A stretch of DNA of 64,000 bases from NCBI RefSeq assembly GCF_008642355.1, contig NZ_CP029193.1, forward strand, positions 3,744,001 through 3,808,000, given 5' to 3'. Positions 1 through 64,000 of the stretch are shown here, in pieces (position 1 is the first letter of the stretch; the number at the start of each line of letters is the position of its first letter). Under the pieces are notes generated by a model. That model was not told where the DNA came from. It saw only the letters and a list, made by a program, of their open reading frames with translations, and did not search any database. This DNA is from Streptomyces venezuelae. GTDB lineage: Bacteria; Actinomycetota; Actinomycetes; Streptomycetales; Streptomycetaceae. A program made the position numbers and the translations under genes.

Positions 1-225
1 CCCACGCGAGTGGCACCGACGTACATCAACGCGGCACGGGCGCAGCTCGACACGGGGGACCGTGACGGGGCCCTGGAGAACCTGTCGATCGCATGGAACG
101 CCGCTCCCCAGTTCGCCCGCATCCATCCGATGGGCCGCGAGGTGTTCCGCGTGCTGTCGTCCCTGCACCGCCGGAGCAACGCGGAGTTGTTGAGACTGTC
201 GAAACTGTCGGGGATCAAGGTCTAG
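1..225 (+). CDS. C-terminal part of a regulator with TPR-like helices (partial, starts before the window)
   Basis: The reading frame is open from base 1 and stops at 225, so only about 74 C-terminal residues are present. The segment is helical and ends with residues resembling the TPR-like tail of Streptomyces XRE-family regulators (AARAQLDTGDRDGAL, then REVFRVLSSLHRRSN). The DNA-binding part would lie upstream of the window. The internal ATG-like start at 10 is not taken as real because the frame is open to the left edge. The family call is inference from the tail alone. Confidence 0.55.
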   Translation, partial: PTRVAPTYINAARAQLDTGDRDGALENLSIAWNAAPQFARIHPMGREVFRVLSSLHRRSNAELLRLSKLSGIKV

Positions 226-251
226 CTGAGCGCGGGACCTCCTGACCTAGG

Positions 252-1028
252 TCAACCGCGGTCGTCAGTTCGGCGGGACTTCTGCCAGCGGACCAAGGCG
301 GTCAGGCCCGCGGGCATGGTGGCCATCACCGTGTCCGGGTCGTCGCTCTCGCGGAGCAGGAGGTGCCCTTCGAACCGCGCCACTTCGACACAGTTCGCAC
401 CCTTGAAGTGATTGCTCACGGGGGTATCGATCTGCGCCGTATCCAACTGCGGCACGACGCCTCCCGCGTACAGCAGCGGGCTGCTCACCTCGATGAAGTG
501 CTCGTTGGTGAACGGGATGACCCGGACCGTCACCGTCGGCCATTCCGATGCCTCCAGCAAGTACTCCAGCTGCCCCTTGGCGACCTCTCGGCCGCCGAAG
601 CGCATACGCAACGCCGCCTCGTGCACGATCGCGTTGAACGGCGGCGGATCGTCCCGTTCGAAGATCCTCCGGCGCCTCAGTCGGAACTCCACGCGTACGT
701 CGACTTCCGCGGCGGGTAGCGTGGAAGCACGCCTGCGTGCAGCGCTCGCACGTATTCCTCGGTCTGGAGAACACCGGGCACGTTCAGCGTCTGCACACTG
801 CGTAGATGCGTTGCGTGGTGCTCCAGCTCCGCGATGTTCAGGAAATCCGGCGGCAGCACACCCCTGTACTCGTCCCACCAGCCCTGCCCGCGCGACTCCC
901 CCACGATGACGCACAGCGCCTCGACCAGCTTCACGTGCCGTCCTGCCTGCCAGTTCCCTCAACTTCCGCAGCTCGGCGCCCAGTCTGGCCTGTCGAGCGG
1001 TGGGGTTTTCTCTCAGCGGCATCGTCAC
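252..1028 (-). pseudogene. Broken XRE/DUF5753-type regulator gene
   Basis: The frame entered at 1028 gives a normal N-terminus of a Streptomyces XRE regulator (TARQARLGAELRKLRELAG) and, from about 712 down to 252, a normal DUF5753 C-terminal half (RVEFRLRRRRIFERDDPP, then MRFGGREVAKGQLEYLLEAS). The middle, about 720-930, makes sense only in another frame (GQGWWDEYRGVLPPDFLNIA, then LRSVQTLNVPGVLQTEEY). The join near 930 goes from the first helices directly to the post-HTH segment, so most of the helix-turn-helix is missing. A second shift near 712 restores the original frame. The 258-residue ORF is therefore open but chimeric. Two sequencing errors could explain the shifts but not the missing HTH. 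Confidence 0.7.
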
Positions 1029-1096
1029 TTTCCCTTCAGGCCCGCGTCTGCCGTGTGGCGATGAGCCGGTCCGCTCACTCGGGTGAACTCAAGGCG

Positions 1097-1122
1097 ACAA
1101 CCTTGCCCCGGGGCAAGGTTGT
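1097..1122. promoter_or_regulatory. 26-bp perfect palindrome between divergent regulators
   Basis: Half-site ACAACCTTGCCCC is followed directly by its exact reverse complement. It lies between the broken XRE gene (leftward from 1028) and padR (rightward from 1282). A perfect palindrome without a loop fits a dimeric repressor operator better than a terminator. Which protein binds is unknown. Confidence 0.5.
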
Positions 1123-1213
1123 TGGGGCCTGCGGCTCGTCCGCACGGCAGGGGCAAGAGCGTCTGGTTCGAGATTCGGTGAGACCGCGGCGGGACGGAGT
1201 TTTGCAGAACCCC

Positions 1214-1238
1214 GACTATTCTGGATACTGGAATAGTC
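1214..1238. promoter_or_regulatory. Inverted repeat upstream of padR, candidate PadR operator
   Basis: GACTATTC (1214-1221) and its exact reverse complement GAATAGTC (1231-1238) flank a 9-bp spacer, 44 bp before the padR start. PadR-family repressors commonly bind AT-rich inverted repeats over their own promoters, and this is the most AT-rich stretch in the intergenic region. Autoregulation is inferred. Confidence 0.5.
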
Positions 1239-1281
1239 CGCGAAACCGAAAACACGACCCGCACGCCGAAGAGAGGAACCC

Positions 1282-1650
1282 GTGGCCGTCACCCCACCCA
1301 CCGCCTGGACCCGCGCCACGCTCCCCCTCTGTCTGCTCGGGATTCTCGACGGCGAGCCGAAGAGTTACGGGTACGCCCTGCTCAGCCGGCTCGGCGACGC
1401 GGGGCTCGACGGAGTGAAGCCCGCGACCCTCTATCCCGCCCTCACGCGCCTCGAAGAGGAAGGCGCCGTCGAGGTCGAGTGGGGGGCGGGCGACGGCGGG
1501 CCAGGGCGGAAGTACTACCGGATCACCGAGGAGGGGCAGGCACGACTGCGGCGCGACCAGGCCGCATGGGGGAACTTCTCCCGTACCGTCGCCTCGCTCC
1601 TGCCGGCCGAGGCCGAGGGGGAAGCACATGAGCAAGACAACCGCGCCTGA
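1282..1650 (+). CDS. PadR-family transcriptional regulator
   Basis: A 122-residue protein with a PadR winged helix: LPLCLLGILDGEPKSYGYAL, then KPATLYPALTRLEEEGAVEV and a wing with GRKYYRITEEG, followed by a short C-terminal helix for dimerisation. The GTG start is preceded by GAGAGG. The 3' end overlaps the next gene by 23 bp, so the two are almost certainly co-transcribed and the regulator probably controls its own operon through the inverted repeat at 1214-1238. The ligand is unknown; PadR proteins often respond to phenolics or drugs. Confidence 0.85.
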   Translation: MAVTPPTAWTRATLPLCLLGILDGEPKSYGYALLSRLGDAGLDGVKPATLYPALTRLEEEGAVEVEWGAGDGGPGRKYYRITEEGQARLRRDQAAWGNFSRTVASLLPAEAEGEAHEQDNRA

Positions 1651-2716
1651 GATCAGTTGGGCGCGCAAGGAGGACGAGGACTGGGCCGATGCCGTTCGAG
1701 TGCGGCTCGCCTTCGACGAGGAAGTGCCGGTCGGGTTCGCCGACGAGGTGCTCGCCGAGGCCCGCCAACTCGTCGAAGAGGCCGGGCAGCCCGCCCGTGA
1801 GGTGCTCGGGGACCCGGCCGCGTACGCCCGTGGCGTCGCCGCCGAGCGGGTCAGCGAGACGTACCGGGCCGGGATCGACACCCGTGGGCTGCGGCCCGCC
1901 GAACGGCTCGCCGCCGCGCTCGGCTCCATGGGGTTCCTCGTGTTCGCCGTCTTCGGGCTCGTCTGGATCCAGGACGGCCTGTGGGTCGGCGTGAACTGGT
2001 CCTCGGTCGCGACCATCACGGGGATCGGCGTGGGCGTCTCGGCGGGATGCGTCGCGTTCGTCGCCCGTGCCGCCGGGCTGTTCCGAGGCATGTGGTGGTT
2101 CCTGGCGGGGGCGGCCCTCGCCTTCGCAGCAACCGTCGCCCTCGCCGACACGCTCTCCGACGAGCGGCTGTTCCGCGTGCCCGCGCCGGTCCTCATGCTG
2201 GTCGGCGTCCCGTTGGCCGTCGCCGCGTTCCTGCTCCCGGAGGAGAGGATCAACCGCTGGTTCACGCCCGCCCGCCCGGCGGGTGGCCTGAGCGATGAGC
2301 AGTGGCTGAGGCGTCTGGACGGGCTGCTGCGCGGGCGGCACGGCATGAAGACCGCCGAGGCCCGCGCCCACGTGGAGGAAGTGCGCCAGCACCTCGCCGC
2401 GGCGCCCGCAACGATCCGCGCCGAGCACGCCTTCGGCGACGTCGAGATCTACGCCCTGCGCCTCTCCGAAGGCCCGCGCAGGCAGCAGCGCATCACGCGC
2501 CAGAAGTTCTACGGCGCCCTGGCCTCGGCCGTGTTCTTCGGCGTCCTCACCGTCGACAAGCTGATCGACCCGCAGGAGCGCGCGTCCGGCTGGGTCGCCT
2601 GCTACGTGGGGGCGTTCGGCTGCGCCGCCTGGGGTGCCTTCAGCGAATGGCGCACCCTGCGCAAGCAACGCGCGGCTCTGACGGACCTCGCGGACCCCGC
2701 GGCCCCCAAGCCATAA
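1628..2716 (+). CDS. PadR-coupled integral membrane protein, function unknown
   Basis: A 362-residue protein with an acidic cytoplasmic N-terminal region (about 1-95, including EVLAEARQLVEEAGQPAREV), then four hydrophobic segments at roughly 98-118, 125-145, 152-172 and 183-200, a soluble middle part, and two more near 295-335. The layout resembles the membrane partner of Streptomyces PadR/DUF1700-like pairs. It overlaps padR, supporting a regulator-membrane target operon. I recognise no catalytic motif, so a function is not assigned. Confidence 0.7.
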   Translation: MSKTTAPEISWARKEDEDWADAVRVRLAFDEEVPVGFADEVLAEARQLVEEAGQPAREVLGDPAAYARGVAAERVSETYRAGIDTRGLRPAERLAAALGSMGFLVFAVFGLVWIQDGLWVGVNWSSVATITGIGVGVSAGCVAFVARAAGLFRGMWWFLAGAALAFAATVALADTLSDERLFRVPAPVLMLVGVPLAVAAFLLPEERINRWFTPARPAGGLSDEQWLRRLDGLLRGRHGMKTAEARAHVEEVRQHLAAAPATIRAEHAFGDVEIYALRLSEGPRRQQRITRQKFYGALASAVFFGVLTVDKLIDPQERASGWVACYVGAFGCAAWGAFSEWRTLRKQRAALTDLADPAAPKP

Positions 2717-2726
2717 CCTGCCCCGC

Positions 2727-3236
2727 ATGATCCTCGAACCGCTCGTCGCCGTCGACGGCGCGCTGCCCGGCCACCTCCTCACCGAGGTGACCGGGCTCTA
2801 CGCGTCGAACCGTGCGTTCTTCGCACTCAGCGGCGACTTCCCCGACCCCGACGACATCCGCGTCGAGCAGGTCGCCAAGGCCCTCGCCGACGAACTCGCG
2901 CACCCGGACGCCGAGGTGCTGCTCGCCCGCTCGCGCGGCCGTCTCGTCGGCGTCGTACTGACCCTCGCCCGGCATCCGGACCCCACCGACCCCGACCCGT
3001 GGATCGGGCTCCTCATGGTCGACGCCGACCTCCACCGCACGGGGGTGGGCAGGGAATTGGCGGCGCTCGTCGAGGAGCGGTTCCGGGCGGCGGGACGGGA
3101 CGCCGTACGCCTCGCGGTCCTGGAGAACAACCCGAAGGCGCTCCGCTTCTGGACCGCGCTCGGCTACCTCGTCATCGGGCACCGCGAGGACCGCGCGCGG
3201 CACCGCCCGTGCGCGGTCCTGCGCAAGCCCCTCTGA
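2727..3236 (+). CDS. GNAT-family N-acetyltransferase
   Basis: A 169-residue protein with a GNAT fold. The acetyl-CoA binding loop is DADLHRTGVGRELAALVEER at about 93-112 (the R/Q-x-x-G-x-G/A signature), and the last strand is LAVLENNPKALRFWTALGY, typical of motif B. The substrate cannot be inferred. It starts 11 bp after the membrane protein gene and may be read through from it. Its 3' end faces the M1 peptidase gene with 16 bp between the stops. Confidence 0.8.
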   Translation: MILEPLVAVDGALPGHLLTEVTGLYASNRAFFALSGDFPDPDDIRVEQVAKALADELAHPDAEVLLARSRGRLVGVVLTLARHPDPTDPDPWIGLLMVDADLHRTGVGRELAALVEERFRAAGRDAVRLAVLENNPKALRFWTALGYLVIGHREDRARHRPCAVLRKPL

Positions 3237-3252
3237 CAGGGAGATGCACAGG

Positions 3253-4755
3253 TCAGGGGCTGTCCGGCTTGCCGTCCCCGTACAGCCAGTCGCCCCAGAT
3301 CCGGCTGACCTTGTCGCGCGCCTCGTCGCCGCCCGCGTTCCGCTCCACGTACTCCGTGAAGTCCTTCGTGTCCGCGTTCTTGTGCCGGTACGTCTTCGTC
3401 CAGCCCTGCACGATGTCGTAGAACGCGTCGTCGCCGACGGCCTGCCGGATCTTGTGGATGACCATGGCGGCCCGGTCGTAGACGGGAGGATCGGAGATGC
3501 TCGCGGCGTCCGTGGGTCTGGCGGGCGGGAACGCCCAGATCGCCTCGTTGTCCGCCTCGTCCTCGTAGTAGTCGCCCTTGTAGAGCGCGTCGAAGGTCTT
3601 CTGCGCGCTGTCCCCGTCATGGTCCTCGTCGTACAGCCACGTCGCGTACGTCGCGAAGCCCTCGTTGAGCCACATGTCGCGCCATGACTTGGGTGTGACG
3701 GAGTTGCCGAACCACTGGTGGGCCAGCTCGTGGACGAGGAGGTCGGTGCCGGGGGCGCCGGGGAAGACGGGGCGGTTCTGGGTCTCCAGCGCGTAACCCG
3801 CGTCGTCCTCGCGGTCGACGATCGCGCCGATGGAGGAGAAGGGGTAGGGGCCGAAGTTGTACTCGGACCACTCGATGACGTCTGGGATCTTCGCGAGAAC
3901 CTTCTTGCTCGCCTTCGCCTGCGAGGGGTCGACGGCCGTGATGACCGGCAGCCCGTCCTTCGTCGTCGAGGTCTGCATCTCGTAGTCACCGATGGCGACG
4001 GTCGCCAAGTAGCTCGCCATGGGTTCGGCGCTGTGCCAGGCGAAGGTGGTGCGGCCGTTCTTCGTCGACTCGCGGGTCAACTCGCCGTTGGAGACGGCCT
4101 TCAGGCCCTTGGGAACGGTGACCTGTATGTCGTACGAGGCCTTGTCGCTCGGGTGGTGGTTGCCGGGGAACCACGCCATCGACCCGGCCGGTTCGCCGAG
4201 CGCGAGCGCGCCGTCCTCCGTCTTCAGCCAGCCTTCCTCGGCGCCGTCGTCGTCGGTGATGGTCTCCGGTGTGCCGGAGTAGCGGACGACCGCGCGGAAC
4301 GTCTCGCCGCGGTCGAGCTCGTCGGCCGGGCGGACCCGCAGCTCGTGGCCCGCGCGCTGGAAGCGGGCGGCCTTGCCCTCGACGGTGATGCCGGAGACGT
4401 CCAGGCCCTTGAGGTCGAGGTTGAAGGAGCTGAGGTTCTTGGTGGCGCGGGCGGTGATCTCCGCGGTCCCCGTGAGGTGCCGGGAGTCGGGGTCGTAGCC
4501 GAGGGTCAGGCCGTAGTGCGCCACGTCGTAGCCGCCGTTGCCCAGCCTGGGGAAGTACGGGTCGCGCACGCCGTCGGCGCCCGGCGTGCCGTCGACGCCC
4601 GCGCCGCTGCATCCGGAGACGGTCGCGAGCAGGGCGAGGGCACAGGTGAGGGTGGCGGCTCGGGTCGCGGGTCGGGCGGCGGCTCGGGTGGCGGCACGGG
4701 TGTTGGCCCGGGCGGCCGTGGATCGCAGGTGCACGCCGGTGATCTTATGCGGCAA
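3253..4755 (-). CDS. Secreted M1-family zinc aminopeptidase (lipoprotein)
   Basis: A 500-residue protein. The N-terminus is rich in Arg and Ala, then a hydrophobic segment ends in a lipobox-like ATVSGC, so the enzyme is probably exported and lipid-anchored. The gluzincin motif HELAHQW lies near residues 341-347, and the second zinc ligand Glu falls in NEGFATY about 18 residues later. The upstream beta-rich N-terminal domain (about 60-240) matches the M1 saddle domain. It lacks the long C-terminal helical domain of PepN, as is usual for short actinobacterial M1 enzymes. The start is the first ATG of the frame; a later start would lose part of the signal sequence. Confidence 0.85.
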   Translation of the reverse strand: MPHKITGVHLRSTAARANTRAATRAAARPATRAATLTCALALLATVSGCSGAGVDGTPGADGVRDPYFPRLGNGGYDVAHYGLTLGYDPDSRHLTGTAEITARATKNLSSFNLDLKGLDVSGITVEGKAARFQRAGHELRVRPADELDRGETFRAVVRYSGTPETITDDDGAEEGWLKTEDGALALGEPAGSMAWFPGNHHPSDKASYDIQVTVPKGLKAVSNGELTRESTKNGRTTFAWHSAEPMASYLATVAIGDYEMQTSTTKDGLPVITAVDPSQAKASKKVLAKIPDVIEWSEYNFGPYPFSSIGAIVDREDDAGYALETQNRPVFPGAPGTDLLVHELAHQWFGNSVTPKSWRDMWLNEGFATYATWLYDEDHDGDSAQKTFDALYKGDYYEDEADNEAIWAFPPARPTDAASISDPPVYDRAAMVIHKIRQAVGDDAFYDIVQGWTKTYRHKNADTKDFTEYVERNAGGDEARDKVSRIWGDWLYGDGKPDSP

Positions 4756-4807
4756 ATGTTCGGAGCGGGGCGGTATGGCCGCCGCCCGATGTCGCGGCGG
4801 AGGCAGG

Positions 4808-5992
4808 TCAGAGCACCGCGATGCCCAACGGCCGCTCCCCCGCCGGGAGTCGGCGCACCGATCCGTCCTCCGTGTCCACGACGGAGATGCCGTTCCAGTA
4901 GCCGTCGCGGGTGAAGCCGCCCGTGACGTACACGGTACGGCCGTCCTCGGACACGGCGACGTCCTCGTGCGGCCCGTCCAGCGGAATCACCCGCTCCTTG
5001 CCGCTCTTCGTCCGCACCGTCAGCGACGGACCCTCGTCGGCGTCCGGGTCGATGGGCCCGGTGCCGACCGCGTACAGCGTGCCGTCGTCCGTGACGGTCA
5101 CGCCGTGCTGGTGCGTGTTGGCGGTCATCTTCTCGACGTCGTACTCGCCGGTGCGCGGATCGAGCACGACGAGCTTCTCGCCCTCGAAGGGCAGCAGCAG
5201 CTTGCCGTCGGCGGGCCGCACGGCCGCGTAGTGCGGCTTCAGCCAGGACCCGAGGCCGCCCTCCGTGCCGTAGGGGGCGACGTCGATGCGGCGCGGCTCG
5301 AGCGAGTCCGCGCGTACGACGGTCACGTCGAAGGAGTCGTGGCCGGTCGCGTAGATCTCGCGGCCGTCCTGCGACACGTCGACGTCGAAGGGCCGCCGCC
5401 CGACGGGCACGGTGTCGGTGACCTCGCGCTCGCCCGTGTCGATGACCTCAAGGGTCCCGTCGCCGCCCGGGACGTTGACGCCCACGTAGACGTGTTCGCC
5501 GTCGGGCGCGAGGGCGATGCCCATGCCGCCGCCGCGGTACTCGCCCGTCGTGACGGGACCTGTCCCGGAGGCCGTCTCCGTCTCGTACGGGATGCGGTCG
5601 ACGCGCTTGCGGGTGACGGTGTCGACGACGGCCACGCCCTCGGCGGTCGCCACCCAGGCACGGCCGTCCTCGCCGACGGTCAGCCCGTAGGGGGCCTGAC
5701 CGACCTTCACGGAGTCGACGGGGCCCTTCTCCGGGTCGACGAAGGTGACGGTGTCGGAACCGAAGTCGGCGACCAGGAGGGTGCCTTCGGGGGTCTTGGT
5801 GGTGGCGGGGAGTGTGGTGGTGGGGAGGGTGTCGGTGGTGGGGAGGGTGTCGGTGACGGTGGGGCGTGTGGGGTCCGGGGCGGCCGACGCGCGGCCGTCA
5901 TCACCCGTGCCGCACCCCACCAGGACCGCGGCAGCCAGTACCGCCGTCGCCACGGCGCGGGCCCGCGGGGCCGCTGCCGCGCGCCCCCTCAC
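4808..5992 (-). CDS. YVTN/NHL-type beta-propeller lipoprotein
   Basis: A 394-residue secreted protein with lipobox LVGC near residue 24, then a Thr/Pro linker (about 35-62) containing short DTLPTT repeats. The rest is a run of about 45-residue blades with motifs such as GLTVGEDGRAWVAT, GIALAPDGEHVYVG, DVDVSQDGREIYATG and DVAVSEDGRTVYVTGG, typical of surface beta-propellers. The GTG start at 5992 overlaps the ankyrin gene stop as GTGA, so the two are translationally coupled. The binding partner is unknown. Confidence 0.75.
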   Translation of the reverse strand: MRGRAAAAPRARAVATAVLAAAVLVGCGTGDDGRASAAPDPTRPTVTDTLPTTDTLPTTTLPATTKTPEGTLLVADFGSDTVTFVDPEKGPVDSVKVGQAPYGLTVGEDGRAWVATAEGVAVVDTVTRKRVDRIPYETETASGTGPVTTGEYRGGGMGIALAPDGEHVYVGVNVPGGDGTLEVIDTGEREVTDTVPVGRRPFDVDVSQDGREIYATGHDSFDVTVVRADSLEPRRIDVAPYGTEGGLGSWLKPHYAAVRPADGKLLLPFEGEKLVVLDPRTGEYDVEKMTANTHQHGVTVTDDGTLYAVGTGPIDPDADEGPSLTVRTKSGKERVIPLDGPHEDVAVSEDGRTVYVTGGFTRDGYWNGISVVDTEDGSVRRLPAGERPLGIAVL

Positions 5993-6591
5993 GACGCGTC
6001 CCGCAGCAGCTCCGCGATCCCGTCGAACCCGCGCCGTTCCGCGTGCGCCAGCGGCGTGACGCCGTCCCGGTCCGCGAGGTCCGGCGTCGCGCCCGCGGTG
6101 AGGAGCAGCTCGACGATCTCCTGGTGCGGACGGCCGCCGTCGCCGAGGATCACGGCTTCGAGCAGGGCGGTCCAGCCGAGGTCGTTGATGTGGTCGACGT
6201 CGATGTCGGTGACGCGCAGCACTTCCCGTACGTACGCGACGTGCCCGCGTTCCGACGCGGGGATCACAGAGATCCCGCCGAAGCGGTTGCGCAGCTTCAG
6301 GTCGGGTCCGGCGGGCAGCAGCACGTGCAGCATGGCGACGCTGCCCGTCACACCGGTGACCAGCCAGGGGCTGTCGGAACGGTGGTCCTGCGCGTCGACG
6401 TCCGCGCCGGCCGCGACGAGCACGCGGGCCGCCTCGACGTGGTCGCCGAGCGCGGCGAGCAGCAGTGGGCTGCGCAGCTCGGTGTCGCGGGCCTCGACGC
6501 GTGCGCCCTCGGCGAGGGCGGCGGTCACCTCGGCGGCGTTCCCGGCCCGTGCGGCGTCGAGCAGCCGCCGGTCGGCAGCGGTGGTGTTCAT
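5989..6591 (-). CDS. Ankyrin-repeat protein
   Basis: A 200-residue protein built of about five ankyrin repeats. The clearest are LLLAALGDHVEAARVLVAAG, then GWTALLEAVILG with EIVELLLTAGATPDLADRDG, and finally VTPLAHAERRGFDGIAELL. There is no signal peptide. The ATG start at 6591 follows AGGAGATC. The stop overlaps the start of the beta-propeller lipoprotein gene by 4 bp, so a cytoplasmic ankyrin protein and a surface propeller are made from one message. Ankyrin proteins bind other proteins; no partner is evident. Confidence 0.85.
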   Translation of the reverse strand: MNTTAADRRLLDAARAGNAAEVTAALAEGARVEARDTELRSPLLLAALGDHVEAARVLVAAGADVDAQDHRSDSPWLVTGVTGSVAMLHVLLPAGPDLKLRNRFGGISVIPASERGHVAYVREVLRVTDIDVDHINDLGWTALLEAVILGDGGRPHQEIVELLLTAGATPDLADRDGVTPLAHAERRGFDGIAELLRDAS

Positions 6592-6665
6592 GGCGGATCT
6601 CCTCGTCGTGCGGGCCCCCGCGCGGACGGGCACGGGGGCCGGGAACAGCCTGCGCAGCAAGGAGA

Positions 6666-7223
6666 TCAGCGGTCGAGCGCCGCCACGCCCGCCTTCGCGA
6701 ACTTCTCGTCCAGGTCGCCGCTCGGGGCGCCCGCGACACCGATGCCCGCGACGGGTGCGCCCTTGGCGGTGACCGGCGCGCCGCCCGCGAGGAAGAGGGT
6801 GCCGGGGATGTCCTTCAGGTTCGGGGCCTGCTCCAGACGCTTGGTCAGCTCGGAGGTGGGCGCGTTCCAGGACACGGCGGTGTACGCCTTCTTCACGGCG
6901 GACTCGGGGGACTGCGGGCCCGCGCCGTCGCCGCGCAGCTGGACGATGGTGTTGCCGTTGCGGTCGACGACGGCGACGGAGACGCGCTGGTTCTCCTTCT
7001 TCGCGGCGTCGAGGGTGGCCTGCGCGGCCTTGGTGGCGGCGGCGACCGTGAGGTGCGTGGACTGCGTCAGGTTCTTGTTGCCGGCGTCGGCGGTGACGGC
7101 GGCCTTGGCGGCGGCGTCGGGGGTGCCCGCGGTGGCGGAGACGGCGCCGAAGGTGCCGGCGCCGAGGACGGCGGCGGTGGCGGCGACGGTGAGGACGCGG
7201 GTGCGGCGGGAGAGCTTCTGCAT
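6666..7223 (-). CDS. hbpS: Secreted HbpS/GlcG-family haem-binding sensor protein
   Basis: A 185-residue protein with a twin-arginine-like signal sequence (KLSRRTRVLTVAATAAVLG) and Ala-rich cleavage region, then a GlcG/HbpS domain: LTVAAATKAAQATLDAAKKE, VSVAVVDRNGNTIVQLRGDG, KKAYTAVSW, and the Gly-rich end GAPVAGIGVAGAPSGDLDE. In S. reticuli, HbpS is an extracellular haem- and iron-binding protein that modulates SenS. Here it lies divergent to a SenS/SenR-like pair, the same partnership. The start at 7223 has AGGAG 7 bp upstream; the longer frame to 7280 lacks support. The symbol is by family and context. Confidence 0.8.
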   Translation of the reverse strand: MQKLSRRTRVLTVAATAAVLGAGTFGAVSATAGTPDAAAKAAVTADAGNKNLTQSTHLTVAAATKAAQATLDAAKKENQRVSVAVVDRNGNTIVQLRGDGAGPQSPESAVKKAYTAVSWNAPTSELTKRLEQAPNLKDIPGTLFLAGGAPVTAKGAPVAGIGVAGAPSGDLDEKFAKAGVAALDR

Positions 7224-7354
7224 CGGGGGCTCCTGGGGTGGTCGAGTCGTGGGGCGTTCGAGGGGTTCTTGCCTCTGCACTCAATGCTGTGGCCGCACCC
7301 GGGTCCCACCCCTCCACGGACCGGCTCGCTGCCGCGCGCTGCTCGGCCGACACG

Positions 7355-7378
7355 GGGGTCAACCGTTCGGTTGACCCC
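7355..7378. promoter_or_regulatory. Palindrome in the hbpS-senS intergenic region, candidate SenR operator
   Basis: GGGGTCAACCG (7355-7365) and its exact reverse complement (7368-7378) are separated by TT. It lies between the divergent hbpS and senS genes. SenR is reported to bind upstream of hbpS and senSR in S. reticuli. That this palindrome is the site is inference. Confidence 0.55.
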
Positions 7379-7474
7379 TGCGGGGTCCCGGCGGGCCACA
7401 ATGAGGGTGTTTGCCCAGTTCAGCGACTGGGTGAACGGCGATAGGGAACGGCAGTACGAGAAGGAGGCCCCGCA

Positions 7475-8794
7475 GTGGGACAGCACACGCCGGGCCTCGA
7501 CCCCCACGCCCCGGGCCTCGACCCCCACGCCCCGGGCCTCGACCCCCACGCCCCGGGCCTCGATCCCCGCGCCCCGGACCCCGACGCCCGCTGGCTCGCG
7601 GCCGTCATGCACACCGCGTTCTTCCTGCTCCTGGGGTCGTCGCTGGCGCGTTTCCTGATGCGGCACCCCGGCGAGCCCCGCACGCCGTGGATCATCGCGC
7701 TCTCGGTCTCCCTCGCGCTCCTCTACGTACTCGGCCCCACCGTCGGCGCCCGCCCCACCGCGCCGCGCCGCCTGATCTGGCTGAGCCTGGTCGTGGCCGT
7801 CTGGGTCGTGATCGTCATACTCGCGCCGAGCTTCGCGTGGTGCGCGGTGCCGCTCTTCTACACGGGGCTCCGTACGCTGCCGCCGCGCGCCGCCCTCTTC
7901 CTGGTGGCCGTCCTGACCGCGTTCGTGGTCGTCGCGCAGCTGAAGCTCGCGGGCTCCTTCGACCCGATACTGCTGTTCGCGCCGCCCGCCTGGGCCGCCG
8001 TCGCGGCCGCCGTGTTCCTGTACATGCAGCGTCAGGCCGCCCGCCAGCGCGAACTGATCGACGACCTGATCCGTACGCGCCGCGAACTGGCCGCCACGGA
8101 GCGGCGCGAGGGCACCCTCGCCGAGCGCCAGCGCCTGTCCATGGAGATCCACGACACCCTCGCGCAGGGCCTGTCCAGCCAGCAGATGCTGTTGCAGGCC
8201 GCCGACCGTGTCTGGGACGCGGACCCGGCGAAGGCCCGTACCCACGTCCGCACCGCCGAGTCGATCACCGAGCACGGTCTCGCGGAGGCGCGCCGCTTCG
8301 TCCACGACCTGGCACCCGCCGACCTCGCGGACGGCGGCGGCGTGGCACAGGCACTGCGGGCACTCGCGGAGCGCGAGTCGGGCGCGGGACTCACCGTCCG
8401 CTTCCACGCGGAGGGCGCCCCGCCGCCGCTGCCCGACCGCGTCAGCTCGGCGCTGCTGCGCATCGCGCAGGGCGCCCTGGCGAACGTACGCGAACACGCG
8501 GACGCGACCACGGCGGCGGTGACCCTCACGTTCCTCGACGATCAGGTGGTCCTGGACGTCGCGGACGACGGCCGCGGTTTCGCCCCGGGGGCGGCCTCAG
8601 GTGCGGCTGCGGGTGCGGGTAGGAGCGCCGCCACAGGCGCCACCACCGGCGTACGCGGGCACGGCCTGCCCGCGATCCGCGCACGGGCCCACCAGCTCGG
8701 CGGCACACTGACCATCGAGTCGGCGCCCGGCGAGGGCGCGGTCCTGTCCGTATCGATCCCGCTGATCCCGCTGATCCCGTTGGAGACACAGTGA
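7475..8794 (+). CDS. senS: SenS-like NarL-type sensor histidine kinase
   Basis: A 439-residue kinase. After a short repetitive N-terminus (DPHAPGL units, residues 7-34) come about five membrane segments between 45 and 195. The HisKA_3 dimerisation helix carries the phospho-acceptor His in RLSMEIHDTLAQGL (about residue 226), and the ATPase domain has N-box LANVREHAD and G-box ADDGRGF near 325-370. The repetitive GAASGAAAGAGRSAATGATTG lies within the ATP lid. The GTG start at 7475 follows AAGGAGG. The stop overlaps senR as GTGA. With hbpS divergent, this fits the HbpS-SenS-SenR redox/haem sensing system. Confidence 0.82.
   Translation: MGQHTPGLDPHAPGLDPHAPGLDPHAPGLDPRAPDPDARWLAAVMHTAFFLLLGSSLARFLMRHPGEPRTPWIIALSVSLALLYVLGPTVGARPTAPRRLIWLSLVVAVWVVIVILAPSFAWCAVPLFYTGLRTLPPRAALFLVAVLTAFVVVAQLKLAGSFDPILLFAPPAWAAVAAAVFLYMQRQAARQRELIDDLIRTRRELAATERREGTLAERQRLSMEIHDTLAQGLSSQQMLLQAADRVWDADPAKARTHVRTAESITEHGLAEARRFVHDLAPADLADGGGVAQALRALAERESGAGLTVRFHAEGAPPPLPDRVSSALLRIAQGALANVREHADATTAAVTLTFLDDQVVLDVADDGRGFAPGAASGAAAGAGRSAATGATTGVRGHGLPAIRARAHQLGGTLTIESAPGEGAVLSVSIPLIPLIPLETQ
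7491..7574 (+). repeat. Four 21-bp tandem repeats inside the 5' end of senS
   Basis: Units begin CGGGCCTCGACCCCCACG and run 7491-7511, 7512-7532, 7533-7553 and 7554-7574. The first three are identical and the last differs by two bases. The repeat length is a multiple of three, so copy-number change would keep the frame. Confidence 0.9.
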
Positions 8795-9447
8795 CCGGCA
8801 CGTCCCCCACCCCCGCTCCCACCCCGGTCCGCCTGCTGGTCTGCGACGACCACGTCGTCGTACGCGCGGGCCTGCTCGCCCTGCTCGGCAGCGCGCCGGA
8901 CATCGAGGTGGTCGGTGAGGCGGGCACGGGTGAGGAAGCGGTGGCGCTGGCCGCGAAGCTGACGCCGGACGTCGTCCTGATGGACCTGCAGCTCGGCGAG
9001 GGCATCGACGGCGTGGAGGCCACCCGCCGCATCACGTCGTCGCCGCCCCCGGCCCCGCACGTCCTGGTCCTGACGACGTACGACACGGACGCGGACATCA
9101 CCCGCGCCATCGAGGCGGGCGCGACGGGCTACCTGCTCAAGGCGGAGCGCCCCGAGGAACTCTTCTCCGCGATCCAGGCCGCGTCCCAGGGCCGCACCGC
9201 GCTCTCTCCCCCGGTCGCCTCCCGCGTCATGGCCCGCATGCGCGCCCCCCGGCCCACGCTCACGGACCGCGAACGCGACATCCTCGGCCAGCTCTCCCAG
9301 GGCCTCGGCAACCGCGACATCGCCCGCGCCCTCTTCATCAGCGAGGCCACGGTCAAAACCCACCTGGGCCGCATCTACGACAAGCTGGGCGTGGACACGC
9401 GGGCGGGCGCGGTCGCGGTGGCGAAGGAACAACGCCTGCTGCCGTGA
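8791..9447 (+). CDS. senR: SenR-like NarL/FixJ response regulator
   Basis: A 218-residue regulator: receiver domain with acidic DD near residue 20, phospho-acceptor Asp in VVLMDLQLGEG (about 67-70), Thr in LVLTTYDTD and Lys in GYLLKAERPEE. A LuxR-type HTH follows at about 150-215 (LTDRERDILGQLSQGLGNRD, then SEATVKTHLGRIYDKLGV). The GTG start overlaps the senS stop by 4 bp, so the two are coupled. By family knowledge SenR controls hbpS, its own operon and oxidative-stress genes; furS-cpeB, a known target in S. reticuli, is not in this window. Confidence 0.82.
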   Translation: MTGTSPTPAPTPVRLLVCDDHVVVRAGLLALLGSAPDIEVVGEAGTGEEAVALAAKLTPDVVLMDLQLGEGIDGVEATRRITSSPPPAPHVLVLTTYDTDADITRAIEAGATGYLLKAERPEELFSAIQAASQGRTALSPPVASRVMARMRAPRPTLTDRERDILGQLSQGLGNRDIARALFISEATVKTHLGRIYDKLGVDTRAGAVAVAKEQRLLP

Positions 9448-9674
9448 AACCTGCGTGCAGCGGGGGCGGTTCAGAACTCGCTGGTGTCGAGCTCGAAGCC
9501 GAGGGGCTCCGTGTACAGCACGGAACCTCCCTCGCTCAACGCGACACTGTCAGCCTGGGCCTCCCAGCGCCGACGGAACCGCAAACCGTTCGCCCGAACG
9601 CGCGACCGCTACCGTTTCTCCAGGTCAAAGGCCTGACGCCGCCCCCCACACCCCACCCATGACACCATCGACCC

Positions 9675-10175
9675 GTGCTCGACATCGGCTACGCCCTCTC
9701 CCGCCGCTTCCCCGACCCCGCCCAGCTGGACTACAGCCGCGCGGACGTCCACACGCTGCGTCACGACCTGTTCTGCGGGGACGTGTACCTCGCGGACACC
9801 GAGGCGGACCGGGAGCTGTCCACAGCCTGGGGGTGGGTTCCCGTGCTGGACTTCGCGTGGGCGCTGTGCGACATCGTCGAGACGCTCGACAAGGACCCGA
9901 TGGGCAGCCGCGCCTCCCGCCCCCAGTACGCGGAGCTCGACTTCACGGAGTCGACGGACCGCATGCTGTTCGCCCGCCGTTTCGGCTGGGTGGACATCGA
10001 GGCGGACTGGATGGATCCGGACGAGGCGCCGCTGACCTTCTCGCACACCGAGCTCCGCCGCGAGGTGCGCGACTTCCTGCACGATCTGGTCGCCGACCTG
10101 ACCGACCTCCACGACTCCCTCGCGGACAACCCCGCGATCTGGTCCCTGCTGTCCCGCTTCCCCCGGACCCAGTAG
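9675..10175 (+). CDS. Conserved hypothetical protein, acidic
   Basis: A 166-residue acidic soluble protein with many Trp and Asp residues (AWGWVPVLDFAWALCDIVET, then FARRFGWVDIEADWMDPDEA) and a C-terminal helix LHDLVADLTDLHDSLADN. It has no signal peptide or membrane segment. It resembles uncharacterised proteins found across Streptomyces, and I know no function. The GTG start gives the most compact protein. It faces the pentapeptide-repeat gene, with a short tandem repeat between the stops. Confidence 0.65.
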   Translation: MLDIGYALSRRFPDPAQLDYSRADVHTLRHDLFCGDVYLADTEADRELSTAWGWVPVLDFAWALCDIVETLDKDPMGSRASRPQYAELDFTESTDRMLFARRFGWVDIEADWMDPDEAPLTFSHTELRREVRDFLHDLVADLTDLHDSLADNPAIWSLLSRFPRTQ

Positions 10176-10215
10176 CCCAGTGGTCCAGTAACCCAGTGGT
10201 CCAGTAACCCAGTGG
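10176..10215. repeat. 16-bp tandem repeat between convergent genes
   Basis: CCCAGTGGTCCAGTAA occurs at 10176-10191 and 10192-10207, with partial copies on both sides (CCCAGTAG 10168-10175, CCCAGTGG 10208-10215). It begins inside the stop region of the upstream gene and lies between converging genes. It looks like slippage-derived sequence, not a regulatory site. Confidence 0.85.
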
Positions 10216-10234
10216 CCCTCCGGGGGAGCCGCGG

Positions 10235-10933
10235 CTACTCCCCCGCCCCCGCCACCCGCACCCCCACCTGCGCCGCGAACGCCGGGGCCAGTTCCATCAG
10301 CTGGGACGGGCTGATCACCGCACCGGCGAGCCGCTCGATGCCCCGCGCGATGTCCAGCTCCGCCGCGTCCCGCAGGTCGACGTCTGTCATCCGTACCCCC
10401 GTGAAGTCCGCTCCCCGCACCACGCAGTCCCGGAACTCCACCCGCTCCAGCGAGGCCTGCCCGAAGTCCGGCTCCACCAGCACGCACCCCTCGAACACGA
10501 CGTCCCGCAGCCGCGCCTTCCGCAGGTTCACGTAGTCGATCTTCCCGCCGCGCACCACGACCCGCTCCAGGACGCCCCCGTGCAACTGCACGCCCCCGAG
10601 CCGCGCGTCGACGACCTCCACATCCCGCAGCGACGCCTCCGCGAGATCCGTCCCCACCCCTCGCGGCCCCGTCAGCACCGAGTCGACGAACCGGGCCCTG
10701 ACCAGCCGCGTCCCGTCGACCGCGCACCCCGTCACCGCGCAGTCCATGAACAGGGCCCCGCCGCCGTCCTGCCCACTGAGGTCGAGCTCCTTGAACTCCA
10801 CGCCGTCGTAGTCCCCGTCGGGGCGCAACTCCCCTCCGTACTCCCCTCCCTCGAACGGCCGCAGCGGAGGCAACCGCACCTCGGCCCGCCGAACCGCCTC
10901 GACCACCCGCACCGGTTTCGTCCTCCGCACCAT
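10235..10933 (-). CDS. Pentapeptide-repeat protein
   Basis: A protein of about 232 residues dominated by pentapeptide repeats of the A(D/N)LXX type: FKELDLSGQD, ALFMDCAVTGCAVDGTRL, TDLAEASLRDVEVVDARL, YVNLRKARLRDVVFEGC and GADFTGVRMTDVDLRDA. These form a right-handed quadrilateral beta-helix, sometimes a DNA mimic that protects gyrase (Qnr/MfpA). There is no direct evidence of that here. The ATG at 10933 has GGGGGA just upstream; an alternative start lies at 10948. Confidence 0.85.
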   Translation of the reverse strand: MVRRTKPVRVVEAVRRAEVRLPPLRPFEGGEYGGELRPDGDYDGVEFKELDLSGQDGGGALFMDCAVTGCAVDGTRLVRARFVDSVLTGPRGVGTDLAEASLRDVEVVDARLGGVQLHGGVLERVVVRGGKIDYVNLRKARLRDVVFEGCVLVEPDFGQASLERVEFRDCVVRGADFTGVRMTDVDLRDAAELDIARGIERLAGAVISPSQLMELAPAFAAQVGVRVAGAGE

Positions 10934-11086
10934 TCCCCCATCGTGCACCCCACCACTGACAACGCCCGCCGACCGGCCAAAAGCGCGTTCCCCGCCCCGA
11001 TGTCACATTCCGGCCGCTCCCATACGTCCAAGAGGCGAAGACCACGCACCCGAGTCCACGCACCCGGCCCGAGGGAGCCCGCCCCC

Positions 11087-12298
11087 ATGCACACGTCCAC
11101 ATCCACTCCCCCCACCAGGCCACACCTCAAGCTCACCGTCATCGGCGGCGGCCTCGCCGGCCTCACCGCCGCCATCAGCGCCGCCGAGGCGGGCGCCCGC
11201 GTCACCCTCCGCGAGGCCCACCACACCCTCGGCGGACGCGCCCGTACCTCCGAAGGCACGTACAAGACGAACGAGGGCCCCCACGCCCTCTACAGCGGCG
11301 GCCCCCTGTGGACCTGGCTCAAGCAGCGCGACCTCATCGGCCCGCTCGCCCCGCTCCCACCCCTCGAAGGCGCCCGCCTGCGCCTGCTCCACGGAGGCAC
11401 ACTGCGCCGCACGCCGCCCCTCGCCATGCTCAAGCTCCTGCGCCGCAGGACCGAACAGGCGCCGGTGGAACGTGACTTCATGTCGTGGGCCACGGAGGAG
11501 GTCGGCGAGGAGGGCGCACGCGCCGCCGCGCACTACGTCGCCGTCGCCACCTTCCACCACGATCCCGGCTCGCTCTCCGCCCGCTTCGTGCACGAGCGGC
11601 TGCGCCGCACCACCAAGCTGCCCCCGCAGGCGCACTACCCGCGCGGCGGCTGGGGTCCCGTCGTCGACCGCATGGCCGCGCTGGCCTGGAACATGGGTGT
11701 ACGCACGGAGACGCTGGACCGGGTGGACACGCTCGACGACCTGCCGCGGGGCGGGCCCGTCATCGTCGCTACGTCCCTCGACTCGGCCCGCCGCCTGCTC
11801 GGCGACGCGTCCCTGCGCTGGGAGAGCGGCCGCACGGCACTGGTCGACGTGGCGTTCCGTTCCCGCAGGGGCGACCTGTTCGTCGTCTCCGACCTGGACA
11901 GGACGGGCTGGGTGGAGCGTTTCACCGCCCAGGACCGTACGCTCGCCCCCGCCGGGGAGCAGCTCGTCCAGGCGCAGATCCCCCTCTCCCCCGACGAGAC
12001 CAAGGCCGACGGCGTGGCCCACGCGGAACGCCTCCTCGACCTCGGCTTCCCCGGCTGGCGCGAACGCCTGACGTGGCGCCGCGCCTCGGTCGCCAACGGC
12101 CGTACGGGCGCGCTCGACCGGCCCGGCACGACCTGGAGGGACCGCCCCGCGATCGACCGCGGGGACGGCGTCTACGTAGTGGGCGATCAGGTCGCGGCGC
12201 CCGGGCTGCTGTCCGAGGTGTCGTTCAACAGCGCGGTGGAGGCGGTGTCGCTCGCGCTCACGAAGTCGGCACTTGACCTCAAGTCCACTTCAGGTTGA
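11087..12298 (+). CDS. FAD-dependent oxidoreductase (amine oxidase / phytoene desaturase-like fold)
   Basis: A 403-residue flavoprotein. The Rossmann dinucleotide-binding motif TVIGGGLAGLTAAISAAEAG lies near residues 15-34, with the GG-doublet ARVTLREAHHTLGGRA after it. The C-terminus carries the second FAD-binding segment DGVYVVGDQVAAPGLLSEVS. The substrate is unknown. The start at 11087 is the first ATG that precedes the Rossmann strand closely; the frame upstream, back to 10580, lies opposite the pentapeptide gene and is not coding. The last bases of this gene contain the SoxR box of the next gene. Confidence 0.8.
   Translation: MHTSTSTPPTRPHLKLTVIGGGLAGLTAAISAAEAGARVTLREAHHTLGGRARTSEGTYKTNEGPHALYSGGPLWTWLKQRDLIGPLAPLPPLEGARLRLLHGGTLRRTPPLAMLKLLRRRTEQAPVERDFMSWATEEVGEEGARAAAHYVAVATFHHDPGSLSARFVHERLRRTTKLPPQAHYPRGGWGPVVDRMAALAWNMGVRTETLDRVDTLDDLPRGGPVIVATSLDSARRLLGDASLRWESGRTALVDVAFRSRRGDLFVVSDLDRTGWVERFTAQDRTLAPAGEQLVQAQIPLSPDETKADGVAHAERLLDLGFPGWRERLTWRRASVANGRTGALDRPGTTWRDRPAIDRGDGVYVVGDQVAAPGLLSEVSFNSAVEAVSLALTKSALDLKSTSG
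12277..12294 (+). promoter_or_regulatory. SoxR box upstream of the quinone-oxidoreductase-like gene
   Basis: CCTCAAGTCCACTTCAGG is an 18-bp dyad with 14 of 18 symmetric positions, very close to the classical SoxR box CCTCAAGTTAACTTGAGG. TTGACC overlaps its left edge as a -35-like element, as expected of MerR-family activation with a long spacer. It lies 43 bp before the oxidoreductase start and overlaps the 3' end of the preceding gene. Confidence 0.8.
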
Positions 12299-12336
12299 AG
12301 GCTGGGGGCCATCGACACACCTTCGAGGAGCCCGTC

Positions 12337-13353
12337 ATGCGCGCCATCCGCCTCCACGCCTTCGGTCCCGCCGAGAACCTCGTCCTGGACGAGATACCGG
12401 ATCCCGAGCCCGGGAAGGGTCAGGTCCGCATCACCGTGGCGGCGGCCGGCGTGCACCTCCTGGACACCGCGGTCCGCGAGGGCATCCAGGGCCCGCTCCC
12501 CGAACTCCCCGCCCTGCCCACCGTCCCCGGACGCGAGATCGCCGGCATCGTCGACGAACTCGGCGACGACGTCCCCGCCCACTGGCTGGGCAAGCGCGTC
12601 GTCGCCCACATCGGCTTCGCCCCCGGGGGCTACGCCGAGCGCGTCGTCACCGAGGCGTCCCGCCTCCACGAGGTGCCGGACGACCTCGACTCCGCGGAGG
12701 CGGTCGCCCTGATCGGCACGGGGCGTACGACGATGGGCATCCTGCGGTTCACCACGCTGACGCCGGACTCCGTGGCCGTCGTCCCCGCCGCGGCGGGCGG
12801 CATCGGCACGCTCCTCACGAAGTACGCCAAGCACCGCGGCGCCACCGTGATCGGCCTGGCGGGCGGGCCGGAGAAGACGGACCGCGTCCGCGCGAACGGC
12901 GCCGACCTCGCCGTGGACTACACCGACGCGAAGTGGCCCGACGAGGTCCGCGCGTACCTCACGGAGCGGCTCGACGGCCGCGCGGCCACCGTCGTCTTCG
13001 ACGGCGTGGGCGGCGACGCGGGCCGGCACGCGGTGGACCTGCTCGGCCCCGGCGGCACGCACATCGTCTTCGGCTGGGCCGGGAAAGGGCCGCACGACGG
13101 CGAGCCGCTCACCTTCACCGAGGAGGAACTCGCCGCGCGCGGCATCACCCAGCTCAATGTGCTCGGCCCGGCGATGATGCGGAAGGCGGGCGGCGACAAC
13201 CCGGTCCGCACCCTGGAGCTTGCCGCCCTCGCCGCCGCGTCGCAGGGCCACTTCACCCCGGCCGTGCAGCGCTTCCCCCTCGCGGAGGCGGCCGCCGCAC
13301 ACCGCGCCCTGGAGTCCCGGGCCACGATGGGCAAAGTCGTCCTGATCCCTTGA
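12337..13353 (+). CDS. Zinc-free MDR quinone oxidoreductase-like enzyme, probable SoxR target
   Basis: A 338-residue medium-chain dehydrogenase/reductase of the quinone-oxidoreductase type: N-terminal GroES-like domain (IRLHAFGPAENLVLDEIPDP, then VPGREIAGIVDELGDDVP), NADPH-binding motif AAAGGIGTLLTKYAKHRGA near 148-166, and catalytic-domain strand VVFDGVGGDAGRHAVDLLGPGG split around 220-240. The usual zinc-binding Cys residues are absent. GAGGAG precedes the ATG at 12337. Family and promoter match SCO4266, a known member of the S. coelicolor SoxR regulon. SoxR itself is not encoded in the window. Confidence 0.85.
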   Translation: MRAIRLHAFGPAENLVLDEIPDPEPGKGQVRITVAAAGVHLLDTAVREGIQGPLPELPALPTVPGREIAGIVDELGDDVPAHWLGKRVVAHIGFAPGGYAERVVTEASRLHEVPDDLDSAEAVALIGTGRTTMGILRFTTLTPDSVAVVPAAAGGIGTLLTKYAKHRGATVIGLAGGPEKTDRVRANGADLAVDYTDAKWPDEVRAYLTERLDGRAATVVFDGVGGDAGRHAVDLLGPGGTHIVFGWAGKGPHDGEPLTFTEEELAARGITQLNVLGPAMMRKAGGDNPVRTLELAALAAASQGHFTPAVQRFPLAEAAAAHRALESRATMGKVVLIP

Positions 13354-13420
13354 CCCCCGCACTCGGGAGAGGTCGGAAAACCGGATGCCCGTACGACATC
13401 CGGGAACTACCGTCCGTTAT

Positions 13421-14650
13421 ATGGGTATGGAATCCGTCCAGTTCCGCGACATCCCCGAGGCCGGGATCGACCGCGCGCTCTCCCTCTCCTACCTCGTCTT
13501 CCACGAGAACCCGGAGGACGAGAAGCGCAAGCACCACCACGACCTGCTGCGCGGCTGCACCCGCATCGGTGCGTACGAGGGCGAGGAACTCGTCGGTCTC
13601 GTCGCGGCGTTCCCCTTCACCGTGTCCGTTCCGGGCGGCGAACTGCCCTGCCCCTGCCTGACGTTCGTCTCCGTGGCCCCGACGCACCGGCGGCGCGGCG
13701 TGCTCTCCGGGATGCTCGCGGAGCTGTTCGCGCGGGCCACGGCGGACGGCGCGCCGATCGCGGCCCTGTGGGCGTCGGAGGACGCGATCTACGGAAGGTT
13801 CGGCTTCGGCCCCGCCACGCTCGGCCACACCGTGGAGGTCGACTCCCGCCGCCCCCTCGCCCTGCGCATCACCCCGGACGACCGGCCGCTGCGCCTCATC
13901 GACCCGTCCGACGCGCCCGGCGTGCTCGGGGAGTACTACGACCGGACCCGCGCCGAGCGCGCCGGACGCATCGCCCGCGGCGAGGCGTGGTGGCGCGAGG
14001 AGTGGCTGGTGGAGGAGGACGAGGAGGACGACGAGCTGTCGCCGCCCCGCGTGGTCGTCCTCGGCGCCCCCGACGAACCCGTCGCCGGTTACGCGATCTA
14101 CCGCACCAGGACCCGCGACGACGCCCCCGGTCTCGTACGCCTGGACGAGCTGGAGGCGGACACGCCGGCCGTCGCGGCCGCCCTCTGGCGCTACCTCGCG
14201 TCGATCGACCTGACGGGCCTCGTCCGCGCGTGGGGACGGCCGGTGGACGACCCGCTGCACCTCTTCTCCGCCGACCGCGACCAGGTGCGCGTCACCGGCG
14301 AGTTCCCGGCCCTGTGGGTCCGCCTCGTCGACGTGCGCGGCGCGCTGGAGGCCCGCTCCTGGGCGGCCCCTGTGGACGTCGTCCTGGACGTGCGGGACGG
14401 CCGTCTCCCGGCCAACGAAGGCCGCCACCGGCTGACGGCGTCCCCCGAGGGGTGTACGTACGAGAGGACGGAGGACCCCGCGGACCTCACCCTCGACGTG
14501 CGCGACCTGGCCGCCTGCTACCTGGGCGGCACGAAGACGGCCGCCCTGCTCCGCGCGGGCCTGGCCACGGAGCACACCCCGGGCACGGCGGCAGCGCTGG
14601 ACGCGGCCCTGCACACGGCGCTGCTGCCGCACACGGTGGACGAGTTCTAG
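13421..14650 (+). CDS. Eis-like GNAT N-acetyltransferase
   Basis: A 409-residue protein with the Eis architecture: an N-terminal GNAT domain with acetyl-CoA loop VSVAPTHRRRGVLSGMLAEL (about 86-105) and ASEDAIYGRFGFGPA, a second GNAT-like domain in the middle, and a C-terminal sterol-carrier-like domain (DVVLDVRDGRLPANEG, ending LRAGLATEHTPGTAAALDAA). In Eis proteins the C-terminal carboxylate takes part in catalysis; this one ends DEF. Mycobacterial Eis acetylates aminoglycosides, but the substrate here is open. An alternative start is ATG 13427. Confidence 0.85.
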   Translation: MGMESVQFRDIPEAGIDRALSLSYLVFHENPEDEKRKHHHDLLRGCTRIGAYEGEELVGLVAAFPFTVSVPGGELPCPCLTFVSVAPTHRRRGVLSGMLAELFARATADGAPIAALWASEDAIYGRFGFGPATLGHTVEVDSRRPLALRITPDDRPLRLIDPSDAPGVLGEYYDRTRAERAGRIARGEAWWREEWLVEEDEEDDELSPPRVVVLGAPDEPVAGYAIYRTRTRDDAPGLVRLDELEADTPAVAAALWRYLASIDLTGLVRAWGRPVDDPLHLFSADRDQVRVTGEFPALWVRLVDVRGALEARSWAAPVDVVLDVRDGRLPANEGRHRLTASPEGCTYERTEDPADLTLDVRDLAACYLGGTKTAALLRAGLATEHTPGTAAALDAALHTALLPHTVDEF

Positions 14651-14656
14651 CCCGCT

Positions 14657-15133
14657 CTAGGAACGGCCGAGCGCGTCCAGTGCGCCGTCGGTCAGCCGGT
14701 ACACGGTCCACTCGTCCTGGGGCAGCGCCCCCAGTGACCGGTAGAAGTCGATCGACGGCTCGTTCCAGTCGAGGACGGACCATTCGAGGCGCTCGTAGCC
14801 GCGTTCCACGCAGATCCGTGCGAGCTCGGTGAGGAGCGCCTTGCCGTGGCCGCCGCCGCGCGCCTCGGGGCGTACGTACAGGTCCTCCAGGTAGATGCCG
14901 TGCACGCCGCGCCAGGTCGAGAAGTTGAGGAACCACAGCGCGAACCCGACCACGTCGCCGGAGGCGTCGTCCTCGGCGATGTGGGCGAAGGCGGCGGGGC
15001 GCTCACCGAAGAGCGCCTCGTGCAGCTGTTCCTCGGTGGCCTTCGCCTCGTCGGGCACCTTCTCGTACGCGGCGAGGTCACGGACCAGGGTGTGGATGAC
15101 GGGCACGTCGGCGGGTGTGGCGGTACGAATCAT
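14657..15133 (-). CDS. GNAT N-acetyltransferase (diamine acetyltransferase-like)
   Basis: A 158-residue GNAT protein: IRTATPADVPVIHTLVRDLA at the start, acetyl-CoA loop DLYVRPEARGGGHGKALLTE near 84-103, and motif B WNEPSIDFYRSLGALPQDEW. The order and spacing resemble spermidine/spermine or thialysine acetyltransferases (SAT family). The stop is 7 bp from the stop of the Eis-like gene. The substrate is inferred from overall resemblance only. Confidence 0.82.
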   Translation of the reverse strand: MIRTATPADVPVIHTLVRDLAAYEKVPDEAKATEEQLHEALFGERPAAFAHIAEDDASGDVVGFALWFLNFSTWRGVHGIYLEDLYVRPEARGGGHGKALLTELARICVERGYERLEWSVLDWNEPSIDFYRSLGALPQDEWTVYRLTDGALDALGRS

Positions 15134-15199
15134 GGAGGCAGCAAGCCACGCGCGCCCCGCCGCGTCAACGTCGTCTCACCTTCCGGCACCCGCCGACCG

Positions 15200-16087
15200 C
15201 TACCGGCCCAGCAGCCGCCGCGCGATCTCCATGTCGTCGGCCACCATCGGCCGCCCGTCCTCGGCCTCCCACAGCGCGTTCTGCAGGACCCGCCCGAGCG
15301 TCCAGGCGCGCGCCCGCTCGCGGTCGAGGGAGAGGACCTCCGTCATCGCGTCGAACCGCCACAGCACGTCGTCCGCGTCGAACTTGTTGTCGATGGCGGG
15401 CCAGAGGTCGAAGCCGGGGTCGCCCGCGAGCGGCTTCGGGTCGATGGCGAGCCACGGCTCGCGGTCGCTCGCGAGGACGTTCTCGAAGTGCAGGTCCCAG
15501 TGCAGCATCCGGTCACCGGGCTCCCCCATGACCTCGCGGACCGCGCCCCCGCACCGTTCGACGAGGGCCCGCTCGGCCGGGTCGGCGATCGTCCGCAGCG
15601 CCTGCGGCAGGTCGTCGACCATCTCGGCGGCGATGTCGCCGAGACGGCGCATGCCTTCGGGGGCGGGCGTCGCGGTGAGCCGGGCGAGGAGCTCGGCGAG
15701 GACGAGGACGGCCTTGCGGGTGTCGGCCATCGTCGACAGCATCCGCCCGGAGTCGAGGCGTTCGAGCAGCATCGTGCCGGTGGCGGCGTCGTGGTCGAGG
15801 AGCCGGACCGCGCCGTCGCCGTCCCACACCCGCAGCGCGACCGGCTCGCCCTCGGTCTCCTCGTCCAGGAGCTGGAACTTGACCGCGGCGGGCGTGCCGT
15901 CCGCGCACACCACGGGCAGCACGAGCGCCGCCATGCCGTGCATCGGGTCGCCGTCGACAGTGAGCTCCCAGCGCTCCACGAACTCCCGTACGCGCGCGGG
16001 GAGCGCGGCGATGAAGGCACGCCCCGGCTCCCCCGCGTACAGGTGCTGCGACTCGACCAGCTCGTCCGGAACGCGAATGTCGATCAC
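15200..16087 (-). CDS. APH-family antibiotic kinase (APH(6)/hydroxyurea-type)
   Basis: A 295-residue protein of the aminoglycoside 6-phosphotransferase/hydroxyurea phosphotransferase family. The catalytic loop reads RMLHWDLHFENVLA near 185-198 (the HxDLHxxN form with Trp), and the metal-binding Asp lies in LAIDPKPLAGDPGFDLWPA. The N-terminal lobe has AALVLPVVCADGTPAAVKFQ with the ATP-contacting Lys. The start is GTG at 16087; the longer frame to 16315 runs into the next gene. Chromosomal homologues occur in many Streptomyces without proven resistance, so the substrate is not assigned. Confidence 0.8.
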   Translation of the reverse strand: MIDIRVPDELVESQHLYAGEPGRAFIAALPARVREFVERWELTVDGDPMHGMAALVLPVVCADGTPAAVKFQLLDEETEGEPVALRVWDGDGAVRLLDHDAATGTMLLERLDSGRMLSTMADTRKAVLVLAELLARLTATPAPEGMRRLGDIAAEMVDDLPQALRTIADPAERALVERCGGAVREVMGEPGDRMLHWDLHFENVLASDREPWLAIDPKPLAGDPGFDLWPAIDNKFDADDVLWRFDAMTEVLSLDRERARAWTLGRVLQNALWEAEDGRPMVADDMEIARRLLGR

Positions 16088-16167
16088 GTCCGGGACATTA
16101 CCGACGCGCCCCCGCGACCGCACGGGGATTTCCCGGCGGCCCCCTGAGGTCGTCGAGGACGCCGGGA

Positions 16168-16983
16168 TCAGGAAACCCCCTTGGCCTTCAGCTCCTTGGC
16201 GAACGCGCCCTGCTCGTACAGCGCGTCGCCGCCCGCCTTCTTCCCGTCGATGAAGACGGTCGGCGTGCCCGTGATGCCGTCGGCGCTGAAGGACTCCATC
16301 GCCTCGCCGACCCACTCCTTGTACGTCCCGTTGGTGACCGCCTTGTCGAAGGCGCCGCCGCGCAGCCCGTCGACCTTGTCGGCGATCTTCAGCAGGAACG
16401 CGGGCGTGTAGGCGTCGTCCGTCTCCTCCTCGGCCTGGTTGGCGAAGACGGCGGCGTGGTACTGCGGGAACTTGCCCGCCTCCACGGAGGCCCGCAGCGC
16501 GTTCGCCGCGTTCACCGAGCCGCTGCCGCCGAGGTTCTTGTCGAGGAACGACGCGATCGTGTACTCGACCTTGACCTTGCCGTCGGCCACCGGCTTCACC
16601 AGCGCCTGCGCCCCACCGTCCTCGAACTTCTTGCAGAACGGGCAGCGCGGGTCCTCGTAGATCTTGACCGTATGCTTGGCCTTCGGATCGCCGACGGTGA
16701 TCACGCCGCCCTTCACGGTGGCGGGCACGTCGGCGAGTTGCGCACTGGCCGCCGAAGGAGCCTTCGCCTCGGGGGCGCCGGAGGCCGGATCAGCGGAGTC
16801 CGGTCCGCCGGAGTCCGGGGACTTCTCCCCGGCCGACGCCGCGGGCTTCTCGCTGACGCGGTCGCCGCCCTTGGCGTCGTCGTCGCCGGGGCCGCAGGCG
16901 GACGCGGCCACCCCGACCAGCGCCACCGCGGCCACCGTGGTGGCGACGCGTGCTGCCTTGCGCCCGGCCTTGTGTACGGCCAT
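16168..16983 (-). CDS. DsbA-like thioredoxin-fold lipoprotein
   Basis: A 271-residue exported protein: signal sequence with lipobox VAASAC, a low-complexity Ser/Ala/Pro/Asp linker (about 33-85), then a DsbA/Thioredoxin_4 domain. The redox motif is CPFC in YEDPRCPFCKKFEDGG near 116-119, and the cis-Pro loop is TGTPTVFIDGKK near 240. A helical insertion with NAANALRASVEAGKFPQYHA separates them. It probably makes or repairs disulphides in extracytoplasmic proteins. The ATG at 16983 is preceded by GGGAGGG. Confidence 0.85.
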   Translation of the reverse strand: MAVHKAGRKAARVATTVAAVALVGVAASACGPGDDDAKGGDRVSEKPAASAGEKSPDSGGPDSADPASGAPEAKAPSAASAQLADVPATVKGGVITVGDPKAKHTVKIYEDPRCPFCKKFEDGGAQALVKPVADGKVKVEYTIASFLDKNLGGSGSVNAANALRASVEAGKFPQYHAAVFANQAEEETDDAYTPAFLLKIADKVDGLRGGAFDKAVTNGTYKEWVGEAMESFSADGITGTPTVFIDGKKAGGDALYEQGAFAKELKAKGVS

Positions 16984-17154
16984 GAAAAGCCCTCCCTCGC
17001 ATTCGTCACGTACCGCTCAAAGTATCGGAATCTATCCCGCGCACCGTGGGCCGAACGCCCCGCCCCCAGGGACTTACGACCCTCCGCGCGAAACGATCGA
17101 AACGACCGCTCCGCCCCCTCCCCACGGCCCCCACCTGCGCAGTAACGTCCGCCC

Positions 17155-18576
17155 ATGAGCAGCGCGAACAACACGCACCACCGGCCCGGCACGGTCAACG
17201 GCGGCATATCGTTCTGGTACGCGGACCACGGACTGCCCACCGCCCGCGAGCCCCTGACGTCCGACACCACGGCGGACGTCTGCATCGTCGGCGGCGGCTA
17301 CACCGGCCTGTGGACGGCGTACTACCTGAAGAAGGCGGCCCCCTTCCTCCGCGTCACCGTCCTGGAGCAGAGGTTCTGCGGCTACGGCGCGAGCGGCCGC
17401 AACGGCGGCTGGCTCTACAACGGCATCGCGGGCCGCGACCGCTACGCGAAACTGCACGGCCATGAGGCGGCCGTCCGCCTCCAGCGAGCCATGAACGAAA
17501 CCGTCACCGAAGTGATCCGCGTAGCCGCCGAAGAATCCATCGACGCGGACATCCACCACGGAGGCGTACTCGAAATCGCCCACACACCCGCCCAGTTGGC
17601 CCGCCTCAAAGCGTTCCACGCCTCAGAACTGTCCTACGGCGAGAAGGACCGCACCCTGCACGGTGCCCGCGAGACGGCGGAGCGGGTGCGCGTGGCCGGC
17701 GCCGTCGGCTCCACGTGGACCCCGCACGGCGCGCGCCTGCACCCGGTCAAGCTCGTCCAGGGCCTGGCCGCGACGGTGGAAGCCCTCGGCGTCACCATCC
17801 ACGAGTCGACACCGGTGACGGAGATCAACCCGAAACACGCGATCACCCCGTACGGCACGGTCCGCGCCCCTTACATCCTGCGCTGCACGGAGGGCTTCAC
17901 GGCGTCCCTGAAGGGCCAGCGCCGCACATGGCTCCCCATGAACTCCTCGATGATCGCCACAGACCCCCTGACCTCCGCCCAATGGGAGTCAATAGGCTGG
18001 GAAGGCCGCGAAACACTCGGCGACATGGCGCACGCGTACATGTACGCCCAGCGCACCGCCGACGGCCGCATCGCGCTCGGCGGCCGAGGCGTCCCGTACC
18101 GCTATGCCTCCAAGACGGACAACGACGGCCGCACCCGACCCGCGACGATCGAAGCCCTGCACGAGATCCTGACCCGCTTCTTCCCCCAGCTGGCCGGCGT
18201 CGGCATCGCCCACGCCTGGTCCGGCGTCCTCGGCGTCCCGCGCGACTGGTGCGCCACGGTCACCCTGGACCGCGCCACGGGCCTCGGCTGGGCGGGCGGC
18301 TACGTCGGCTCGGGCGTAGCCACCACGAACCTGGCCGCCCGCACCCTGCGCGACCTGATCCAACAGGACTCGGGCCAGGCCGGCCCCACAGACCTCACCA
18401 CCCTCCCCTGGGTCAACCACAAGGTCCGCCGCTGGGAACCGGAACCGCTCCGCTGGCTGGGCGTCCACGCGATGTACGCCACGTACAACGCGGCCGACCA
18501 CCGCGAACACACGACCCACACCCCGACCTCATCCCGCCTGGCCCAATGGGCGGACAGGGTGGCGGGCCGCCACTGA
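17155..18576 (+). CDS. FAD-dependent amino-acid/amine oxidase (DAO family)
   Basis: A 473-residue flavoprotein. The Rossmann motif VCIVGGGYTGLWTAYYLKKA is near residues 41-60, followed by LEQRFCGYGASGRNGGWLYN, the hallmark of the DAO family (gamma-glutamylputrescine oxidase and related enzymes). A late FAD segment, GLGWAGGYVGSGVATTNLAA, is near 380-399. Its stop lies three bases from the left end of the AICE attachment repeat, so it was probably the gene convergent to the tRNA before insertion. The substrate is uncertain. Confidence 0.82.
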   Translation: MSSANNTHHRPGTVNGGISFWYADHGLPTAREPLTSDTTADVCIVGGGYTGLWTAYYLKKAAPFLRVTVLEQRFCGYGASGRNGGWLYNGIAGRDRYAKLHGHEAAVRLQRAMNETVTEVIRVAAEESIDADIHHGGVLEIAHTPAQLARLKAFHASELSYGEKDRTLHGARETAERVRVAGAVGSTWTPHGARLHPVKLVQGLAATVEALGVTIHESTPVTEINPKHAITPYGTVRAPYILRCTEGFTASLKGQRRTWLPMNSSMIATDPLTSAQWESIGWEGRETLGDMAHAYMYAQRTADGRIALGGRGVPYRYASKTDNDGRTRPATIEALHEILTRFFPQLAGVGIAHAWSGVLGVPRDWCATVTLDRATGLGWAGGYVGSGVATTNLAARTLRDLIQQDSGQAGPTDLTTLPWVNHKVRRWEPEPLRWLGVHAMYATYNAADHREHTTHTPTSSRLAQWADRVAGRH

Positions 18577-18579
18577 AAG

Positions 18580-18623
18580 AGAGCCCCCTGTCGGATTCGA
18601 ACCGACGACCTACGCATTACAAG
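18580..18623. repeat. attL: left copy of the 44-bp attachment repeat
   Basis: Identical to 37046-37089. It runs from two bases beyond the tRNA 3' end to the anticodon loop of tRNA-Thr in the minus orientation. Beyond 18623 the sequence leaves tRNA homology, so this is the displaced tRNA fragment and not a working tRNA gene. Confidence 0.93.
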
Positions 18624-18738
18624 CTGTCCGGCCTTGATCCATCGTGGTCCGGGCGCGTCCCTGAGTGAGCCGAACTCGCAGGTCAAGGGCGTTGGTGGAC
18701 GCACAGGGACGAGTACGAACGATGCCGGATTCGGCGCC

Positions 18739-18762
18739 AACCGAGACTAGAACTGAGACTGG
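18739..18762 (+). repeat. Two 12-bp direct repeats inside the left end (candidate integrase arm sites)
   Basis: AACCGAGACTAG (18739-18750) and AACTGAGACTGG (18751-18762) are tandem copies of the same 12-mer that occurs twice at 36932-36955 near the other end. After excision they would flank the attP core in the same orientation, as arm-type integrase or Xis sites do. Confidence 0.55.
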
Positions 18763-18797
18763 CCCAGCTACCAAACCACGCTGGGGCTGGGGCCCAA

Positions 18798-19040
18798 CTA
18801 CGGCTTGGGCTTGGGCAGCTCGGTGACGAAGGTTCCGATGCCGGGTTGCATCTGTGCGAGCCCGGCCTCTCGAAGCTCGGTGAGTACCCGGCGGGCGGTC
18901 ATCTGCGCGATGCCAAACTCACCCTGGATCGCGAGGACACCCGGCAGCTGACTGCCCGGCGGGTACTCGCCATCGGCGATCCGCTGCTCAAAGACCGCGT
19001 AGACCTGCTTCCACCGCGGGATGTCCGGCTTCCAATCCAT
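18798..19040 (-). CDS. Small GntR-type winged-helix protein
   Basis: An 80-residue protein consisting only of a GntR winged helix: YAVFEQRIADGEYPPGSQLP, then EFGIAQMTARRVLTELREAG and GIGTFVTELP. It lacks any ligand-binding (UTRA/FCD) domain. It sits next to attL, apart from the larger GntR at 24746. AICEs and Streptomyces plasmids use GntR proteins (KorSA, Kor) to silence transfer genes, so this may be a second regulator or an anti-repressor. The ATG at 19040 is the only reasonable start. The family is clear, the role inferred. Confidence 0.75.
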   Translation of the reverse strand: MDWKPDIPRWKQVYAVFEQRIADGEYPPGSQLPGVLAIQGEFGIAQMTARRVLTELREAGLAQMQPGIGTFVTELPKPKP

Positions 19041-19195
19041 GATCCGAAGCTAGGCAGGACAGGCTTGGTCAGCGAGACGAGTAAGCCTGCATGGCCTAGC
19101 TACCCTAGCTAGCTAGTACTACGCTGCGTGCACGCACAGCACCCCTGCGGCCGCGCGAACGACCCAGGGGCGTGGACGACTGACGTGGAGTCGAC

Positions 19196-19414
19196 GTGAA
19201 CGAGGCTAAGCAGAATCCGAACACTCCGAACAGCTCAAACACGGCCAAGATGGAGCCCGGCAGCTACGGCTACTGCTCGTGGCACCGCGGCTATAGCGCA
19301 GGCATCCGCGTCATCAACGTGGTGGAACAGGGCTCGGGCCCAGGGGGCGTGGACTTCGCGTGTCTCCCCTGCCGCGAGGAGCACGACCTAGTCCCGTTCG
19401 CCGACCGGCCGTGA
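19196..19414 (+). CDS. Small Cys/His-containing AICE protein, unknown
   Basis: A 72-residue protein with a polar Asn/Ser-rich N-terminus and a compact C-terminal part carrying C-x2-H near residue 28 (YCSWHRGYSAG) and C-x2-C near 58 (ACLPCREEHD), a possible small zinc site. The GTG start is preceded by GTGGAG. Its stop overlaps the next gene as GTGA, so both are made together. I do not recognise a function. Confidence 0.6.
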   Translation: MNEAKQNPNTPNSSNTAKMEPGSYGYCSWHRGYSAGIRVINVVEQGSGPGGVDFACLPCREEHDLVPFADRP

Positions 19415-19629
19415 ACGAGATGGGGCGCCCGAAGCCCCCGCGCGCCAAGACGCTCAACGGCTGGCAGTACCTCGGCTGGCACTGCTGCTGGTGCGACGCC
19501 CCGATCTGGCAGGGCGCAAGGTCCGCCGGCCGCGCCGAAGGACGCGAGGGTGCGCACGACTTGTCCATCGAGGTGTACGAGTGCGGCCCGCACTGCCCGA
19601 AACGCCCGGCCATGACCAAACCATCGTAG
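19411..19629 (+). CDS. Small Cys-rich AICE protein, coupled to the preceding gene
   Basis: A 72-residue protein starting at GTG 19411 inside the GTGA overlap. It contains HCCWCDAPIWQG near 26-37 and ECGPHCPKR near 57-65, which together could bind one zinc ion. Length and overlap support it as a real gene; no family is recognised. It is the last gene before the sharp fall in GC that precedes the ABC-3C-like cassette. Confidence 0.6.
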   Translation: MNEMGRPKPPRAKTLNGWQYLGWHCCWCDAPIWQGARSAGRAEGREGAHDLSIEVYECGPHCPKRPAMTKPS

Positions 19630-20084
19630 TCAGCCCCCAATGCAACGCGGTGCGAGTCGCCGGTTTGAAAATGCGGGGAGCTCTGCACCAAGCGGCAGTT
19701 TCCACTTAGCCGACAGACCAACAGCTTGGGGAGTTCGGGCGTTCTAGGGCAGTCAGCATCTGGGCTGTGAGGGAGTGTCTTGACGGTCCTCACGCTCCCT
19801 GATTCGTTGCCAGCTGCTCCCCGTCGGCTCTCCGTCCAGCCCGGCACGGGTCCGGCACGGTGCTGAGCGGCAAGACCACCGACTCTTGTCGCATCCCGGG
19901 ACCTGGTCTTACACAGGGCGCGCGGCACCACTGCGGCTATGCCTTCTGGCCCACGGCTAAGGGGCGAGCGCGACCACTCGATGCGCTCGCCCGGTTACAA
20001 GCACCTTGGCCATCGGGCCGCGACCCTGTCACGCACTGTTCCACAGCCACTACCATCCGGCTCGATCATCGATACCCTGGATCA
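19630..20084. other. 455-bp intergenic region upstream of the ABC-3C-like cassette
   Basis: No convincing gene. One frame is open from 19860 and joins the effector gene, but its codons are irregular and the peptide has no family features, so it is treated as leader. Base composition changes here from about 70% GC to the 50-55% of the cassette. A promoter for the cassette should lie in the last 200 bp; TTGACG (19779-19784) is a possible -35 without a clear -10. Confidence 0.5.
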
Positions 20085-21056
20085 ATGGGCCAGCGGGCGA
20101 GATCCCAGTCTGTGGCCTTGACGGCACCACTGAAGTGGAGGGCCCACTTGCGCTCGGCTAGGAATTGGGATGGCGACGAATGGGAAGAATGGTGCATTCT
20201 TCTCATTCGTAGGCGATATGGCGCTGATCAAGTGCAGGTCGTTCCGGCCCGCCACCGAGGCGATCTCGGAATTGAGGCCTTCACGTACGACGGCTGCGCT
20301 TTTCAATGCTATGCGGCGCAAGAACCTATTCCAGTGAAGGAGCGCTACGAGAAACAACGCGACAAGCTCACTACAGATTTGGCTAAGCTGGAAGACCGTC
20401 GAGAGAAGTTCGTGACTCTTCTCGGTAATGTAAGAATCAAGCGATACATGTTCATGGTCCCTTACTTTGATTCTCACGAACTTGTTCAGCATGCGTCGAC
20501 GAAGGCTGCAGAGTATCGAGGTAAGAGTCTCCCTCACTTGGATCCCGGGTTCCAGATCGTCGTAGTGGACGAAGATGCCTACGCGGATATTCGTGAGCAG
20601 GTGCTGCTCAATCCGCAACCTTTGGTGGAGGTTCACGAGCAGACACAAGAAGACGTGGCCGCCTGGATCAGAGAGAATTCGCACTCATTCACCACAGCCG
20701 AAAGGAAACTTCAGGGACTAATCCAAGACGACCCACGTAGGTTGCAGGCTGTTGAGAGCCTTGTCATGCAATACATTAAGGGGGAGAATGCTCTAGCAGA
20801 CATGCGGAGAAAATTCCCCGACAATTGGGAGAGGGCTACTCGTTACCGAAACCACAAAGAGCAGCTCCTTATTTTTGAGTACCCATCGACCGATATTCAA
20901 TTTAGCAGCCTTTCCAAAATTGCCAAGGAAATTGAGCACGAGCTTAAAGAAGATGCGCCAGCGCTAGACAATCGCCTCCGTAGCGCTATCGCTTGGGCCT
21001 CAATTGCCGACTGGATTATGCGCTGCCCTCTCGACTTTCCAACGGTGGCCTCATAA
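20085..21056 (+). CDS. PD-(D/E)XK nuclease-like first component of an ABC-3C-type system
   Basis: A 323-residue protein in a low-GC cassette. Residues about 20-90 look like a divergent restriction-endonuclease fold: an acidic first helix (WDGDEWEEWCILLIRRRYG), then RGDLGIEAF with Asp near 60, then GCAFQCYAAQ with Gln near 74 and Tyr near 76 where many Mrr-type enzymes have QxK. The rest is helical, with ERYEKQRDKLTTDLAKLEDR and an acidic C-terminal half. The start at ATG 20085 is chosen because homology-like sequence begins just after it; GTG 20112 is also possible. Its stop overlaps the next start (TAATG). The nuclease role is inference. Confidence 0.72.
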   Translation: MGQRARSQSVALTAPLKWRAHLRSARNWDGDEWEEWCILLIRRRYGADQVQVVPARHRGDLGIEAFTYDGCAFQCYAAQEPIPVKERYEKQRDKLTTDLAKLEDRREKFVTLLGNVRIKRYMFMVPYFDSHELVQHASTKAAEYRGKSLPHLDPGFQIVVVDEDAYADIREQVLLNPQPLVEVHEQTQEDVAAWIRENSHSFTTAERKLQGLIQDDPRRLQAVESLVMQYIKGENALADMRRKFPDNWERATRYRNHKEQLLIFEYPSTDIQFSSLSKIAKEIEHELKEDAPALDNRLRSAIAWASIADWIMRCPLDFPTVAS

Positions 21057-21541
21057 TGCTTAATACTGACGAACTCGCAGACCTCTTCTCCAATACAAAC
21101 ACCCCCGTAACCTTTACTCGGCGCCCCGATCCGATTCCAGGAGATCTACGGCACGGATGGAGGCTCGCTGCACTCGTGCTCGTGTTAGACCGGTGTCACG
21201 CGAGCTCAGCGAATGTTGAACAGCTTCATTTGCTTGTTTGGGCTATGCGGTCGAGATCCACTCGAAATATGGTGCTGTCCTGGAAAAACGGAGAAAGAGC
21301 ACCTGACGAATTTGCGGTCAGGTACGATCCGGTACTGAGCCGAACGATCGCTATTGCTATTTCCAGTGGCTTGGTATTCCGCAAGCCGAGTCAAGCTATT
21401 TCTCTAACACCCGAGGGTAAGTCGCTAGCGCGGAATGTTTGGCGTCACGATGCGGTGCTGACTGAGGAGAAAGACTTTCTGAGGGCGTTCCCTGGGAAGA
21501 TTTCGCAAAAGTCTATCCGTCAACTCATGGACTGGAACTAA
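21056..21541 (+). CDS. Middle component of an ABC-3C-type system
   Basis: A 161-residue protein between the nuclease-like gene and the ATPase gene, overlapping the former by one base (TAATG) and separated from the latter by one base. It appears to be mostly helical with a winged-helix-like end (RTIAIAISSGLVFRKPSQAI, then LTPEGKSLARNVW), which fits the helical/wHTH 'middle component' of three-component ABC systems described by Aravind and colleagues. I cannot name the exact middle-component subfamily. It probably bridges effector and ATPase. Confidence 0.68.
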   Translation: MLNTDELADLFSNTNTPVTFTRRPDPIPGDLRHGWRLAALVLVLDRCHASSANVEQLHLLVWAMRSRSTRNMVLSWKNGERAPDEFAVRYDPVLSRTIAIAISSGLVFRKPSQAISLTPEGKSLARNVWRHDAVLTEEKDFLRAFPGKISQKSIRQLMDWN

Positions 21542-21542
21542 C

Positions 21543-23564
21543 ATGCTCAAGATCCGCAACCTGCAGCTGCGCGTCGTAACTGAAGGTCCCTTGTGTGGTG
21601 CGGATCTTCAATTCGTGAGCGGGCTAAACGTTCTAAGGGCCGACAACTCCAGCGGAAAATCGACTTGCATGCAGGCGGTCATCTACGCCTTGGGTCTAGA
21701 AGGAATGCTGAGTGCCCGACGTGACATTCCGCTGCCACACGCTATGACGGACTCTATTGAGGTAGATGGGCGCGATTTTTCTGTCCTCGAGTCGTGGGTA
21801 GCGTTGGAGGTGGAGAACTCTTCAGGGCATGTCATTACTGTTCGGCGTCATGTGAAGAGTGCTACCAAGCACATGACGCTAGTTGAGGAGTTCACTGGCC
21901 CCTGCTTGAGTGAAGGATTGCCCATGGAGAGGGGGACCGATTACTTCGTCCGCCGTCCTGGAGCTGCCATCAGGGACAGGGGATTTCACCATCGCTTGGC
22001 TGCTTTCCTGGGGTGGGAACTTCCTCAGGTTTCCCGCCTGGATGGTAGCGAGGGCCCACTGTACCTAGAGTGCCTCTTTCCATATTTCTTTGTAGAGCAG
22101 AAACATGGATGGTCCGGCATTCAGGCCCGCATCCCGACTCACTTCATGATTCGAGACGTGAGCCGTAGGGCCGCCGAGTTTATCTTGAACCTCGATGAGT
22201 ATTCCGCCGTGCTACGACGGCAACGACTAGAGTCTGCTGGATCTCAAATGGACAGCGAGTGGCGACAAGTCGTCGATCGGCTTGTTGGTACCACTAAGGG
22301 TGCTGCTGTGGTACTGCGCGGTGTGCCGCAGAGACCCGTACTGGACGCTGCTGCTGTAGCCATCGAGGCAGTCATTGCTTCGGATAGCAAATGGATCACA
22401 ATCGATGACGAGATTACTTTGCTACAGGCCCGTCTGGATGAGTTGGATGGCGTGGAGGTTCCCACAGTCGAGGAGAGCTCGCAGCAACTGGATTTCGAAC
22501 TATCACGCGCTCAGGAACAGCTAACTGTTATCGCCGCGAAGCTACGTGACGAGATCGAATCACTTACTGAGTCGAGCGCACGACGTGATGGACTAGAATT
22601 CCGGGTCGAAGCCCTTGAGGAGGACTTGCAAAGGCATAAGGATGCGGCTCTTTTGCGTCGGCTCGGTTCGGATCATGCCGCTGTCATTGGAGGAGAATCG
22701 ACATGCCCTACATGTCAGCAGGCGCTGCCGGATGGCTTCGATGTGACTCTGAACCCTATGTCACCAGACGAAAGCATCACGTACATCGAGCAAGAGCTTC
22801 GAACGTTCCGGGCTATGCATACGGACATGCAACGGGTAATCGAAAACCAGCAAGCAAAAGTGGCAGGTCTACGCGACAGAATGTCTCAGGTCCGTAGGGG
22901 AATTCGAGCCGTCAAGCAATCGCTCACCTCCCCCTCTTCGACGCCCTCTGTTGCGACTGTGGCTGAAAGAATCCGCCTGCAGGATCGGATCGAGGCATTG
23001 CGATCGGTGCAGGCTGAGATTCTCACTGCCAGTAACGACCTTCGCACGAGGGCAGTTGCGTGGTCGCATAACCGAGGCGCTCTGCGCGCTCTTGCTGAAC
23101 AAGGACAATCACCTCAAGATGCCGCGAAGATCGCGTTCTTGCAGAATTCTTTGCGGCAACAGCTCAGGAGTTATCACTTCAACTCGCTAGACGCTGAGAG
23201 CATTGAGATCTCGCCCGACACCTATCGCCCCATCCACGAAGGGTTTGACCTAGGATTCGACCTGTCGGCTAGCGATATGATCCGTGTGATCTGGGCCTAC
23301 CTCCTAGCATTTCTTGAGGCGGGCCTGAACTTCTCAACCAATCATGCTCGCTTGCTTATCTTTGATGAACCACGCCAACAAGAAACTAATAGGTTGAGTT
23401 TCTCCGCGCTTCTAGGTCGCGCCGCGAATGTGAACGGCAGCGAAGCGCAGATTATCTTCGCGACGAGCGAGGAGGCCGAAGCTCTTGCAGGAATGTTGCA
23501 GGGTAGGCCCCATCACCTAATTTCAAGCGCCTCTGGAGCGAAGCTGATTAAGCCTATCCAATAG
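21543..23564 (+). CDS. DUF3732-type Rad50/SMC-like ABC ATPase (ABC-3C sensor ATPase)
   Basis: A 673-residue ATPase. The Walker A motif ADNSSGKST is at residues 33-41. A long coiled-coil region (about 290-480) is interrupted by CPTC at 388-391, placed like the zinc hook of Rad50. The ABC signature lies in DLSASDMIRVIWAYLLAF near 574-590, and Walker B is LLIFDEP near 604-610. DUF3732 ATPases are typical of three-component conflict systems, in which the ATPase senses a nucleic-acid state and releases an effector. It is the last gene of the low-GC cassette and follows the middle component by one base. A restriction-like or abortive anti-phage role is inferred. Confidence 0.82.
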   Translation: MLKIRNLQLRVVTEGPLCGADLQFVSGLNVLRADNSSGKSTCMQAVIYALGLEGMLSARRDIPLPHAMTDSIEVDGRDFSVLESWVALEVENSSGHVITVRRHVKSATKHMTLVEEFTGPCLSEGLPMERGTDYFVRRPGAAIRDRGFHHRLAAFLGWELPQVSRLDGSEGPLYLECLFPYFFVEQKHGWSGIQARIPTHFMIRDVSRRAAEFILNLDEYSAVLRRQRLESAGSQMDSEWRQVVDRLVGTTKGAAVVLRGVPQRPVLDAAAVAIEAVIASDSKWITIDDEITLLQARLDELDGVEVPTVEESSQQLDFELSRAQEQLTVIAAKLRDEIESLTESSARRDGLEFRVEALEEDLQRHKDAALLRRLGSDHAAVIGGESTCPTCQQALPDGFDVTLNPMSPDESITYIEQELRTFRAMHTDMQRVIENQQAKVAGLRDRMSQVRRGIRAVKQSLTSPSSTPSVATVAERIRLQDRIEALRSVQAEILTASNDLRTRAVAWSHNRGALRALAEQGQSPQDAAKIAFLQNSLRQQLRSYHFNSLDAESIEISPDTYRPIHEGFDLGFDLSASDMIRVIWAYLLAFLEAGLNFSTNHARLLIFDEPRQQETNRLSFSALLGRAANVNGSEAQIIFATSEEAEALAGMLQGRPHHLISSASGAKLIKPIQ

Positions 23565-23996
23565 GCCAGTGAAGCGACCGGAGCCTAAAGCTGATTTAAG
23601 GTGAGGATCGTGCCTTCAACTTTCAGCCTGCCGGAACTCTATGGGCCTATGCGTTAAAGAATGAAGTTGGAGCCCTGAATAACCTAGAGGACTGCCCCAG
23701 AATGGCCGTCTTGAAGCCGTGGAGTCGACGCCCCAGCCGGGATGAACGCCCACTCTGACTTCAGATGGCCACTTGTCGTGCGTGTGGCACGGGCGCTGGG
23801 CGGAGACAGTGGCGCAGGCCGTGCGGGAGCCGGGCCGCTCGCGGTGAGCGGAGTGAGCAGCCTTGACCGGGTAGGAAAATTTTTGCGTCCTGACACAGAA
23901 ACGGCCTCATAGTCCACGCGATGCCACGTACGCCTCTATCAGACCGGCCTGCAAAAGCCCCCGGGCGTAGCACCCGAGGGCTTTTATTTGCAGCGT
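23565..23996. other. 432-bp intergenic region after the cassette
   Basis: No supported gene. GC content returns to host level around 23690, which marks the right edge of the low-GC segment. Short frames here lack ribosome binding sites and family features. The region ends with a hairpin at 23953-23985, listed separately. Confidence 0.6.
23953..23985. terminator. Hairpin between the glycosyltransferase gene and the ABC-3C-like cassette
   Basis: AAAAGCCC (23953-23960) pairs with GGGCTTTT (23978-23985), extended inwards by CGGG/CCCG with one mismatch. T-rich sequence follows on both strands, so it can stop leftward transcription of the glycosyltransferase operon and rightward read-through from the cassette. 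Confidence 0.75.
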
Positions 23997-24749
23997 TCAG
24001 CCTGTGGATAGGTACTTATGGGCAAGGGCTGCCGCATGCTTGCCAATAGCTCCCATTCGGGCTTCCCACTCAGCACCGTCACGGTGGTCCGGGTGGGCGG
24101 TCGTCTGGTCTGGGTGCTTGCGGTAGTGGAGTCCCGCCTCGCCGATGAACCAGCCGTCGGCCATCACGTCGAGGGCCAGCAACAGGGCAGTGTCTTCCGA
24201 TGCGGGCAGGGCCATCCACCCCCCGGCTTCAGCGAGCAGGCTTTCCCGGATGCAGAGCGAGGCCGGATGCACCGCGGGCCGGTGCGTGGTGGACCAGTAG
24301 GCGTACAGCTCCCCCCGGGTGAGCTGGCCGGGGTCCGGGTCGCCGAGTGTGTAGTGCACCAGTGAGCCGTCCGGCATGAGGTCGAGCACCTTGCACACCG
24401 TCCAGCCGACGGACGGGTGTGCCTCCATGACCTCGAGGTCACGGGCGAGGGCGCCGGCGGGCAGGACATCGTCAGCGTCCAGGACCTTCACCAGCTCGCC
24501 CTTGCTGCGGCCCCACGCCATGGTCCGGGCCACTCCAGGGCCGCCGCGCCTGTTGTCACTGACCGCGACGCGCGCGTCTTCGCGGATGTCGGCAGGCACA
24601 TCGACCGCCTTGCCGCCGTCGACCTGGATCAGCCATTCCCAGTCCCAGCCACTGGGCAGCTCCTGCGAACGGAGCGAGGCGAAGGCCTCGGGCAGGAAGG
24701 GCAACGCCGCGTCGTGGACCGGCGTCACGACCGACATGATCCGGGTCAT
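23997..24749 (-). CDS. Family 2 glycosyltransferase, AICE cargo
   Basis: A 250-residue GT-A fold enzyme: TRIMSVVTPVHDAALPFLPE at the start, WEWLIQVDGGKAVDVP, then the nucleotide-sugar motif ELVKVLDADDVLPAGALARD with the DxD-like DAD near 96-98. The C-terminal part carries PASEDTALLLALDVMADGWF, the ED motif of GT2 enzymes. There is no membrane segment. The ATG at 24749 overlaps the GntR stop (ATGA), so it is co-expressed with and probably repressed by that GntR. The sugar and acceptor are unknown; surface modification that affects mating or phage adsorption is only a guess. Confidence 0.82.
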   Translation of the reverse strand: MTRIMSVVTPVHDAALPFLPEAFASLRSQELPSGWDWEWLIQVDGGKAVDVPADIREDARVAVSDNRRGGPGVARTMAWGRSKGELVKVLDADDVLPAGALARDLEVMEAHPSVGWTVCKVLDLMPDGSLVHYTLGDPDPGQLTRGELYAYWSTTHRPAVHPASLCIRESLLAEAGGWMALPASEDTALLLALDVMADGWFIGEAGLHYRKHPDQTTAHPDHRDGAEWEARMGAIGKHAAALAHKYLSTG

Positions 24750-25558
24750 GGGGTCCACCTCTCCAGCGGCACGGAGTACCACAGCTCTGTGCGCTCGCCA
24801 GGGAGCACCACGTGCGAGTACTCGACGACGTCGCCCTCGGTCGAGATGCTGGTCTTGTCGAGGAGGAGTACCGCGCTACCGGTCGGGATGCCCAGCTTCC
24901 GGGCCTCGGCCTGGGTGGCAAGCCGGGTCCTGATGCCGTCGTCGATACGGTCGATCTCGATGCCCACGGTGCTCAGCTGATGGTGCGTCCCCCCGGGCCA
25001 CGGTTCCTTGGCACTGTCCAGCAGGTCAGGGTTTCGGGCCGCAACCTCGTGGACGAGGTAGGAGTCGATCAGCGATAGCGCGGTCGGATCGTCCCCGGCA
25101 CTGTGCCAGTACTGCCGGTGCAGCATCAGGGTGCCCACCTCCACACCAAACCGTTCAGCGAGATCTGCATCGGCTGGGATGGCCCTGAACGTCGCATGCG
25201 TCGCGATCTCGTCGTGCTCCAGGCCCGTGTCCTTGTCGACCACGCCACTGGTGCGGCGCACCTCATCGGGCCGTAGCGCCAGCTTCTTTTCCCAGACGTA
25301 TCGCTCCTGGTGGCGGCGGATCTGGTGCGGCGGGCGCTGACGGACCTTCGTCCCGTGCCCGCGGACCATGCTGACCAGACCCTCGGCCTCCAGCGCCTTG
25401 TAGGCCGCGAGGACGGTGGTCTTTGATCCCTTGCCTTGCGCGACCAGGTCCCGAATCTGCGGGAGCTGATCTCCAGGCCGGTATCCGGATGCGCCGGCCG
25501 CGATGTCCCGCGCGATCTGGTCCGCGAGTCCACGCCATTGCGGCGTTTTGGGTGCCAT
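24746..25558 (-). CDS. GntR/UTRA-family repressor (KorSA-like position)
   Basis: A 270-residue regulator: N-terminal GntR winged helix (WRGLADQIARDIAAGASGYR, PGDQLPQIRDLVAQGKGSKT, then TVLAAYKALEAEGLVSMVRG) and a UTRA-type ligand-binding domain from about residue 105 (TFRAIPADADLAERFGVEVG, LIDSYLVHEVAARNPDLLDS, VLPGERTELWYSVPL). Four CCCGGG-centred sites lie just upstream at 25597-25684, indicating autoregulation. In Streptomyces elements such proteins keep transfer and spread genes off; here the divergent target would be the 26011-29477 genes. The ligand is unknown. Confidence 0.82.
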   Translation of the reverse strand: MAPKTPQWRGLADQIARDIAAGASGYRPGDQLPQIRDLVAQGKGSKTTVLAAYKALEAEGLVSMVRGHGTKVRQRPPHQIRRHQERYVWEKKLALRPDEVRRTSGVVDKDTGLEHDEIATHATFRAIPADADLAERFGVEVGTLMLHRQYWHSAGDDPTALSLIDSYLVHEVAARNPDLLDSAKEPWPGGTHHQLSTVGIEIDRIDDGIRTRLATQAEARKLGIPTGSAVLLLDKTSISTEGDVVEYSHVVLPGERTELWYSVPLERWTP

Positions 25559-25596
25559 ACAGAACCCCTCCTCATCGACCAGGCCAGTGAACCACA

Positions 25597-25684
25597 GTCC
25601 CGGGATTGACGGCTATCCCGGGACTGTTGACAGTCCCGGGACTTAGTGCCAGTCTCTTGCCATGCCCAGCGGCAGTCCCGGGAC
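25597..25684. promoter_or_regulatory. Four CCCGGG-centred operator sites upstream of gntR
   Basis: Sites containing TCCCGGGA are centred at 25601.5, 25619.5, 25637.5 and 25680.5. The first three are exactly 18 bp apart; the third is a perfect 12-bp palindrome, AGTCCCGGGACT. They fill the region before the gntR start (25558) and face the divergent genes, so cooperative binding by the GntR protein is likely. TTGACG and TTGACA lie between the sites. Confidence 0.7.
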
Positions 25685-25913
25685 AGCGTTCCGGTGGTTG
25701 CCGCATGAGCAACGTGGGCGGGATAGCTCGTTTCTGCGTGAAGATCCCTGCCGCCCACCGCTTGACCTGCACGATCGCACGACCAGGAGCCCCGCATCGG
25801 ACGGGGGGAGGCGACCCGGCGCCTTGTCATTGACCGGAGGGCTTAGACCGAAAGGTCACGTCTCCATACGCCTACGACGGGAGCTCTGGCTCCCGAAGGA
25901 GACATGTACTACC

Positions 25914-25962
25914 GCCCCGGAATCCGGCCGCGAGGGCGCGGGATCGAATCCCGCCCGGGGCA
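25914..25962 (+). other. tRNA-like element: acceptor and T-arm without D or anticodon arms
   Basis: GCCCCGG (25914-25920) pairs fully with CCGGGGC (25955-25961), followed by A. Just inside the 3' strand is a complete T-arm: GCGGG, loop ATCGAAT, CCCGC (25938-25954). Only 17 nt separate the 5' acceptor strand from the T-arm, so there is no anticodon arm. It may be a decayed tRNA, an old attachment site or a structured leader. An overlapping 36-codon frame (25904-26014) ends in an ATGA overlap with the next gene. Confidence 0.45.
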
Positions 25963-26010
25963 CTGCGGTCGTCCGACCGTGTGCACGTCCCTCTCACCAA
26001 GGAGCTATCC

Positions 26011-26166
26011 ATGAGTGACAACAACGGGGCCGTCTTCGACTTCGGCGGCAACGTCACGTTCGGCGGGGACATCGTTCTTGGGGACCAGATCGGCGTCTCC
26101 GGCGGTGTCGTCTACGGAGACGTCGTCATGGGCGGCGGTGCGAGCACCGACGCCGACGACGAGTAG
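26011..26166 (+). CDS. Short Gly-rich repeat peptide, beta-solenoid-like
   Basis: A 51-residue protein. Its core repeats a glycine pair or Gly-Asp followed by a short hydrophobic strand about every six residues: GGNVTF, GGDIVL, GDQIGV, GGVVY, GDVVM. This spacing resembles one or two turns of a left- or right-handed beta-helix such as in bactofilins, and could also form amyloid. It starts at ATG 26011 after AAGGAG and is the first gene divergent from gntR. No function is known; the family is not recognised. Confidence 0.65.
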   Translation: MSDNNGAVFDFGGNVTFGGDIVLGDQIGVSGGVVYGDVVMGGGASTDADDE

Positions 26167-26251
26167 TACCCACCCGCCCCGCTCGGGGCATCGCGGCCGA
26201 CTCTCTCGGCCGTGCCGCGCGCTTCCCGCGCGGCTCCCACAACAACGGCGC

Positions 26252-26281
26252 GAGCCCCCGGAGGTGCAACTCCGGGGGCTC
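26252..26281 (+). terminator. Hairpin after the Gly-rich peptide gene
   Basis: A perfect 12-bp stem, GAGCCCCCGGAG (26252-26263) and CTCCGGGGGCTC (26270-26281), with loop GTGCAA and TGTTG after it. It would end the short 26011 transcript or attenuate entry into the DUF6284 operon. Confidence 0.75.
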
Positions 26282-26320
26282 TGTTGGGGCCGTTGCCACC
26301 TGCTAGGGAGAACACGACCC

Positions 26321-26584
26321 ATGAAGCACATCGTCACTGTTCACGAGGCTGTTACCGCGTTCGAGCCGTGGCACGAGCCCTCGGCCACGGAGCTGGACGC
26401 GATCGAGCGGGAGATGCCGCTGATCGAGGCGGGCGTCGAGCTGCTGGACGCGCAGATCATCACCCTCGACCGCGCCCCGAACGAGGTCGACGCGCGGCGC
26501 ATCCGGCGGGCCCACCGCAAGGTGCTCGCCGCCCGCCGCGCTCTCGCCAACGCCACCACCGTCACCGCGGGGGTGGGTGCGTGA
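26321..26584 (+). CDS. DUF6284-family small protein
   Basis: An 87-residue, mostly helical protein: HIVTVHEAVTAFEPWHEPSA, then TELDAIEREMPLIEAGVELL, then RRIRRAHRKVLAARRALANA. It matches the pattern I remember for DUF6284, a family seen mainly on Streptomyces integrative elements next to transfer genes. No function is known. The stop overlaps the next start as GTGA, beginning a chain of four coupled genes (26321-28915). Confidence 0.7.
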   Translation: MKHIVTVHEAVTAFEPWHEPSATELDAIEREMPLIEAGVELLDAQIITLDRAPNEVDARRIRRAHRKVLAARRALANATTVTAGVGA

Positions 26585-27030
26585 GTGTCACGGACTTGAA
26601 CCTGTCGGCGGCACACGCCGAGGTGAAGGCGGAAATCGCGCGTACCGACTCCAAGACCAGTCTCCTCCTGGCGTTCGTCGGCGCTCTGCTCGCCGGTACG
26701 TGGACGGTCGCCAAGGACACGGCCTTGACGGTGCCTACCTGCACGGTGGGTGGTCTGGGCATGGCGCTGCTGCTCGCCGCCGCGGGCCTGTTGCTGTCGT
26801 CGGTCCGCCCGAACCTGAGCGTTCGGCACGGCTTTCCGCTGTGGGCAACGCTGAGCGCCGAGGAGATCACCGCCGAACTCGCGGAAGACCAGCGGGCGCG
26901 GGACATCGCGGGTCTGGCCCGGATCGCGGTCCGCAAGTTCACCGCCCTCAAGCGGGCGGTCGACCTGACCCGCGCAGGCGGCGCCCTGCTCGTGCTCGTC
27001 GCACTCCTCCAGGCGGGAGGTGCGCTGTGA
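26581..27030 (+). CDS. Pycsar-effector-like (PycTM) membrane protein
   Basis: A 149-residue protein with the layout of the PycTM family: a first helix with EVKAEIARTDSKTSLLLAF, two adjacent membrane segments (about 27-45 and 55-78), a cytoplasmic helical stretch (EEITAELAEDQRARDIAGLA, then VRKFTALKRAVDLTRAG) and a last membrane segment at 135-149. PycTM proteins are membrane-damaging effectors of pyrimidine-cyclase (Pycsar) phage defence. No cyclase gene is recognisable in the element, so a defence role is uncertain and a spread/pore role in conjugation is equally possible. It is coupled on both sides by GTGA overlaps. Confidence 0.68.
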   Translation: MSVTDLNLSAAHAEVKAEIARTDSKTSLLLAFVGALLAGTWTVAKDTALTVPTCTVGGLGMALLLAAAGLLLSSVRPNLSVRHGFPLWATLSAEEITAELAEDQRARDIAGLARIAVRKFTALKRAVDLTRAGGALLVLVALLQAGGAL

Positions 27031-27884
27031 GGGGCAAGACGGTACTGCCCGCGGTCGCGATGACGGCCGTGTCCATGGTGCTCACCCTGGCCGTGGTCAT
27101 GATGTGGCTTGGGTCGGCCGTGCCGTGGCTGGTCGCTCTGGTCGTCGGTCTGGGGATCGACGGGGGCTGGCTGGCCACCCTGGCCTATGAGCGTCGCCTC
27201 GCTGCGCAGGGCGACCATAACCGCGTAGTGACCGCTATCGGCTGGTCCTTCGGCCTTCTGGCCTCCGGGGTCCTGGTCTCCCATGCGGCGACCGTCGAGG
27301 ACTCTGCCGGCGCATGGCTGGCGGTCGCGTGGCTCCCGATCGCTGCGAAGGCCCTTTGGCTGGTGCACGGGCTGTGGGAACGGACCGCGCTCACCACCCA
27401 CGCGCTGGACGCCATCCAAGGCATCCAGCAAGAGGCGCGTGACGAGGCGGCCGTGGCCCGTGCCCTGCTGCGTGCCGAAGCAGCCACGGAGGAGACGCGG
27501 CTGACGGCCGTGACGGCCGCCGGGGCACGCGTCGCCCGCGTCCAGGCCAAGACGGCCCACACCCTGTCCGGAGCCTGGGCAACGCTGGAAGCGGCCCGCA
27601 AGGGCGAAGGCACCGGCAAGGCTCTGACCAGCGTGACGGCACCCGTCACACCCGGCGTCACGGCCCGCTGGGAACTGCCCGTGTGGGGGCCGAGCGAACA
27701 GGTCCCCGCACTCGATGCGGCCGCGCCCGCGCTCACGGACGCCGCACTCGACCAGCTGGTCGACGCGATCCGTACGAGCGAGGACCCCGCCCTGTCCTAC
27801 CGCGACATGGCCACCCGCTTCCGTGCCTCCGGGCACTCCGCTTCCGAGGTCCGGCTGCGGGCCGCCTGGAAACGGGTGGCGTGA
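27027..27884 (+). CDS. AICE membrane protein of spread/Sec31-annotated type
   Basis: A 285-residue protein with about four N-terminal membrane segments (residues 5-27, 32-50, 68-86, 96-112), then a long soluble tail with a helical Ala/Arg-rich part (ARALLRAEAATEETRLTAVT) and a C-terminal domain ending YRDMATRFRASGHSASEVRL, which resembles a small DNA- or peptide-binding helix pair. Streptomyces element homologues are usually called Spd-like or 'Sec31'. It is coupled to the preceding gene (GTGA) and to the methyltransferase gene (TGATG). Intramycelial spread is inferred from context. Confidence 0.65.
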   Translation: MRGKTVLPAVAMTAVSMVLTLAVVMMWLGSAVPWLVALVVGLGIDGGWLATLAYERRLAAQGDHNRVVTAIGWSFGLLASGVLVSHAATVEDSAGAWLAVAWLPIAAKALWLVHGLWERTALTTHALDAIQGIQQEARDEAAVARALLRAEAATEETRLTAVTAAGARVARVQAKTAHTLSGAWATLEAARKGEGTGKALTSVTAPVTPGVTARWELPVWGPSEQVPALDAAAPALTDAALDQLVDAIRTSEDPALSYRDMATRFRASGHSASEVRLRAAWKRVA

Positions 27885-28915
27885 TGGGAGGCCTGCGGAT
27901 CGGGTCTCTGTGCACCGGTTACGGCGGTCTGGACATGGCCGTGCAGGCCGTGTTCGGCGGCGAGCTGGCGTGGGTGGCGGACAACGACCCCGGCGCGAGC
28001 CGCGTCCTGGCCCACCGCCATCCTGACGTGCCGAACCTCGGTGACATCACCACCACTGACTTCTCCCGAGTCGGGTCAGTCGATGTGGTCTGCGGCGGCT
28101 ATCCGTGCCAGCCATTCAGCTCCGCCGGCAAGAGGAAGGGAACCGCCGATGACCGGCACATCTGGCCCCACATCGCCCGTGCCCTTGGCGTTCTACGACC
28201 CCGCTACGCGGTCTTTGAAAACGTCGCAGGGCACCTTTCTCTCGGATTCGACACCGTCCTCGCTGACCTTGCCGCCCTCGGGTTCGATGCGCGCTGGTGC
28301 ACTCTTCGCGCATCTGACGTGGGCGCGGCTCACCAACGCAACCGACTCTTCGTCCTCGCATGGTCTGCCGACCCCGGCAGCCAGGGACTGGAAGGGCGGC
28401 GGTCAGCGCGGGCAGTTACCGACCGCCGTGGGCTCGCTGCTGCCGACCCCGTCGACCTCGGAGAACACCGGTCCCGGACACGCCGCGCAGGGCGGGATGA
28501 ACCTGCGGCACGTTGTCTCGCTGCTGCCCACCCCGCGCGCGTCGGCGAACGAGAACCGGCAGACCAAGCGGACCCCGTCGCAGGAAGCGGGCACCCACGG
28601 CAAGTGCCTGGCTGCGGAGATGGCCAACCTGCCGGCCGCAGCCCGATCGACTGGGGCGAGTACGGCTCGGCCATCACGCGCTGGGAAACGGCGCTCGGGC
28701 AGCGCGCCCCAGGACCAGTTGACGCTGTGGGACGCCTGAGCCCCGTCTTCGTCGAATGGCTCATGGGCCTGCCCGCCGGCCACGTCACCGACGTCCCCAG
28801 CCTGTCCCGCTCCGCACAGCTCAAAGCGCTCGGCAACGGCGTGGTTCCCCACCAGGCCGTGGCCGCGCTCCGCTTCCTTGCGCCCGCCGCTCTTCCGGCC
28901 CGTGATGCCGCCTGA
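27884..28915 (+). CDS. C5 DNA cytosine methyltransferase with an apparently frame-swapped target-recognition region
   Basis: A 343-residue frame with intact catalytic motifs: motif I GSLCTGYGGLDMA (residues 7-19), motif IV GGYPCQPFSSAG with catalytic Cys near 75, motif VI ENV near 112, motif VIII AHQRNRLFVLAW near 149-160, and motif X ALGNGVVPHQAV near 316. Between motif VIII and the WGEYGSAITRWE segment, about 28360-28640, the codon-position GC pattern switches to the next frame, which encodes LPTP repeats typical of related methyltransferases (LPTPAARDWKGGG, NLRHVVSLLPTPRASANENR). So the recognition domain is either altered by two compensating shifts or decayed. It may protect the element from host restriction. 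Confidence 0.8.
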   Translation: MGGLRIGSLCTGYGGLDMAVQAVFGGELAWVADNDPGASRVLAHRHPDVPNLGDITTTDFSRVGSVDVVCGGYPCQPFSSAGKRKGTADDRHIWPHIARALGVLRPRYAVFENVAGHLSLGFDTVLADLAALGFDARWCTLRASDVGAAHQRNRLFVLAWSADPGSQGLEGRRSARAVTDRRGLAAADPVDLGEHRSRTRRAGRDEPAARCLAAAHPARVGEREPADQADPVAGSGHPRQVPGCGDGQPAGRSPIDWGEYGSAITRWETALGQRAPGPVDAVGRLSPVFVEWLMGLPAGHVTDVPSLSRSAQLKALGNGVVPHQAVAALRFLAPAALPARDAA

Positions 28916-28980
28916 GCGGCACGGACGCTCCCGCACGTCTACCCCCTGACCAGGCACGTTTCCTCACGAGGAGAGCCCCT

Positions 28981-29307
28981 GTGGGTACCCCTGACACCAA
29001 CCAGATTGACCGCGAGATCCGCACCACCCAGCGCAAGCTCGAAGCCGCCGCCAAGCGCGAGATGTGGGCGTTGAACGGACCCGAGCGCCGCGCCCTGGTG
29101 TCCGCGATGGGCAGCGTGACCGCCAAGGTCGTGCGGCACAAGAGCACCACGCGCCCGGAAGAGAAGGCCGCGGCGACGTGGGAGTCGGCGCAGACGCGGC
29201 TTCAGGCGGAGATCAACGCTCTTCAGGTCGAGCGGGACGAGGCCGTGAGGCGGGCCGCCACCGACAAGGCCGCCAAGAAGGCCGCGAAGTCCTCGGGGTG
29301 GTGGTGA
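28981..29307 (+). CDS. Small coiled-coil AICE protein, unknown
   Basis: A 108-residue charged protein, nearly all helix: NQIDREIRTTQRKLEAAAKR, a middle part GPERRALVSAMGSVTAKVVR, then WESAQTRLQAEINALQVERD and a Lys/Ala-rich end. The ending SGWW is echoed by SFWW in the next gene. The GTG start follows GAGGAG. It overlaps the next gene as GTGA. No family is recognised. Confidence 0.6.
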   Translation: MGTPDTNQIDREIRTTQRKLEAAAKREMWALNGPERRALVSAMGSVTAKVVRHKSTTRPEEKAAATWESAQTRLQAEINALQVERDEAVRRAATDKAAKKAAKSSGWW

Positions 29308-29477
29308 GCGTGGCCCCCAAGCCGACCCCCGGCGGTGAGTGTCCGCAGTGCTGGGCGCACGCCCACGACAAGCGTATCCACAAGGCACTCAAGGGCAGGC
29401 AGTGCGAGCCCTGCCTTGACCACCTGCACAACGGCTGCCCGGTCCTCGTACCCAAGAAGCCGTCCTTCTGGTGGTGA
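29304..29477 (+). CDS. Small zinc-ribbon-like AICE protein
   Basis: A 57-residue protein with two CxxC pairs, GGECPQCWAH near 11-17 and RQCEPCLDH near 35-41, spaced like a zinc ribbon, plus several His. It starts at GTG 29304 within the overlap with the coiled-coil gene. It may bind zinc and nucleic acid; the role is unknown. It lies 135 bp before traB. Confidence 0.6.
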   Translation: MSVAPKPTPGGECPQCWAHAHDKRIHKALKGRQCEPCLDHLHNGCPVLVPKKPSFWW

Positions 29478-29612
29478 CCGTCCCCACCTCACGCGTCGTG
29501 TGACGCGTGCCCGCACCTTCCGGCCGCTCGGGTGGCCGCCCCGGTTGGGGGGCGGCCACCCGGTCCCCCGCGTCTTCTCGCCCCGTCCGGGGCAGTCAGG
29601 AGCCTTTCCGCC

Positions 29613-31739
29613 ATGGACGGCAACGTCGTTCCCCTGCACAAAACCCCGCCCGCGCCCGTCTCGGAACCGGGCCCGACCCTGACCGTGGTCCCCGAGCCCT
29701 CCCCCACGCCGGCGGTGCCGCTGTGGGTGCGCTCCGGGCGTGCCATACAGCGGGCGGTCACCCACGAACGCACCCGTGAGGTCGGCCGGTTGGCCGTGCG
29801 GCACAGCATGTACGTGGTCGGTGGGACCCGCATCGTGACGCGTCGCGCCTGGGACGGACGCACCGGCGCCCGCTACGAACGCCTCCTTCGCGCCGCCGAA
29901 GCCCAGGGCAACTACGAGGTAGCCGCCGAGTGGGAGGAGCGGCTGCAGCGCTTCCGCGAAGCCCGCCACCGCCGCCGCATGGACCTCCTCAAGTCCCCCG
30001 TCGACGTAGCCAAAGGCCTGGCGGTCGGCACCGGGGCGGGCATCGGCGCGCTCGTCGGGCTCGGGGTGGTGCTGGCCATCGCGAACGAGGACGTCACCGA
30101 TGTGCTCACGCCGTTGATGGCAGTCGTCGAGTTCATCCGCCTGCTCATCACCATCGTGTCCGTCGTGTGGGGCCCAGCCCTGCGGGTGGGCCCGTTGCTG
30201 GCGCTGCTCGCCCTGTGGAGCGTGGGCCGTCATTCGCAGGCCGCGCCGAACTGGGCGCTTCCGGCGAACGTCCAGTCGGGCGAGGGCGAGCCGATCACCC
30301 CGTCCATCGTGGTCAAGGCACTGCGCGATCTGGGGGTGCCCGCGCTGCGGAACGCCATCAAGGAGATGGGCGACGCGGGGGCGGCGATGCTGGGGCCGAT
30401 CCGGATCGCGGGATGCGGCGTCGAGGTCGACGTGACGCTCCCGTCCGGGGTGTCCACGGTCGAGGTTCAGCAGCGGCGCCGCAAGCTCGCCGAGAACTTG
30501 ACCCGGCACGAGCACGAGGTGTTCATCACCATCCCCGAAGCCGCCCGCACGGTACGGCTGTGGGTGGCCGACTCCGGTGCGCTGGACGAACCGATCGGCC
30601 CATCCCCGCTGGTCACCGACGAGACCATGACCGCCGACTACGCCAAGGGCCGCGCCCCCTGGGGGCAGGACCTGCGCGGGGACGCCGCCGCGCTCAGCCT
30701 CTACCAACGCCACCTGCTCATCACGGGCCTGTCCAACCAGGGCAAGACCGTCGCGCTGCGCTCCCTCGCGCTGTGGTTGGCGCTGGACAGGTCGGTGCAG
30801 TTCCTCATGGGTGATCTCAAGGGCGTCGGCGACTGGGCCATGTTCGACGGCCTGGCCTCCACCCTCATCCAGGGGCCGACCGACGAGCACGTCATCGAGG
30901 TCACGGAGATGGTCGAGGGTGCGGTCGAGGAGATGAACCGCCGTATCCAGGCCCCGCCCGGAACCACCTACCCGCCCTTGATCGTGCTCGTCGACGAGGC
31001 GCAGGTGGCGTTCATGTGCCCGGCCAAGGACGACCAGAAGCGTCCCTACGGCGGCTCGAAGGCCAACTCCCGCTACTTCATGGCCGTACGCAAAATCCAC
31101 AACCAGGGCCGCGCCGTGAACGTCCTGATGTGGCAGGGCACCCAGGACCCGACCAACGAGAACCTGCCCAAACTGGTCCGCGAGGGCGCCCACACCCGCG
31201 CCTCCCTCGCCCTGGGCACCGAGTCGCAAGCCCGCATGGCGCTCGGCGACAAAGCCGTTGACGGCGGCGCCGCCCCGAACCTGCTCCGTCCGGGCCTGGA
31301 CCGGGGAACCCTGGTCGTCGCCTCCGACGGCATCACCATCCCGGCCGGACAGTCGTCCATCACGGTGCGCACGCACTACATCGACGACGACGCAGCCAAG
31401 GCCATCACCGAGCGGGCCAAGGCCCTGCGCGATGGGGTGACCACCCTGCACGCCATCGACCGGAGCGAGCAGCGCGACCCGCTCACGGACATCCTCTCCG
31501 TGCTCGGGGACGCACCCCGTGTACTCACCCAAACCGTCCTTCAGCGGCTCGCCGCCCTGAGCCAGGACGCGTACGGAAGCTGGTCGTTCGGTGACCTCAA
31601 GCGCGTCCTGGAGAACGCTGGCGCTGACCCGTACAAGTCCGACGGGCGCATGGTCGTCGGACGCGACCGGGTCGCCCGTGCCCTCGCAAACCGCCCCGAC
31701 GACGAGGATTCGGATGCTTCCATTTCGCACGTCGACTAG
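29613..31739 (+). CDS. traB: TraB/FtsK-type conjugative DNA translocase
   Basis: A 708-residue protein. The N-terminal part (about 110-210) includes membrane segments near residues 140-160 and 180-210. The motor domain has Walker A GLSNQGKTVALR near 372-383 and Walker B LIVLVDEAQ near 456-464, with a C-terminal winged-helix-like region from about 620 (LQRLAALSQDAYGSWSFGDL, then KRVLENAG). In Streptomyces, TraB alone moves double-stranded DNA between hyphae, recognising 8-bp repeats (TRS) in the clt locus. The ATG at 29613 follows CAGGAG. A repeat array begins 22 bp after the stop. Confidence 0.88.
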   Translation: MDGNVVPLHKTPPAPVSEPGPTLTVVPEPSPTPAVPLWVRSGRAIQRAVTHERTREVGRLAVRHSMYVVGGTRIVTRRAWDGRTGARYERLLRAAEAQGNYEVAAEWEERLQRFREARHRRRMDLLKSPVDVAKGLAVGTGAGIGALVGLGVVLAIANEDVTDVLTPLMAVVEFIRLLITIVSVVWGPALRVGPLLALLALWSVGRHSQAAPNWALPANVQSGEGEPITPSIVVKALRDLGVPALRNAIKEMGDAGAAMLGPIRIAGCGVEVDVTLPSGVSTVEVQQRRRKLAENLTRHEHEVFITIPEAARTVRLWVADSGALDEPIGPSPLVTDETMTADYAKGRAPWGQDLRGDAAALSLYQRHLLITGLSNQGKTVALRSLALWLALDRSVQFLMGDLKGVGDWAMFDGLASTLIQGPTDEHVIEVTEMVEGAVEEMNRRIQAPPGTTYPPLIVLVDEAQVAFMCPAKDDQKRPYGGSKANSRYFMAVRKIHNQGRAVNVLMWQGTQDPTNENLPKLVREGAHTRASLALGTESQARMALGDKAVDGGAAPNLLRPGLDRGTLVVASDGITIPAGQSSITVRTHYIDDDAAKAITERAKALRDGVTTLHAIDRSEQRDPLTDILSVLGDAPRVLTQTVLQRLAALSQDAYGSWSFGDLKRVLENAGADPYKSDGRMVVGRDRVARALANRPDDEDSDASISHVD

Positions 31740-31761
31740 AGGGAGCCGAGCCGCTTCGGGC

Positions 31762-31919
31762 CAGGGAGGCAGGGAGAACTCCCTGACCGCCTCCCTGACC
31801 CACCTCCCTGGCCCTGACCTGCACGAATGATCGTTCAGGGAGGCAGGGAGGCACTGCAGGCCAACCCCCCGAAACCCCCTCCACGGCATCCCCGGAAGGG
31901 GGTGTCTCTGCCTCCCTGA
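31762..31919. repeat. CTCCCTGA 8-mer array downstream of traB (candidate clt)
   Basis: Eight copies of CTCCCTG(A/G/C) or its complement occur in 158 bp: reverse orientation at about 31762, 31770, 31835 and 31843, forward at 31779, 31791, 31804 and 31912. Several are in closely spaced pairs 8-13 bp apart. An 8-mer array next to traB is what a TraB recognition locus (clt/TRS) looks like; alternative roles are operator or attenuation of the downstream gene. Confidence 0.65.
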
Positions 31920-31941
31920 ACCGTCGATGAAGGGATTCCGC

Positions 31942-32418
31942 ATGTACAAGAAGAGCACCCCGCAGGCGGGCGCACCGGGCGCCGGTCTGAGCGAGGAGCA
32001 GGCTGCAACTGAGGCACGCCGGATCATCGACGACGCCTACCGCCCCACCGCCTACCGCGATCCCTCCCCCGTGCCCGCCCACGGCGACGCCCCGGCCATC
32101 TCTCAGCCCGGACGCCCCCCGATGAGCCAGGGCGCCACCGACGCGAGCGTGCTCCTACTCGCCGGGGGCACCACCACCGTCATGGTCGGTGGCACCGCCG
32201 GAGTACTGATGTACGTCTCGCAGTTCGCCGACCCGATCGTCTGCGGCCTCGTCTTCGGCGCCCCCAGCTTCCTCGTGCTCGCCCTCGCCCGCCTCGCCCG
32301 ACGTGCCAAGCCCGCCCCGGACATCCACCACCACTACGCGGGCCCGGTGCACCAGGACCGGCGCACCGTCCACAGCCGCACATCCGGCGTGTGGGCCAAG
32401 ACCAGCAACCAGCCGTAA
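31942..32418 (+). CDS. Small membrane protein of the AICE spread/replication region
   Basis: A 158-residue protein: a polar N-terminal half (GAGLSEEQAATEARRIIDDA, then Pro-rich), two membrane segments at about residues 70-93 and 100-118, and a basic His-rich tail (DIHHHYAGPVHQDRRTVHSR). ATG 31942 is preferred over 31927 because AAGGGA lies 8 bp before it. SpdB2-like proteins with two or more membrane helices commonly follow traB. No motif gives a definite function. Confidence 0.62.
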   Translation: MYKKSTPQAGAPGAGLSEEQAATEARRIIDDAYRPTAYRDPSPVPAHGDAPAISQPGRPPMSQGATDASVLLLAGGTTTVMVGGTAGVLMYVSQFADPIVCGLVFGAPSFLVLALARLARRAKPAPDIHHHYAGPVHQDRRTVHSRTSGVWAKTSNQP

Positions 32419-32421
32419 CGC

Positions 32422-32463
32422 CAAGGGCGGCCCCCGTCTCGCCAAAGTCCGGGGCCGCCCTTG
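32422..32463 (+). terminator. Terminator hairpin before the primase gene
   Basis: CAAGGGCGGCCCC (32422-32434) is the exact complement of GGGGCCGCCCTTG (32451-32463), with a 16-nt loop. It begins three bases after the stop of the preceding gene and is followed by TCC-rich sequence. Confidence 0.8.
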
Positions 32464-32501
32464 TCCATCCGTCCTCTACAGACCTGATGGAGGTCTCCAG
32501 C

Positions 32502-33359
32502 ATGACCCAACCCACCGACGTTTCGGGAGAGCACCTGCGTACCGCTCTCTCCCTGGCAGCCTCCGGCGTGCAGGTCCTGCCGTTGCGGGCTGGGAAGGTC
32601 CCCTTCGGCAACTGCCCCCGCTGCGCGACCAACGCGTGCGGCGGCCGGCCGAACATGAAGACCCCCGGCCCCTGCACCTGCCCCGCCCCCTGCCACGCCT
32701 GGGCCGCCGCGACCACGGACCCGGACGTCATCGCCTCCACCGCCTGGCGCCGGGCATGGCTGTCCGCGAGCGCGGTCGCCTACCACCCGGGGGGCGCGGG
32801 ACTGACCGTCGTGGACCTGGACGACGCTGACGCCATCGCGTGGGCCCGTACGAACCTGCCCGCCACACAGACCGTGCCCACCACCCGGGGCGAGCACTGG
32901 ATCTACCTGGGCGTGATGCAGTCCGCCAACGCGGTCCGCCCCGGCGTCGACATCAAGTCGACCATGGCCTATGCCCGTTGGCTCGGTCACGGCACCGGCA
33001 CCATCACCGCCCTGCCGGACGCCGTGCGCGATCTCGTCACGAAGCCAGCACCGGCCCGGACCGCGCCTCAGGCGGTCACCGTGCCCGCGCCGGTCGGGGG
33101 CGGCTCGTGCCCGCACCGCACCCCGACCTACCTGGCTCGTGGCCTGGCCATGGCCGAGCAGCGCATCACCCAGGCCACCACCGGCGTGCACGCCACCGTC
33201 TACCGCACCTTCCTGGCCGTGCTCGCCAAACACGGCCGGTGCGGTTGCCTCACCGCCACCCACATCACGCGCCTGTTCGCCGCCGCGCAGACCAAGGGCG
33301 AGACGCCCCGGCACTGCACCGACGCGTGGGCCAACGCCCGCACCACATTGGGGCTGTGA
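32502..33359 (+). CDS. Bifunctional primase-polymerase (prim-pol) of the AICE
   Basis: A 285-residue protein with the prim-pol start (LRTALSLAASGVQVLPLRAG), a Cys-rich zinc-like segment (NCPRCATNACGGRPNMKTPG, then CTCPAPCHAW) at residues 35-65, the metal site GLTVVDLDDADA near 105-116, and a strand with TTRGEHWIYLG. AICEs of this type encode a prim-pol just before the Rep ATPase, and the two start autonomous replication after excision. GGAGG lies 8 bp before ATG 32502. The stop is one base before the rep start. Confidence 0.82.
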   Translation: MTQPTDVSGEHLRTALSLAASGVQVLPLRAGKVPFGNCPRCATNACGGRPNMKTPGPCTCPAPCHAWAAATTDPDVIASTAWRRAWLSASAVAYHPGGAGLTVVDLDDADAIAWARTNLPATQTVPTTRGEHWIYLGVMQSANAVRPGVDIKSTMAYARWLGHGTGTITALPDAVRDLVTKPAPARTAPQAVTVPAPVGGGSCPHRTPTYLARGLAMAEQRITQATTGVHATVYRTFLAVLAKHGRCGCLTATHITRLFAAAQTKGETPRHCTDAWANARTTLGL

Positions 33360-33360
33360 C

Positions 33361-34833
33361 ATGTCCGAGGACGAGAAGAACCCCGCGCGCGAAGTCATCA
33401 CCGACTACGCGCAAAGCCACTTCCGGTACTTTCGCACCGCCGACGGGACCGTCTACGCCCAGAAGAACGGCCACCCCGTCGCCCGCCCGATCCGCTCCCA
33501 AGGCACCACCGGCAGCCACCGCCAAGAACTCATGGTCGGGTTGTTCAAGGACGGGCTTGGCGTGTTCAACGGCACCGCGCTGAAAGAGGCGTTGGACCTG
33601 ATCGAAGCCCTCGCGCTGAGCGAGGACGTACAGGCCGTGCATATCCGCGTCGCCCCCGGATACGACGGGGCGACCTGGTTGGACCTGGGCCGCAGTGACG
33701 GGCAGTCCGTGCGTATCCACCCCACCGGGTGGGACATCGCCGTTCCCGACCCACGGGAAGTGTGCTGGCGGCGCACCCAGCTCACCGGGGAACTGCCCCT
33801 GCCGACCAAGGACACCAACGGCAAGGGCATCGACCTGTTGATGCGGCTGTGCAACTTCGCCACCGCCGAGACCGAATGCCTGGCCATCGCGTGGTTGATC
33901 GGCTGCCTGGGCCCGTCGGTGCCCGTCCCGGCCCCGTTCCTGACCGGGCCGCAGGGCGCGGGCAAATCCACCGCGGGCCGCATGCTCCTGAGGATCGTGG
34001 AGGGCATGAGCGGGGATCTGCGGCGGGCCCCGAAGGATGAGGAGAACCTGCTCGCGGCCGTGGCGGCCGGTTGGGTCACCGCCCTGGACAACCTCTCCTA
34101 CATGACGCCGGACCTGTCGGATGCCATGTGCTGCATCGTCACCGGGGCCGAGAACGTCAAGCGCGCTCTGTTCACCGACGGAGACGTGTTCCGCGTCGGC
34201 TACCGCCGCCCGCTGCTCATGACGGGCATCGACGTCGGCGTCATCCGCCCCGACCTCGCTGAACGGCTCCTACCCCTGCGCCTGGTACGGCCCCGGGTCC
34301 GGCGCACCGAGGCGGAGTTGTGGGCGGAGTACGCCGAGGTGCTGCCCGTTGTCCTGGGCTCGCTCCTCGACCTCACCGTCAAGGTTCGCGCGACCGAAGC
34401 CGAGACGCCGACCGATCTGCGGATGGCGGACTTCGCGCACCTGTGCGCGCAGCTCGACGCCGCGACCGGTCTGGGCGTGCTGCCCGCTTACCGGGCGGCT
34501 TTGGACGATCTGAACGATGACGTGATCGAGGGCGATCTCCTCGCACAGACCGTCCTCAAGCACGCCGAGGGCATCGAGCCCGGTACAGCCCTGCGGATGA
34601 CATCCACGGAGTGGCTGCACTGCCTCAGCGGCCTCTACAGCGGCGAGGACTTCCGTCCCCTGCCCAAGGGGTGGCCGACCACGGGCAAGGTCCTCTCGGA
34701 CCGTCTCAAGCGCCTCCAACCGACCCTGGCCGCCCGGGGTGTCCTCATCGACTCGGGGCGCACCCGTGAGGGCCGCTACCTCGAAATGACCCGCTCACCG
34801 GGCACGCCAGCGTCCGAGCAGCAAGCGTTCTAA
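33361..34833 (+). CDS. AICE replication ATPase/helicase (Rep-like)
   Basis: A 490-residue P-loop protein: Walker A FLTGPQGAGKSTAGRMLLRI near 198-217, Walker B-like ALDNLSYM near 240, and an AAA+ layout with SDAMCCIVTGAENVKRALFT and the arginine-rich LRLVRPRVRRTEAELW. This domain order matches the ATPase encoded next to prim-pol in many Streptomyces AICEs, where it unwinds the origin. The start follows the prim-pol stop by one base. A hairpin at 34864-34900 ends the unit, and the 8-mer array at 35016-35224 is a plausible origin. Confidence 0.78.
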   Translation: MSEDEKNPAREVITDYAQSHFRYFRTADGTVYAQKNGHPVARPIRSQGTTGSHRQELMVGLFKDGLGVFNGTALKEALDLIEALALSEDVQAVHIRVAPGYDGATWLDLGRSDGQSVRIHPTGWDIAVPDPREVCWRRTQLTGELPLPTKDTNGKGIDLLMRLCNFATAETECLAIAWLIGCLGPSVPVPAPFLTGPQGAGKSTAGRMLLRIVEGMSGDLRRAPKDEENLLAAVAAGWVTALDNLSYMTPDLSDAMCCIVTGAENVKRALFTDGDVFRVGYRRPLLMTGIDVGVIRPDLAERLLPLRLVRPRVRRTEAELWAEYAEVLPVVLGSLLDLTVKVRATEAETPTDLRMADFAHLCAQLDAATGLGVLPAYRAALDDLNDDVIEGDLLAQTVLKHAEGIEPGTALRMTSTEWLHCLSGLYSGEDFRPLPKGWPTTGKVLSDRLKRLQPTLAARGVLIDSGRTREGRYLEMTRSPGTPASEQQAF

Positions 34834-34863
34834 CCGGCGGCGCACCGCCCCACCGGCACACAA

Positions 34864-34900
34864 GCAAGAGGAGCACCCCGCCGCGGCGTGCTCCTCTTGC
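34864..34900 (+). terminator. Terminator after the rep gene
   Basis: A perfect 13-bp stem: GCAAGAGGAGCAC (34864-34876) and GTGCTCCTCTTGC (34888-34900), loop of 11 nt. It lies 31 bp after the rep stop. Confidence 0.85.
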
Positions 34901-35015
34901 TGTTCGGCGGCACCGCCGCCCGCATCGGACGCGCCGCGAAGCGGCTCCTTCTTCACGTCCTGAGCCGCTCACACCACCACAGACACGCCCCCCTTTTTTC
35001 CTAAGTGGGAAACGC

Positions 35016-35224
35016 TGCGTCACCTGCGTCACGAGCACCCCGAGAACCCCCGCTGAGCTGCGCATACGGACGTGACGCAGACGGCCGATCTCTGCGTCAC
35101 GTCGCGTCACCTGCGTCACGCGTGACAGACAGCCTGCGTCACCCGTGACGCACCCCGAACGCCTTGCGTCACGCGAAATCCGCAGGCCGGAAGCCACGCA
35201 TGACGCAGGTGACGCGGTGACGCA
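35016..35224. repeat. TGCGTCAC 8-mer array between rep and xis (candidate origin or clt)
   Basis: Nine exact copies of TGCGTCAC or its complement GTGACGCA occur in 209 bp: forward at 35016, 35025, 35093, 35112, 35135 and 35165; reverse at 35072, 35145 and 35217. Three near-copies are at 35103, 35200 and 35209. Several are phased 8-9 bp apart, and forward copies dominate the left while reverse copies dominate the right. The 479-bp gap 34834-35312 holds no gene. Such arrays serve as replication iterons or TraB recognition sites. Confidence 0.75.
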
Positions 35225-35312
35225 GGAATCCAAGCCTCGGACACTCGCAGGCCGCAGAGCTCAATCCCACCACCCCCGCAGGCACGGACGAACTGCCCAG
35301 GAGGCACCCCGG

Positions 35313-35516
35313 ATGAGCACCGCCATCGCTGCCCCCGTCGACCGACTCCTCTACAAGCCCGAGGAAGCTGCCAAGGCACTCTCGCTCGGACGCTCCACCG
35401 TCTACGAGCTCATGGCCGAAGGCGCCCTGAGGTACATCAAGTTGGGCCGTACTCGCCGCATTCGACGCGCCGACCTCGAAGCCTTCGTGGAAAGCCTCGC
35501 CGTTCTGCCCAACTGA
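35313..35516 (+). CDS. xis: Excisionase (Xis), MerR/excisionase-type HTH
   Basis: A 67-residue DNA-binding protein: DRLLYKPEEAAKALSLGRST, then VYELMAEGALRYIKLGRTRR, then IRRADLEAFVESLA, the classic helix-turn-helix-wing of AICE/plasmid excisionases (HTH_17). AGGAGG is 12 bp before ATG 35313. It lies 87 bp before the integrase gene in the same direction, the usual xis-int order. It is needed with Int to excise the element. Confidence 0.88.
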   Translation: MSTAIAAPVDRLLYKPEEAAKALSLGRSTVYELMAEGALRYIKLGRTRRIRRADLEAFVESLAVLPN

Positions 35517-35603
35517 TCCGCGACCCGCACATCCCTGAGACCCGCACATCCCCTGAGGCGCCCTGAGCACACAGCTCGGGGCGCCTCCCGTATGGAGGCA
35601 CGC

Positions 35604-37001
35604 ATGAGCCCGCGCAGGGCCAACAACGAATCGTCCATCTACCGCGGCGACGACGGATGGTGGCACGGCCGCGTCACCATGGGCGTACTGCCTGACGGGA
35701 GCCCCGACCGCCGGCACCGCATGGCCCGCACCGAAGCCGCAGTCCGCCGCAAGGTCCGCGATCTGGAGAAGCTCCGCGACGAGGGACGCGCGACCAAAGC
35801 GGGCCGCAAGCCCACGGTCGGTCAGTGGATGGAGACCTACCTGACCGACATCGCCAGCCTGAAGCTGAAGCCGCGCTCCCTCGACGACTACTGGTCCAAG
35901 ACCCGCAACGACATCATTCCCGGCGTCGGAAAGCACCGCATCGACAAGCTCGCTCCTGAGCACCTGGAACAGATGTACCGGGCGATGCTGGACGCCGGAC
36001 GCGCCCCGTCACACGTGGTCAAGGTGCACCGCATCCTGTCGCGGGCCCTGAAGATCGCCCACCGCCGCCGGATGATCGGCGAGAACGTCGCCACCCTCGT
36101 GGACCCGCCCAGCATCGACGAGACCGAGACGAACCCGTTCAGCCAGGAAGAGGCCAAGGCATTCCTCGAAGCGGCGGCGAAACGCCCCACGTTCATGCGG
36201 TGGATCGTCGGGGTCGGCATGGGGTTCCGACAGGGCGAGACCCTGGGACTGCGCTGGCCGTACGTCGACCTGGAAGCCGAGCTGTTCCACCCCCGCTGGC
36301 AGCTCCAGCGGCTCACATGGCGGCACGGATGCAGCGACCCCCACGCCTGCGGAGCCCGCCGCCACCGCTTCGAGCCCTGCCCGCCGCACTGCGCCCAGCA
36401 CAAGAACTACAAACGCGGCTGCCCCAAGCCCTGCACCACCACTTGCGTGAAGCACGCCAGCATCTGCCCCGAGCGCAAGGGCGGAGGCCTGGTCTTCACC
36501 CGCCCCAAGACCAAGAAGAGCACGAACCCCGTCCCGATCCCGCCTGCCTTCATCCCCTACCTGATCGCACACAAGGCCCAGCAAGACGAACTCCGGGAGG
36601 TGGCCGGCGAACTCTGGCAGGAGCACCAGGCCGTGTTCGCTCGCGCCGACGGACGCCCTATCGATCCCCGCGAGGACTGGGCGGAGTTCAAGGAACTACT
36701 CGCGGAGGCGGGCATCGACGACCGTCGCCTCTACGACGGAAGCCGCCACACCGCAGGCACGATCCTGAACGAGCTGGGCGTCGACATGCCCACAATCATG
36801 GAAATTCTCCGCCACACCCAGATCAGCCAAACCCGCCGCTACGTCAAGGGCCGCTCGCACCTCTCCAAGGACGCCATGCGCCGCATGGGAGACGCCTTCC
36901 TGCCTGCCCCGCAACCGGCCCCCGGACCCTCAACTGAGACTGGAACTGAGACTGAGGACCGCCGCGCGGCCCGATCCCGCCGCCGACGCCGCATCCGCTG
37001 A
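35604..37001 (+). CDS. int: Tyrosine site-specific integrase of the AICE
   Basis: A 465-residue integrase. An N-terminal arm-binding/AP2-like part (SSIYRGDDGWWHGRVTMG) is followed by the core-binding domain (VGQWMETYLTDIASLKLKPR) and the catalytic domain. Catalytic residues visible: Arg in GMGFRQGETLGL near 208, RH in GSRHTAGT near 379, HxxT/R in LRHTQISQ and nucleophile Tyr in RRYVKG near 413. A Cys/His-rich insertion (about residues 241-292, at least 11 Cys) lies inside the catalytic domain. ATG 35604 is preceded by GGAGG. It acts on the tRNA-Thr site 45 bp downstream. Confidence 0.92.
   Translation: MSPRRANNESSIYRGDDGWWHGRVTMGVLPDGSPDRRHRMARTEAAVRRKVRDLEKLRDEGRATKAGRKPTVGQWMETYLTDIASLKLKPRSLDDYWSKTRNDIIPGVGKHRIDKLAPEHLEQMYRAMLDAGRAPSHVVKVHRILSRALKIAHRRRMIGENVATLVDPPSIDETETNPFSQEEAKAFLEAAAKRPTFMRWIVGVGMGFRQGETLGLRWPYVDLEAELFHPRWQLQRLTWRHGCSDPHACGARRHRFEPCPPHCAQHKNYKRGCPKPCTTTCVKHASICPERKGGGLVFTRPKTKKSTNPVPIPPAFIPYLIAHKAQQDELREVAGELWQEHQAVFARADGRPIDPREDWAEFKELLAEAGIDDRRLYDGSRHTAGTILNELGVDMPTIMEILRHTQISQTRRYVKGRSHLSKDAMRRMGDAFLPAPQPAPGPSTETGTETEDRRAARSRRRRRIR
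36932..36955 (+). repeat. Two 12-bp direct repeats at the 3' end of int (candidate arm sites)
   Basis: AACTGAGACTGG (36932-36943) and AACTGAGACTGA (36944-36955) match the pair at 18739-18762 in sequence and orientation. They encode the TETGTET tail of the integrase, so the sites double as coding sequence. Confidence 0.55.
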
Positions 37002-37008
37002 ACAACAA

Positions 37009-37040
37009 AACCCCAGCTCAGAGACATCTGAGCTGGGGTT
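37009..37040. terminator. Bidirectional terminator between int and tRNA-Thr
   Basis: A perfect 14-bp stem, AACCCCAGCTCAGA (37009-37022) with TCTGAGCTGGGGTT (37027-37040), and a GACA loop. It lies after int and after the tRNA 3' end on the other strand, and can serve both. Confidence 0.85.
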
Positions 37041-37045
37041 CGACA

Positions 37046-37089
37046 AGAGCCCCCTGTCGGATTCGAACCGACGACCTACGCATTACAAG
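37046..37089. repeat. attR: right copy of the 44-bp attachment repeat
   Basis: Identical to 18580-18623. It overlaps the 3' 42 bases of the intact tRNA-Thr gene; the 5' half of the tRNA (37090-37121) is chromosomal. Insertion therefore restores a complete tRNA. Confidence 0.93.
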
Positions 37090-37121
37090 TGCGTTGCTCT
37101 GGCCATCTGAGCTAAGGAGGC
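37048..37121 (-). tRNA. tRNA-Thr (anticodon UGU)
   Basis: A 74-nt cloverleaf on the minus strand: acceptor GCCTCCT/AGGGGGC (one G-U pair), D-arm GCTC/GAGC, anticodon stem ACGCA/TGCGT with loop CTTGTAA (anticodon TGT), T-arm GTCGG/CCGAC with loop TTCGAAT, discriminator T. CCA is not encoded. This is the AICE attachment gene; the bases from the anticodon loop to the 3' end belong to the att repeat. Confidence 0.96.
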
Positions 37122-37338
37122 ACACGCGCACGCCCGGCGGCAGCCGCACGTGCCCGTGCAGTGTAACCAACACCTCCCCCGACCCCGTCGAAAATTTCCT
37201 CGAAGGTCACAGCGGCGCGACTACTGACAGACCGCTGACCCCCGGGGTACGGTCACGAGCAGTTCACTCAGGTGGACTACACCACTCCCTCTACTCGGAT
37301 CGTCCGGCACGTTCCTGCCGGTGAAGGGGGCCCTCACC

Positions 37339-38475
<1,137 letters not shown>

Positions 38476-38540
38476 GGCAGCCGGAAGCAACCGGAGGCAA
38501 CCGGAAGCAGCCGGATCCAGGCCGCGAACGCCACGGTCCC

Positions 38541-38573
38541 GAAGGGCCCCGCACCCCGCGTGCGGGGCCCTTC
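38541..38573 (+). terminator. Terminator after msiK
   Basis: A perfect 13-bp stem, GAAGGGCCCCGCA (38541-38553) with TGCGGGGCCCTTC (38561-38573), 65 bp after the stop. Confidence 0.88.
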
Positions 38574-38743
38574 GCGTACGCCCGTCCGCCACCACGAACC
38601 CCACCCCGTTGTCGACAAATACCCCGGCACATCGGTCATTTCGACGTTCCGGCGTCAACACCGCTCCAGAGGAAACCTCTTCCCTGTCGCTCGACCGGGT
38701 GACTAAATGTCGCCAAATCATCACCTAGCGCTACGCTCCTCGC

Positions 38744-39205
38744 GTGACGCACTCCGCCAACTACACCCAGAAGCCGCGCCGAGCCCACCGGGGCCCCGCC
38801 CGTCGCATCGGCCGCACGCTCGCTCTCGTCCTGCCCGTGATGCTGGTGCTTTCCGGGACCCTCGCGGTCACCAGCGTCAACTGGTCGGGGAACGCCTCGG
38901 ACTCGATGCTCACCGCATCCGCCGACAACCTCTCCAAGCCCGCCAAGTCCCGCGCCCCGCAGGACGTCCTGCGCGACCGGCTCCTCCTGGAACTCCAGGA
39001 GAAGAACCCGGGCGTGGCGCTCACGCACCTCCAGCAGGAGGTGAACCGCCACCCGTCGCTCGCCCGGCACTGTGCCGCGCTGGCCCGCGCGCTCGGCCGT
39101 GCCGCCGTGCGGGTCTACGGCCCGACACGCGCCCAGTCGTACGCCAGGCCCGTCTGCGACACGTCCTTCGCCACGGGCGTGGCCGCGGCCCATCAGAAGG
39201 GCTGA
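38744..39205 (+). CDS. Exported protein of unknown function
   Basis: A 153-residue protein with a long basic N-terminus and one hydrophobic segment (TLALVLPVMLVLSGTLAVTS, about 25-44), so it is exported or membrane-anchored. The mature part is helical, containing ELQEKNPGVALTHLQQEVNR, HPSLARHCAALARALGRAAV and two Cys (near 109 and 138) that could form a disulphide. It appears conserved at this place in Streptomyces, but I know no function. The GTG start at 38744 is the first of the frame. Confidence 0.65.
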   Translation: MTHSANYTQKPRRAHRGPARRIGRTLALVLPVMLVLSGTLAVTSVNWSGNASDSMLTASADNLSKPAKSRAPQDVLRDRLLLELQEKNPGVALTHLQQEVNRHPSLARHCAALARALGRAAVRVYGPTRAQSYARPVCDTSFATGVAAAHQKG

Positions 39206-39241
39206 GCGGCCGGCCGCGTACCGCCGCGTAGGGTTTCCGGC

Positions 39242-39961
39242 ATGACCACGCTGAAGCCCACGCAGGCTGTCGTCCTGGCCGGTGGCCAGGGCTCCCGGCT
39301 CCGCCCGTACACCGACGACCGGCCCAAGCCGATGGTCGAGATCCCCGGCACGGGGACCCCGATCATCGGCCATCAACTTGCCTGGCTCGCCGAGGAAGGC
39401 GTGACGGATGCCGTCGTCTCCTGCGGCCACCTCGCCGAGGTCCTCCAGGAGTGGCTGGACTCCGCCGACCTGCCGTTGAACGTGACCACGGTCGTCGAGA
39501 AGGAGCCCCTGGGCCGCGGCGGCGGCCTCAAGTACGCCGCCCGGCACCTGCCGCACGCGGACCAGCCCTGGTACGCGACGAACGGCGACATCTGGACCCG
39601 CTTCTCGCTGCGCGACATGGCTGCCTTCCACGCCGAGCGCGACGCCACGGCCACCCTCGCCCTGGCCCGCCCCCGCATCCCGTGGGGCGCCGTCGAGACC
39701 GACGCGTTCGGCCACATCACGGACTTCGTCGAGGCTCCGCCGTCCCCGTACCTCATCAACGCGGGCGTGTACGTCTTCGCGGCCGAGTTCACCTCGCTCC
39801 TGCCGGACCTCGGCGACCACGAGCGCACCACGTTCCCGCGCCTGGCCCGCGCGAAGCGCCTCGCGGGCTTCCCACTGCCGCAGGGCGCCTACTGGCGCGC
39901 GATCGACACCGCGAAGGACCTCACCGAGGCCGCCAAGGAGCTCGCCGCGCAGGGCCGTTGA
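39242..39961 (+). CDS. Nucleoside-diphosphate-sugar pyrophosphorylase-like nucleotidyltransferase
   Basis: A 239-residue nucleotidyltransferase: signature QAVVLAGGQGSRLRPYTDDRPKPMVEI split over residues 8-34 (G-G-x-G-x-R-L...P-K-P), substrate residues in GTPIIGHQLAWL, and the metal-binding Asp in WYATNGDIWTRF near 118. The family (RmlA/mannose-1-phosphate guanylyltransferase-like) transfers NMP to a sugar phosphate to build surface polysaccharide precursors. The length is short, without the C-terminal beta-helix of GMP pyrophosphorylases. Nucleotide and sugar are unknown. Confidence 0.85.
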   Translation: MTTLKPTQAVVLAGGQGSRLRPYTDDRPKPMVEIPGTGTPIIGHQLAWLAEEGVTDAVVSCGHLAEVLQEWLDSADLPLNVTTVVEKEPLGRGGGLKYAARHLPHADQPWYATNGDIWTRFSLRDMAAFHAERDATATLALARPRIPWGAVETDAFGHITDFVEAPPSPYLINAGVYVFAAEFTSLLPDLGDHERTTFPRLARAKRLAGFPLPQGAYWRAIDTAKDLTEAAKELAAQGR

Positions 39962-39983
39962 CCCTGCCGCCCCAACGACTCCG

Positions 39984-40032
39984 GTACGTCGATGGGCCCC
40001 GCACACGCGCTGTGCGGGGCCCATCGACGTAC
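39984..40032. terminator. Very long bidirectional terminator hairpin
   Basis: A perfect 22-bp stem (39984-40005 with 40011-40032) and a 5-nt loop CGCGC between two converging genes (stops at 39961 and 40055). Core sequence is GGGCCCCGCACA and its complement. Confidence 0.9.
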
Positions 40033-40054
40033 GTACGCGTACCGGCGTCCTCGG

Positions 40055-41734
40055 TCAGCGGCCGAGCACACCGCCCAGCAGGCCGCCGGGCTGCTCGCCG
40101 CCCGAACCGCCCCCCGAACCACCGGACGCGTTGGTACCGCTCTGCGCGCCGCCCGAACCGCCGCTGGACGAGGGCCCCGCGGTCGTTCCCGCGGCCGGCT
40201 GCTGCTGCTGCGGCGCCGACTGCTGCGGCGGGGCCTGGCCCGCCGTGCTGCTGCCCTGCGTCTGGCTGGGCTGTCCGCCCGAACCGACCGTGCCGGTCTC
40301 GCGGGCCGTGCCCGGGGCCGTGGCGCCCTGCGTGGGGCTCGCTGAGCCGCGGCCCTGCGTCGGGGAGCTCGATGACGCGGACGGGCTCTGGGAGCGCTGC
40401 TTCTGCCGCTTCTTCGCGGGGTCCTGGGGAAGCGCGGAGCCCGGCAGTTCGTTGCGCGGGGCCTCGCCGGGGCCGGGCACGGTGACACGGTCCGCGTCCC
40501 GCACCGCGCCGCCCAGCATCGAGCCGATGAGCAGCGTCAGACCGATGACGATCCCGCCGATCAGACCGCCCCGCCGCAGCACGCGCCGCCGCAGGTCCCA
40601 GATGTCGGAGCGCGGCCCGAGCGTGCGCCACGCCTCACCGGCGAGGCGTCCGTCGACGGAGTAGACGGGTGCGCCCGCGATGATCAGCGGAGACCACGCG
40701 GCGAGGTAGATGATGTCGGGCGCGTCGTAGGCGGGGACGGTCTTCCAGCTGACGGTGACGATGAGCGCCGCCGAGAGCAGCACACCGACGGAGGCGGCGA
40801 CCCGCTGCCAGAGCCCGAGGACCGTCAGAACGCCGACGACGACCTGGAGGAAGGCGATGCACAGGCCGGCGCCCACGGGGTGCTGGAGGGCGAAGTCGCG
40901 CAGTGGCTCGGCGAGCGCCCAGGGGTGCAGCGAGTTGAGCCACTTGACCATGGAGCCGCGCTGGCCGCCGTCGAAGTAGACGGGGTCGCAGAGCTTGCCC
41001 ATGCCGGCGTAGATGGAGATGAACCCGAGGAAGACGCGCATCGGGAGCAGGACGACGCCGAGGTTCATGCGGCGGCCCGGGTAGTAGGCGTGCCGGACGG
41101 GGTCCGAGCCGTGCCTGCGCGCCCGCTGCGTGCCGCCTTCGTCGTCGTACGCGTCGTCGTCGGCGTCGTCGTAGCCGCGGTCGTCGTACTCCTGCTCGAG
41201 CCGCTCGTCGTAGTCGCTGCCGGGCAGCCGCATCTGCGGCAGCATCCGGGTGCCGGGTTCGGGGGTGCGCGGGCCGATGACGGCGGGCGTCTCGACGGTC
41301 TCCGGTCCTTCGTCGACGCCGACGCGGGGGATGACCTGGGTGGCGCCCGCGTCCTCCGCGCTGTTGTAGGGACCGGCCTCCTCGGCCGAACGGCGCACGC
41401 CGCCGCCGCGCACGGCCTGCAGCAGTCTGATGGCGCCCGTGTCGTCCGGGGCGGACTTCCCGCTCCAGACGACGGGCGCGCGGCGTTTGGCGGCCGCACC
41501 GGCCGCGGCGGCGGCGGGCATGCGTGCCGTCTCGTCGGGCATGCCCAAGTGCCGTGAGATACGCGGGGATTGAGTGCGCCCAGCGGCGGGAAGCTGCACG
41601 CGGAAACTCGCGTGATTGACGATGACCTGCGCCGGGTCGCTCGGCACCTTCACCATGCTCAGCGCGGGAGCATCGTCAAAACCTGACGAGCTTCCCCCAG
41701 TGGGAGTGCGGGGTGTTCTGGTGTCCACACTCAT
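40055..41734 (-). CDS. DoxX-family membrane protein with long disordered ends
   Basis: A 559-residue protein. The N-terminal 220 residues are hydrophilic and acidic (SDYDERLEQEYDDRGYDDAD). A DoxX domain follows: GVVLLPMRVFLGFISIYAGM, GKLCDPVYFDGG, GAGLCIAFLQVVVGVLTVLG and IVTVSWKTVPAYDAPDIIYL, with a further membrane segment GLIGGIVIGLTLLIGSMLGG near 402-421. The last 130 residues are a Gln/Ser/Gly/Thr-rich low-complexity tail. In mycobacteria a DoxX protein works with thiosulphate sulphurtransferase SseA and SodA; no such partner is adjacent here. It ends near the long convergent terminator. Confidence 0.82.
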   Translation of the reverse strand: MSVDTRTPRTPTGGSSSGFDDAPALSMVKVPSDPAQVIVNHASFRVQLPAAGRTQSPRISRHLGMPDETARMPAAAAAGAAAKRRAPVVWSGKSAPDDTGAIRLLQAVRGGGVRRSAEEAGPYNSAEDAGATQVIPRVGVDEGPETVETPAVIGPRTPEPGTRMLPQMRLPGSDYDERLEQEYDDRGYDDADDDAYDDEGGTQRARRHGSDPVRHAYYPGRRMNLGVVLLPMRVFLGFISIYAGMGKLCDPVYFDGGQRGSMVKWLNSLHPWALAEPLRDFALQHPVGAGLCIAFLQVVVGVLTVLGLWQRVAASVGVLLSAALIVTVSWKTVPAYDAPDIIYLAAWSPLIIAGAPVYSVDGRLAGEAWRTLGPRSDIWDLRRRVLRRGGLIGGIVIGLTLLIGSMLGGAVRDADRVTVPGPGEAPRNELPGSALPQDPAKKRQKQRSQSPSASSSSPTQGRGSASPTQGATAPGTARETGTVGSGGQPSQTQGSSTAGQAPPQQSAPQQQQPAAGTTAGPSSSGGSGGAQSGTNASGGSGGGSGGEQPGGLLGGVLGR

Positions 41735-41830
41735 CTAACCGAGTGATGTGTGTTTAGGACACTGCCTTGACCATGGAGAAATGTCCGGACCGCGTCAAAA
41801 GATCACCGCGGCCCGGACATCCCCGGGGAA

Positions 41831-42778
41831 TCAGGCGCGGCGCCGCGCCGCCTCGTACAGCACGACGCCCGCCGCGACACCGGCGTTCAGGGACTCCGCG
41901 CCACCCGGCATCGGAATCCGCACGCGGAAGTCGCAGGTCTCGCCGACGAGGCGCGAGAGGCCCTTGCCCTCGCTGCCGACGACGATGACGACGGGACCGG
42001 ACAGCGCCTCCAGGTCACCGACCTCGTGCTCGCCGTCGGCGGCGAGGCCGACCACGGCGACGCCGGCCTTCTTGTACTGCTCCAGGGCGCGCGTCAGGTT
42101 CGTGGCGCGGGCGACCGGCGTCCGCGCGGCGGTGCCCGCGGACGTCTTCCACGCGCCGGCCGTCATACCGGCGGCGCGCCGCTCGGGCACGAGCACGCCG
42201 TGGCCGCCGAACGCGCAGACGGAGCGGACGACCGCGCCGAGGTTGCGCGGGTCCGTGACGCCGTCGAGGGCGACGATCAGCGGGTCCTGGCCCTCGTCGA
42301 ACGCGGCGGCGACGAGGTCCTCCGGGTGCGCGTACTCGTACGGCGGGACCTGGAGCACGAGGCCCTGGTGGTTGAGGCCGTTCGTCATGCGGTCCAGCTC
42401 GGGGCGGGGCGCCTCCATCAGGTGGATGCCGCCGCGCTCGGCCGCGAGCTGCAGCGCCTCGCGGACCCGCTCGTCGTTGTCGATGAACTGCTGGACGTAG
42501 AGCGTGGAGGCGGGCACGCCGTCGCGCAGCGCCTCGAAGACCGGGTTGCGGCCGACGACCATCTCGGAGGTGCCCTTGCCGCCGCGCCCCTTGGGCGTGG
42601 CGGTGCGGCGGCCGACGGCCTTCTTGGCCTTGGCGTTGGCGATGCGGTTCTTCACATGCCCCTTGCGCATCTCGGCGGGCGGCGTCGGACCCTTGCCCTC
42701 CAGGCCGCGGCGCCGATTGCCGCCGCTGCCGACCTGCGCGCCCTTCTTGCCGGACATGCGGCGGTTGTTAGCGGCCAT
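41831..42778 (-). CDS. rlmB: 23S rRNA 2'-O-methyltransferase RlmB (SpoU family)
   Basis: A 315-residue SpoU methyltransferase with a basic disordered N-terminus (1-70, Lys/Arg/Gly-rich), a substrate-binding L30e-like domain ([20 protein letters not shown]), and the SPOUT knot: motif 1 [20 protein letters not shown], motif 2 [20 protein letters not shown], motif 3 [20 protein letters not shown]. It methylates G2251-equivalent ribose in 23S rRNA. Gene order after cysS matches SCO4236. A terminator lies between it and cysS. Confidence 0.92.
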
Positions 42779-42864
42779 GACCTACCTGTCTGTCGTGATG
42801 CGTGGGCGCGTACGTGCGTACGCGCGCGGGTGTACGTCGGTGTACTGGGTGTACGTCTATGAAG

Positions 42865-42905
42865 TGTGCCGCCCGGAAGGCCGTAAGGCACATCCGGGCG
42901 GCACA
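42865..42905 (-). terminator. Terminator between cysS and rlmB
   Basis: TGTGCCGCCCGG (42865-42876) pairs with CCGGGCGGCACA (42894-42905), 12 bp after the cysS stop on the minus strand. It suggests that rlmB has its own promoter in the 42779-42864 gap, which is rich in GTAC repeats. Confidence 0.75.
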
Positions 42906-42916
42906 TCGGCTGTGGC

Positions 42917-44320
<1,404 letters not shown>

Positions 44321-44400
44321 CACTCCAGGGTAGTGGGCGCGGGACAGTGCCCCACGCCCCCTGGCCCCACCGTGCACGGACTGTGACGTGAGGCCCGCCC

Positions 44401-44805
44401 TCAGATGCTCCCGACCACCTTCCGCGCGCTCACCCGGACCACGACCCGCTGGGAGTCGTTCTTCGAGGCCGGGTTGAACTCCGCGTACTTCTTGCCCGTG
44501 TACTTCAACGACAGCTCGTCGATGAGCTCCTGCCCGCCCTCCGTCGTCATCTCCGCCGTCCCACGGATCTCCGCGTACGTGTACGGCGCGTCGAAGGGCT
44601 GCACCAGCACCGTCACCCGCGGGTCCCGCCGCAGGTTCTTCTCCTTGCGCCGGCCGACCGTCGTCGAGAACAGCACATCGTCCCCGTCACGCTTCACCCA
44701 GACCGGGGACACCTGCGGACTCCCGTCCGGCTGAATGGTCGCGACGTTGATGAAGACCGGCGTGTCGAGCAGCGCTTTGAGGTCGTCGGAGAGTTGGGCG
44801 GACAT
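44401..44805 (-). CDS. PPOX-class F420-dependent oxidoreductase
   Basis: A 134-residue split-barrel flavin/F420-binding protein: LLDTPVFINVATIQPDGSPQ, then VSPVWVKRDGDDVLFSTTVG, then RRKEKNLRRDPRVTVLVQPF and YAEIRGTAEMTTEGG. These are the motifs of Rv1155-type F420H2-dependent reductases (TIGR03618 group). The substrate is unknown. It lies between cysS and ispF on the same strand but with gaps of 80 and 67 bp, so co-transcription is possible but not shown. Confidence 0.87.
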   Translation of the reverse strand: MSAQLSDDLKALLDTPVFINVATIQPDGSPQVSPVWVKRDGDDVLFSTTVGRRKEKNLRRDPRVTVLVQPFDAPYTYAEIRGTAEMTTEGGQELIDELSLKYTGKKYAEFNPASKNDSQRVVVRVSARKVVGSI

Positions 44806-44872
44806 GGCTCACTCCTTCGTGGGGCGTGCGGGGTTTGTCTGTACGAGGCATACGAATACCCCATTGCCCGCC

Positions 44873-45388
44873 CTACGACGACGTACGTACGACCAACGCG
44901 GTGGCGATCGCCGCCAGGCCGTCGCCGCGGCCCGGGAAGCCCAGGCCGTCGGTGGTGGCCCCGGAGACGGAGACCGGGGCGCCCGCCGCATCGGAGAGCA
45001 CCTTCTGGGCCTCGTCCCTGCGCCTGCCGATCTTCGGGCGGTCGCCGATGACCTGGACGGCGACGTTGCCGATGGCGAAGCCGGCGTCCCTGACGATGCG
45101 GGCGGCCTCGGCGAGCAGGGTCAGGCCGGAGGCGCCGGACCACTCGGGGCGTCCGGTGCCGAAGTGGGCGCCGAGGTCGCCGAGGCCCGCCGCGGAGAAC
45201 AGCGCGTTGCACGCGGCGTGCGCGACGACGTCGGCGTCGGAGTGCCCGGCCAGACCGGGGCCCTGGTCCTCCCACTTGAGGCCCGCACACCACAGCTCGC
45301 GGCCCTCTTCGAAGGCGTGGATGTCGGTGCCGATGCCCACCTGGGGGAGGAGGGCCCGCACCTGTGCCTCATCGGTCTCAGAAGCCAT
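44873..45388 (-). CDS. ispF: 2-C-methyl-D-erythritol 2,4-cyclodiphosphate synthase
   Basis: A 171-residue IspF: metal site D-x-H in [20 protein letters not shown], then [20 protein letters not shown] with the second His, [14 protein letters not shown], and [20 protein letters not shown] at the end. It makes MEcPP in the MEP isoprenoid pathway. Its start overlaps the end of ispD by 11 bp, so both enzymes of the pathway are co-translated. Order matches SCO4234. Confidence 0.94.
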
Positions 45389-46109
45389 CGTTCGCCCTCC
45401 TCCGGGCCAGGACCGCCTCCGCGAGCACGAGGTCCAGGGGACGCGTCACCTTGAACGCCTCCTCGTGGCCCGGCACGCACACGACCGGCAGCCCCAGCTG
45501 CTCGACCATGCCGGCGTCGTCCGTCACCTGTCCGGTGACGCTCTCGTGGGCGCGTACGAGCGTCGCGCGGTCGAAGCCCTGCGGGGTCTGCACGGCGCGC
45601 AGCCGGGCGCGCTCGGGCGTGGCGACGACGGGCTCGGGCGCGTCCTGCTCCGCCGCGGGCTCGACCTGCTTGACCGTGTCGGAGAGCGGGAGCGCGGGGA
45701 CGACGGCGGGAGCCCCGTCGCGCACGGCCTCGATGACGCCGTCGACCGTGTCGACCGGCACGAGCGGGCGGGCCGCGTCGTGCACGAGCACGATGTCGAA
45801 GCCGGGCGGCAGCGCGTCCAGGCCGGCCCGCACGGACTCCTGGCGGCTCTCCCCGCCGGGCACGACGAGGAAGTCGGTCCGCTCGGGCAGCGCGTGGTCG
45901 TCGAGGAGGGTCTTGACCGCGGCGGCGCCGTCCGGGGGCGCCACGACGACGACGAGGGAGACGGCGCGGGACTCCGCCATGGCGCGCACGGCGTGGATCA
46001 GCATCGGGGTGCCGTTCAGCGCGCGAAGCGCTTTGGGGGCGCCCGGGCCGAGGCGCACGCCCCGCCCAGCCGCGGGAATGACCACCGCGGTACGGGATTC
46101 GCTAGACAT
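45378..46109 (-). CDS. ispD: 2-C-methyl-D-erythritol 4-phosphate cytidylyltransferase
   Basis: A 243-residue Isp[21 protein letters not shown] for CTP binding, [36 protein letters not shown], and the metal/CDP site [20 protein letters not shown] near 105-124. [20 protein letters not shown] and [11 protein letters not shown] are also typical. The enzyme couples MEP to CTP. It is the first gene of the ispD-ispF pair. Order matches SCO4233. Confidence 0.94.
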
Positions 46110-46444
46110 CGGTTCCGTTCAGGTTTGTGTGCTCGGCCGACGTGGGTATGGCCACACCGTGCCGGGCGGGACGGACGCCTTGACCGGACCCTTCCGTGAC
46201 ATTCGGTCGAGTCAGCCGCAAGAGCCCGGCACGCCAGTAACGGCCCTTCGGGGTCGCCCCACCACATCGGCCCGGGTACGAATCAGCCTGGGTACGAAGA
46301 CTGGGAATGGCTGGGTACGAGGACTGGGTACGAACATGCCGCAGCGCCCGGCGACTCCATGAAGGGTCAGCGGGCACCGCGGCATTGCTGCGCCTGGTCG
46401 ACGCGTTGGCTCCGAGGCATGACGTGCGCCTCGGGCCGTCCGCG
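46110..46444. other. 335-bp intergenic region with four GGGTACGA repeats
   Basis: No supported gene between ispD and carD. GGGTACGA occurs at 46274, 46290, 46313 and 46326, all in the same direction, spaced 16, 23 and 13 bp. The region contains the ispD promoter area and the carD 3' end. The repeats may be slippage products or a binding site; nothing decides this. Confidence 0.6.
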
Positions 46445-46927
46445 TCAGGACGCGAGGACCTCGTCCAGCAGGGCCTCGGCCTTGTCCTCGTTCGTGTTCT
46501 CCGCGAGGGCGAGTTCGCTCACCAGGATCTGGCGGGCCTTGGCGAGCATGCGCTTCTCACCGGCCGACAGTCCACGCTCGCGCTCCCGACGCCACAGGTC
46601 ACGGACGACTTCCGCGACCTTGATGACATCGCCGGAGGCGAGCTTCTCGAGATTTGCCTTGTAGCGGCGCGACCAGTTCGTGGGCTCTTCTGCGTACGGC
46701 GCGCGCAGTACTTCGAAGACCCGGTCGAGGCCGTCCTGCCCGACCACATCACGCACGCCGACGAACTCCGCATTGTCCGCTGGCACACGCACCGTCAGGT
46801 CGCCCTGGGCGACCTTCAGCACCAAGTAGGTCTTGTCCACGCCTTTGATCTGGCGAGTTTCGATGGCCTCGATCAGCGCGGCCCCGTGATGGGGATAGAC
46901 CACGGTGTCGCCAACCTTGAACGTCAT
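46445..46927 (-). CDS. carD: CarD-family RNA polymerase-binding transcription regulator
   Basis: A 160-residue CarD: N-terminal RNAP-interaction (Tudor-like) domain [20 protein letters not shown] with [20 protein letters not shown], then a helical DNA-interacting domain with the conserved Trp in [20 protein letters not shown] near 84-90, and [20 protein letters not shown]. CarD stabilises the promoter open complex at rRNA and housekeeping promoters in actinobacteria. The start at 46927 gives the canonical MTFKVGD; the longer frame is rejected. Order matches SCO4232. Confidence 0.94.
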
Positions 46928-47614
46928 GTGACAGGTACCCCTTCCGTGGCTATCCATCCTAACACGAGAATCGCCTCTTCTGAATGGCGTTTTCGCAGGT
47001 CAGGGCATATCTCGGGGCTTGACAACAGCAACAAGAACGTGCTGCGGAGGGCCTCCGGAACGGGGTATTCGCAGGTCGGAGCGGCTCTCCGGGGAGCCGG
47101 AAACGCCCCCGTCGCGCGCCCCCCGAGGGCACCCGAAGAGGCTGAACGTCCCGGTTTGCGAGGTTCCAAGCGGTGAACTTCCGATACTCCGTTCGGTGGC
47201 CGGAGAGATGTGCTGAGTGACGTCCGACGCGTTTCCTGAATTGATCAAGCAGTCGGATGATCAATTCTCCGGACCCGCCCCCGGACCGCCCTCCGTACCG
47301 TCGTGCATTCCTTACGGAAAATCCGCAAGGCGTGACAGTAAGACGTGGCAGTCGGTCTCTCGACCGCGCTAATGCGAAAACGGGCCGAGGGCGCATTGGG
47401 GTGACGGGAGCGCGGAGGCGCCGCCGGGCGCCCGGCGCGTCTCGTGCGGCGCCCGTCCCGGGTGCGCGTGTGCCGTCCCGTGCACTAAGGGGCGGGTCGG
47501 GTGCGGCCCGGCGGGAACGGCTCGGTAATCTAAGCGCGCTGACACACCCTTAGGACGGCTTTACGGCCGCCCGCCCCGTCCTGTACCGCCCACGTTCAAG
47601 GAGTTGCCGCCGCC
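46928..47614. other. 687-bp intergenic region between carD and a divergent lipoprotein gene
   Basis: This long gap holds promoters for two divergent genes and no convincing CDS; the 98-codon frame at 47257 is Arg-rich and lacks a ribosome site. It contains a clean inverted repeat, GAATTGATCA (47238-47247) with TGATCAATTC (47258-47267), 10-nt spacer. AT-rich stretches around 46960-47040 and 47160-47260 fit promoter regions for carD and the lipoprotein gene. Confidence 0.6.
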
Positions 47615-48355
47615 GTGAGCCGCAGCCTTCGACGCGGCGCCCTCGCCGCCACCGCCCTCGCGTTCTCGCTCGCCTCGCTCACCGCGTGCGCCGCAGGCAA
47701 CAACGCACAGACGATGGAGGTCAAGCCGGACAACGCCGCGACCTCCGTCGGCGACATCAAGATCCAGAACGCCATGGTCATCACGCAGCCGGACCTGGAG
47801 TCGACCGGTCCCGCCGTGGTCTCCGCGACGATCTTCAACGCCGGTGACAAGGCCCAGACCCTGAACTCCATCAAGGTCGACGGCACCGACAAGAGCGCCA
47901 AGCTCACGCGCGGCAAGGACGACAAGGACTCCAAGCCGAACGGTCCGCTGACCATCCCGGCCGGCGGCTCCATCGTCATCGGCGGCAAGGACAACGCCTC
48001 GGCGGTCCTGTCCGGCAGCCGCGAGGCGGTCAAGGACGGCAACGCGCAGCCCATCACCTTCTCCTTCAGCGCGACCGGCGACGTGAAGATGGAAGCGTTC
48101 GTCGTGCCGGCCGACAGCTACTTCTCCAAGTGGGGGCCGAGCCGGCTGCCGCAGTCGCCGGACGGCAAGCCGGCCAGGCCCGGGAAGTCCGGCAAGCCGC
48201 AGGAGCCCTCCACGGGCGCCTCCGGGGCCGCCACCGGCCCGTCCGGCAAGCCCTCCGGCAAGCCGTCGGGCAACGCGTCCTCGGACGCCGCGAACCACGG
48301 TGCGGGCACGGACACGGGTGCGGAGAACGGCACCGGGACCGGCGCCGAGCACTGA
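47615..48355 (+). CDS. Lipoprotein with PCuAC/DUF461-like domain
   Basis: A 246-residue exported lipoprotein with lipobox SLTACA near residue 25. The mature domain (about 30-165) is all-beta: DIKIQNAMVITQPDLESTGP, AVVSATIFNAGDKAQTLNSI, GPLTIPAGGSIVIGG, like the cupredoxin-like DUF461/PCuAC fold. The Met/His copper ligands of true PCuAC are not obvious. The last 70 residues are Pro/Gly/Ser-rich. It is divergent from carD and convergent with phoP. The role is unknown. Confidence 0.7.
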   Translation: MSRSLRRGALAATALAFSLASLTACAAGNNAQTMEVKPDNAATSVGDIKIQNAMVITQPDLESTGPAVVSATIFNAGDKAQTLNSIKVDGTDKSAKLTRGKDDKDSKPNGPLTIPAGGSIVIGGKDNASAVLSGSREAVKDGNAQPITFSFSATGDVKMEAFVVPADSYFSKWGPSRLPQSPDGKPARPGKSGKPQEPSTGASGAATGPSGKPSGKPSGNASSDAANHGAGTDTGAENGTGTGAEH

Positions 48356-48385
48356 CCGACGTACGAGCGACGTACGAGCACGAAG

Positions 48386-48416
48386 AAGGGCGGGACCTCA
48401 TCGAGGGCCCGCCCTT
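48386..48416. terminator. Bidirectional terminator between the lipoprotein gene and phoP
   Basis: AAGGGCGGG (48386-48394) and CCCGCCCTT (48408-48416) form a 9-bp stem between two converging stops (48355 and 48440). Confidence 0.8.
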
Positions 48417-48439
48417 CCTCATGTCCTGCCTGCCGCCGT

Positions 48440-49120
48440 CTACGGCTCGAACTTGTAGCCCAGGCCGCGGACCGTCACCAGGTAGCGCGGCGCCCCCGGG
48501 TCCGGCTCGATCTTGGCGCGCAGGCGCTTCACGTGGACGTCGAGGGTCTTGGTGTCCCCCACGTAGTCCGCGCCCCAGACGCGGTCGATGAGCTGCATGC
48601 GGGTCAGTACGCGGCCCGCGTTGCGCAGCAGCATCTCCAGGAGGTCGAACTCCTTCAGGGGCAGGTCGACCTTGGAGCCGGAGACGGTGACCACGTGGCG
48701 GTCGACGTCCATCCGGACCGGGCCCGCCTCCAGCGCCTGCGGGGTGACCTCCTCCGGCTCGCCTCGGCGGCGCAGCACCGCGCGGATGCGGGCGACCAGC
48801 TCGCGGGAGGAGAAGGGCTTGGTGACGTAGTCATCGGCTCCTATCTCCAGACCGACGACCTTGTCGATCTCGCTGTCCTTGGCGGTCACCATGATCACCG
48901 GGACGTTGGAGCGGCTGCGCAGCTGGCGGCAGACCTCGGTGCCGGGCAGGCCCGGCAGCATCAGGTCGAGCAGGACGAGGTCGGCGCCGTTGCGCTCGAA
49001 TTCGTCGAGGCCGTCCGGGCCCGTTGCCGCGATGGCGACTTCGAAACCCTCCTTGCGGAGCATGTAGGACAGGGCGTCGCTGAAGGATTCCTCGTCCTCG
49101 ACGACGAGCACACGGGTCAC
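48440..49120 (-). CDS. phoP: PhoP phosphate-starvation response regulator
   Basis: A 226-residue OmpR/PhoB-type regulator: receiver domain with acidic pocket VEDEESF, phospho-acceptor Asp in LVLLDLMLPGLPG near 50, Thr in MVTAKDSEI and Lys in DDYVTKPFSSREL. The winged helix has KEFDLLEMLLRNAGRVLTRM, then YVGDTKTLDVHVKRLRAKIE and VTVRGLGYKFEP. The GTG start at 49120 overlaps the phoR stop as GTGA. PhoP binds PHO boxes (11-bp repeats of GTTCACC type), two clusters of which lie upstream of phoR. Matches SCO4230. Confidence 0.94.
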   Translation of the reverse strand: MTRVLVVEDEESFSDALSYMLRKEGFEVAIAATGPDGLDEFERNGADLVLLDLMLPGLPGTEVCRQLRSRSNVPVIMVTAKDSEIDKVVGLEIGADDYVTKPFSSRELVARIRAVLRRRGEPEEVTPQALEAGPVRMDVDRHVVTVSGSKVDLPLKEFDLLEMLLRNAGRVLTRMQLIDRVWGADYVGDTKTLDVHVKRLRAKIEPDPGAPRYLVTVRGLGYKFEP

Positions 49121-50391
49121 GGAAGGACCTCCGGGGCAGGAATGGGTTCGTACGTGGTGGTCGCGGCGGTCTCGGTGCCGTCGCCGGGCGAGGTGGTCCC
49201 GTCGTCGGGTCCCCCGCCGTGACCTGATCCGCGGTCGCGGTGTGCGGCCGCCTCGGGCAGCCGCAGGGTGAACGTGGAGCCCTGACCCTCGGAGCTCCAC
49301 ACGGTGACCTCCCCGCCGTGCGAGGCGGCCACGTGCTTGACGATGGCGAGACCGAGGCCGGTGCCGCCGGTGGCCCGGGAGCGGGCCGGGTCGACGCGGT
49401 AGAAGCGCTCGAAGATGCGTTCCTTGTCCTTGTCGGAGATGCCGATGCCCTGGTCGGTGACGGCGACCTCGATCAGGTCCCCTCCCGGTGCCGCGACCCT
49501 CCGGGCGGCGATGCCCACGCGCGTGCGGGCGGGCGAGTAGTTCACGGCGTTCTCGACGAGGTTGCCGAGGGCCGCGGCGAGCTGGCCGCGGTTGCCCCAT
49601 ATCTGGAGGTCGGCGGTGCCGCCCGAGGCCATGGTGATCTGCTTGTGGGAGGCCTGGTGGCGGCTGCGGTCGATCGCTTCCGCCACCAGTTCGTCGACGC
49701 GGACGGGTTCGGCGTCCTCCAGCGGGTCGTCGTTCTGCACCCGGGAGAGGTCGATGAGTTCCTGGACGAGGTTGGTCAGGCGGGTCGCCTCGATCTGCAT
49801 GCGGCCCGCGAAGCGCTCGACGGCCTCCGGGTCGTCCGAGGCGTCCATGACGGCTTCGGAGAGCAGCGAGAGAGCCCCCACCGGGGTCTTCAGCTCGTGG
49901 CTCACGTTCGCGACGAAGTCGCGCCGTACGGCCTCGATGCGGCGGGCCTCGGTGAGGTCCTCCACGAGGAGCAGCACGAGCCGGGAGCCCAGCGGCGCCA
50001 CCCGCGCGGAGACCGCGAGGGCCTCGCCGCGGCCGGTGCCGCGCCTCGGCAGGTCCAGCTCGACCTGGCGTATCTCGCCGTCGCGGCGGGTGTCGCGGGC
50101 CATCTGCAGCATCGGTTCGACGGCGAGCTTCCCGCCGCGTACGAGTCCGAGCGCGTACGCCGCCGAGCTCGCCTTGACCACGCTGTCGGCCTCGTCGAGG
50201 ACGACCGCGGAGGAGCGGAGCACGGAGAGCACCGTGTCGACGCCGGGCGGCAGTACAGGGTCGGTGTGCAGGGAGGTCCGGGTGGGGCGTTTCTGGTCGC
50301 GCTCGCTCCATCGGAACGCCAGCATGGCGATGACGCCGGTGCACACCCCGGCGATCGCTGCCGCTGCGGCGACCGCCGCGTTCACGTCCAT
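49117..50391 (-). CDS. phoR: PhoR phosphate-sensing histidine kinase
   Basis: A 424-residue kinase: one N-terminal membrane segment (AVAAAAAIAGVCTGVIAMLA), a PAS-like domain (VLRSSAVVLDEADSVVKASS), dimerisation helix with phospho-acceptor His in DFVANVSHELKTPVGALSLL near 165-170, N-box LGNLVENAVNYSP, G1 VTDQGIGISDKDKERIF and G2 ATGGTGLGLAIVKHV. The C-terminus is a disordered tail. It is first in the phoRP operon; SCO4229 equivalent. It is divergent from phoU, with PHO boxes between. Confidence 0.94.
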   Translation of the reverse strand: MDVNAAVAAAAAIAGVCTGVIAMLAFRWSERDQKRPTRTSLHTDPVLPPGVDTVLSVLRSSAVVLDEADSVVKASSAAYALGLVRGGKLAVEPMLQMARDTRRDGEIRQVELDLPRRGTGRGEALAVSARVAPLGSRLVLLLVEDLTEARRIEAVRRDFVANVSHELKTPVGALSLLSEAVMDASDDPEAVERFAGRMQIEATRLTNLVQELIDLSRVQNDDPLEDAEPVRVDELVAEAIDRSRHQASHKQITMASGGTADLQIWGNRGQLAAALGNLVENAVNYSPARTRVGIAARRVAAPGGDLIEVAVTDQGIGISDKDKERIFERFYRVDPARSRATGGTGLGLAIVKHVAASHGGEVTVWSSEGQGSTFTLRLPEAAAHRDRGSGHGGGPDDGTTSPGDGTETAATTTYEPIPAPEVLP

Positions 50392-50464
50392 GCCTCAAGG
50401 TTATGCGCCGCGTAAGAGCCGGTCACAGCCGTACGGGTGCTCGCTCGAACAGTCGTCGCCCAGA

Positions 50465-50497
50465 GTTCACCGTGGGGACGGTGCCGGTTCACTTCCC
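50465..50497. promoter_or_regulatory. PHO box cluster 1 (phoR-proximal)
   Basis: Three adjacent 11-bp units: GTTCACCGTGG (50465-50475), GGACGGTGCCG (50476-50486), GTTCACTTCCC (50487-50497). Outer units match the PhoP direct-repeat unit G(T/G)TCACC. It lies 74 bp upstream of phoR. Confidence 0.8.
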
Positions 50498-50549
50498 CCC
50501 GGCGGTCCGGGGGACGGCTGATCAAGGAGGTGGTCCCGCGTCGCCCACA

Positions 50550-50582
50550 GTTCACCTTGATGACGGTGGCGATTCACGTGGG
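50550..50582. promoter_or_regulatory. PHO box cluster 2 (phoU-proximal)
   Basis: Three adjacent 11-bp units: GTTCACCTTGA (50550-50560), TGACGGTGGCG (50561-50571), ATTCACGTGGG (50572-50582), the same strong-weak-strong arrangement as cluster 1. It lies 83 bp before phoU. PhoP binding here is known for the S. coelicolor phoRP-phoU promoter. Confidence 0.82.
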
Positions 50583-50664
50583 GTGCCGGAAACGGACGCG
50601 TCCGGGCCGCACCGTGGGAGCGTAGGGGCCAGCCCCCTGAGACGTACGAGAGAGGGACAGCCAC

Positions 50665-51348
50665 ATGCGGGACGCGTACCACGAGGAACTTGACTCGATC
50701 GGCGACAGCCTGGTCGAGATGGCCCGCCTCGTCGGGTCCGCGATCGGGCGCGCCACGACGGCCATGCTCGACGCCGACCTGAAGATGGCGGAGAGCGTGA
50801 TCGCCGCCGACCAGAAGGTCGACGATCTGCAGCATGACCTTGAGGCGCGTGCGATAGCCCTGCTGGCGCGCCAGCAGCCGGTCGCCACGGATCTGCGCAT
50901 CGTGGTCACCTCGCTGCGCATGAGCGCCGACCTGGAGCGCTCGGGCGACCTCGCCCAGCACGTCGCGAAGCTGGCGAGGCTCCGCTTCCCCGACTCGGCG
51001 GTGCCGCGGGACCTGCACGCGACGATCCTGGAGATGGGCCAGCTCGCGCAGCGCCTGATGGCGAAGGCGGCGGAGGTCATCATCACCAAGGACGTCGACC
51101 TGGCGCTCCAGCTGGAGCAGGACGACGACGAGATGGACCAGCTGCACCGCACGCTGTTCCAGCACCTGATGGACGACCGCTGGAAGCACGGCATCGAGAC
51201 GGCCGTCGACGTGACGCTCCTAGGCCGCTACTACGAGCGCTTCGCGGACCACGCGGTGTCGGTGGCGAAGCGGGTCGTGTACCTGGTGACGGGTGAGCAC
51301 GCGGACGAGATACAGCCTGCGGGGCAGGCGCCGGTGGAGGGCGCGTAG
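50665..51348 (+). CDS. phoU: PhoU phosphate signalling protein
   Basis: A 227-residue all-helical PhoU: two repeats of three-helix bundles with the metal-binding motifs, MRDAYHEELDSIGDSLVEMA, then QKVDDLQHDLEARAIALLAR, then DLRIVVTSLRMSADLERSGD and finally LLGRYYERFADHAVSVAKRV (the E-x3-D-H-x3-V signature). PhoU dampens PhoR kinase activity when phosphate is plentiful. Divergent from phoRP and under PHO-box control. Matches SCO4228. Confidence 0.94.
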   Translation: MRDAYHEELDSIGDSLVEMARLVGSAIGRATTAMLDADLKMAESVIAADQKVDDLQHDLEARAIALLARQQPVATDLRIVVTSLRMSADLERSGDLAQHVAKLARLRFPDSAVPRDLHATILEMGQLAQRLMAKAAEVIITKDVDLALQLEQDDDEMDQLHRTLFQHLMDDRWKHGIETAVDVTLLGRYYERFADHAVSVAKRVVYLVTGEHADEIQPAGQAPVEGA

Positions 51349-51457
51349 CTCTCTGCCTTGCCGTGTGTGCCCCGCTGGCGTGTGTGCCCCGCGCGATGTC
51401 AGGTTGTCGCGCGGGGCACGCCCGGCTCTGCCCGTTCGGCGGGGCCGGCGCGACGGG

Positions 51458-51583
51458 TCAGCCGCAACCGCCGCCGCACTGGCAGGAACCGCCCGACTGG
51501 CAGCCGCAGCTGCAGCCCGGACCGCATCCGCAGGCGCTGAGCGGGACCTCGGGAACGTATTGACGCGTGGGGGACTCGGCCAT
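51458..51583 (-). CDS. Small 8-Cys metallothionein-like peptide
   Basis: A 41-residue protein starting at ATG 51583 behind a strong GAGGAGGAG site. The first 16 residues are ordinary; the rest is Cys/Gly-rich with CGCGPGCSCGC followed by SCQCGGGCG, giving eight Cys in 25 residues as CxC and CxxC groups. This density and spacing are those of metallothioneins, so a Cu(I)/Zn-binding role is likely by analogy with mycobacterial MymT, but there is no homologue I can name with certainty. Upstream in-frame codons to 51733 lack a ribosome site. Confidence 0.65.
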   Translation of the reverse strand: MAESPTRQYVPEVPLSACGCGPGCSCGCQSGGSCQCGGGCG

Positions 51584-51735
51584 GGTCTCCTCCTCGAAGG
51601 CGTACGACGTACTGCCTGACGCCCATTTCATGCCCACGGGGGCGGGGCGCATCAACGGCGCACACGCGCGCGTGTGCGTGCGGATCTTTGTGGGAACCCG
51701 CGTGCGACGGGGCCGGCACGCGCGACCATCCATCC

Positions 51736-52011
51736 ATGCCCGAGAAGAAACAACGGAGCAGGAAAAGCCGGAAGTCGAGCGGCGGCAGAGTCCCGACGCG
51801 AGCGGTCGACCAGAAGGCGGTCCTGCTCTACCACGACATGGCGGTGTACGAGAACTTCGAACGCTGCGCCCGCCGCGTCTTCGAAGTCCTGGGGAACGCG
51901 GAAGCCAGGATGCCCGGCAAGCCCCGTCTCCTCCTTCTCAGGGTGCAGGGCCACCGCAATGACGCCGGTGGCCGGACCCCGGTTCGGACGCGGGCTTCTG
52001 GTACGACGTGA
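51736..52011 (+). CDS. Basic small protein, possibly the 5' part of a frameshifted HNH gene
   Basis: A 91-residue frame starting MPEKKQRSRKSRKSSGGRVP, then a compact conserved-looking part (KAVLLYHDMAVYENFERCAR, then PGKPRLLLLRVQGHRNDAGG). After GHRNDAGG the codon-position GC pattern moves to the next frame, which reads DAGFWYDVTLLPLRP into the gene at 52008. So the last 15 residues here are probably out of frame. A genuine two-gene arrangement with GTGA overlap cannot be excluded. Confidence 0.55.
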   Translation: MPEKKQRSRKSRKSSGGRVPTRAVDQKAVLLYHDMAVYENFERCARRVFEVLGNAEARMPGKPRLLLLRVQGHRNDAGGRTPVRTRASGTT

Positions 52012-52643
52012 CCCTCCTCCCCCTCCGCCCGCGCGGGACGACGGAGAACGCGAGGAAGCCGCCGCCGAAGCTCGCGGTGATGGCCGACTACCTGGGGATG
52101 GACCCGGCGTGCCTGATCTGCTGGGGCACGCCTGTGGACCGCGCCCACGCGGTCCCCACTTCGCTCGGCGGCTCCATGGACGTCCGCAACTTCGCCCTGC
52201 TCTGCCCGGACCATCACCGCCAGGCACCCGACATCGCCGACGCGGAGGCGTTTTGGGCGTGGGTGGACTACGCGGAGATCAGGGACTCGGGCAGCAAGTG
52301 GACGGGGGCGGCACCGGAGGTCCAGGAGTGGGTGCGCGCACACGGCGGCAGGACGGAGCAGAAGGACCGCGAGGACATCGAGTTCCTGGCCGCCGTACGG
52401 TTCGAGCTCCAGCATCTGTACGGCTGGGCCGACGCGGACTTCGAGCACATGTCCTGGGACCCTCTCCAGGAGTACCACCAGGTCCTGGAGGCGGCGACGG
52501 GCAGGCACTTCGGGGTGGAGAAGAAGGTCGCCACGCACGCGTGGACGTATCACATCGCGAGGCGCCGGCTGGCGAAGCTCAAGGGCGAGACGGGCCCGAT
52601 GCCGTCCGACCACCCGTGGACGGGAATCTGGCCGGTCCCTTGA
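52008..52643 (+). CDS. HNH-like zinc-binding protein
   Basis: A 211-residue frame with an HNH/zinc-finger module near 30-72: MDPACLICWGTPVDRAHAVP (CxxC), then TSLGGSMDVRNFALLCPDHH with CPDHH as second knuckle. The arrangement C-x2-C ... AH ... N ... C-x2-H(H) fits HNH-like fingers. The C-terminal half is helical and rich in Trp (EAFWAWVDYAEIRDSGSKWT). The GTG at 52008 sits in a GTGA overlap with the previous frame, but the frame remains open and protein-like upstream, suggesting a frameshift. Nuclease activity is not shown. Confidence 0.6.
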   Translation: MTLLPLRPRGTTENARKPPPKLAVMADYLGMDPACLICWGTPVDRAHAVPTSLGGSMDVRNFALLCPDHHRQAPDIADAEAFWAWVDYAEIRDSGSKWTGAAPEVQEWVRAHGGRTEQKDREDIEFLAAVRFELQHLYGWADADFEHMSWDPLQEYHQVLEAATGRHFGVEKKVATHAWTYHIARRRLAKLKGETGPMPSDHPWTGIWPVP

Positions 52644-52827
52644 TCCTCGGCTCGGGGAACGATCGAGGTTCAACCCAGTCCGACCTGCGAACCGCTTGAG
52701 CTGCGCATCGATTCGGCCCCCAGGGAGCACATTGTTGCCAACCACAGGTAATCGGGCGGCCACGGCGCGGAGTTCTGGGTTAAACAGGAAGGCCGGGACG
52801 TCACTTCACGTGCAGGGGGCCTGGCCG

Positions 52828-53043
52828 ATGGTGCTGACGATCAACGTTGCGGTGCTCCTGGCCGTCATCCTCTTCTTCCTGCTGCGCCGCAAGGTGCAGG
52901 CCAGGAGCCGGGGCGACCAGATGGTGACGGTGGCGCTCGCGGTGGCGTTCGGAGTGGTGGTCGCCCCGACGGACTTCGGCCAGAGCATCCTGAACGCGGT
53001 GGGGCAACTCGCGGAGGGCATCACGGATTCGGGGTCGCCGTGA
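52828..53043 (+). CDS. Small membrane protein
   Basis: A 71-residue protein with an N-terminal membrane helix (MVLTINVAVLLAVILFFLLR), basic RRKVQARSRGDQ, a second hydrophobic stretch (VTVALAVAFGVVVAP) and a short tail. ATG 52828 follows GGGGGC 8 bp upstream; the longer frame from 52696 is not supported. It resembles small membrane proteins next to GntR genes in Streptomyces plasmids and genomes. Function unknown. Confidence 0.55.
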   Translation: MVLTINVAVLLAVILFFLLRRKVQARSRGDQMVTVALAVAFGVVVAPTDFGQSILNAVGQLAEGITDSGSP

Positions 53044-53064
53044 ACGTCTTCGTAAGGGGTTCGG

Positions 53065-53823
53065 TCATGCGTCGAAGTCGTACTCCAGGACGTACGAGGC
53101 GGCGTCCAGCGTCATTTCGTTGACCTCGACGGGGCGGCCTTTGGCTGTGAAGGCCGTGCGGCAGATGAGGATGACAGGGGTACCCTCCGACATGCTCAGG
53201 CGCGCCACCTCATCCTTCGACGGCATGCGTGAGCGGATCTCTTCGCGGAAATGCACCGGCTTGTGGCCGAGATCGGCGAGCCGGGCGTATGTTCCGCCCT
53301 CCCCGGTGTCCTCTTGGGTGATCTCGGACCCGGCGACCACGGGCATGGGCAGGTAGCTCGTCGCGAGCAGGACGGGCTTGCCGTCCAGGACGAAACGTCG
53401 GCGCCTCACGCACGCCGGTTCGTCGGCAGCCAACTCCAGGACCGCACCGATGCGTTCGGGCGCGGTCTCCTCGGACACGGTGACCTGGTCCACCTCGAGC
53501 GAGCGGTTCCCGATGTCCGCCGACCAGATGGAGCGGCCGTTGCCCCACTGCTGCTCGGCCAGCCGCTGGATCCCTCGACGCCGCAGCGGGCGAAAGCTGC
53601 GGACGAACACACCGGCACCCTTACGGGCCTCAGCGAGGCCCTCGTCCCGAAGGACACCCAGGGCCTGGCGTGCCGTCATGCGGGCGACGCCGTGGGCGGC
53701 CATGAGGTCGTTCTCACCCGGCAGCCGATCACCAGGACTGTACTGGCCCGCCTGGATCGCCTCGCGCAAAGTGTCGGCGATTCGCTGGTACTTGGGCCGA
53801 GGGCCGTCTTCGGTATGGGCCAT
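53065..53823 (-). CDS. GntR/UTRA-family transcriptional regulator
   Basis: A 252-residue regulator: winged helix KYQRIADTLREAIQAGQYSP, GDRLPGENDLMAAHGVARMT, ARQALGVLRDEGLAEARKGA, then a UTRA domain from about 100 (EETAPERIGAVLELAADEPA, LLATSYLPMPVVAGSEITQE, RTAFTAKGRPVEVNEMTLDA). The ATG at 53823 follows GAGGAGA. It is divergent from an anti-sigma-like ATPase gene, with TCTCTAGA sites between, a pairing often seen in Streptomyces. Ligand unknown. Confidence 0.85.
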   Translation of the reverse strand: MAHTEDGPRPKYQRIADTLREAIQAGQYSPGDRLPGENDLMAAHGVARMTARQALGVLRDEGLAEARKGAGVFVRSFRPLRRRGIQRLAEQQWGNGRSIWSADIGNRSLEVDQVTVSEETAPERIGAVLELAADEPACVRRRRFVLDGKPVLLATSYLPMPVVAGSEITQEDTGEGGTYARLADLGHKPVHFREEIRSRMPSKDEVARLSMSEGTPVILICRTAFTAKGRPVEVNEMTLDAASYVLEYDFDA

Positions 53824-53846
53824 CCCGCAGGTCTCCTCCCGCTCAT

Positions 53847-53948
53847 CTCTAGACACCTTAGGTCACAGGTTGGGCGTTCGTTCGCTGCGAGTAGTCACCG
53901 GCGCAGTCGCCCGACCCTTCCCGCGTTTTCGATTGACGTCTCTAGAGA
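53847..53948. promoter_or_regulatory. TCTCTAGA operator-like sites between gntR and the ATPase gene
   Basis: TCTCTAGACA at 53847-53856 and the perfect palindrome TCTCTAGAGA at 53939-53948 (inside GACGTCTCTAGAGATGTC) lie 92 bp apart in the divergent region. The first is 24 bp from the gntR start. TTGACG overlaps the second. Binding by the adjacent GntR is inferred. Confidence 0.6.
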
Positions 53949-54018
53949 TGTCACCCAGAGTGAGCTGTATAGAGAGGTCGAGCGGCCAGACCTCGGGAGC
54001 GAGAGGCGCGGGACGCTG

Positions 54019-54456
54019 ATGACCTACACGATCGACCGCAATCCCTGCGAAGAGTCGCCGCGTCTCGGCGCGATGACCTTGCACCCCGTCGCGGAGTCCG
54101 TTCCTCGGGCGCGGCGCTGGTTCCGGAAGTTCATCGCTCCCTACAATCCCGCCTGCTCCATCCACGACTGCGTCCTGATGATCTCGGAACTCGTGACCAA
54201 CGCCGTCGTCCACGGCAGGTCGGACGAGCCCTGGGTCGTCCGGGTGGAGTGGTTCCGCGAGAGTGGCTCCCTTCGGGTCAAGGTGCACAACCCGGGACTC
54301 CCGGAGAATGTGCGGCTCAGGCACCCGGACGCCGGCGACGCGCATGGCCGCGGGCTGCTCCTCGTCGACTCCGTCGCCGACTCCTGGCACGCCGGACCCA
54401 GCCGCTTCGGCGGAACGGTGGTCTCTTTCCGGATGGCCGAGGCTTGGCCGTCCTGA
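54019..54456 (+). CDS. ATP-binding protein, anti-sigma/HATPase_c_2 type
   Basis: A 145-residue GHKL-fold protein: SVPRARRWFRKFIAPYN, then the N-box SIHDCVLMISELVTNAVVHG near 58-77, RVKVHNPGLPENV (G1-like) and HGRGLLLVDSVADSWHAG (G2) near 110-127. Such single-domain ATPases are very abundant in Streptomyces and act as anti-sigma-factor-like kinases or regulators. No sigma factor or antagonist gene is adjacent. It is divergent from the GntR gene. Confidence 0.82.
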   Translation: MTYTIDRNPCEESPRLGAMTLHPVAESVPRARRWFRKFIAPYNPACSIHDCVLMISELVTNAVVHGRSDEPWVVRVEWFRESGSLRVKVHNPGLPENVRLRHPDAGDAHGRGLLLVDSVADSWHAGPSRFGGTVVSFRMAEAWPS

Positions 54457-54501
54457 GGACCCACTGGTCCGGCCGCTACGACACATGGGACGACCCGCGG
54501 A

Positions 54502-54553
54502 CACATGCAAGCCCCCGGCCTGAAGACAAAGCCGGGGCCGGGGGCTACATGTG
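54502..54553. terminator. Terminator between the ATPase gene and gpmA
   Basis: AGCCCCCGGC (54510-54519) pairs with GCCGGGGGCT (54537-54546), and outer CACATG (54502-54507) pairs with CATGTG (54548-54553). It lies between two converging stops (54456 and 54568). Confidence 0.8.
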
Positions 54554-54567
54554 CTTACGCCGTCGGG

Positions 54568-55329
54568 CTACTTCTTCTTGCCCTGGTTCTTGACCGCCTC
54601 GATCGCCGCCTTCGCGGCCTCCGGGTCGAGGTAGGTGCCGCCCGGGTTCAGGGGCTTGAAGTCGGCGTCCAGCTCGTAGGAGAGGGGGATGCCCGTGGGG
54701 ATGTTCAGGCCCGCGATGTCGGCGTCGGAGATGCCGTCCAGGTGCTTGACCAGGGCGCGGAGGCTGTTGCCGTGGGCCGCGACCAGGACCGTCCTGCCGG
54801 TCAGGAGGTCGGGGACGATGCCGTCGAACCAGTACGGGAGCATGCGGACGACGACGTCCTTCAGGCACTCCGTCTGGGGGCGCAGCTCCGGCGGGAGCGT
54901 CGCGTAGCGCGGGTCCGAGAACTGGGAGTACTCGGCGTCGCGGTCCAGCGCCGGCGGCGGCGTGTCGTACGAGCGGCGCCACAGCATGAACTGCTCCTCG
55001 CCGAACTCGGCGAGCGTCTGGGCCTTGTCCTTGCCCTGCAAAGCGCCGTAGTGGCGCTCGTTCAGGCGCCAGCTGCGGTGGACCGGGATCCAGTGGCGGT
55101 CAGCCGATTCGAGGGCCAGCTGCGCGGTGCGGATCGCGCGCTTCTGGAGCGACGTGTGGACCACGTCGGGGAGCAGGCCGGCGTCCTTGAGCAGCTCACC
55201 GCCGCGGACCGCCTCCTTCTCGCCCTTCTCGTTGAGGTTGACGTCCACCCAGCCGGTGAACAGGTTCTTCGCGTTCCATTCGCTCTCGCCGTGGCGGAGG
55301 AGGATCAGCTTGTACGGTGCGTCGGCCAT
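54568..55329 (-). CDS. gpmA: 2,3-bisphosphoglycerate-dependent phosphoglycerate mutase
   Basis: A 253-residue dPGM: phospho-His motif [12 protein letters not shown] near 8-19, [14 protein letters not shown], second part [20 protein letters not shown] near 88-107, and the catalytic His in [20 protein letters not shown] near 184. It interconverts 3- and 2-phosphoglycerate in glycolysis. Start ATG 55329 gives the canonical beginning; the longer frame to 55428 is unsupported. Matches SCO4209. Confidence 0.94.
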
Positions 55330-55522
55330 GCCTCTGAGCGTAATCGAACCTCCGGGCGCCTCGCGCGCGCGGACCAGGGGTGGACCGGAGGAACGTGCGG
55401 GGCCGCGACAGTTGACGGGGGTTGTCAATTGAGTGGCGGGGCCGGGCGGGCGGCTCGTAATTTGTGCCTGCCGTCGTTGCCTCTTACAGCTCAGCCGCTT
55501 GCATCATCTCCGGGGGACCTCC

Positions 55523-56911
55523 ATGCCGTACGCCGCCACAGGACGAATGAGACGCGCCGTCACCGAGAGCGTCTCCGGGTTGCCCCGGGCCTTCTGGTGG
55601 CTGTGGATCAGCACCCTGGTCAACCGGCTCGGCGCCTTCGTCGCCACCTTCATGGCGCTCTATCTGACCCTTGAGCGGGGGTACTCCGCCTCGTACGCCG
55701 GGCTCGTCGTCGCGCTGCACGGGCTCGGCGGTGTCGTGTCGTCGCTCGGTGCGGGGGTGATGACCGACCGGCTGGGGCGGCGGCCGACCCTGCTGATCGC
55801 GCAGGCTTCCACGGCCGTGTCGGTGGCGGTGCTCGGGTTCATGGAGCACCCCGTCGCCATCGCGGGCGTCGCCTTGCTCGTCGGCATGGCCAGCAACGCG
55901 TCCCGGCCCGCCGTGCAGGCGATGATGGCGGACATCGTGCGGCCCGAGGACCGGGTGCGGGCTTTCTCGCTCAATTACTGGGCCATCAATCTCGGGTTCG
56001 CCGTCTCGTCCGCGGGTGCCGGGTTCATCGCCTCCTACAGCTACCGGGCCGGCTTCCTCATCGAGGCCGCCATGACCATGGTCTGCGCCATCGTCGTCTT
56101 CACGAAGCTGCCGGAGTCGCGGCCCGTGCAGACGGAGGTGGAGAAGGCCGCCGAGCCCGTGGTGGGGCTCGGGACCGTGCTGCGGGACGGGCGCTTCATG
56201 GGTGTGGTCGGACTCAGCTTCGTCGTCGCGCTCATCTTCCAGCAGGGGTCCGTGGGACTGCCCGTCGCGATGGGCGAGGCGGGGTTCACACCCGCCGACT
56301 ACGGGCTCGCCATCGCGGTGAACGGCGTGCTCATCGTCGTCATGCAGATCCCCGTCACCCGCTTCATCGAGCACCGCGACCCGCGCCGGCTGCTCGTGAT
56401 CTCCTCGGTCGTCGCCGGGTACGGCTTCGGGCTCACCGCGTTCGCCGGGTCGCTCGGCGTCTTCGCGCTGACGGTGTGCGTGTGGACACTCGCCGAGATC
56501 GTCAACGCGCCGACCCAGACGGGCCTCGTCGTACGCCTCTCCCCCGTCCACGGACGCGGGCGGTACCAGGGCATGTACACGATGTCCTGGTCCGTGGCCG
56601 CGCTGGTCGCCCCGCTGATGTCCGGCTTCATGATCGACCGGTTCGGCGCGGAGTGGCTGTGGGGGACGTGCGCGGTACTCGGGACCGGGGCCGCGCTGGG
56701 GTACTGGGGGCTCATGCGGAAGCTGCCCGAGGAGGGGGCGGAGCCGGGGGAGGTCGCCCCGGGTGGGGTCGCCCCGGGCGTGGCCGACGCGCCCGGTGCC
56801 GTCGAGGTCACCGCCGCGGCAGAGTCCGCTGTGCCCCGTACGGACTCCGTTGCGCCTCCTGAAGACTTCGTTGCGCCTCGTACAGATTCCGTGGCCGCAC
56901 CACGTCCGTAG
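55523..56911 (+). CDS. MFS transporter (drug:H+ antiporter-like, 12 TM)
   Basis: A 462-residue permease with about 12 membrane segments. The inter-helix 2-3 motif A reads GAGVMTDRLGRRPTLLIAQA near 73-92, and a motif A-like MIDRFGAEWLWG appears in the second half. The C-terminal 55 residues are a hydrophilic low-complexity tail containing VAPPEDFVAPRTDSVAAP, encoded by short repeats. The last 104 bp overlap the convergent beta-helix protein gene. The ATG at 55523 follows GGGGGACC. Substrate unknown. Confidence 0.85.
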   Translation: MPYAATGRMRRAVTESVSGLPRAFWWLWISTLVNRLGAFVATFMALYLTLERGYSASYAGLVVALHGLGGVVSSLGAGVMTDRLGRRPTLLIAQASTAVSVAVLGFMEHPVAIAGVALLVGMASNASRPAVQAMMADIVRPEDRVRAFSLNYWAINLGFAVSSAGAGFIASYSYRAGFLIEAAMTMVCAIVVFTKLPESRPVQTEVEKAAEPVVGLGTVLRDGRFMGVVGLSFVVALIFQQGSVGLPVAMGEAGFTPADYGLAIAVNGVLIVVMQIPVTRFIEHRDPRRLLVISSVVAGYGFGLTAFAGSLGVFALTVCVWTLAEIVNAPTQTGLVVRLSPVHGRGRYQGMYTMSWSVAALVAPLMSGFMIDRFGAEWLWGTCAVLGTGAALGYWGLMRKLPEEGAEPGEVAPGGVAPGVADAPGAVEVTAAAESAVPRTDSVAPPEDFVAPRTDSVAAPRP

Positions 56912-58565
56912 TGCCGTACAGCGCCAGCCTGGACCGGAGGTCGCCGGTGAAGTCGGGGACGTCGATCTGGTCGAACTCGCGGACCGTGTTGAGGCCGACC
57001 GTCGCGCTGTGCGGCGCGAGTCCGTCGATCTTCATCAGGCCCGCGCGTTCGTTGGTGACGCGGATGTTCCAGTGCGTGAAGCGGGCTCCGAAGAGGGGGC
57101 CCGCGCTCGCGTCGCCGCCGTGCCGGCCGTTGTTCTCGACGGTGATGTCCGTCCGTACGTTCGCGAACGGCATCCCGCGATGGCTGTCGAACGTGCCCAT
57201 CTCCATGTGGCCGCGCGACCAGACGTTGTAGGAGGACAGGCCCTCCACGTTGATGCCGTGCAGTTGGGTGCCGGGCGGCGCCGGGGTCGTGCGGGCGTCG
57301 ATGCGGAAGTCCTCCACGAGGTTGTCGTGCGAGCCCTCCCGGCAGAAGTACGGGTGGTGGGAGCCGCGGCCCGTCACGCGCGTGCCGCGCAGGGTGCAGG
57401 CGGAGGCGGCGACCAGTCCGAAGCCGTTGTCGACGTGGCGTACGACGACGTCGTCGGCCCAGCAGTCGTACGCGCACTGGAACGTGACGCCGTTGTAGCC
57501 CCTGTCGAGGAGGTGCGGGGACTGCGGGGTCTCGACGGCCTCCAGGGTGAGGCCTTCGACGCCGGAACCGGTCAGGGGCGTCGCGTGAGTGGTGAGCCGC
57601 GGGTCCCACTCCGGGCGTACGTCGAGGGGGAGCGGTCGCTCGAACGTGACCCGGCGCTCTCCGGGGTCGACGGCGACGATCCGTACGGGCCACTCGTAGG
57701 GGACGTACGACGTGAGCTTCGTCTTGCCGTCCCAGGTGTACGCCTTCGCGCCCGCGCCGTCGCCCGCCATGTGCTCCAGAAGGGTGTGGTCCGGGTCATC
57801 CGAGAGGCGGAGGAGCACGAGGTCTCCTTTGCGGAGCCGGGACGCGTCGGCCACGGTCACGGACCAGGAGCCGCGGTGGGCGGGGCGGACGCCGGTGAGG
57901 GTTTGCCAGGTGTCCCTGTTGTTGCCGGTCCAGCCTTCGAAGGGCCAGTTCCCGGCTTTGATGGCGTCGGTGAGGGACTCCCAACGGGCCTGCGGGCAGA
58001 GCCAGATGAGGCCGCCCGCCCAGGACCAGCTGGACTTGTCGCCGCCGTAGCGCGAGCCGTAGGGGCCGATCAGGTCGGTGAGACTCCTGGTGGCGAGGAG
58101 GGTGGTGCGGGCGCTGCCCGCGCCGCGCAGGGTGACGTTGTCGTGGGCCATGTGGATCAGGCCGTCGAGGCGGTAGGCGCCGGGGCGCAGTACTACGGTG
58201 CCGCCGCCTTCCCGGCCCGCTTCGGCGAGGGCGCGGTTGATCGCGGGGGCGGCGTCCGTCCTGCCGTCCGGGGGGACGTCTATGGGGAAGATCCGGTCGG
58301 GGTGAGGGCGCGAGCGGGGGAAGGGGTGGCGGCCCGTGCGGAAACCCGCTCGGCCTATGTAGGGGATCTGGGGGTGGGTGTAGGGGGCGGCGGTGAACTC
58401 TCTCCAGAGGAGCGGGGTTTGGCGTCGGGGGACGGCGACGGCCGGTGTCGGGGACATGGCCCCGGTCGCGGTGGCTACGGCTATGGCGGCGCCTAGCAGG
58501 CCTCGTCTGGTGGGGCGTGGATGCGCGTGCGCGTGTGAATGTGCGGGGGTTCGCTCGTACTCCAT
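56808..58565 (-). CDS. Secreted right-handed parallel beta-helix protein (pectate-lyase-like fold)
   Basis: A 585-residue protein with a Tat-type signal (RPTRRGLLGAAIAVATATGA), then a pectate-lyase-superfamily start IPIDVPPDG-like segment (FPIDVPPDGRTDAAPAINRA, LAEAGREGGGTVVLRPGAYR, MAHDNVTLRGAGSARTTLLA). Beta-helix coils follow, with VEGLTLEAVE, YNGVTFQCAYDCWADDVVVR, VDNGFGLVAASACTLRGTRV and HDNLVEDFRIDARTT. The short repetitive C-terminus (EAQRSLQEAQRSPYGAQRTL) is antisense to the MFS tail. Polysaccharide lyase or glycosidase activity is likely but the active site is not identified. Confidence 0.82.
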   Translation of the reverse strand: MEYERTPAHSHAHAHPRPTRRGLLGAAIAVATATGAMSPTPAVAVPRRQTPLLWREFTAAPYTHPQIPYIGRAGFRTGRHPFPRSRPHPDRIFPIDVPPDGRTDAAPAINRALAEAGREGGGTVVLRPGAYRLDGLIHMAHDNVTLRGAGSARTTLLATRSLTDLIGPYGSRYGGDKSSWSWAGGLIWLCPQARWESLTDAIKAGNWPFEGWTGNNRDTWQTLTGVRPAHRGSWSVTVADASRLRKGDLVLLRLSDDPDHTLLEHMAGDGAGAKAYTWDGKTKLTSYVPYEWPVRIVAVDPGERRVTFERPLPLDVRPEWDPRLTTHATPLTGSGVEGLTLEAVETPQSPHLLDRGYNGVTFQCAYDCWADDVVVRHVDNGFGLVAASACTLRGTRVTGRGSHHPYFCREGSHDNLVEDFRIDARTTPAPPGTQLHGINVEGLSSYNVWSRGHMEMGTFDSHRGMPFANVRTDITVENNGRHGGDASAGPLFGARFTHWNIRVTNERAGLMKIDGLAPHSATVGLNTVREFDQIDVPDFTGDLRSRLALYGTTDVVRPRNLYEAQRSLQEAQRSPYGAQRTLPRR

Positions 58566-58725
58566 GGCGGCGCCGCCTTCCGTCAACCGTCGTCCACGAT
58601 CACATATATGGACTGCGTTCATGTCTGCGGTGGACGGGAGCATGCCATGGCGTCCCGCCGGGCGGAAGAGGTGGAGCGCTGACGACAGCGGAGCGCGCGC
58701 CCACGGAGCGCGCGCCAGCGACAGC

Positions 58726-59247
58726 TCAGCTCGGCTGGGTCAGATGCTTGAACGCTTCGAGGTTTCGCGTGGACTCGCCGCGCGAGACCCGCCACTCGTA
58801 CTCCTTGCGGATCGCCGACGCGAAGCCCAGTTCCAGGAGCGTGTTGAAGGAGTCGTCCGAGGCGGAGAGGACCGAGCCGAGGAGGCGGTCCAGTTCGGCG
58901 GGGGTGACCGCGGCGAGCGGCAGCTTCCCCGCGAGGTAGATGTCGCCGAGGGAGTCGATCGCGTAACTGACGCCGTAGAGACGGAGGTTCCGCTCCAGGA
59001 GCCAGCGGTGCACCGCCTCGTGGTTCTCGTCCGGGTGGCGGATCACGAAGGCGTTCAGGGAGAGGGAGTGGTTGCCGACCCGCAGGGACAGGGTCGTGGA
59101 GAGCTTTCGGGTGCCGGGGAGCTTCACGACGTACGAACCGGGTTCGGGCGACTCCCATTCGAGCTCTGCGTCGTTCAGCGTTCCCTCGATGACCGACGCG
59201 GCGTCAGTCGTCCGTGCCGTCCCCGTCTGCTCCGCCCGCTCAACCAT
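58726..59247 (-). CDS. YbjN-domain protein (T3SS-chaperone-like fold)
   Basis: A 173-residue protein with the YbjN/DUF1795-like pattern: [100 protein letters not shown] and a last helix to FKHLTQPS. The ATG at 59247 overlaps the mshA 3' end by 8 bp, so it is translated from the mshA message. A similar gene follows mshA in other actinomycetes. Function unknown. Confidence 0.82.
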
Positions 59248-60595
59248 GGTGCGAGCGTACGTGACGGCGCGCTGTGCGGAAGTCGTGCATCGCCGCGGTG
59301 TAGACGTCCGCCGTGGCGGACGCCGCCGTGTCCCAGCCGAAGGACTGCGCGTGCGCGGTGGCGGCGGCGCCCATGCGGTCCACAAGCTGGGGATGGTCGG
59401 CGAAATCGCGGAGCACGCGCGCGTAGAGGGCCGGTTCGTGGCCGGGGACGAGGAAACCGGTGACCTCGTCGCGTACGGCGACGGGCAGCCCACCGACCGC
59501 GGCGGCGAGGACCGGCGTGCCCGCAGCCTGCGCCTCGATGGCGACGAGACCGAAGGACTCGCTGTAGGAGGGCATCACCAGGACCGAGGCCGCCCGGAAC
59601 CAGTCCGCCAGCTGCTCCTGCCCGACGGGCGGCTGGAAGCGGACGACGTCCGCGATCCCGAGCTTCGCGGCCAGCTTCTGCAGCCCTTCGGGCTTCGCGA
59701 GGCCGCTGCCGCTCGGGCCGCCGACTATGGGGACGACGATGTTCGAGCGCAGCGCCGGACGCTCGTCCAGCAGGACGGCGACGGCGCGAAGGAGCAGGTC
59801 GGGGGCCTTCAGGGGCTGGATGCGGCCCGCGAAGAGCGGTACGAGGGCGTTCTGCGGCAGGCCGAGGCGGTGCCGGGCCGCGGCACGTCCGTCGGCGGGG
59901 CGGAACCGTTCGAGGTTGACGCCGGGATGGACGACGGCGACCTTGCCGGGCTCGGCTTCGTAGTGACGCACGAGTTCGTCGGCCTCTTCGGCGGTGTTCG
60001 CGACGAGGCGGTCGGCGGCCCGGACGATCTGGGTCTCGCCGATGACGCGGGCGGCCGGCTCGGGGGTGTCGCCGGCGGCGAGCGCCGCGTTCTTGACCTT
60101 CGCCATGGTGTGCATGGCGTGGACGAGCGGGACGCCCCAGCGTTCGGCGGCGAGCCAGCCGACGTGGCCGGAGAGCCAGTAGTGGGAGTGGACCAGGTCG
60201 TAGTAGCCGGGCCGGTGGCCCGCCCAGGCCTGCATGACGCCGTGCGTGAAGGCGCAGAGCTGGGCCGGCAGCTCTTCCTTGGCGAGCCCTTCGTAGGGCC
60301 CCGCGTCGACGTGACGCACGAGGACGCCGGGCGCGAGCTCCACGGTGGGATCGAGCCCTCCGGTGGTGGCGCGCGTGAAGATCTCGACCTCGATGTTGAT
60401 CGCGGCGAGGCGCTTGGCGAGCTCGACGATGTAGACGTTCATGCCGCCCGCGTCGCCCGTGCCGGGCTGGTGCAGGGGCGAGGTGTGCACGCTCAGCATC
60501 GCCACGCGGCGCGGCCGCCGCTGGGAGCCGGGAATACGGAGTCTCGGGGGTGCCGCCTGGGAGCGACGCCCGAGCCTGGACACGTACTGGCTCAC
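59240..60595 (-). CDS. mshA: D-inositol-3-phosphate glycosyltransferase MshA
   Basis: A 451-residue GT4 enzyme: [40 protein letters not shown] for donor binding, [39 protein letters not shown] and the C-lobe site [20 protein letters not shown] near 375. MshA starts mycothiol biosynthesis from UDP-GlcNAc and inositol 3-phosphate. The GTG at 60595 with GGAGG 8 bp upstream is preferred; the frame extends to 60739 without a ribosome site. SCO4204 equivalent. Confidence 0.92.
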
Positions 60596-60787
60596 GGGGC
60601 GGTCCTCCTTGCGTACGTGCATGGCTACGGGCACTGCTGCTGCATGGTTACGGGCACAGCTTTGAGGAGGGCGTACGTTCCTCCAGAGGGAGAACACCGG
60701 AGCCCGCTGCTCCATTTCCTGCCCGCCCGTTTTTACCAAAGCATTACGTAGCGTCCCTCAACCGCCATTCCCGCATACCCTTTCCCC

Positions 60788-61603
60788 ATGGCCCCACGCA
60801 CCTCTTCCCGCCCCGTGGGAACGGTGACGCGCGGGACCACGAACCCGAACCGGCTGCGCCGCATGGACCGCTGGATCGCGGCCGTCCACGGCGCCGCGCT
60901 GCGCCGCTCGGCGGCCCCCGTCGCCGTCGACCTCGGATACGGCGCCTCCCCCTGGACCGCCGTCGAGCTGCTCCTGAGGCTGCGTACCGTCGCTCCACGC
61001 GCGCGTGTCGTCGGCATCGAGATCGACCCCGCCCGGGTCGCCGCCGCCGCGCCCTACGCGCGCGAGGGGCTCACCTTCCGGCACGGCGGGTTCGAGGTGC
61101 CGCTGTCACCGCCGAACGGGACCGGCACCGGACCGGATCTGATCCGGGCCGCGAACGTCCTTCGGCAGTACGACGAGGACCAGGTCGCCGCCGTGTGGGC
61201 ACGGCTGTGCGCCCGCCTCTCCCCCGGCGGGCTGCTGGTCGAGGGCACCTGCGACGAGATCGGGCGCCGGCACGTGTGGGTCGCGCTCGGGCCGGAGGGG
61301 CCGCGCACGGTGACTTTCGCGGCGCGGCTCGGCTCCCTGGAGCAGCCCTCCGACCTCGCCGAGCGGCTGCCGAAGGCGCTGATCCACCGGAACGTGCCGG
61401 GCGAGCCGGTCCACGCGTTCCTGCGCGACTTCGACCGGGCGTGGGCGGCCGCGGCGCCCTATGCCTCGTACGGGGCGCGGCAGCGGTGGATCCGTGCGGT
61501 GCGGGATCTGACCGCCGACTGGCCCGTTCTTGACGACGCGTCACGGTGGCGGCAGGGCGAAGTGACGGTGCGGTGGGAGGCGTTGGCGCCGCGCCTGGGG
61601 TGA
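60788..61603 (+). CDS. Class I SAM-dependent methyltransferase-like protein
   Basis: A 271-residue protein with a Rossmann-type SAM domain: motif I AVDLGYGASPWTAVELLLRL near 46-65, acidic post-II residue VVGIEIDPARVAAA near 78, motif IV DLIRAANVLRQYDEDQVAAV near 117. GGGLLVEGTCDEIGRRHVWV-like sequence follows. The substrate is unknown. It is divergent from mshA with 192 bp between. Confidence 0.78.
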   Translation: MAPRTSSRPVGTVTRGTTNPNRLRRMDRWIAAVHGAALRRSAAPVAVDLGYGASPWTAVELLLRLRTVAPRARVVGIEIDPARVAAAAPYAREGLTFRHGGFEVPLSPPNGTGTGPDLIRAANVLRQYDEDQVAAVWARLCARLSPGGLLVEGTCDEIGRRHVWVALGPEGPRTVTFAARLGSLEQPSDLAERLPKALIHRNVPGEPVHAFLRDFDRAWAAAAPYASYGARQRWIRAVRDLTADWPVLDDASRWRQGEVTVRWEALAPRLG

Positions 61604-61868
61604 GGGCGGGCTCGGGGTGAATCCCGAGATCGAGGCGAGTCCCGGGCCCGGGGTGAACCCCGAGGGCCCTCCGGGGACACCCGGACGCCACCCGGAGATG
61701 TCCGGGCGAACGCGGCGGAGGGGAACGAACGCCGCGTGCGGTACGTCACACGGGTCAGGTGGGGATCGGAGTTGCTGACGGGCTCTGTCGTATCGAGCGC
61801 TGACGTGGCACTATCCCGTTGTCGACCGGAAGTTACTGACGGTAAATCAGCTTTGGGGGTGGCGGGGC

Positions 61869-62927
61869 GTGACTGGGAAGCGATACCCGAGGGCGGCGGC
61901 CGTGGCGCTGGTCTGCGCGGCGACGGTGCTGGCCGCACCGGGGACGGCCTTTGCGAACCCGGGCCCGAACCCGCCCCCGGCCCCCCGCACGGACAAGTCC
62001 CTCGAACAGGTCCGCAAGGAGATCGACGACCTGTACCACGACGCGGGCGTGGCCACGGACGCGTACAACGCGGCCGAGGAGAAGGCCGAGAAGCAGTCCG
62101 AGCAGATCGTGGAGCTGGCCAAGGACATCGCCAAGGGCCAGGCGAAACTCAAGAAGCTGAAGGCCCGCGCGGGCGCCGCGGCCCGCGCGCAGTACCGCGC
62201 GGGCGGCATGCCCTCCGAGGCCAGGCTGATGCTCAGCGACGACCCGGGGCAGTTCCTGGACGGCGCGGGCCGCATCCGGGAGGGCGAGAAGGCCACCAAG
62301 GGCCTGCTGACCGACATGGAGAGAACGCAGGACGACCTGCGGATCTACGCCAAGGACGCCACCGCCCGCTGGACGAAGCTGGAAGCCAACCGCAAGTCGA
62401 AGGCCGCCGCGAAGAAGAAGATAAAGAGGAAGATCGCGGCCGCCGAGAAGCTCGAGTCGACGCTGGAGGAGAAGGAGCGGGAGCGGCTGCGCAAGCTGGA
62501 GGAGGAGGCCGCCCGCAAGAAGCAGTCGGCGTGGGTGAGTTCGGGCGTCCTGAAGGACGTCGACGGCAAGGCGTCCACCCGCGGCGAGAAGGCCGTCGAG
62601 TTCGCCACCGCCCAGATCGGCAAGCCGTACGTGTGGGGCGCCGAGGGCCCGGGTTCGTACGACTGCTCGGGGCTGACCTCCCAGGCCTGGGCCGCCGCGG
62701 GCAAGGGCATTCCGCGGACGTCGCAGGAGCAGTGGAAGCAGTTGCCGCGCGTCGACATCAAGAACATGCGCCCCGGTGACCTGATCATCTACCACGCGGA
62801 CGCGAGCCATGTCGGGATGTATCTGGGCGACGGCGCGATCGTGCACGCGCCGCGGCCGGGCCGGAACGTGACGATCGCGGGGGCCGGGTCGATGCGGATA
62901 CTCGGGGTCGTGCGGCCCGACAAGTAG
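61869..62927 (+). CDS. Secreted NlpC/P60 peptidoglycan endopeptidase with coiled coil
   Basis: A 352-residue exported protein: signal peptide ending TAFAN, then a long coiled coil (about 40-230, SLEQVRKEIDDLYHDAGVAT, VELAKDIAKGQAKLKKLKAR), and an NlpC/P60 domain from about 240. Catalytic Cys is in SYDCSGLTSQAWAAAGKGIP near 267, His in DASHVGMYLGDGAIVHAP near 315 and a second His just after. It cleaves stem peptides (D-Glu-mesoDAP/LL-DAP link) during growth or division; RipA-like. GTG start at 61869. Matches SCO4202 in position. Confidence 0.88.
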   Translation: MTGKRYPRAAAVALVCAATVLAAPGTAFANPGPNPPPAPRTDKSLEQVRKEIDDLYHDAGVATDAYNAAEEKAEKQSEQIVELAKDIAKGQAKLKKLKARAGAAARAQYRAGGMPSEARLMLSDDPGQFLDGAGRIREGEKATKGLLTDMERTQDDLRIYAKDATARWTKLEANRKSKAAAKKKIKRKIAAAEKLESTLEEKERERLRKLEEEAARKKQSAWVSSGVLKDVDGKASTRGEKAVEFATAQIGKPYVWGAEGPGSYDCSGLTSQAWAAAGKGIPRTSQEQWKQLPRVDIKNMRPGDLIIYHADASHVGMYLGDGAIVHAPRPGRNVTIAGAGSMRILGVVRPDK

Positions 62928-63200
62928 GCGCAGGCCCCTGTTCCGTGGGATGGCCGCTCCCTGCCCCTCCCCCATGTGACCCAGCGCACGACGCAGGTCC
63001 ACTCTCAACCCTCGCGGCGTGATGTTCGTCATCCCCTGCGGGACCGTGCCGTGCCCAATTGCGTTACCGGATGCGGCATATGACGGTGGCTGTTTGCCGT
63101 GCGGCATTCCTATGGAGGCACGGCTACCGCTATGGTCCCCGTCGGTGCCGCGTCGACCTGCGCGGCACCATGCCCTCGGGGGGAGGGAAGGAACCAGACG

Positions 63201-64000
63201 ATGCCCGTACCCATACCGCGGCAGAGAGCGATACCGGCCGCGGAAGGCGGTCAGGCTCACCCGGCGCCCCCACACGACACGACGGCGCCGTCCCAGGAAG
63301 GCCCCCGCGTCAACGGCTTCAGCAGTGCCACGGACACCCGCGCCGACACCGGTACCACCGGCACCGCCACCGGCGGCAACGGTTCCGGTCTCACCCTGCT
63401 CGTGATCGAGGACGACCCGGCGGGGTCCCTCAGCGTGCCCGAGCTCCTCGACTCCGCGGGCAAGCCCATCCGTATCCGCACCGCCCGCAACCTCACCGAG
63501 GCCGAGCGGCTGCTCACGGACGACGTGCACTGCATCCTGCTCGACCTCGCCCTGCCCGCCCCCGGCGCCTCCCCCGGCGCCGGTACTGGCACCGGCACCG
63601 CCGAGGGCGACGAGGACGAGCTCATCGCCCTCAAGCACGTGCTGCGGCTCGCGCCCCGGCACGCCGTCCTCGCGCTCACCGCGAACGACGACTCCGAGCG
63701 CGGCGCCGAGGCCGTGCGCGTCGGCGCGCAGGACTACCTGTTCCGGGACGAGCTGGACGGCCGGCTGCTGAGCCGCGCCATCCGGTACGCGGTCGAGCGC
63801 AAGCGCGCCGACGCCGCACAGCGCCAGCTGACCGAGTCGCGGCTGCGCGCGCAGGAGAACGCCCGTCTGGAGCGCGGCCTGCTGCCGACGCCGCTCCTGG
63901 AGGGCTCACCGCTGCGCTTCGCCGCCCGCTACCGGCCCGGCCGCTCCCGCGCGCTGCTCGGCGGCGACTTCTACGACACCGTGCGCACGCCCGACGGCGC
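63201..64000 (+). CDS. Response-regulator/SpoIIE-type phosphatase fusion (5' part, runs off the window)
   Basis: The frame is open from ATG 63201 (GGGAAGG 8 bp upstream) to the window end, giving about 266 residues. A disordered Thr/Gly N-terminus is followed by a receiver domain: LLVIEDDPAGSLSVPELLDS, phospho-acceptor region HCILLDLALPAPGASPG, VLALTANDDSERGAEAVRVG and QDYLFRDELDGRLLSRAIRY. A linker helix leads to ENARLERGLLPTPLLEGSPL and the start of a PP2C/SpoIIE domain, LLGGDFYDTVRT. The whole protein is probably an anti-anti-sigma-type phosphatase regulator. Confidence 0.85.
   Translation, partial: MPVPIPRQRAIPAAEGGQAHPAPPHDTTAPSQEGPRVNGFSSATDTRADTGTTGTATGGNGSGLTLLVIEDDPAGSLSVPELLDSAGKPIRIRTARNLTEAERLLTDDVHCILLDLALPAPGASPGAGTGTGTAEGDEDELIALKHVLRLAPRHAVLALTANDDSERGAEAVRVGAQDYLFRDELDGRLLSRAIRYAVERKRADAAQRQLTESRLRAQENARLERGLLPTPLLEGSPLRFAARYRPGRSRALLGGDFYDTVRTPDG

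Follow-up and report, generated by a model that had tools for sequence, protein, structure and literature searches.

Lamassu is an already known kind of bacterial immunity, proposed to detect foreign DNA and then set a nuclease free, whose LmuA protein joins an N-terminal enzymatic effector to a C-terminal docking and oligomerization domain. In type II Lamassu and DdmABC, represented among solved complexes (9hqu, 9hr5, 9uxh, 9uxi, 9nxx and 9ny5, by their PDB titles), three genes stand in the order A-C-B and encode LmuA with its C-terminal fold, a winged-helix LmuC and a Rad50-like LmuB with a zinc hook. ABC-3C systems follow the same plan of effector, middle component and ABC ATPase and are counted as Lamassu in PMC10586767, which also describes Lamassu as acting on plasmids as well as phage. 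A type II operon has been tried against phage, according to PMC8565338. Among mobile elements, the tRNA-Thr AICEs of actinomycetes (those with pSE211-type integrases, and family 13 of PMC9513070) combine an integrase and this integration site with an FtsK/TraB-type transfer protein and variable cargo. Here we analyzed 64,000 nucleotides of Streptomyces venezuelae DNA (the window) and conclude with high confidence that it carries a type II Lamassu operon (LmuACB) of the ABC-3C superfamily, as exchangeable defense cargo at the attL end of an actinomycete integrative and conjugative element inserted at tRNA-Thr. The operon adds another member to the family.

Results

Three same-strand genes occupy positions 20085-23564, and the open reading frames and tight coupling given for them in the preliminary description were confirmed. 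lmuA (20085-21056, plus strand; 323 amino acids) ends in a TAA stop whose last A is the first A of the lmuC ATG (a TAATG overlap), and lmuB (21543-23564, plus strand; 673 amino acids) begins after one spacer base 3′ of the TAA of lmuC (21056-21541, plus strand; 161 amino acids). The start of LmuA is uncertain, as homology sets in only at about residues 24-33 and there is an in-frame GTG farther upstream, at 19860. PADLOC models match all three proteins, LmuA by PDLC03852 (6.6e-24, 83.5 bits), LmuC by PDLC03871 (7.7e-15, 53 bits) and LmuB by PDLC03863 (1.3e-101, 339 bits), which bears out the proposed three-component layout with a middle component. The module is also low in GC, as claimed (0.540, against 0.688 in the remaining element and 0.711 in the remaining window), and lies at 3.76 Mb, near the middle of the 8.02-Mb contig. 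Between lmuB and the convergent next gene, a hairpin seen by eye at 23953-23985 is a possible terminator; the surrounding region, 23945-23995, folds at -24 kcal/mol (z -2.67). This hairpin is absent from the output of a consensus promoter and terminator scan, which was uninformative and near shuffle level (3 versus 1.8 and 4 versus 3.5 in shuffles).

Pfam contains ABC-3C MC and CTD family sets, MC5 being PF20291. At E ≤ 1, the Pfam families listed numbered 12 for 19 LmuC members and 21 for 21 LmuA members, with no MC or CTD family among them, which sets this group apart from the ABC-3C systems so named. No middle-component family was found for the second protein either, the window LmuC having no Pfam match at E ≤ 1 and the MC5 profile none over the whole genome. 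The DUF3732 (PF12532) assignment of the ATPase did not hold at the same threshold, either for the operon proteins or for PF12532 searched genome-wide.

The LmuB match spans residues 1-648, and all four ATPase motifs named earlier are present on the plus strand: Walker A (ADNSSGKST, residues 33-41; 21639-21665), the CPTC zinc hook (residues 388-391; 22704-22715; invariant in 21/21 and 23/23 rows), the ABC signature (residues 575-578; 23265-23276) and Walker B (LLIFDE, residues 604-609, with an intact glutamate; 23352-23369). The signature, however, is degenerate, reading SASD rather than SGGQ. Across 21 aligned sequences, that of the window included, G38, K39, CPTC, S577, D578, D608 and E609 occur in every one, S40, S575 and A576 in 20, and T41 in 19. 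A Walker B Glu-to-Gln substitution is called general, not defining, for Lamassu in PMC10586767; since D608-E609 is invariant in 23 of 23 LmuB rows, this group lacks it. The best NCBIfam SMC-type matches to LmuB were archaeal ASRP (34.7 bits, cut-off 300), SMC (21.6) and Rad50 (19.2), and the LmuB model gave 30 bits to a separate frame of 1192 amino acids (5.95 Mb) that presumably encodes the SMC protein of the chromosome. A housekeeping Rad50/SbcC identity, the alternative raised at the outset, was rejected, with 339 bits for the LmuB model against at most 34.7 for SMC-type models. Searched against solved chains, the single LmuB sequence returned nothing at E ≤ 0.1, and its profile returned 18 rows, among them Rad50/SMC N termini and coiled coils.

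In its predicted model, LmuA has a PD-(D/E)XK fold over residues ~18-178, as judged by structure alignment, followed by a domain (~178-319) for which solved LmuA chains gave the best structural alignment, and so it shows the effector and docking arrangement of Lamassu. The fold proposed earlier for the first protein therefore stands in the model, but the nuclease signature is incomplete. The putative active site runs from E64 to Q74-C75-Y76 (20274-20312, plus strand); residue 64 is acidic in all 23 aligned sequences (16 Glu, 7 Asp) and QCY is present in 23 of 23, so that the acid and glutamine of the acid plus (E/Q)xK signature are in place and its lysine is everywhere replaced by tyrosine. 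On the next helix, K94 (22/23) and D98 (23/23) are conserved (20364-20378, plus strand), and K94 is a candidate for a catalytic lysine relocated from QxK. By sequence, LmuA found a single solved chain (E 1.4), and its profile found seven unrelated-looking proteins (E 0.22-0.96). LmuC is modeled as a winged helix, of which 134 residues, most of its length, align to the solved LmuC chains 9uxh_D and 9ny5_C; sequence searches against solved chains returned no Lamassu row and mostly DtxR/MarR-type winged helices, among others.

The carrier is an 18.5-kb element (18580-37089) bounded by perfect 44-bp repeats, attL (18580-18623), a copy of the tRNA-Thr 3′ region, and the identical attR (37046-37089) inside the tRNA-Thr(TGT) gene (37047-37121, minus strand). 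It encodes a GntR/UTRA regulator (24746-25558, minus strand) and, on the plus strand, an FtsK/SpoIIIE-type DNA translocase (29532-31739; PF01580, 29.1 bits, cut-off 24), an excisionase-type HTH protein (35145-35516; TIGR01764, 54.7 bits, cut-off 28.8; HTH_17) and a tyrosine integrase (35592-37001; PF00589, 55.6 bits). The claimed location on a mobile element is thus borne out, and the element has the AICE traits of att repeats at a tRNA, integrase, excisionase and FtsK-type transfer protein. The translocase is probably a TraB-like transfer protein, although the plasmid_TraB model NF041214 gave only 20 bits of 800. A 620-amino-acid protein (32971-34833, plus strand) may be the replication initiator by its position; it has relatives of 76-89% identity in 9 of 20 sister elements and no Pfam or NCBIfam match. 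Identification of this protein as RepSA was rejected, no RepSA model matching it. The likeness to the published tRNA-Thr AICEs is one of gene content and site; a difference is the replication gene, which the RepSA model does not recognize.

The contents of elements at the tRNA-Thr site differ between genomes. Beside attL, the sister elements carry Thoeris-like, restriction, Shosta-like, Shedu or PDC-M02 genes in the corresponding slot, and by raw count 8 of 19 att-bounded elements, our own included, have a clear PADLOC match. None of 21 sister stretches has a match to LmuA, LmuB or LmuC; the operon is therefore not needed for the life of the element, and one sister (L057) keeps integrase and FtsK without it. 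Homologs of the three genes do occur together, contrary to the second way in which the preliminary description might have failed: the trio is present in 23 of 24 other loci from five phyla (two of them damaged), and the remaining locus, L030, has a truncated LmuA and neither LmuC nor LmuB. Positive genomes are patchily spread, numbering 7 of 293 in the order, our own included. In the class, at least 3 of 394 genomes have LmuA and at least 5 have LmuB (two marginal), our own among both; these are lower bounds because scoring in the listed genomes covered no more than 5 and 3 first-look candidates. LmuA occurs in 23 and LmuB in 24 plasmid records, and LmuB had no match among 50,697 phage records. 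Public annotation assigns a term for double-strand break repair to two relatives.

Discussion

The preliminary description regarded this gene combination as biochemically untested, a view that is dated because ABC-3C and Lamassu form one superfamily in the literature, with a type II operon tested against phage (as PMC8565338 describes it) and complexes solved, by their PDB titles. In the most likely mechanism, by analogy to those complexes, two LmuB molecules joined through the CPTC zinc hook would act as a DNA sensor, and the winged-helix LmuC, seated on LmuB, would help to keep LmuA inactive. An end or hairpin encountered by LmuB in phage or plasmid DNA may then release LmuA, which would oligomerize through its C-terminal domain so that its PD-(D/E)XK domains could cut host and invader DNA alike, and the infected cell would stop or die. 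That LmuA lacks the QxK lysine raises the question of whether this is a decayed copy kept by hitch-hiking, given that pseudogenization of AICE cargo is common according to PMC9513070 and that damaged relatives exist (L012, L020 and L030). We regard decay as improbable, since all three frames are open and the Walker, hook and QCY motifs are intact and common to relatives across several phyla.

The kinship of LmuB with SMC/Rad50 proteins, the 23 plasmid records and the repair term on two relatives might instead suggest a repair or maintenance module, housekeeping or element-specific, in which the ATPase and nuclease process the element's DNA ends during replication or transfer. Against this are the specific LmuA, LmuB and LmuC matches, the absence of the genes from the 21 sister stretches, L057 among them, the patchy spread and a GC content unlike that of the element core, and we consider such a role highly improbable. 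The Lamassu defense reading is compatible with a module that mainly serves the element: cells entered by a rival plasmid or a related element would be killed, and any anti-phage effect would be secondary. The mobile location, the plasmid records of LmuA and LmuB, the varying contents of the tRNA-Thr site and the reported action of Lamassu on plasmids (PMC10586767) all agree with such a service, and action on competing elements is plausible; as the main function, we think it possible but rather doubtful.

A more speculative reading is that this family of AICEs serves as a rotating vehicle for immunity: the core for integration and transfer would stay fixed, and whole defense systems (Lamassu, Thoeris-like, Shosta-like, Shedu, restriction and PDC-M02) would be swapped in one slot beside attL. 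On this tentative reading, the Lamassu nuclease would have moved its lysine from QxK (here QCY) to K94, and the system may keep out rolling-circle or conjugative rivals that compete for this site, yet spare its own carrier.

A survey whose carrier analysis, as outlined in PMC10482375, was restricted to plasmids and prophages places Streptomyces Lamassu often at chromosome ends, unlike the present operon, which is on a conjugative-type element near the middle of the contig. The leads from our analysis are the attL-proximal slot and the possibly relocated lysine. The slot, if real, would account in part for the movement of such systems within the genus. The LmuA subgroup, which is widespread and invariably has QCY in place of QxK, offers a compact setting in which to test whether the lysine of PD-(D/E)XK enzymes can relocate.

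Identity and occurrence of the operon

The operon at 20085-23564 is a genuine Lamassu system, ordinary in kind. PADLOC models assigned all three proteins to Lamassu, each encoded by an open frame on the plus strand: lmuA (20085-21056, 323 residues; PDLC03852, 83.5 bits), lmuC (21056-21541, 161 residues; PDLC03871, 53.3 bits) and lmuB (21543-23564, 673 residues; PDLC03863, 339 bits over residues 1-648). The genes are as tightly coupled as the preliminary description had them, with one base common to the lmuA stop and lmuC start (TAATG) and one base between lmuC and lmuB. The ABC-3C class proposed there falls within Lamassu, since the available part of PMC10586767 states that the Lamassu superfamily takes in ABC-3C and DdmABC; nor is the class untested, because a type II operon with LmuC was assayed against phages according to the available part of PMC8565338. 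The DUF3732 identity given to the ATPase is rejected, as PF12532 had no match in the protein scan or across the whole genome. The nearest Pfam model for LmuB, AAA_23, fell below threshold (26.2 bits, cut-off 27), with further rows weaker and at chance level, and neither LmuA nor LmuC matched Pfam at E<=1. NCBIfam placed none of the three proteins above its cut-offs; LmuB scored highest there with the archaeal SMC-related model ASRP (34.7 bits, cut-off 300).

Seven of the 293 genomes searched in the order encode a relative of LmuA, as do, by profile search, at least 3 of 394 in the class (own genome counted in both); further relatives came from one Microbispora locus of the named genome collection (67%) and from 23 of 72,556 plasmid records. 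The LmuB query matched 24 plasmid records and at least 5 of 394 class genomes (own counted, two marginal), and had no match among 50,697 phage records. Hosts of the plasmid loci span Actinomycetota, Pseudomonadota, Cyanobacteriota, Bacillota and Gemmatimonadota. Co-occurrence of the homologues had been set beforehand as a refutation test, and among 24 other loci examined (15 of the 23 plasmid loci, the Microbispora locus and eight genome loci) lmuA, lmuC and lmuB lie together, in the same order and on a single strand, in 23. An IS5-type element interrupts lmuC in locus L012, lmuB is split in L020, and L030, from another genome of the genus, holds a truncated lmuA (L030:6140-6946) with neither lmuC nor lmuB nearby; a distant LmuB-model match (92.7 bits) lies elsewhere in that genome. 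The identity matrices of the three proteins correlate across 20 loci (Spearman 0.72, 0.59 and 0.75; 0 of 2000 permutations each), as expected for co-travelling genes. On an Agrobacterium plasmid (L013:1-10909), the relative operon adjoins TniQ/TniB-type transposition genes and an AbiEii-type gene.

The low GC noted earlier was confirmed, at 54.0% for the module versus 68.8% for the rest of the element and 71.1% for the rest of the window, which occupies positions 3,744,001-3,808,000 of a single-contig genome of 8,018,484 bases. Module GC was below that of its own flanks (up to 3 kb each side) in all 22 loci measured, window included and L012, L020 and L030 left out, so the low GC belongs to the module itself and is no special mark of recent arrival here.

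Active sites and proposed mechanism

We aligned 23 LmuA proteins, namely that of the window, 21 relatives and the truncated L030. All have Q74, C75, Y76 and D98, and all have an acidic residue at position 64 (Glu in 16, Asp in 7); D60 and K94 are each retained in 22, and the L019 protein has Glu at position 94. The invariance of Y76 means that tyrosine stands throughout where the lysine of a QxK motif usually does. We propose Lys94, which sits on the helix after the Gln74-bearing strand, as a candidate substitute for that lysine. In LmuB, the predicted CPTC hook is present and invariant in two alignments (21/21 and 23/23), and the Walker B motif is likewise there; the ABC signature reads SASD, not SGGQ. 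The Walker B motif retains Asp608-Glu609, in contrast to Lamassu LmuB generally, which carries Gln at the Glu position according to the available part of PMC10586767.

By analogy, we infer that this operon may work like the solved Lamassu complexes, whose PDB titles describe a state in which the nuclease is sequestered (9hqu) and a DNA-bound LmuA tetramer (9hr5). The window proteins have matching parts, namely the hook and ATPase motifs of LmuB, a winged-helix LmuC, and an LmuA that combines a nuclease fold with the LmuA fold at its C terminus. LmuA would be held sequestered before a trigger, as the title of 9hqu has it; the trigger could be DNA ends or hairpins, whose sensing is listed in the portion of PMC12904381 available; and LmuA would then oligomerize and become active, as the accessible text of PMC12799240 describes for Lamassu effectors upon sensing.

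The carrier element and its attL-proximal slot

The operon was described as cargo of an AICE. That element has perfect 44-bp att repeats (18580-18623 and 37046-37089), a sequence from the 3' part of tRNA-Thr whose right-hand copy lies at the gene itself (37047-37121, minus strand), and a tyrosine integrase adjoining the repeat and tRNA (35592-37001). It also encodes a GntR regulator (24746-25558), a translocase of the FtsK/SpoIIIE type (29532-31739) and an excisionase-type protein (35145-35516). As a putative replication gene it has a 620-aa ORF (32971-34833) that is also conserved in 9 of the 20 sisters; the ORF matched no model of Pfam or NCBIfam and had no RepSA hit, and may encode an AICE replication protein not described before. 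An 80-aa GntR-type DNA-binding protein (18798-19040, minus strand), encoded between attL and lmuA, might regulate the cargo.

In two of 11 sister tRNA-Thr sites (L052-L062), the gene that flanks the window's element on the left is present in the same orientation, at a distance from the tRNA site of 0.7 kb (L053) and 3.5 kb (L052) versus 18.5 kb in the window, which fits insertion in the latter. Eight sites have different left neighbors or the left-flank gene inverted, and one holds a related element (L057:1273-18598; integrase 81% and FtsK 77% identical), in which ThsA-Macro and TIR genes adjoin attL in place of Lamassu. Integrase relatives at E<=1e-100 occur in 51 of 392 genomes of the genus, own counted. 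From these matches 20 sister elements (L093-L112) were chosen down the list by integrase score, contig room permitting and irrespective of cargo, with one higher-scoring match (genome G695) left out and L057 added via its site. None of the 21 matched LmuA, LmuB or LmuC; att repeats of at least 43 bp bound 19 of the 22 elements (17 of the 20 sisters, L057 and the window).

The attL-proximal slot of the sisters holds varied, often low-GC genes. We ran PADLOC on 32 ORFs, selected visually as long and low in GC, that lie within about 6 kb of attL in 16 of the 18 att-bounded sisters; L096 and L103, whose slots appeared nearly empty, were left out. Matches were counted as clear where at least one gene exceeded 190 bits: Lamassu in the window (339 bits), ThsA-Macro (272) with a TIR protein (193) in L057, type IV restriction (1122) with ShosA (221) and ShosT (39) in L097, mREase_II in L100, L101 and L111 (601-609), PDC-M02A/B in L101 and L107 (242-471) and SduA in L108 (299). 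Weak matches were mad2 in L112 (66) and L099 (52), and others in L098 (35), L094 (29), L102 (26), L104 (22), L105 (20) and L109 (19); L093 had none. Clear matches thus occur in 8 of 19 att-bounded elements, window included, which, the scan being restricted to the attL-proximal region, shows repeated presence of defense genes rather than demonstrating enrichment. AICEs with phage-resistance cargo, and differing elements at one site, are already published (PMC9513070, available part); a fixed defense slot on AICEs was absent from the titles and abstract openings of the papers listed in a limited literature search on AICEs and defense.

The Lamassu operon is probably active; its nuclease active site is less usual, and its mobile context is telling.
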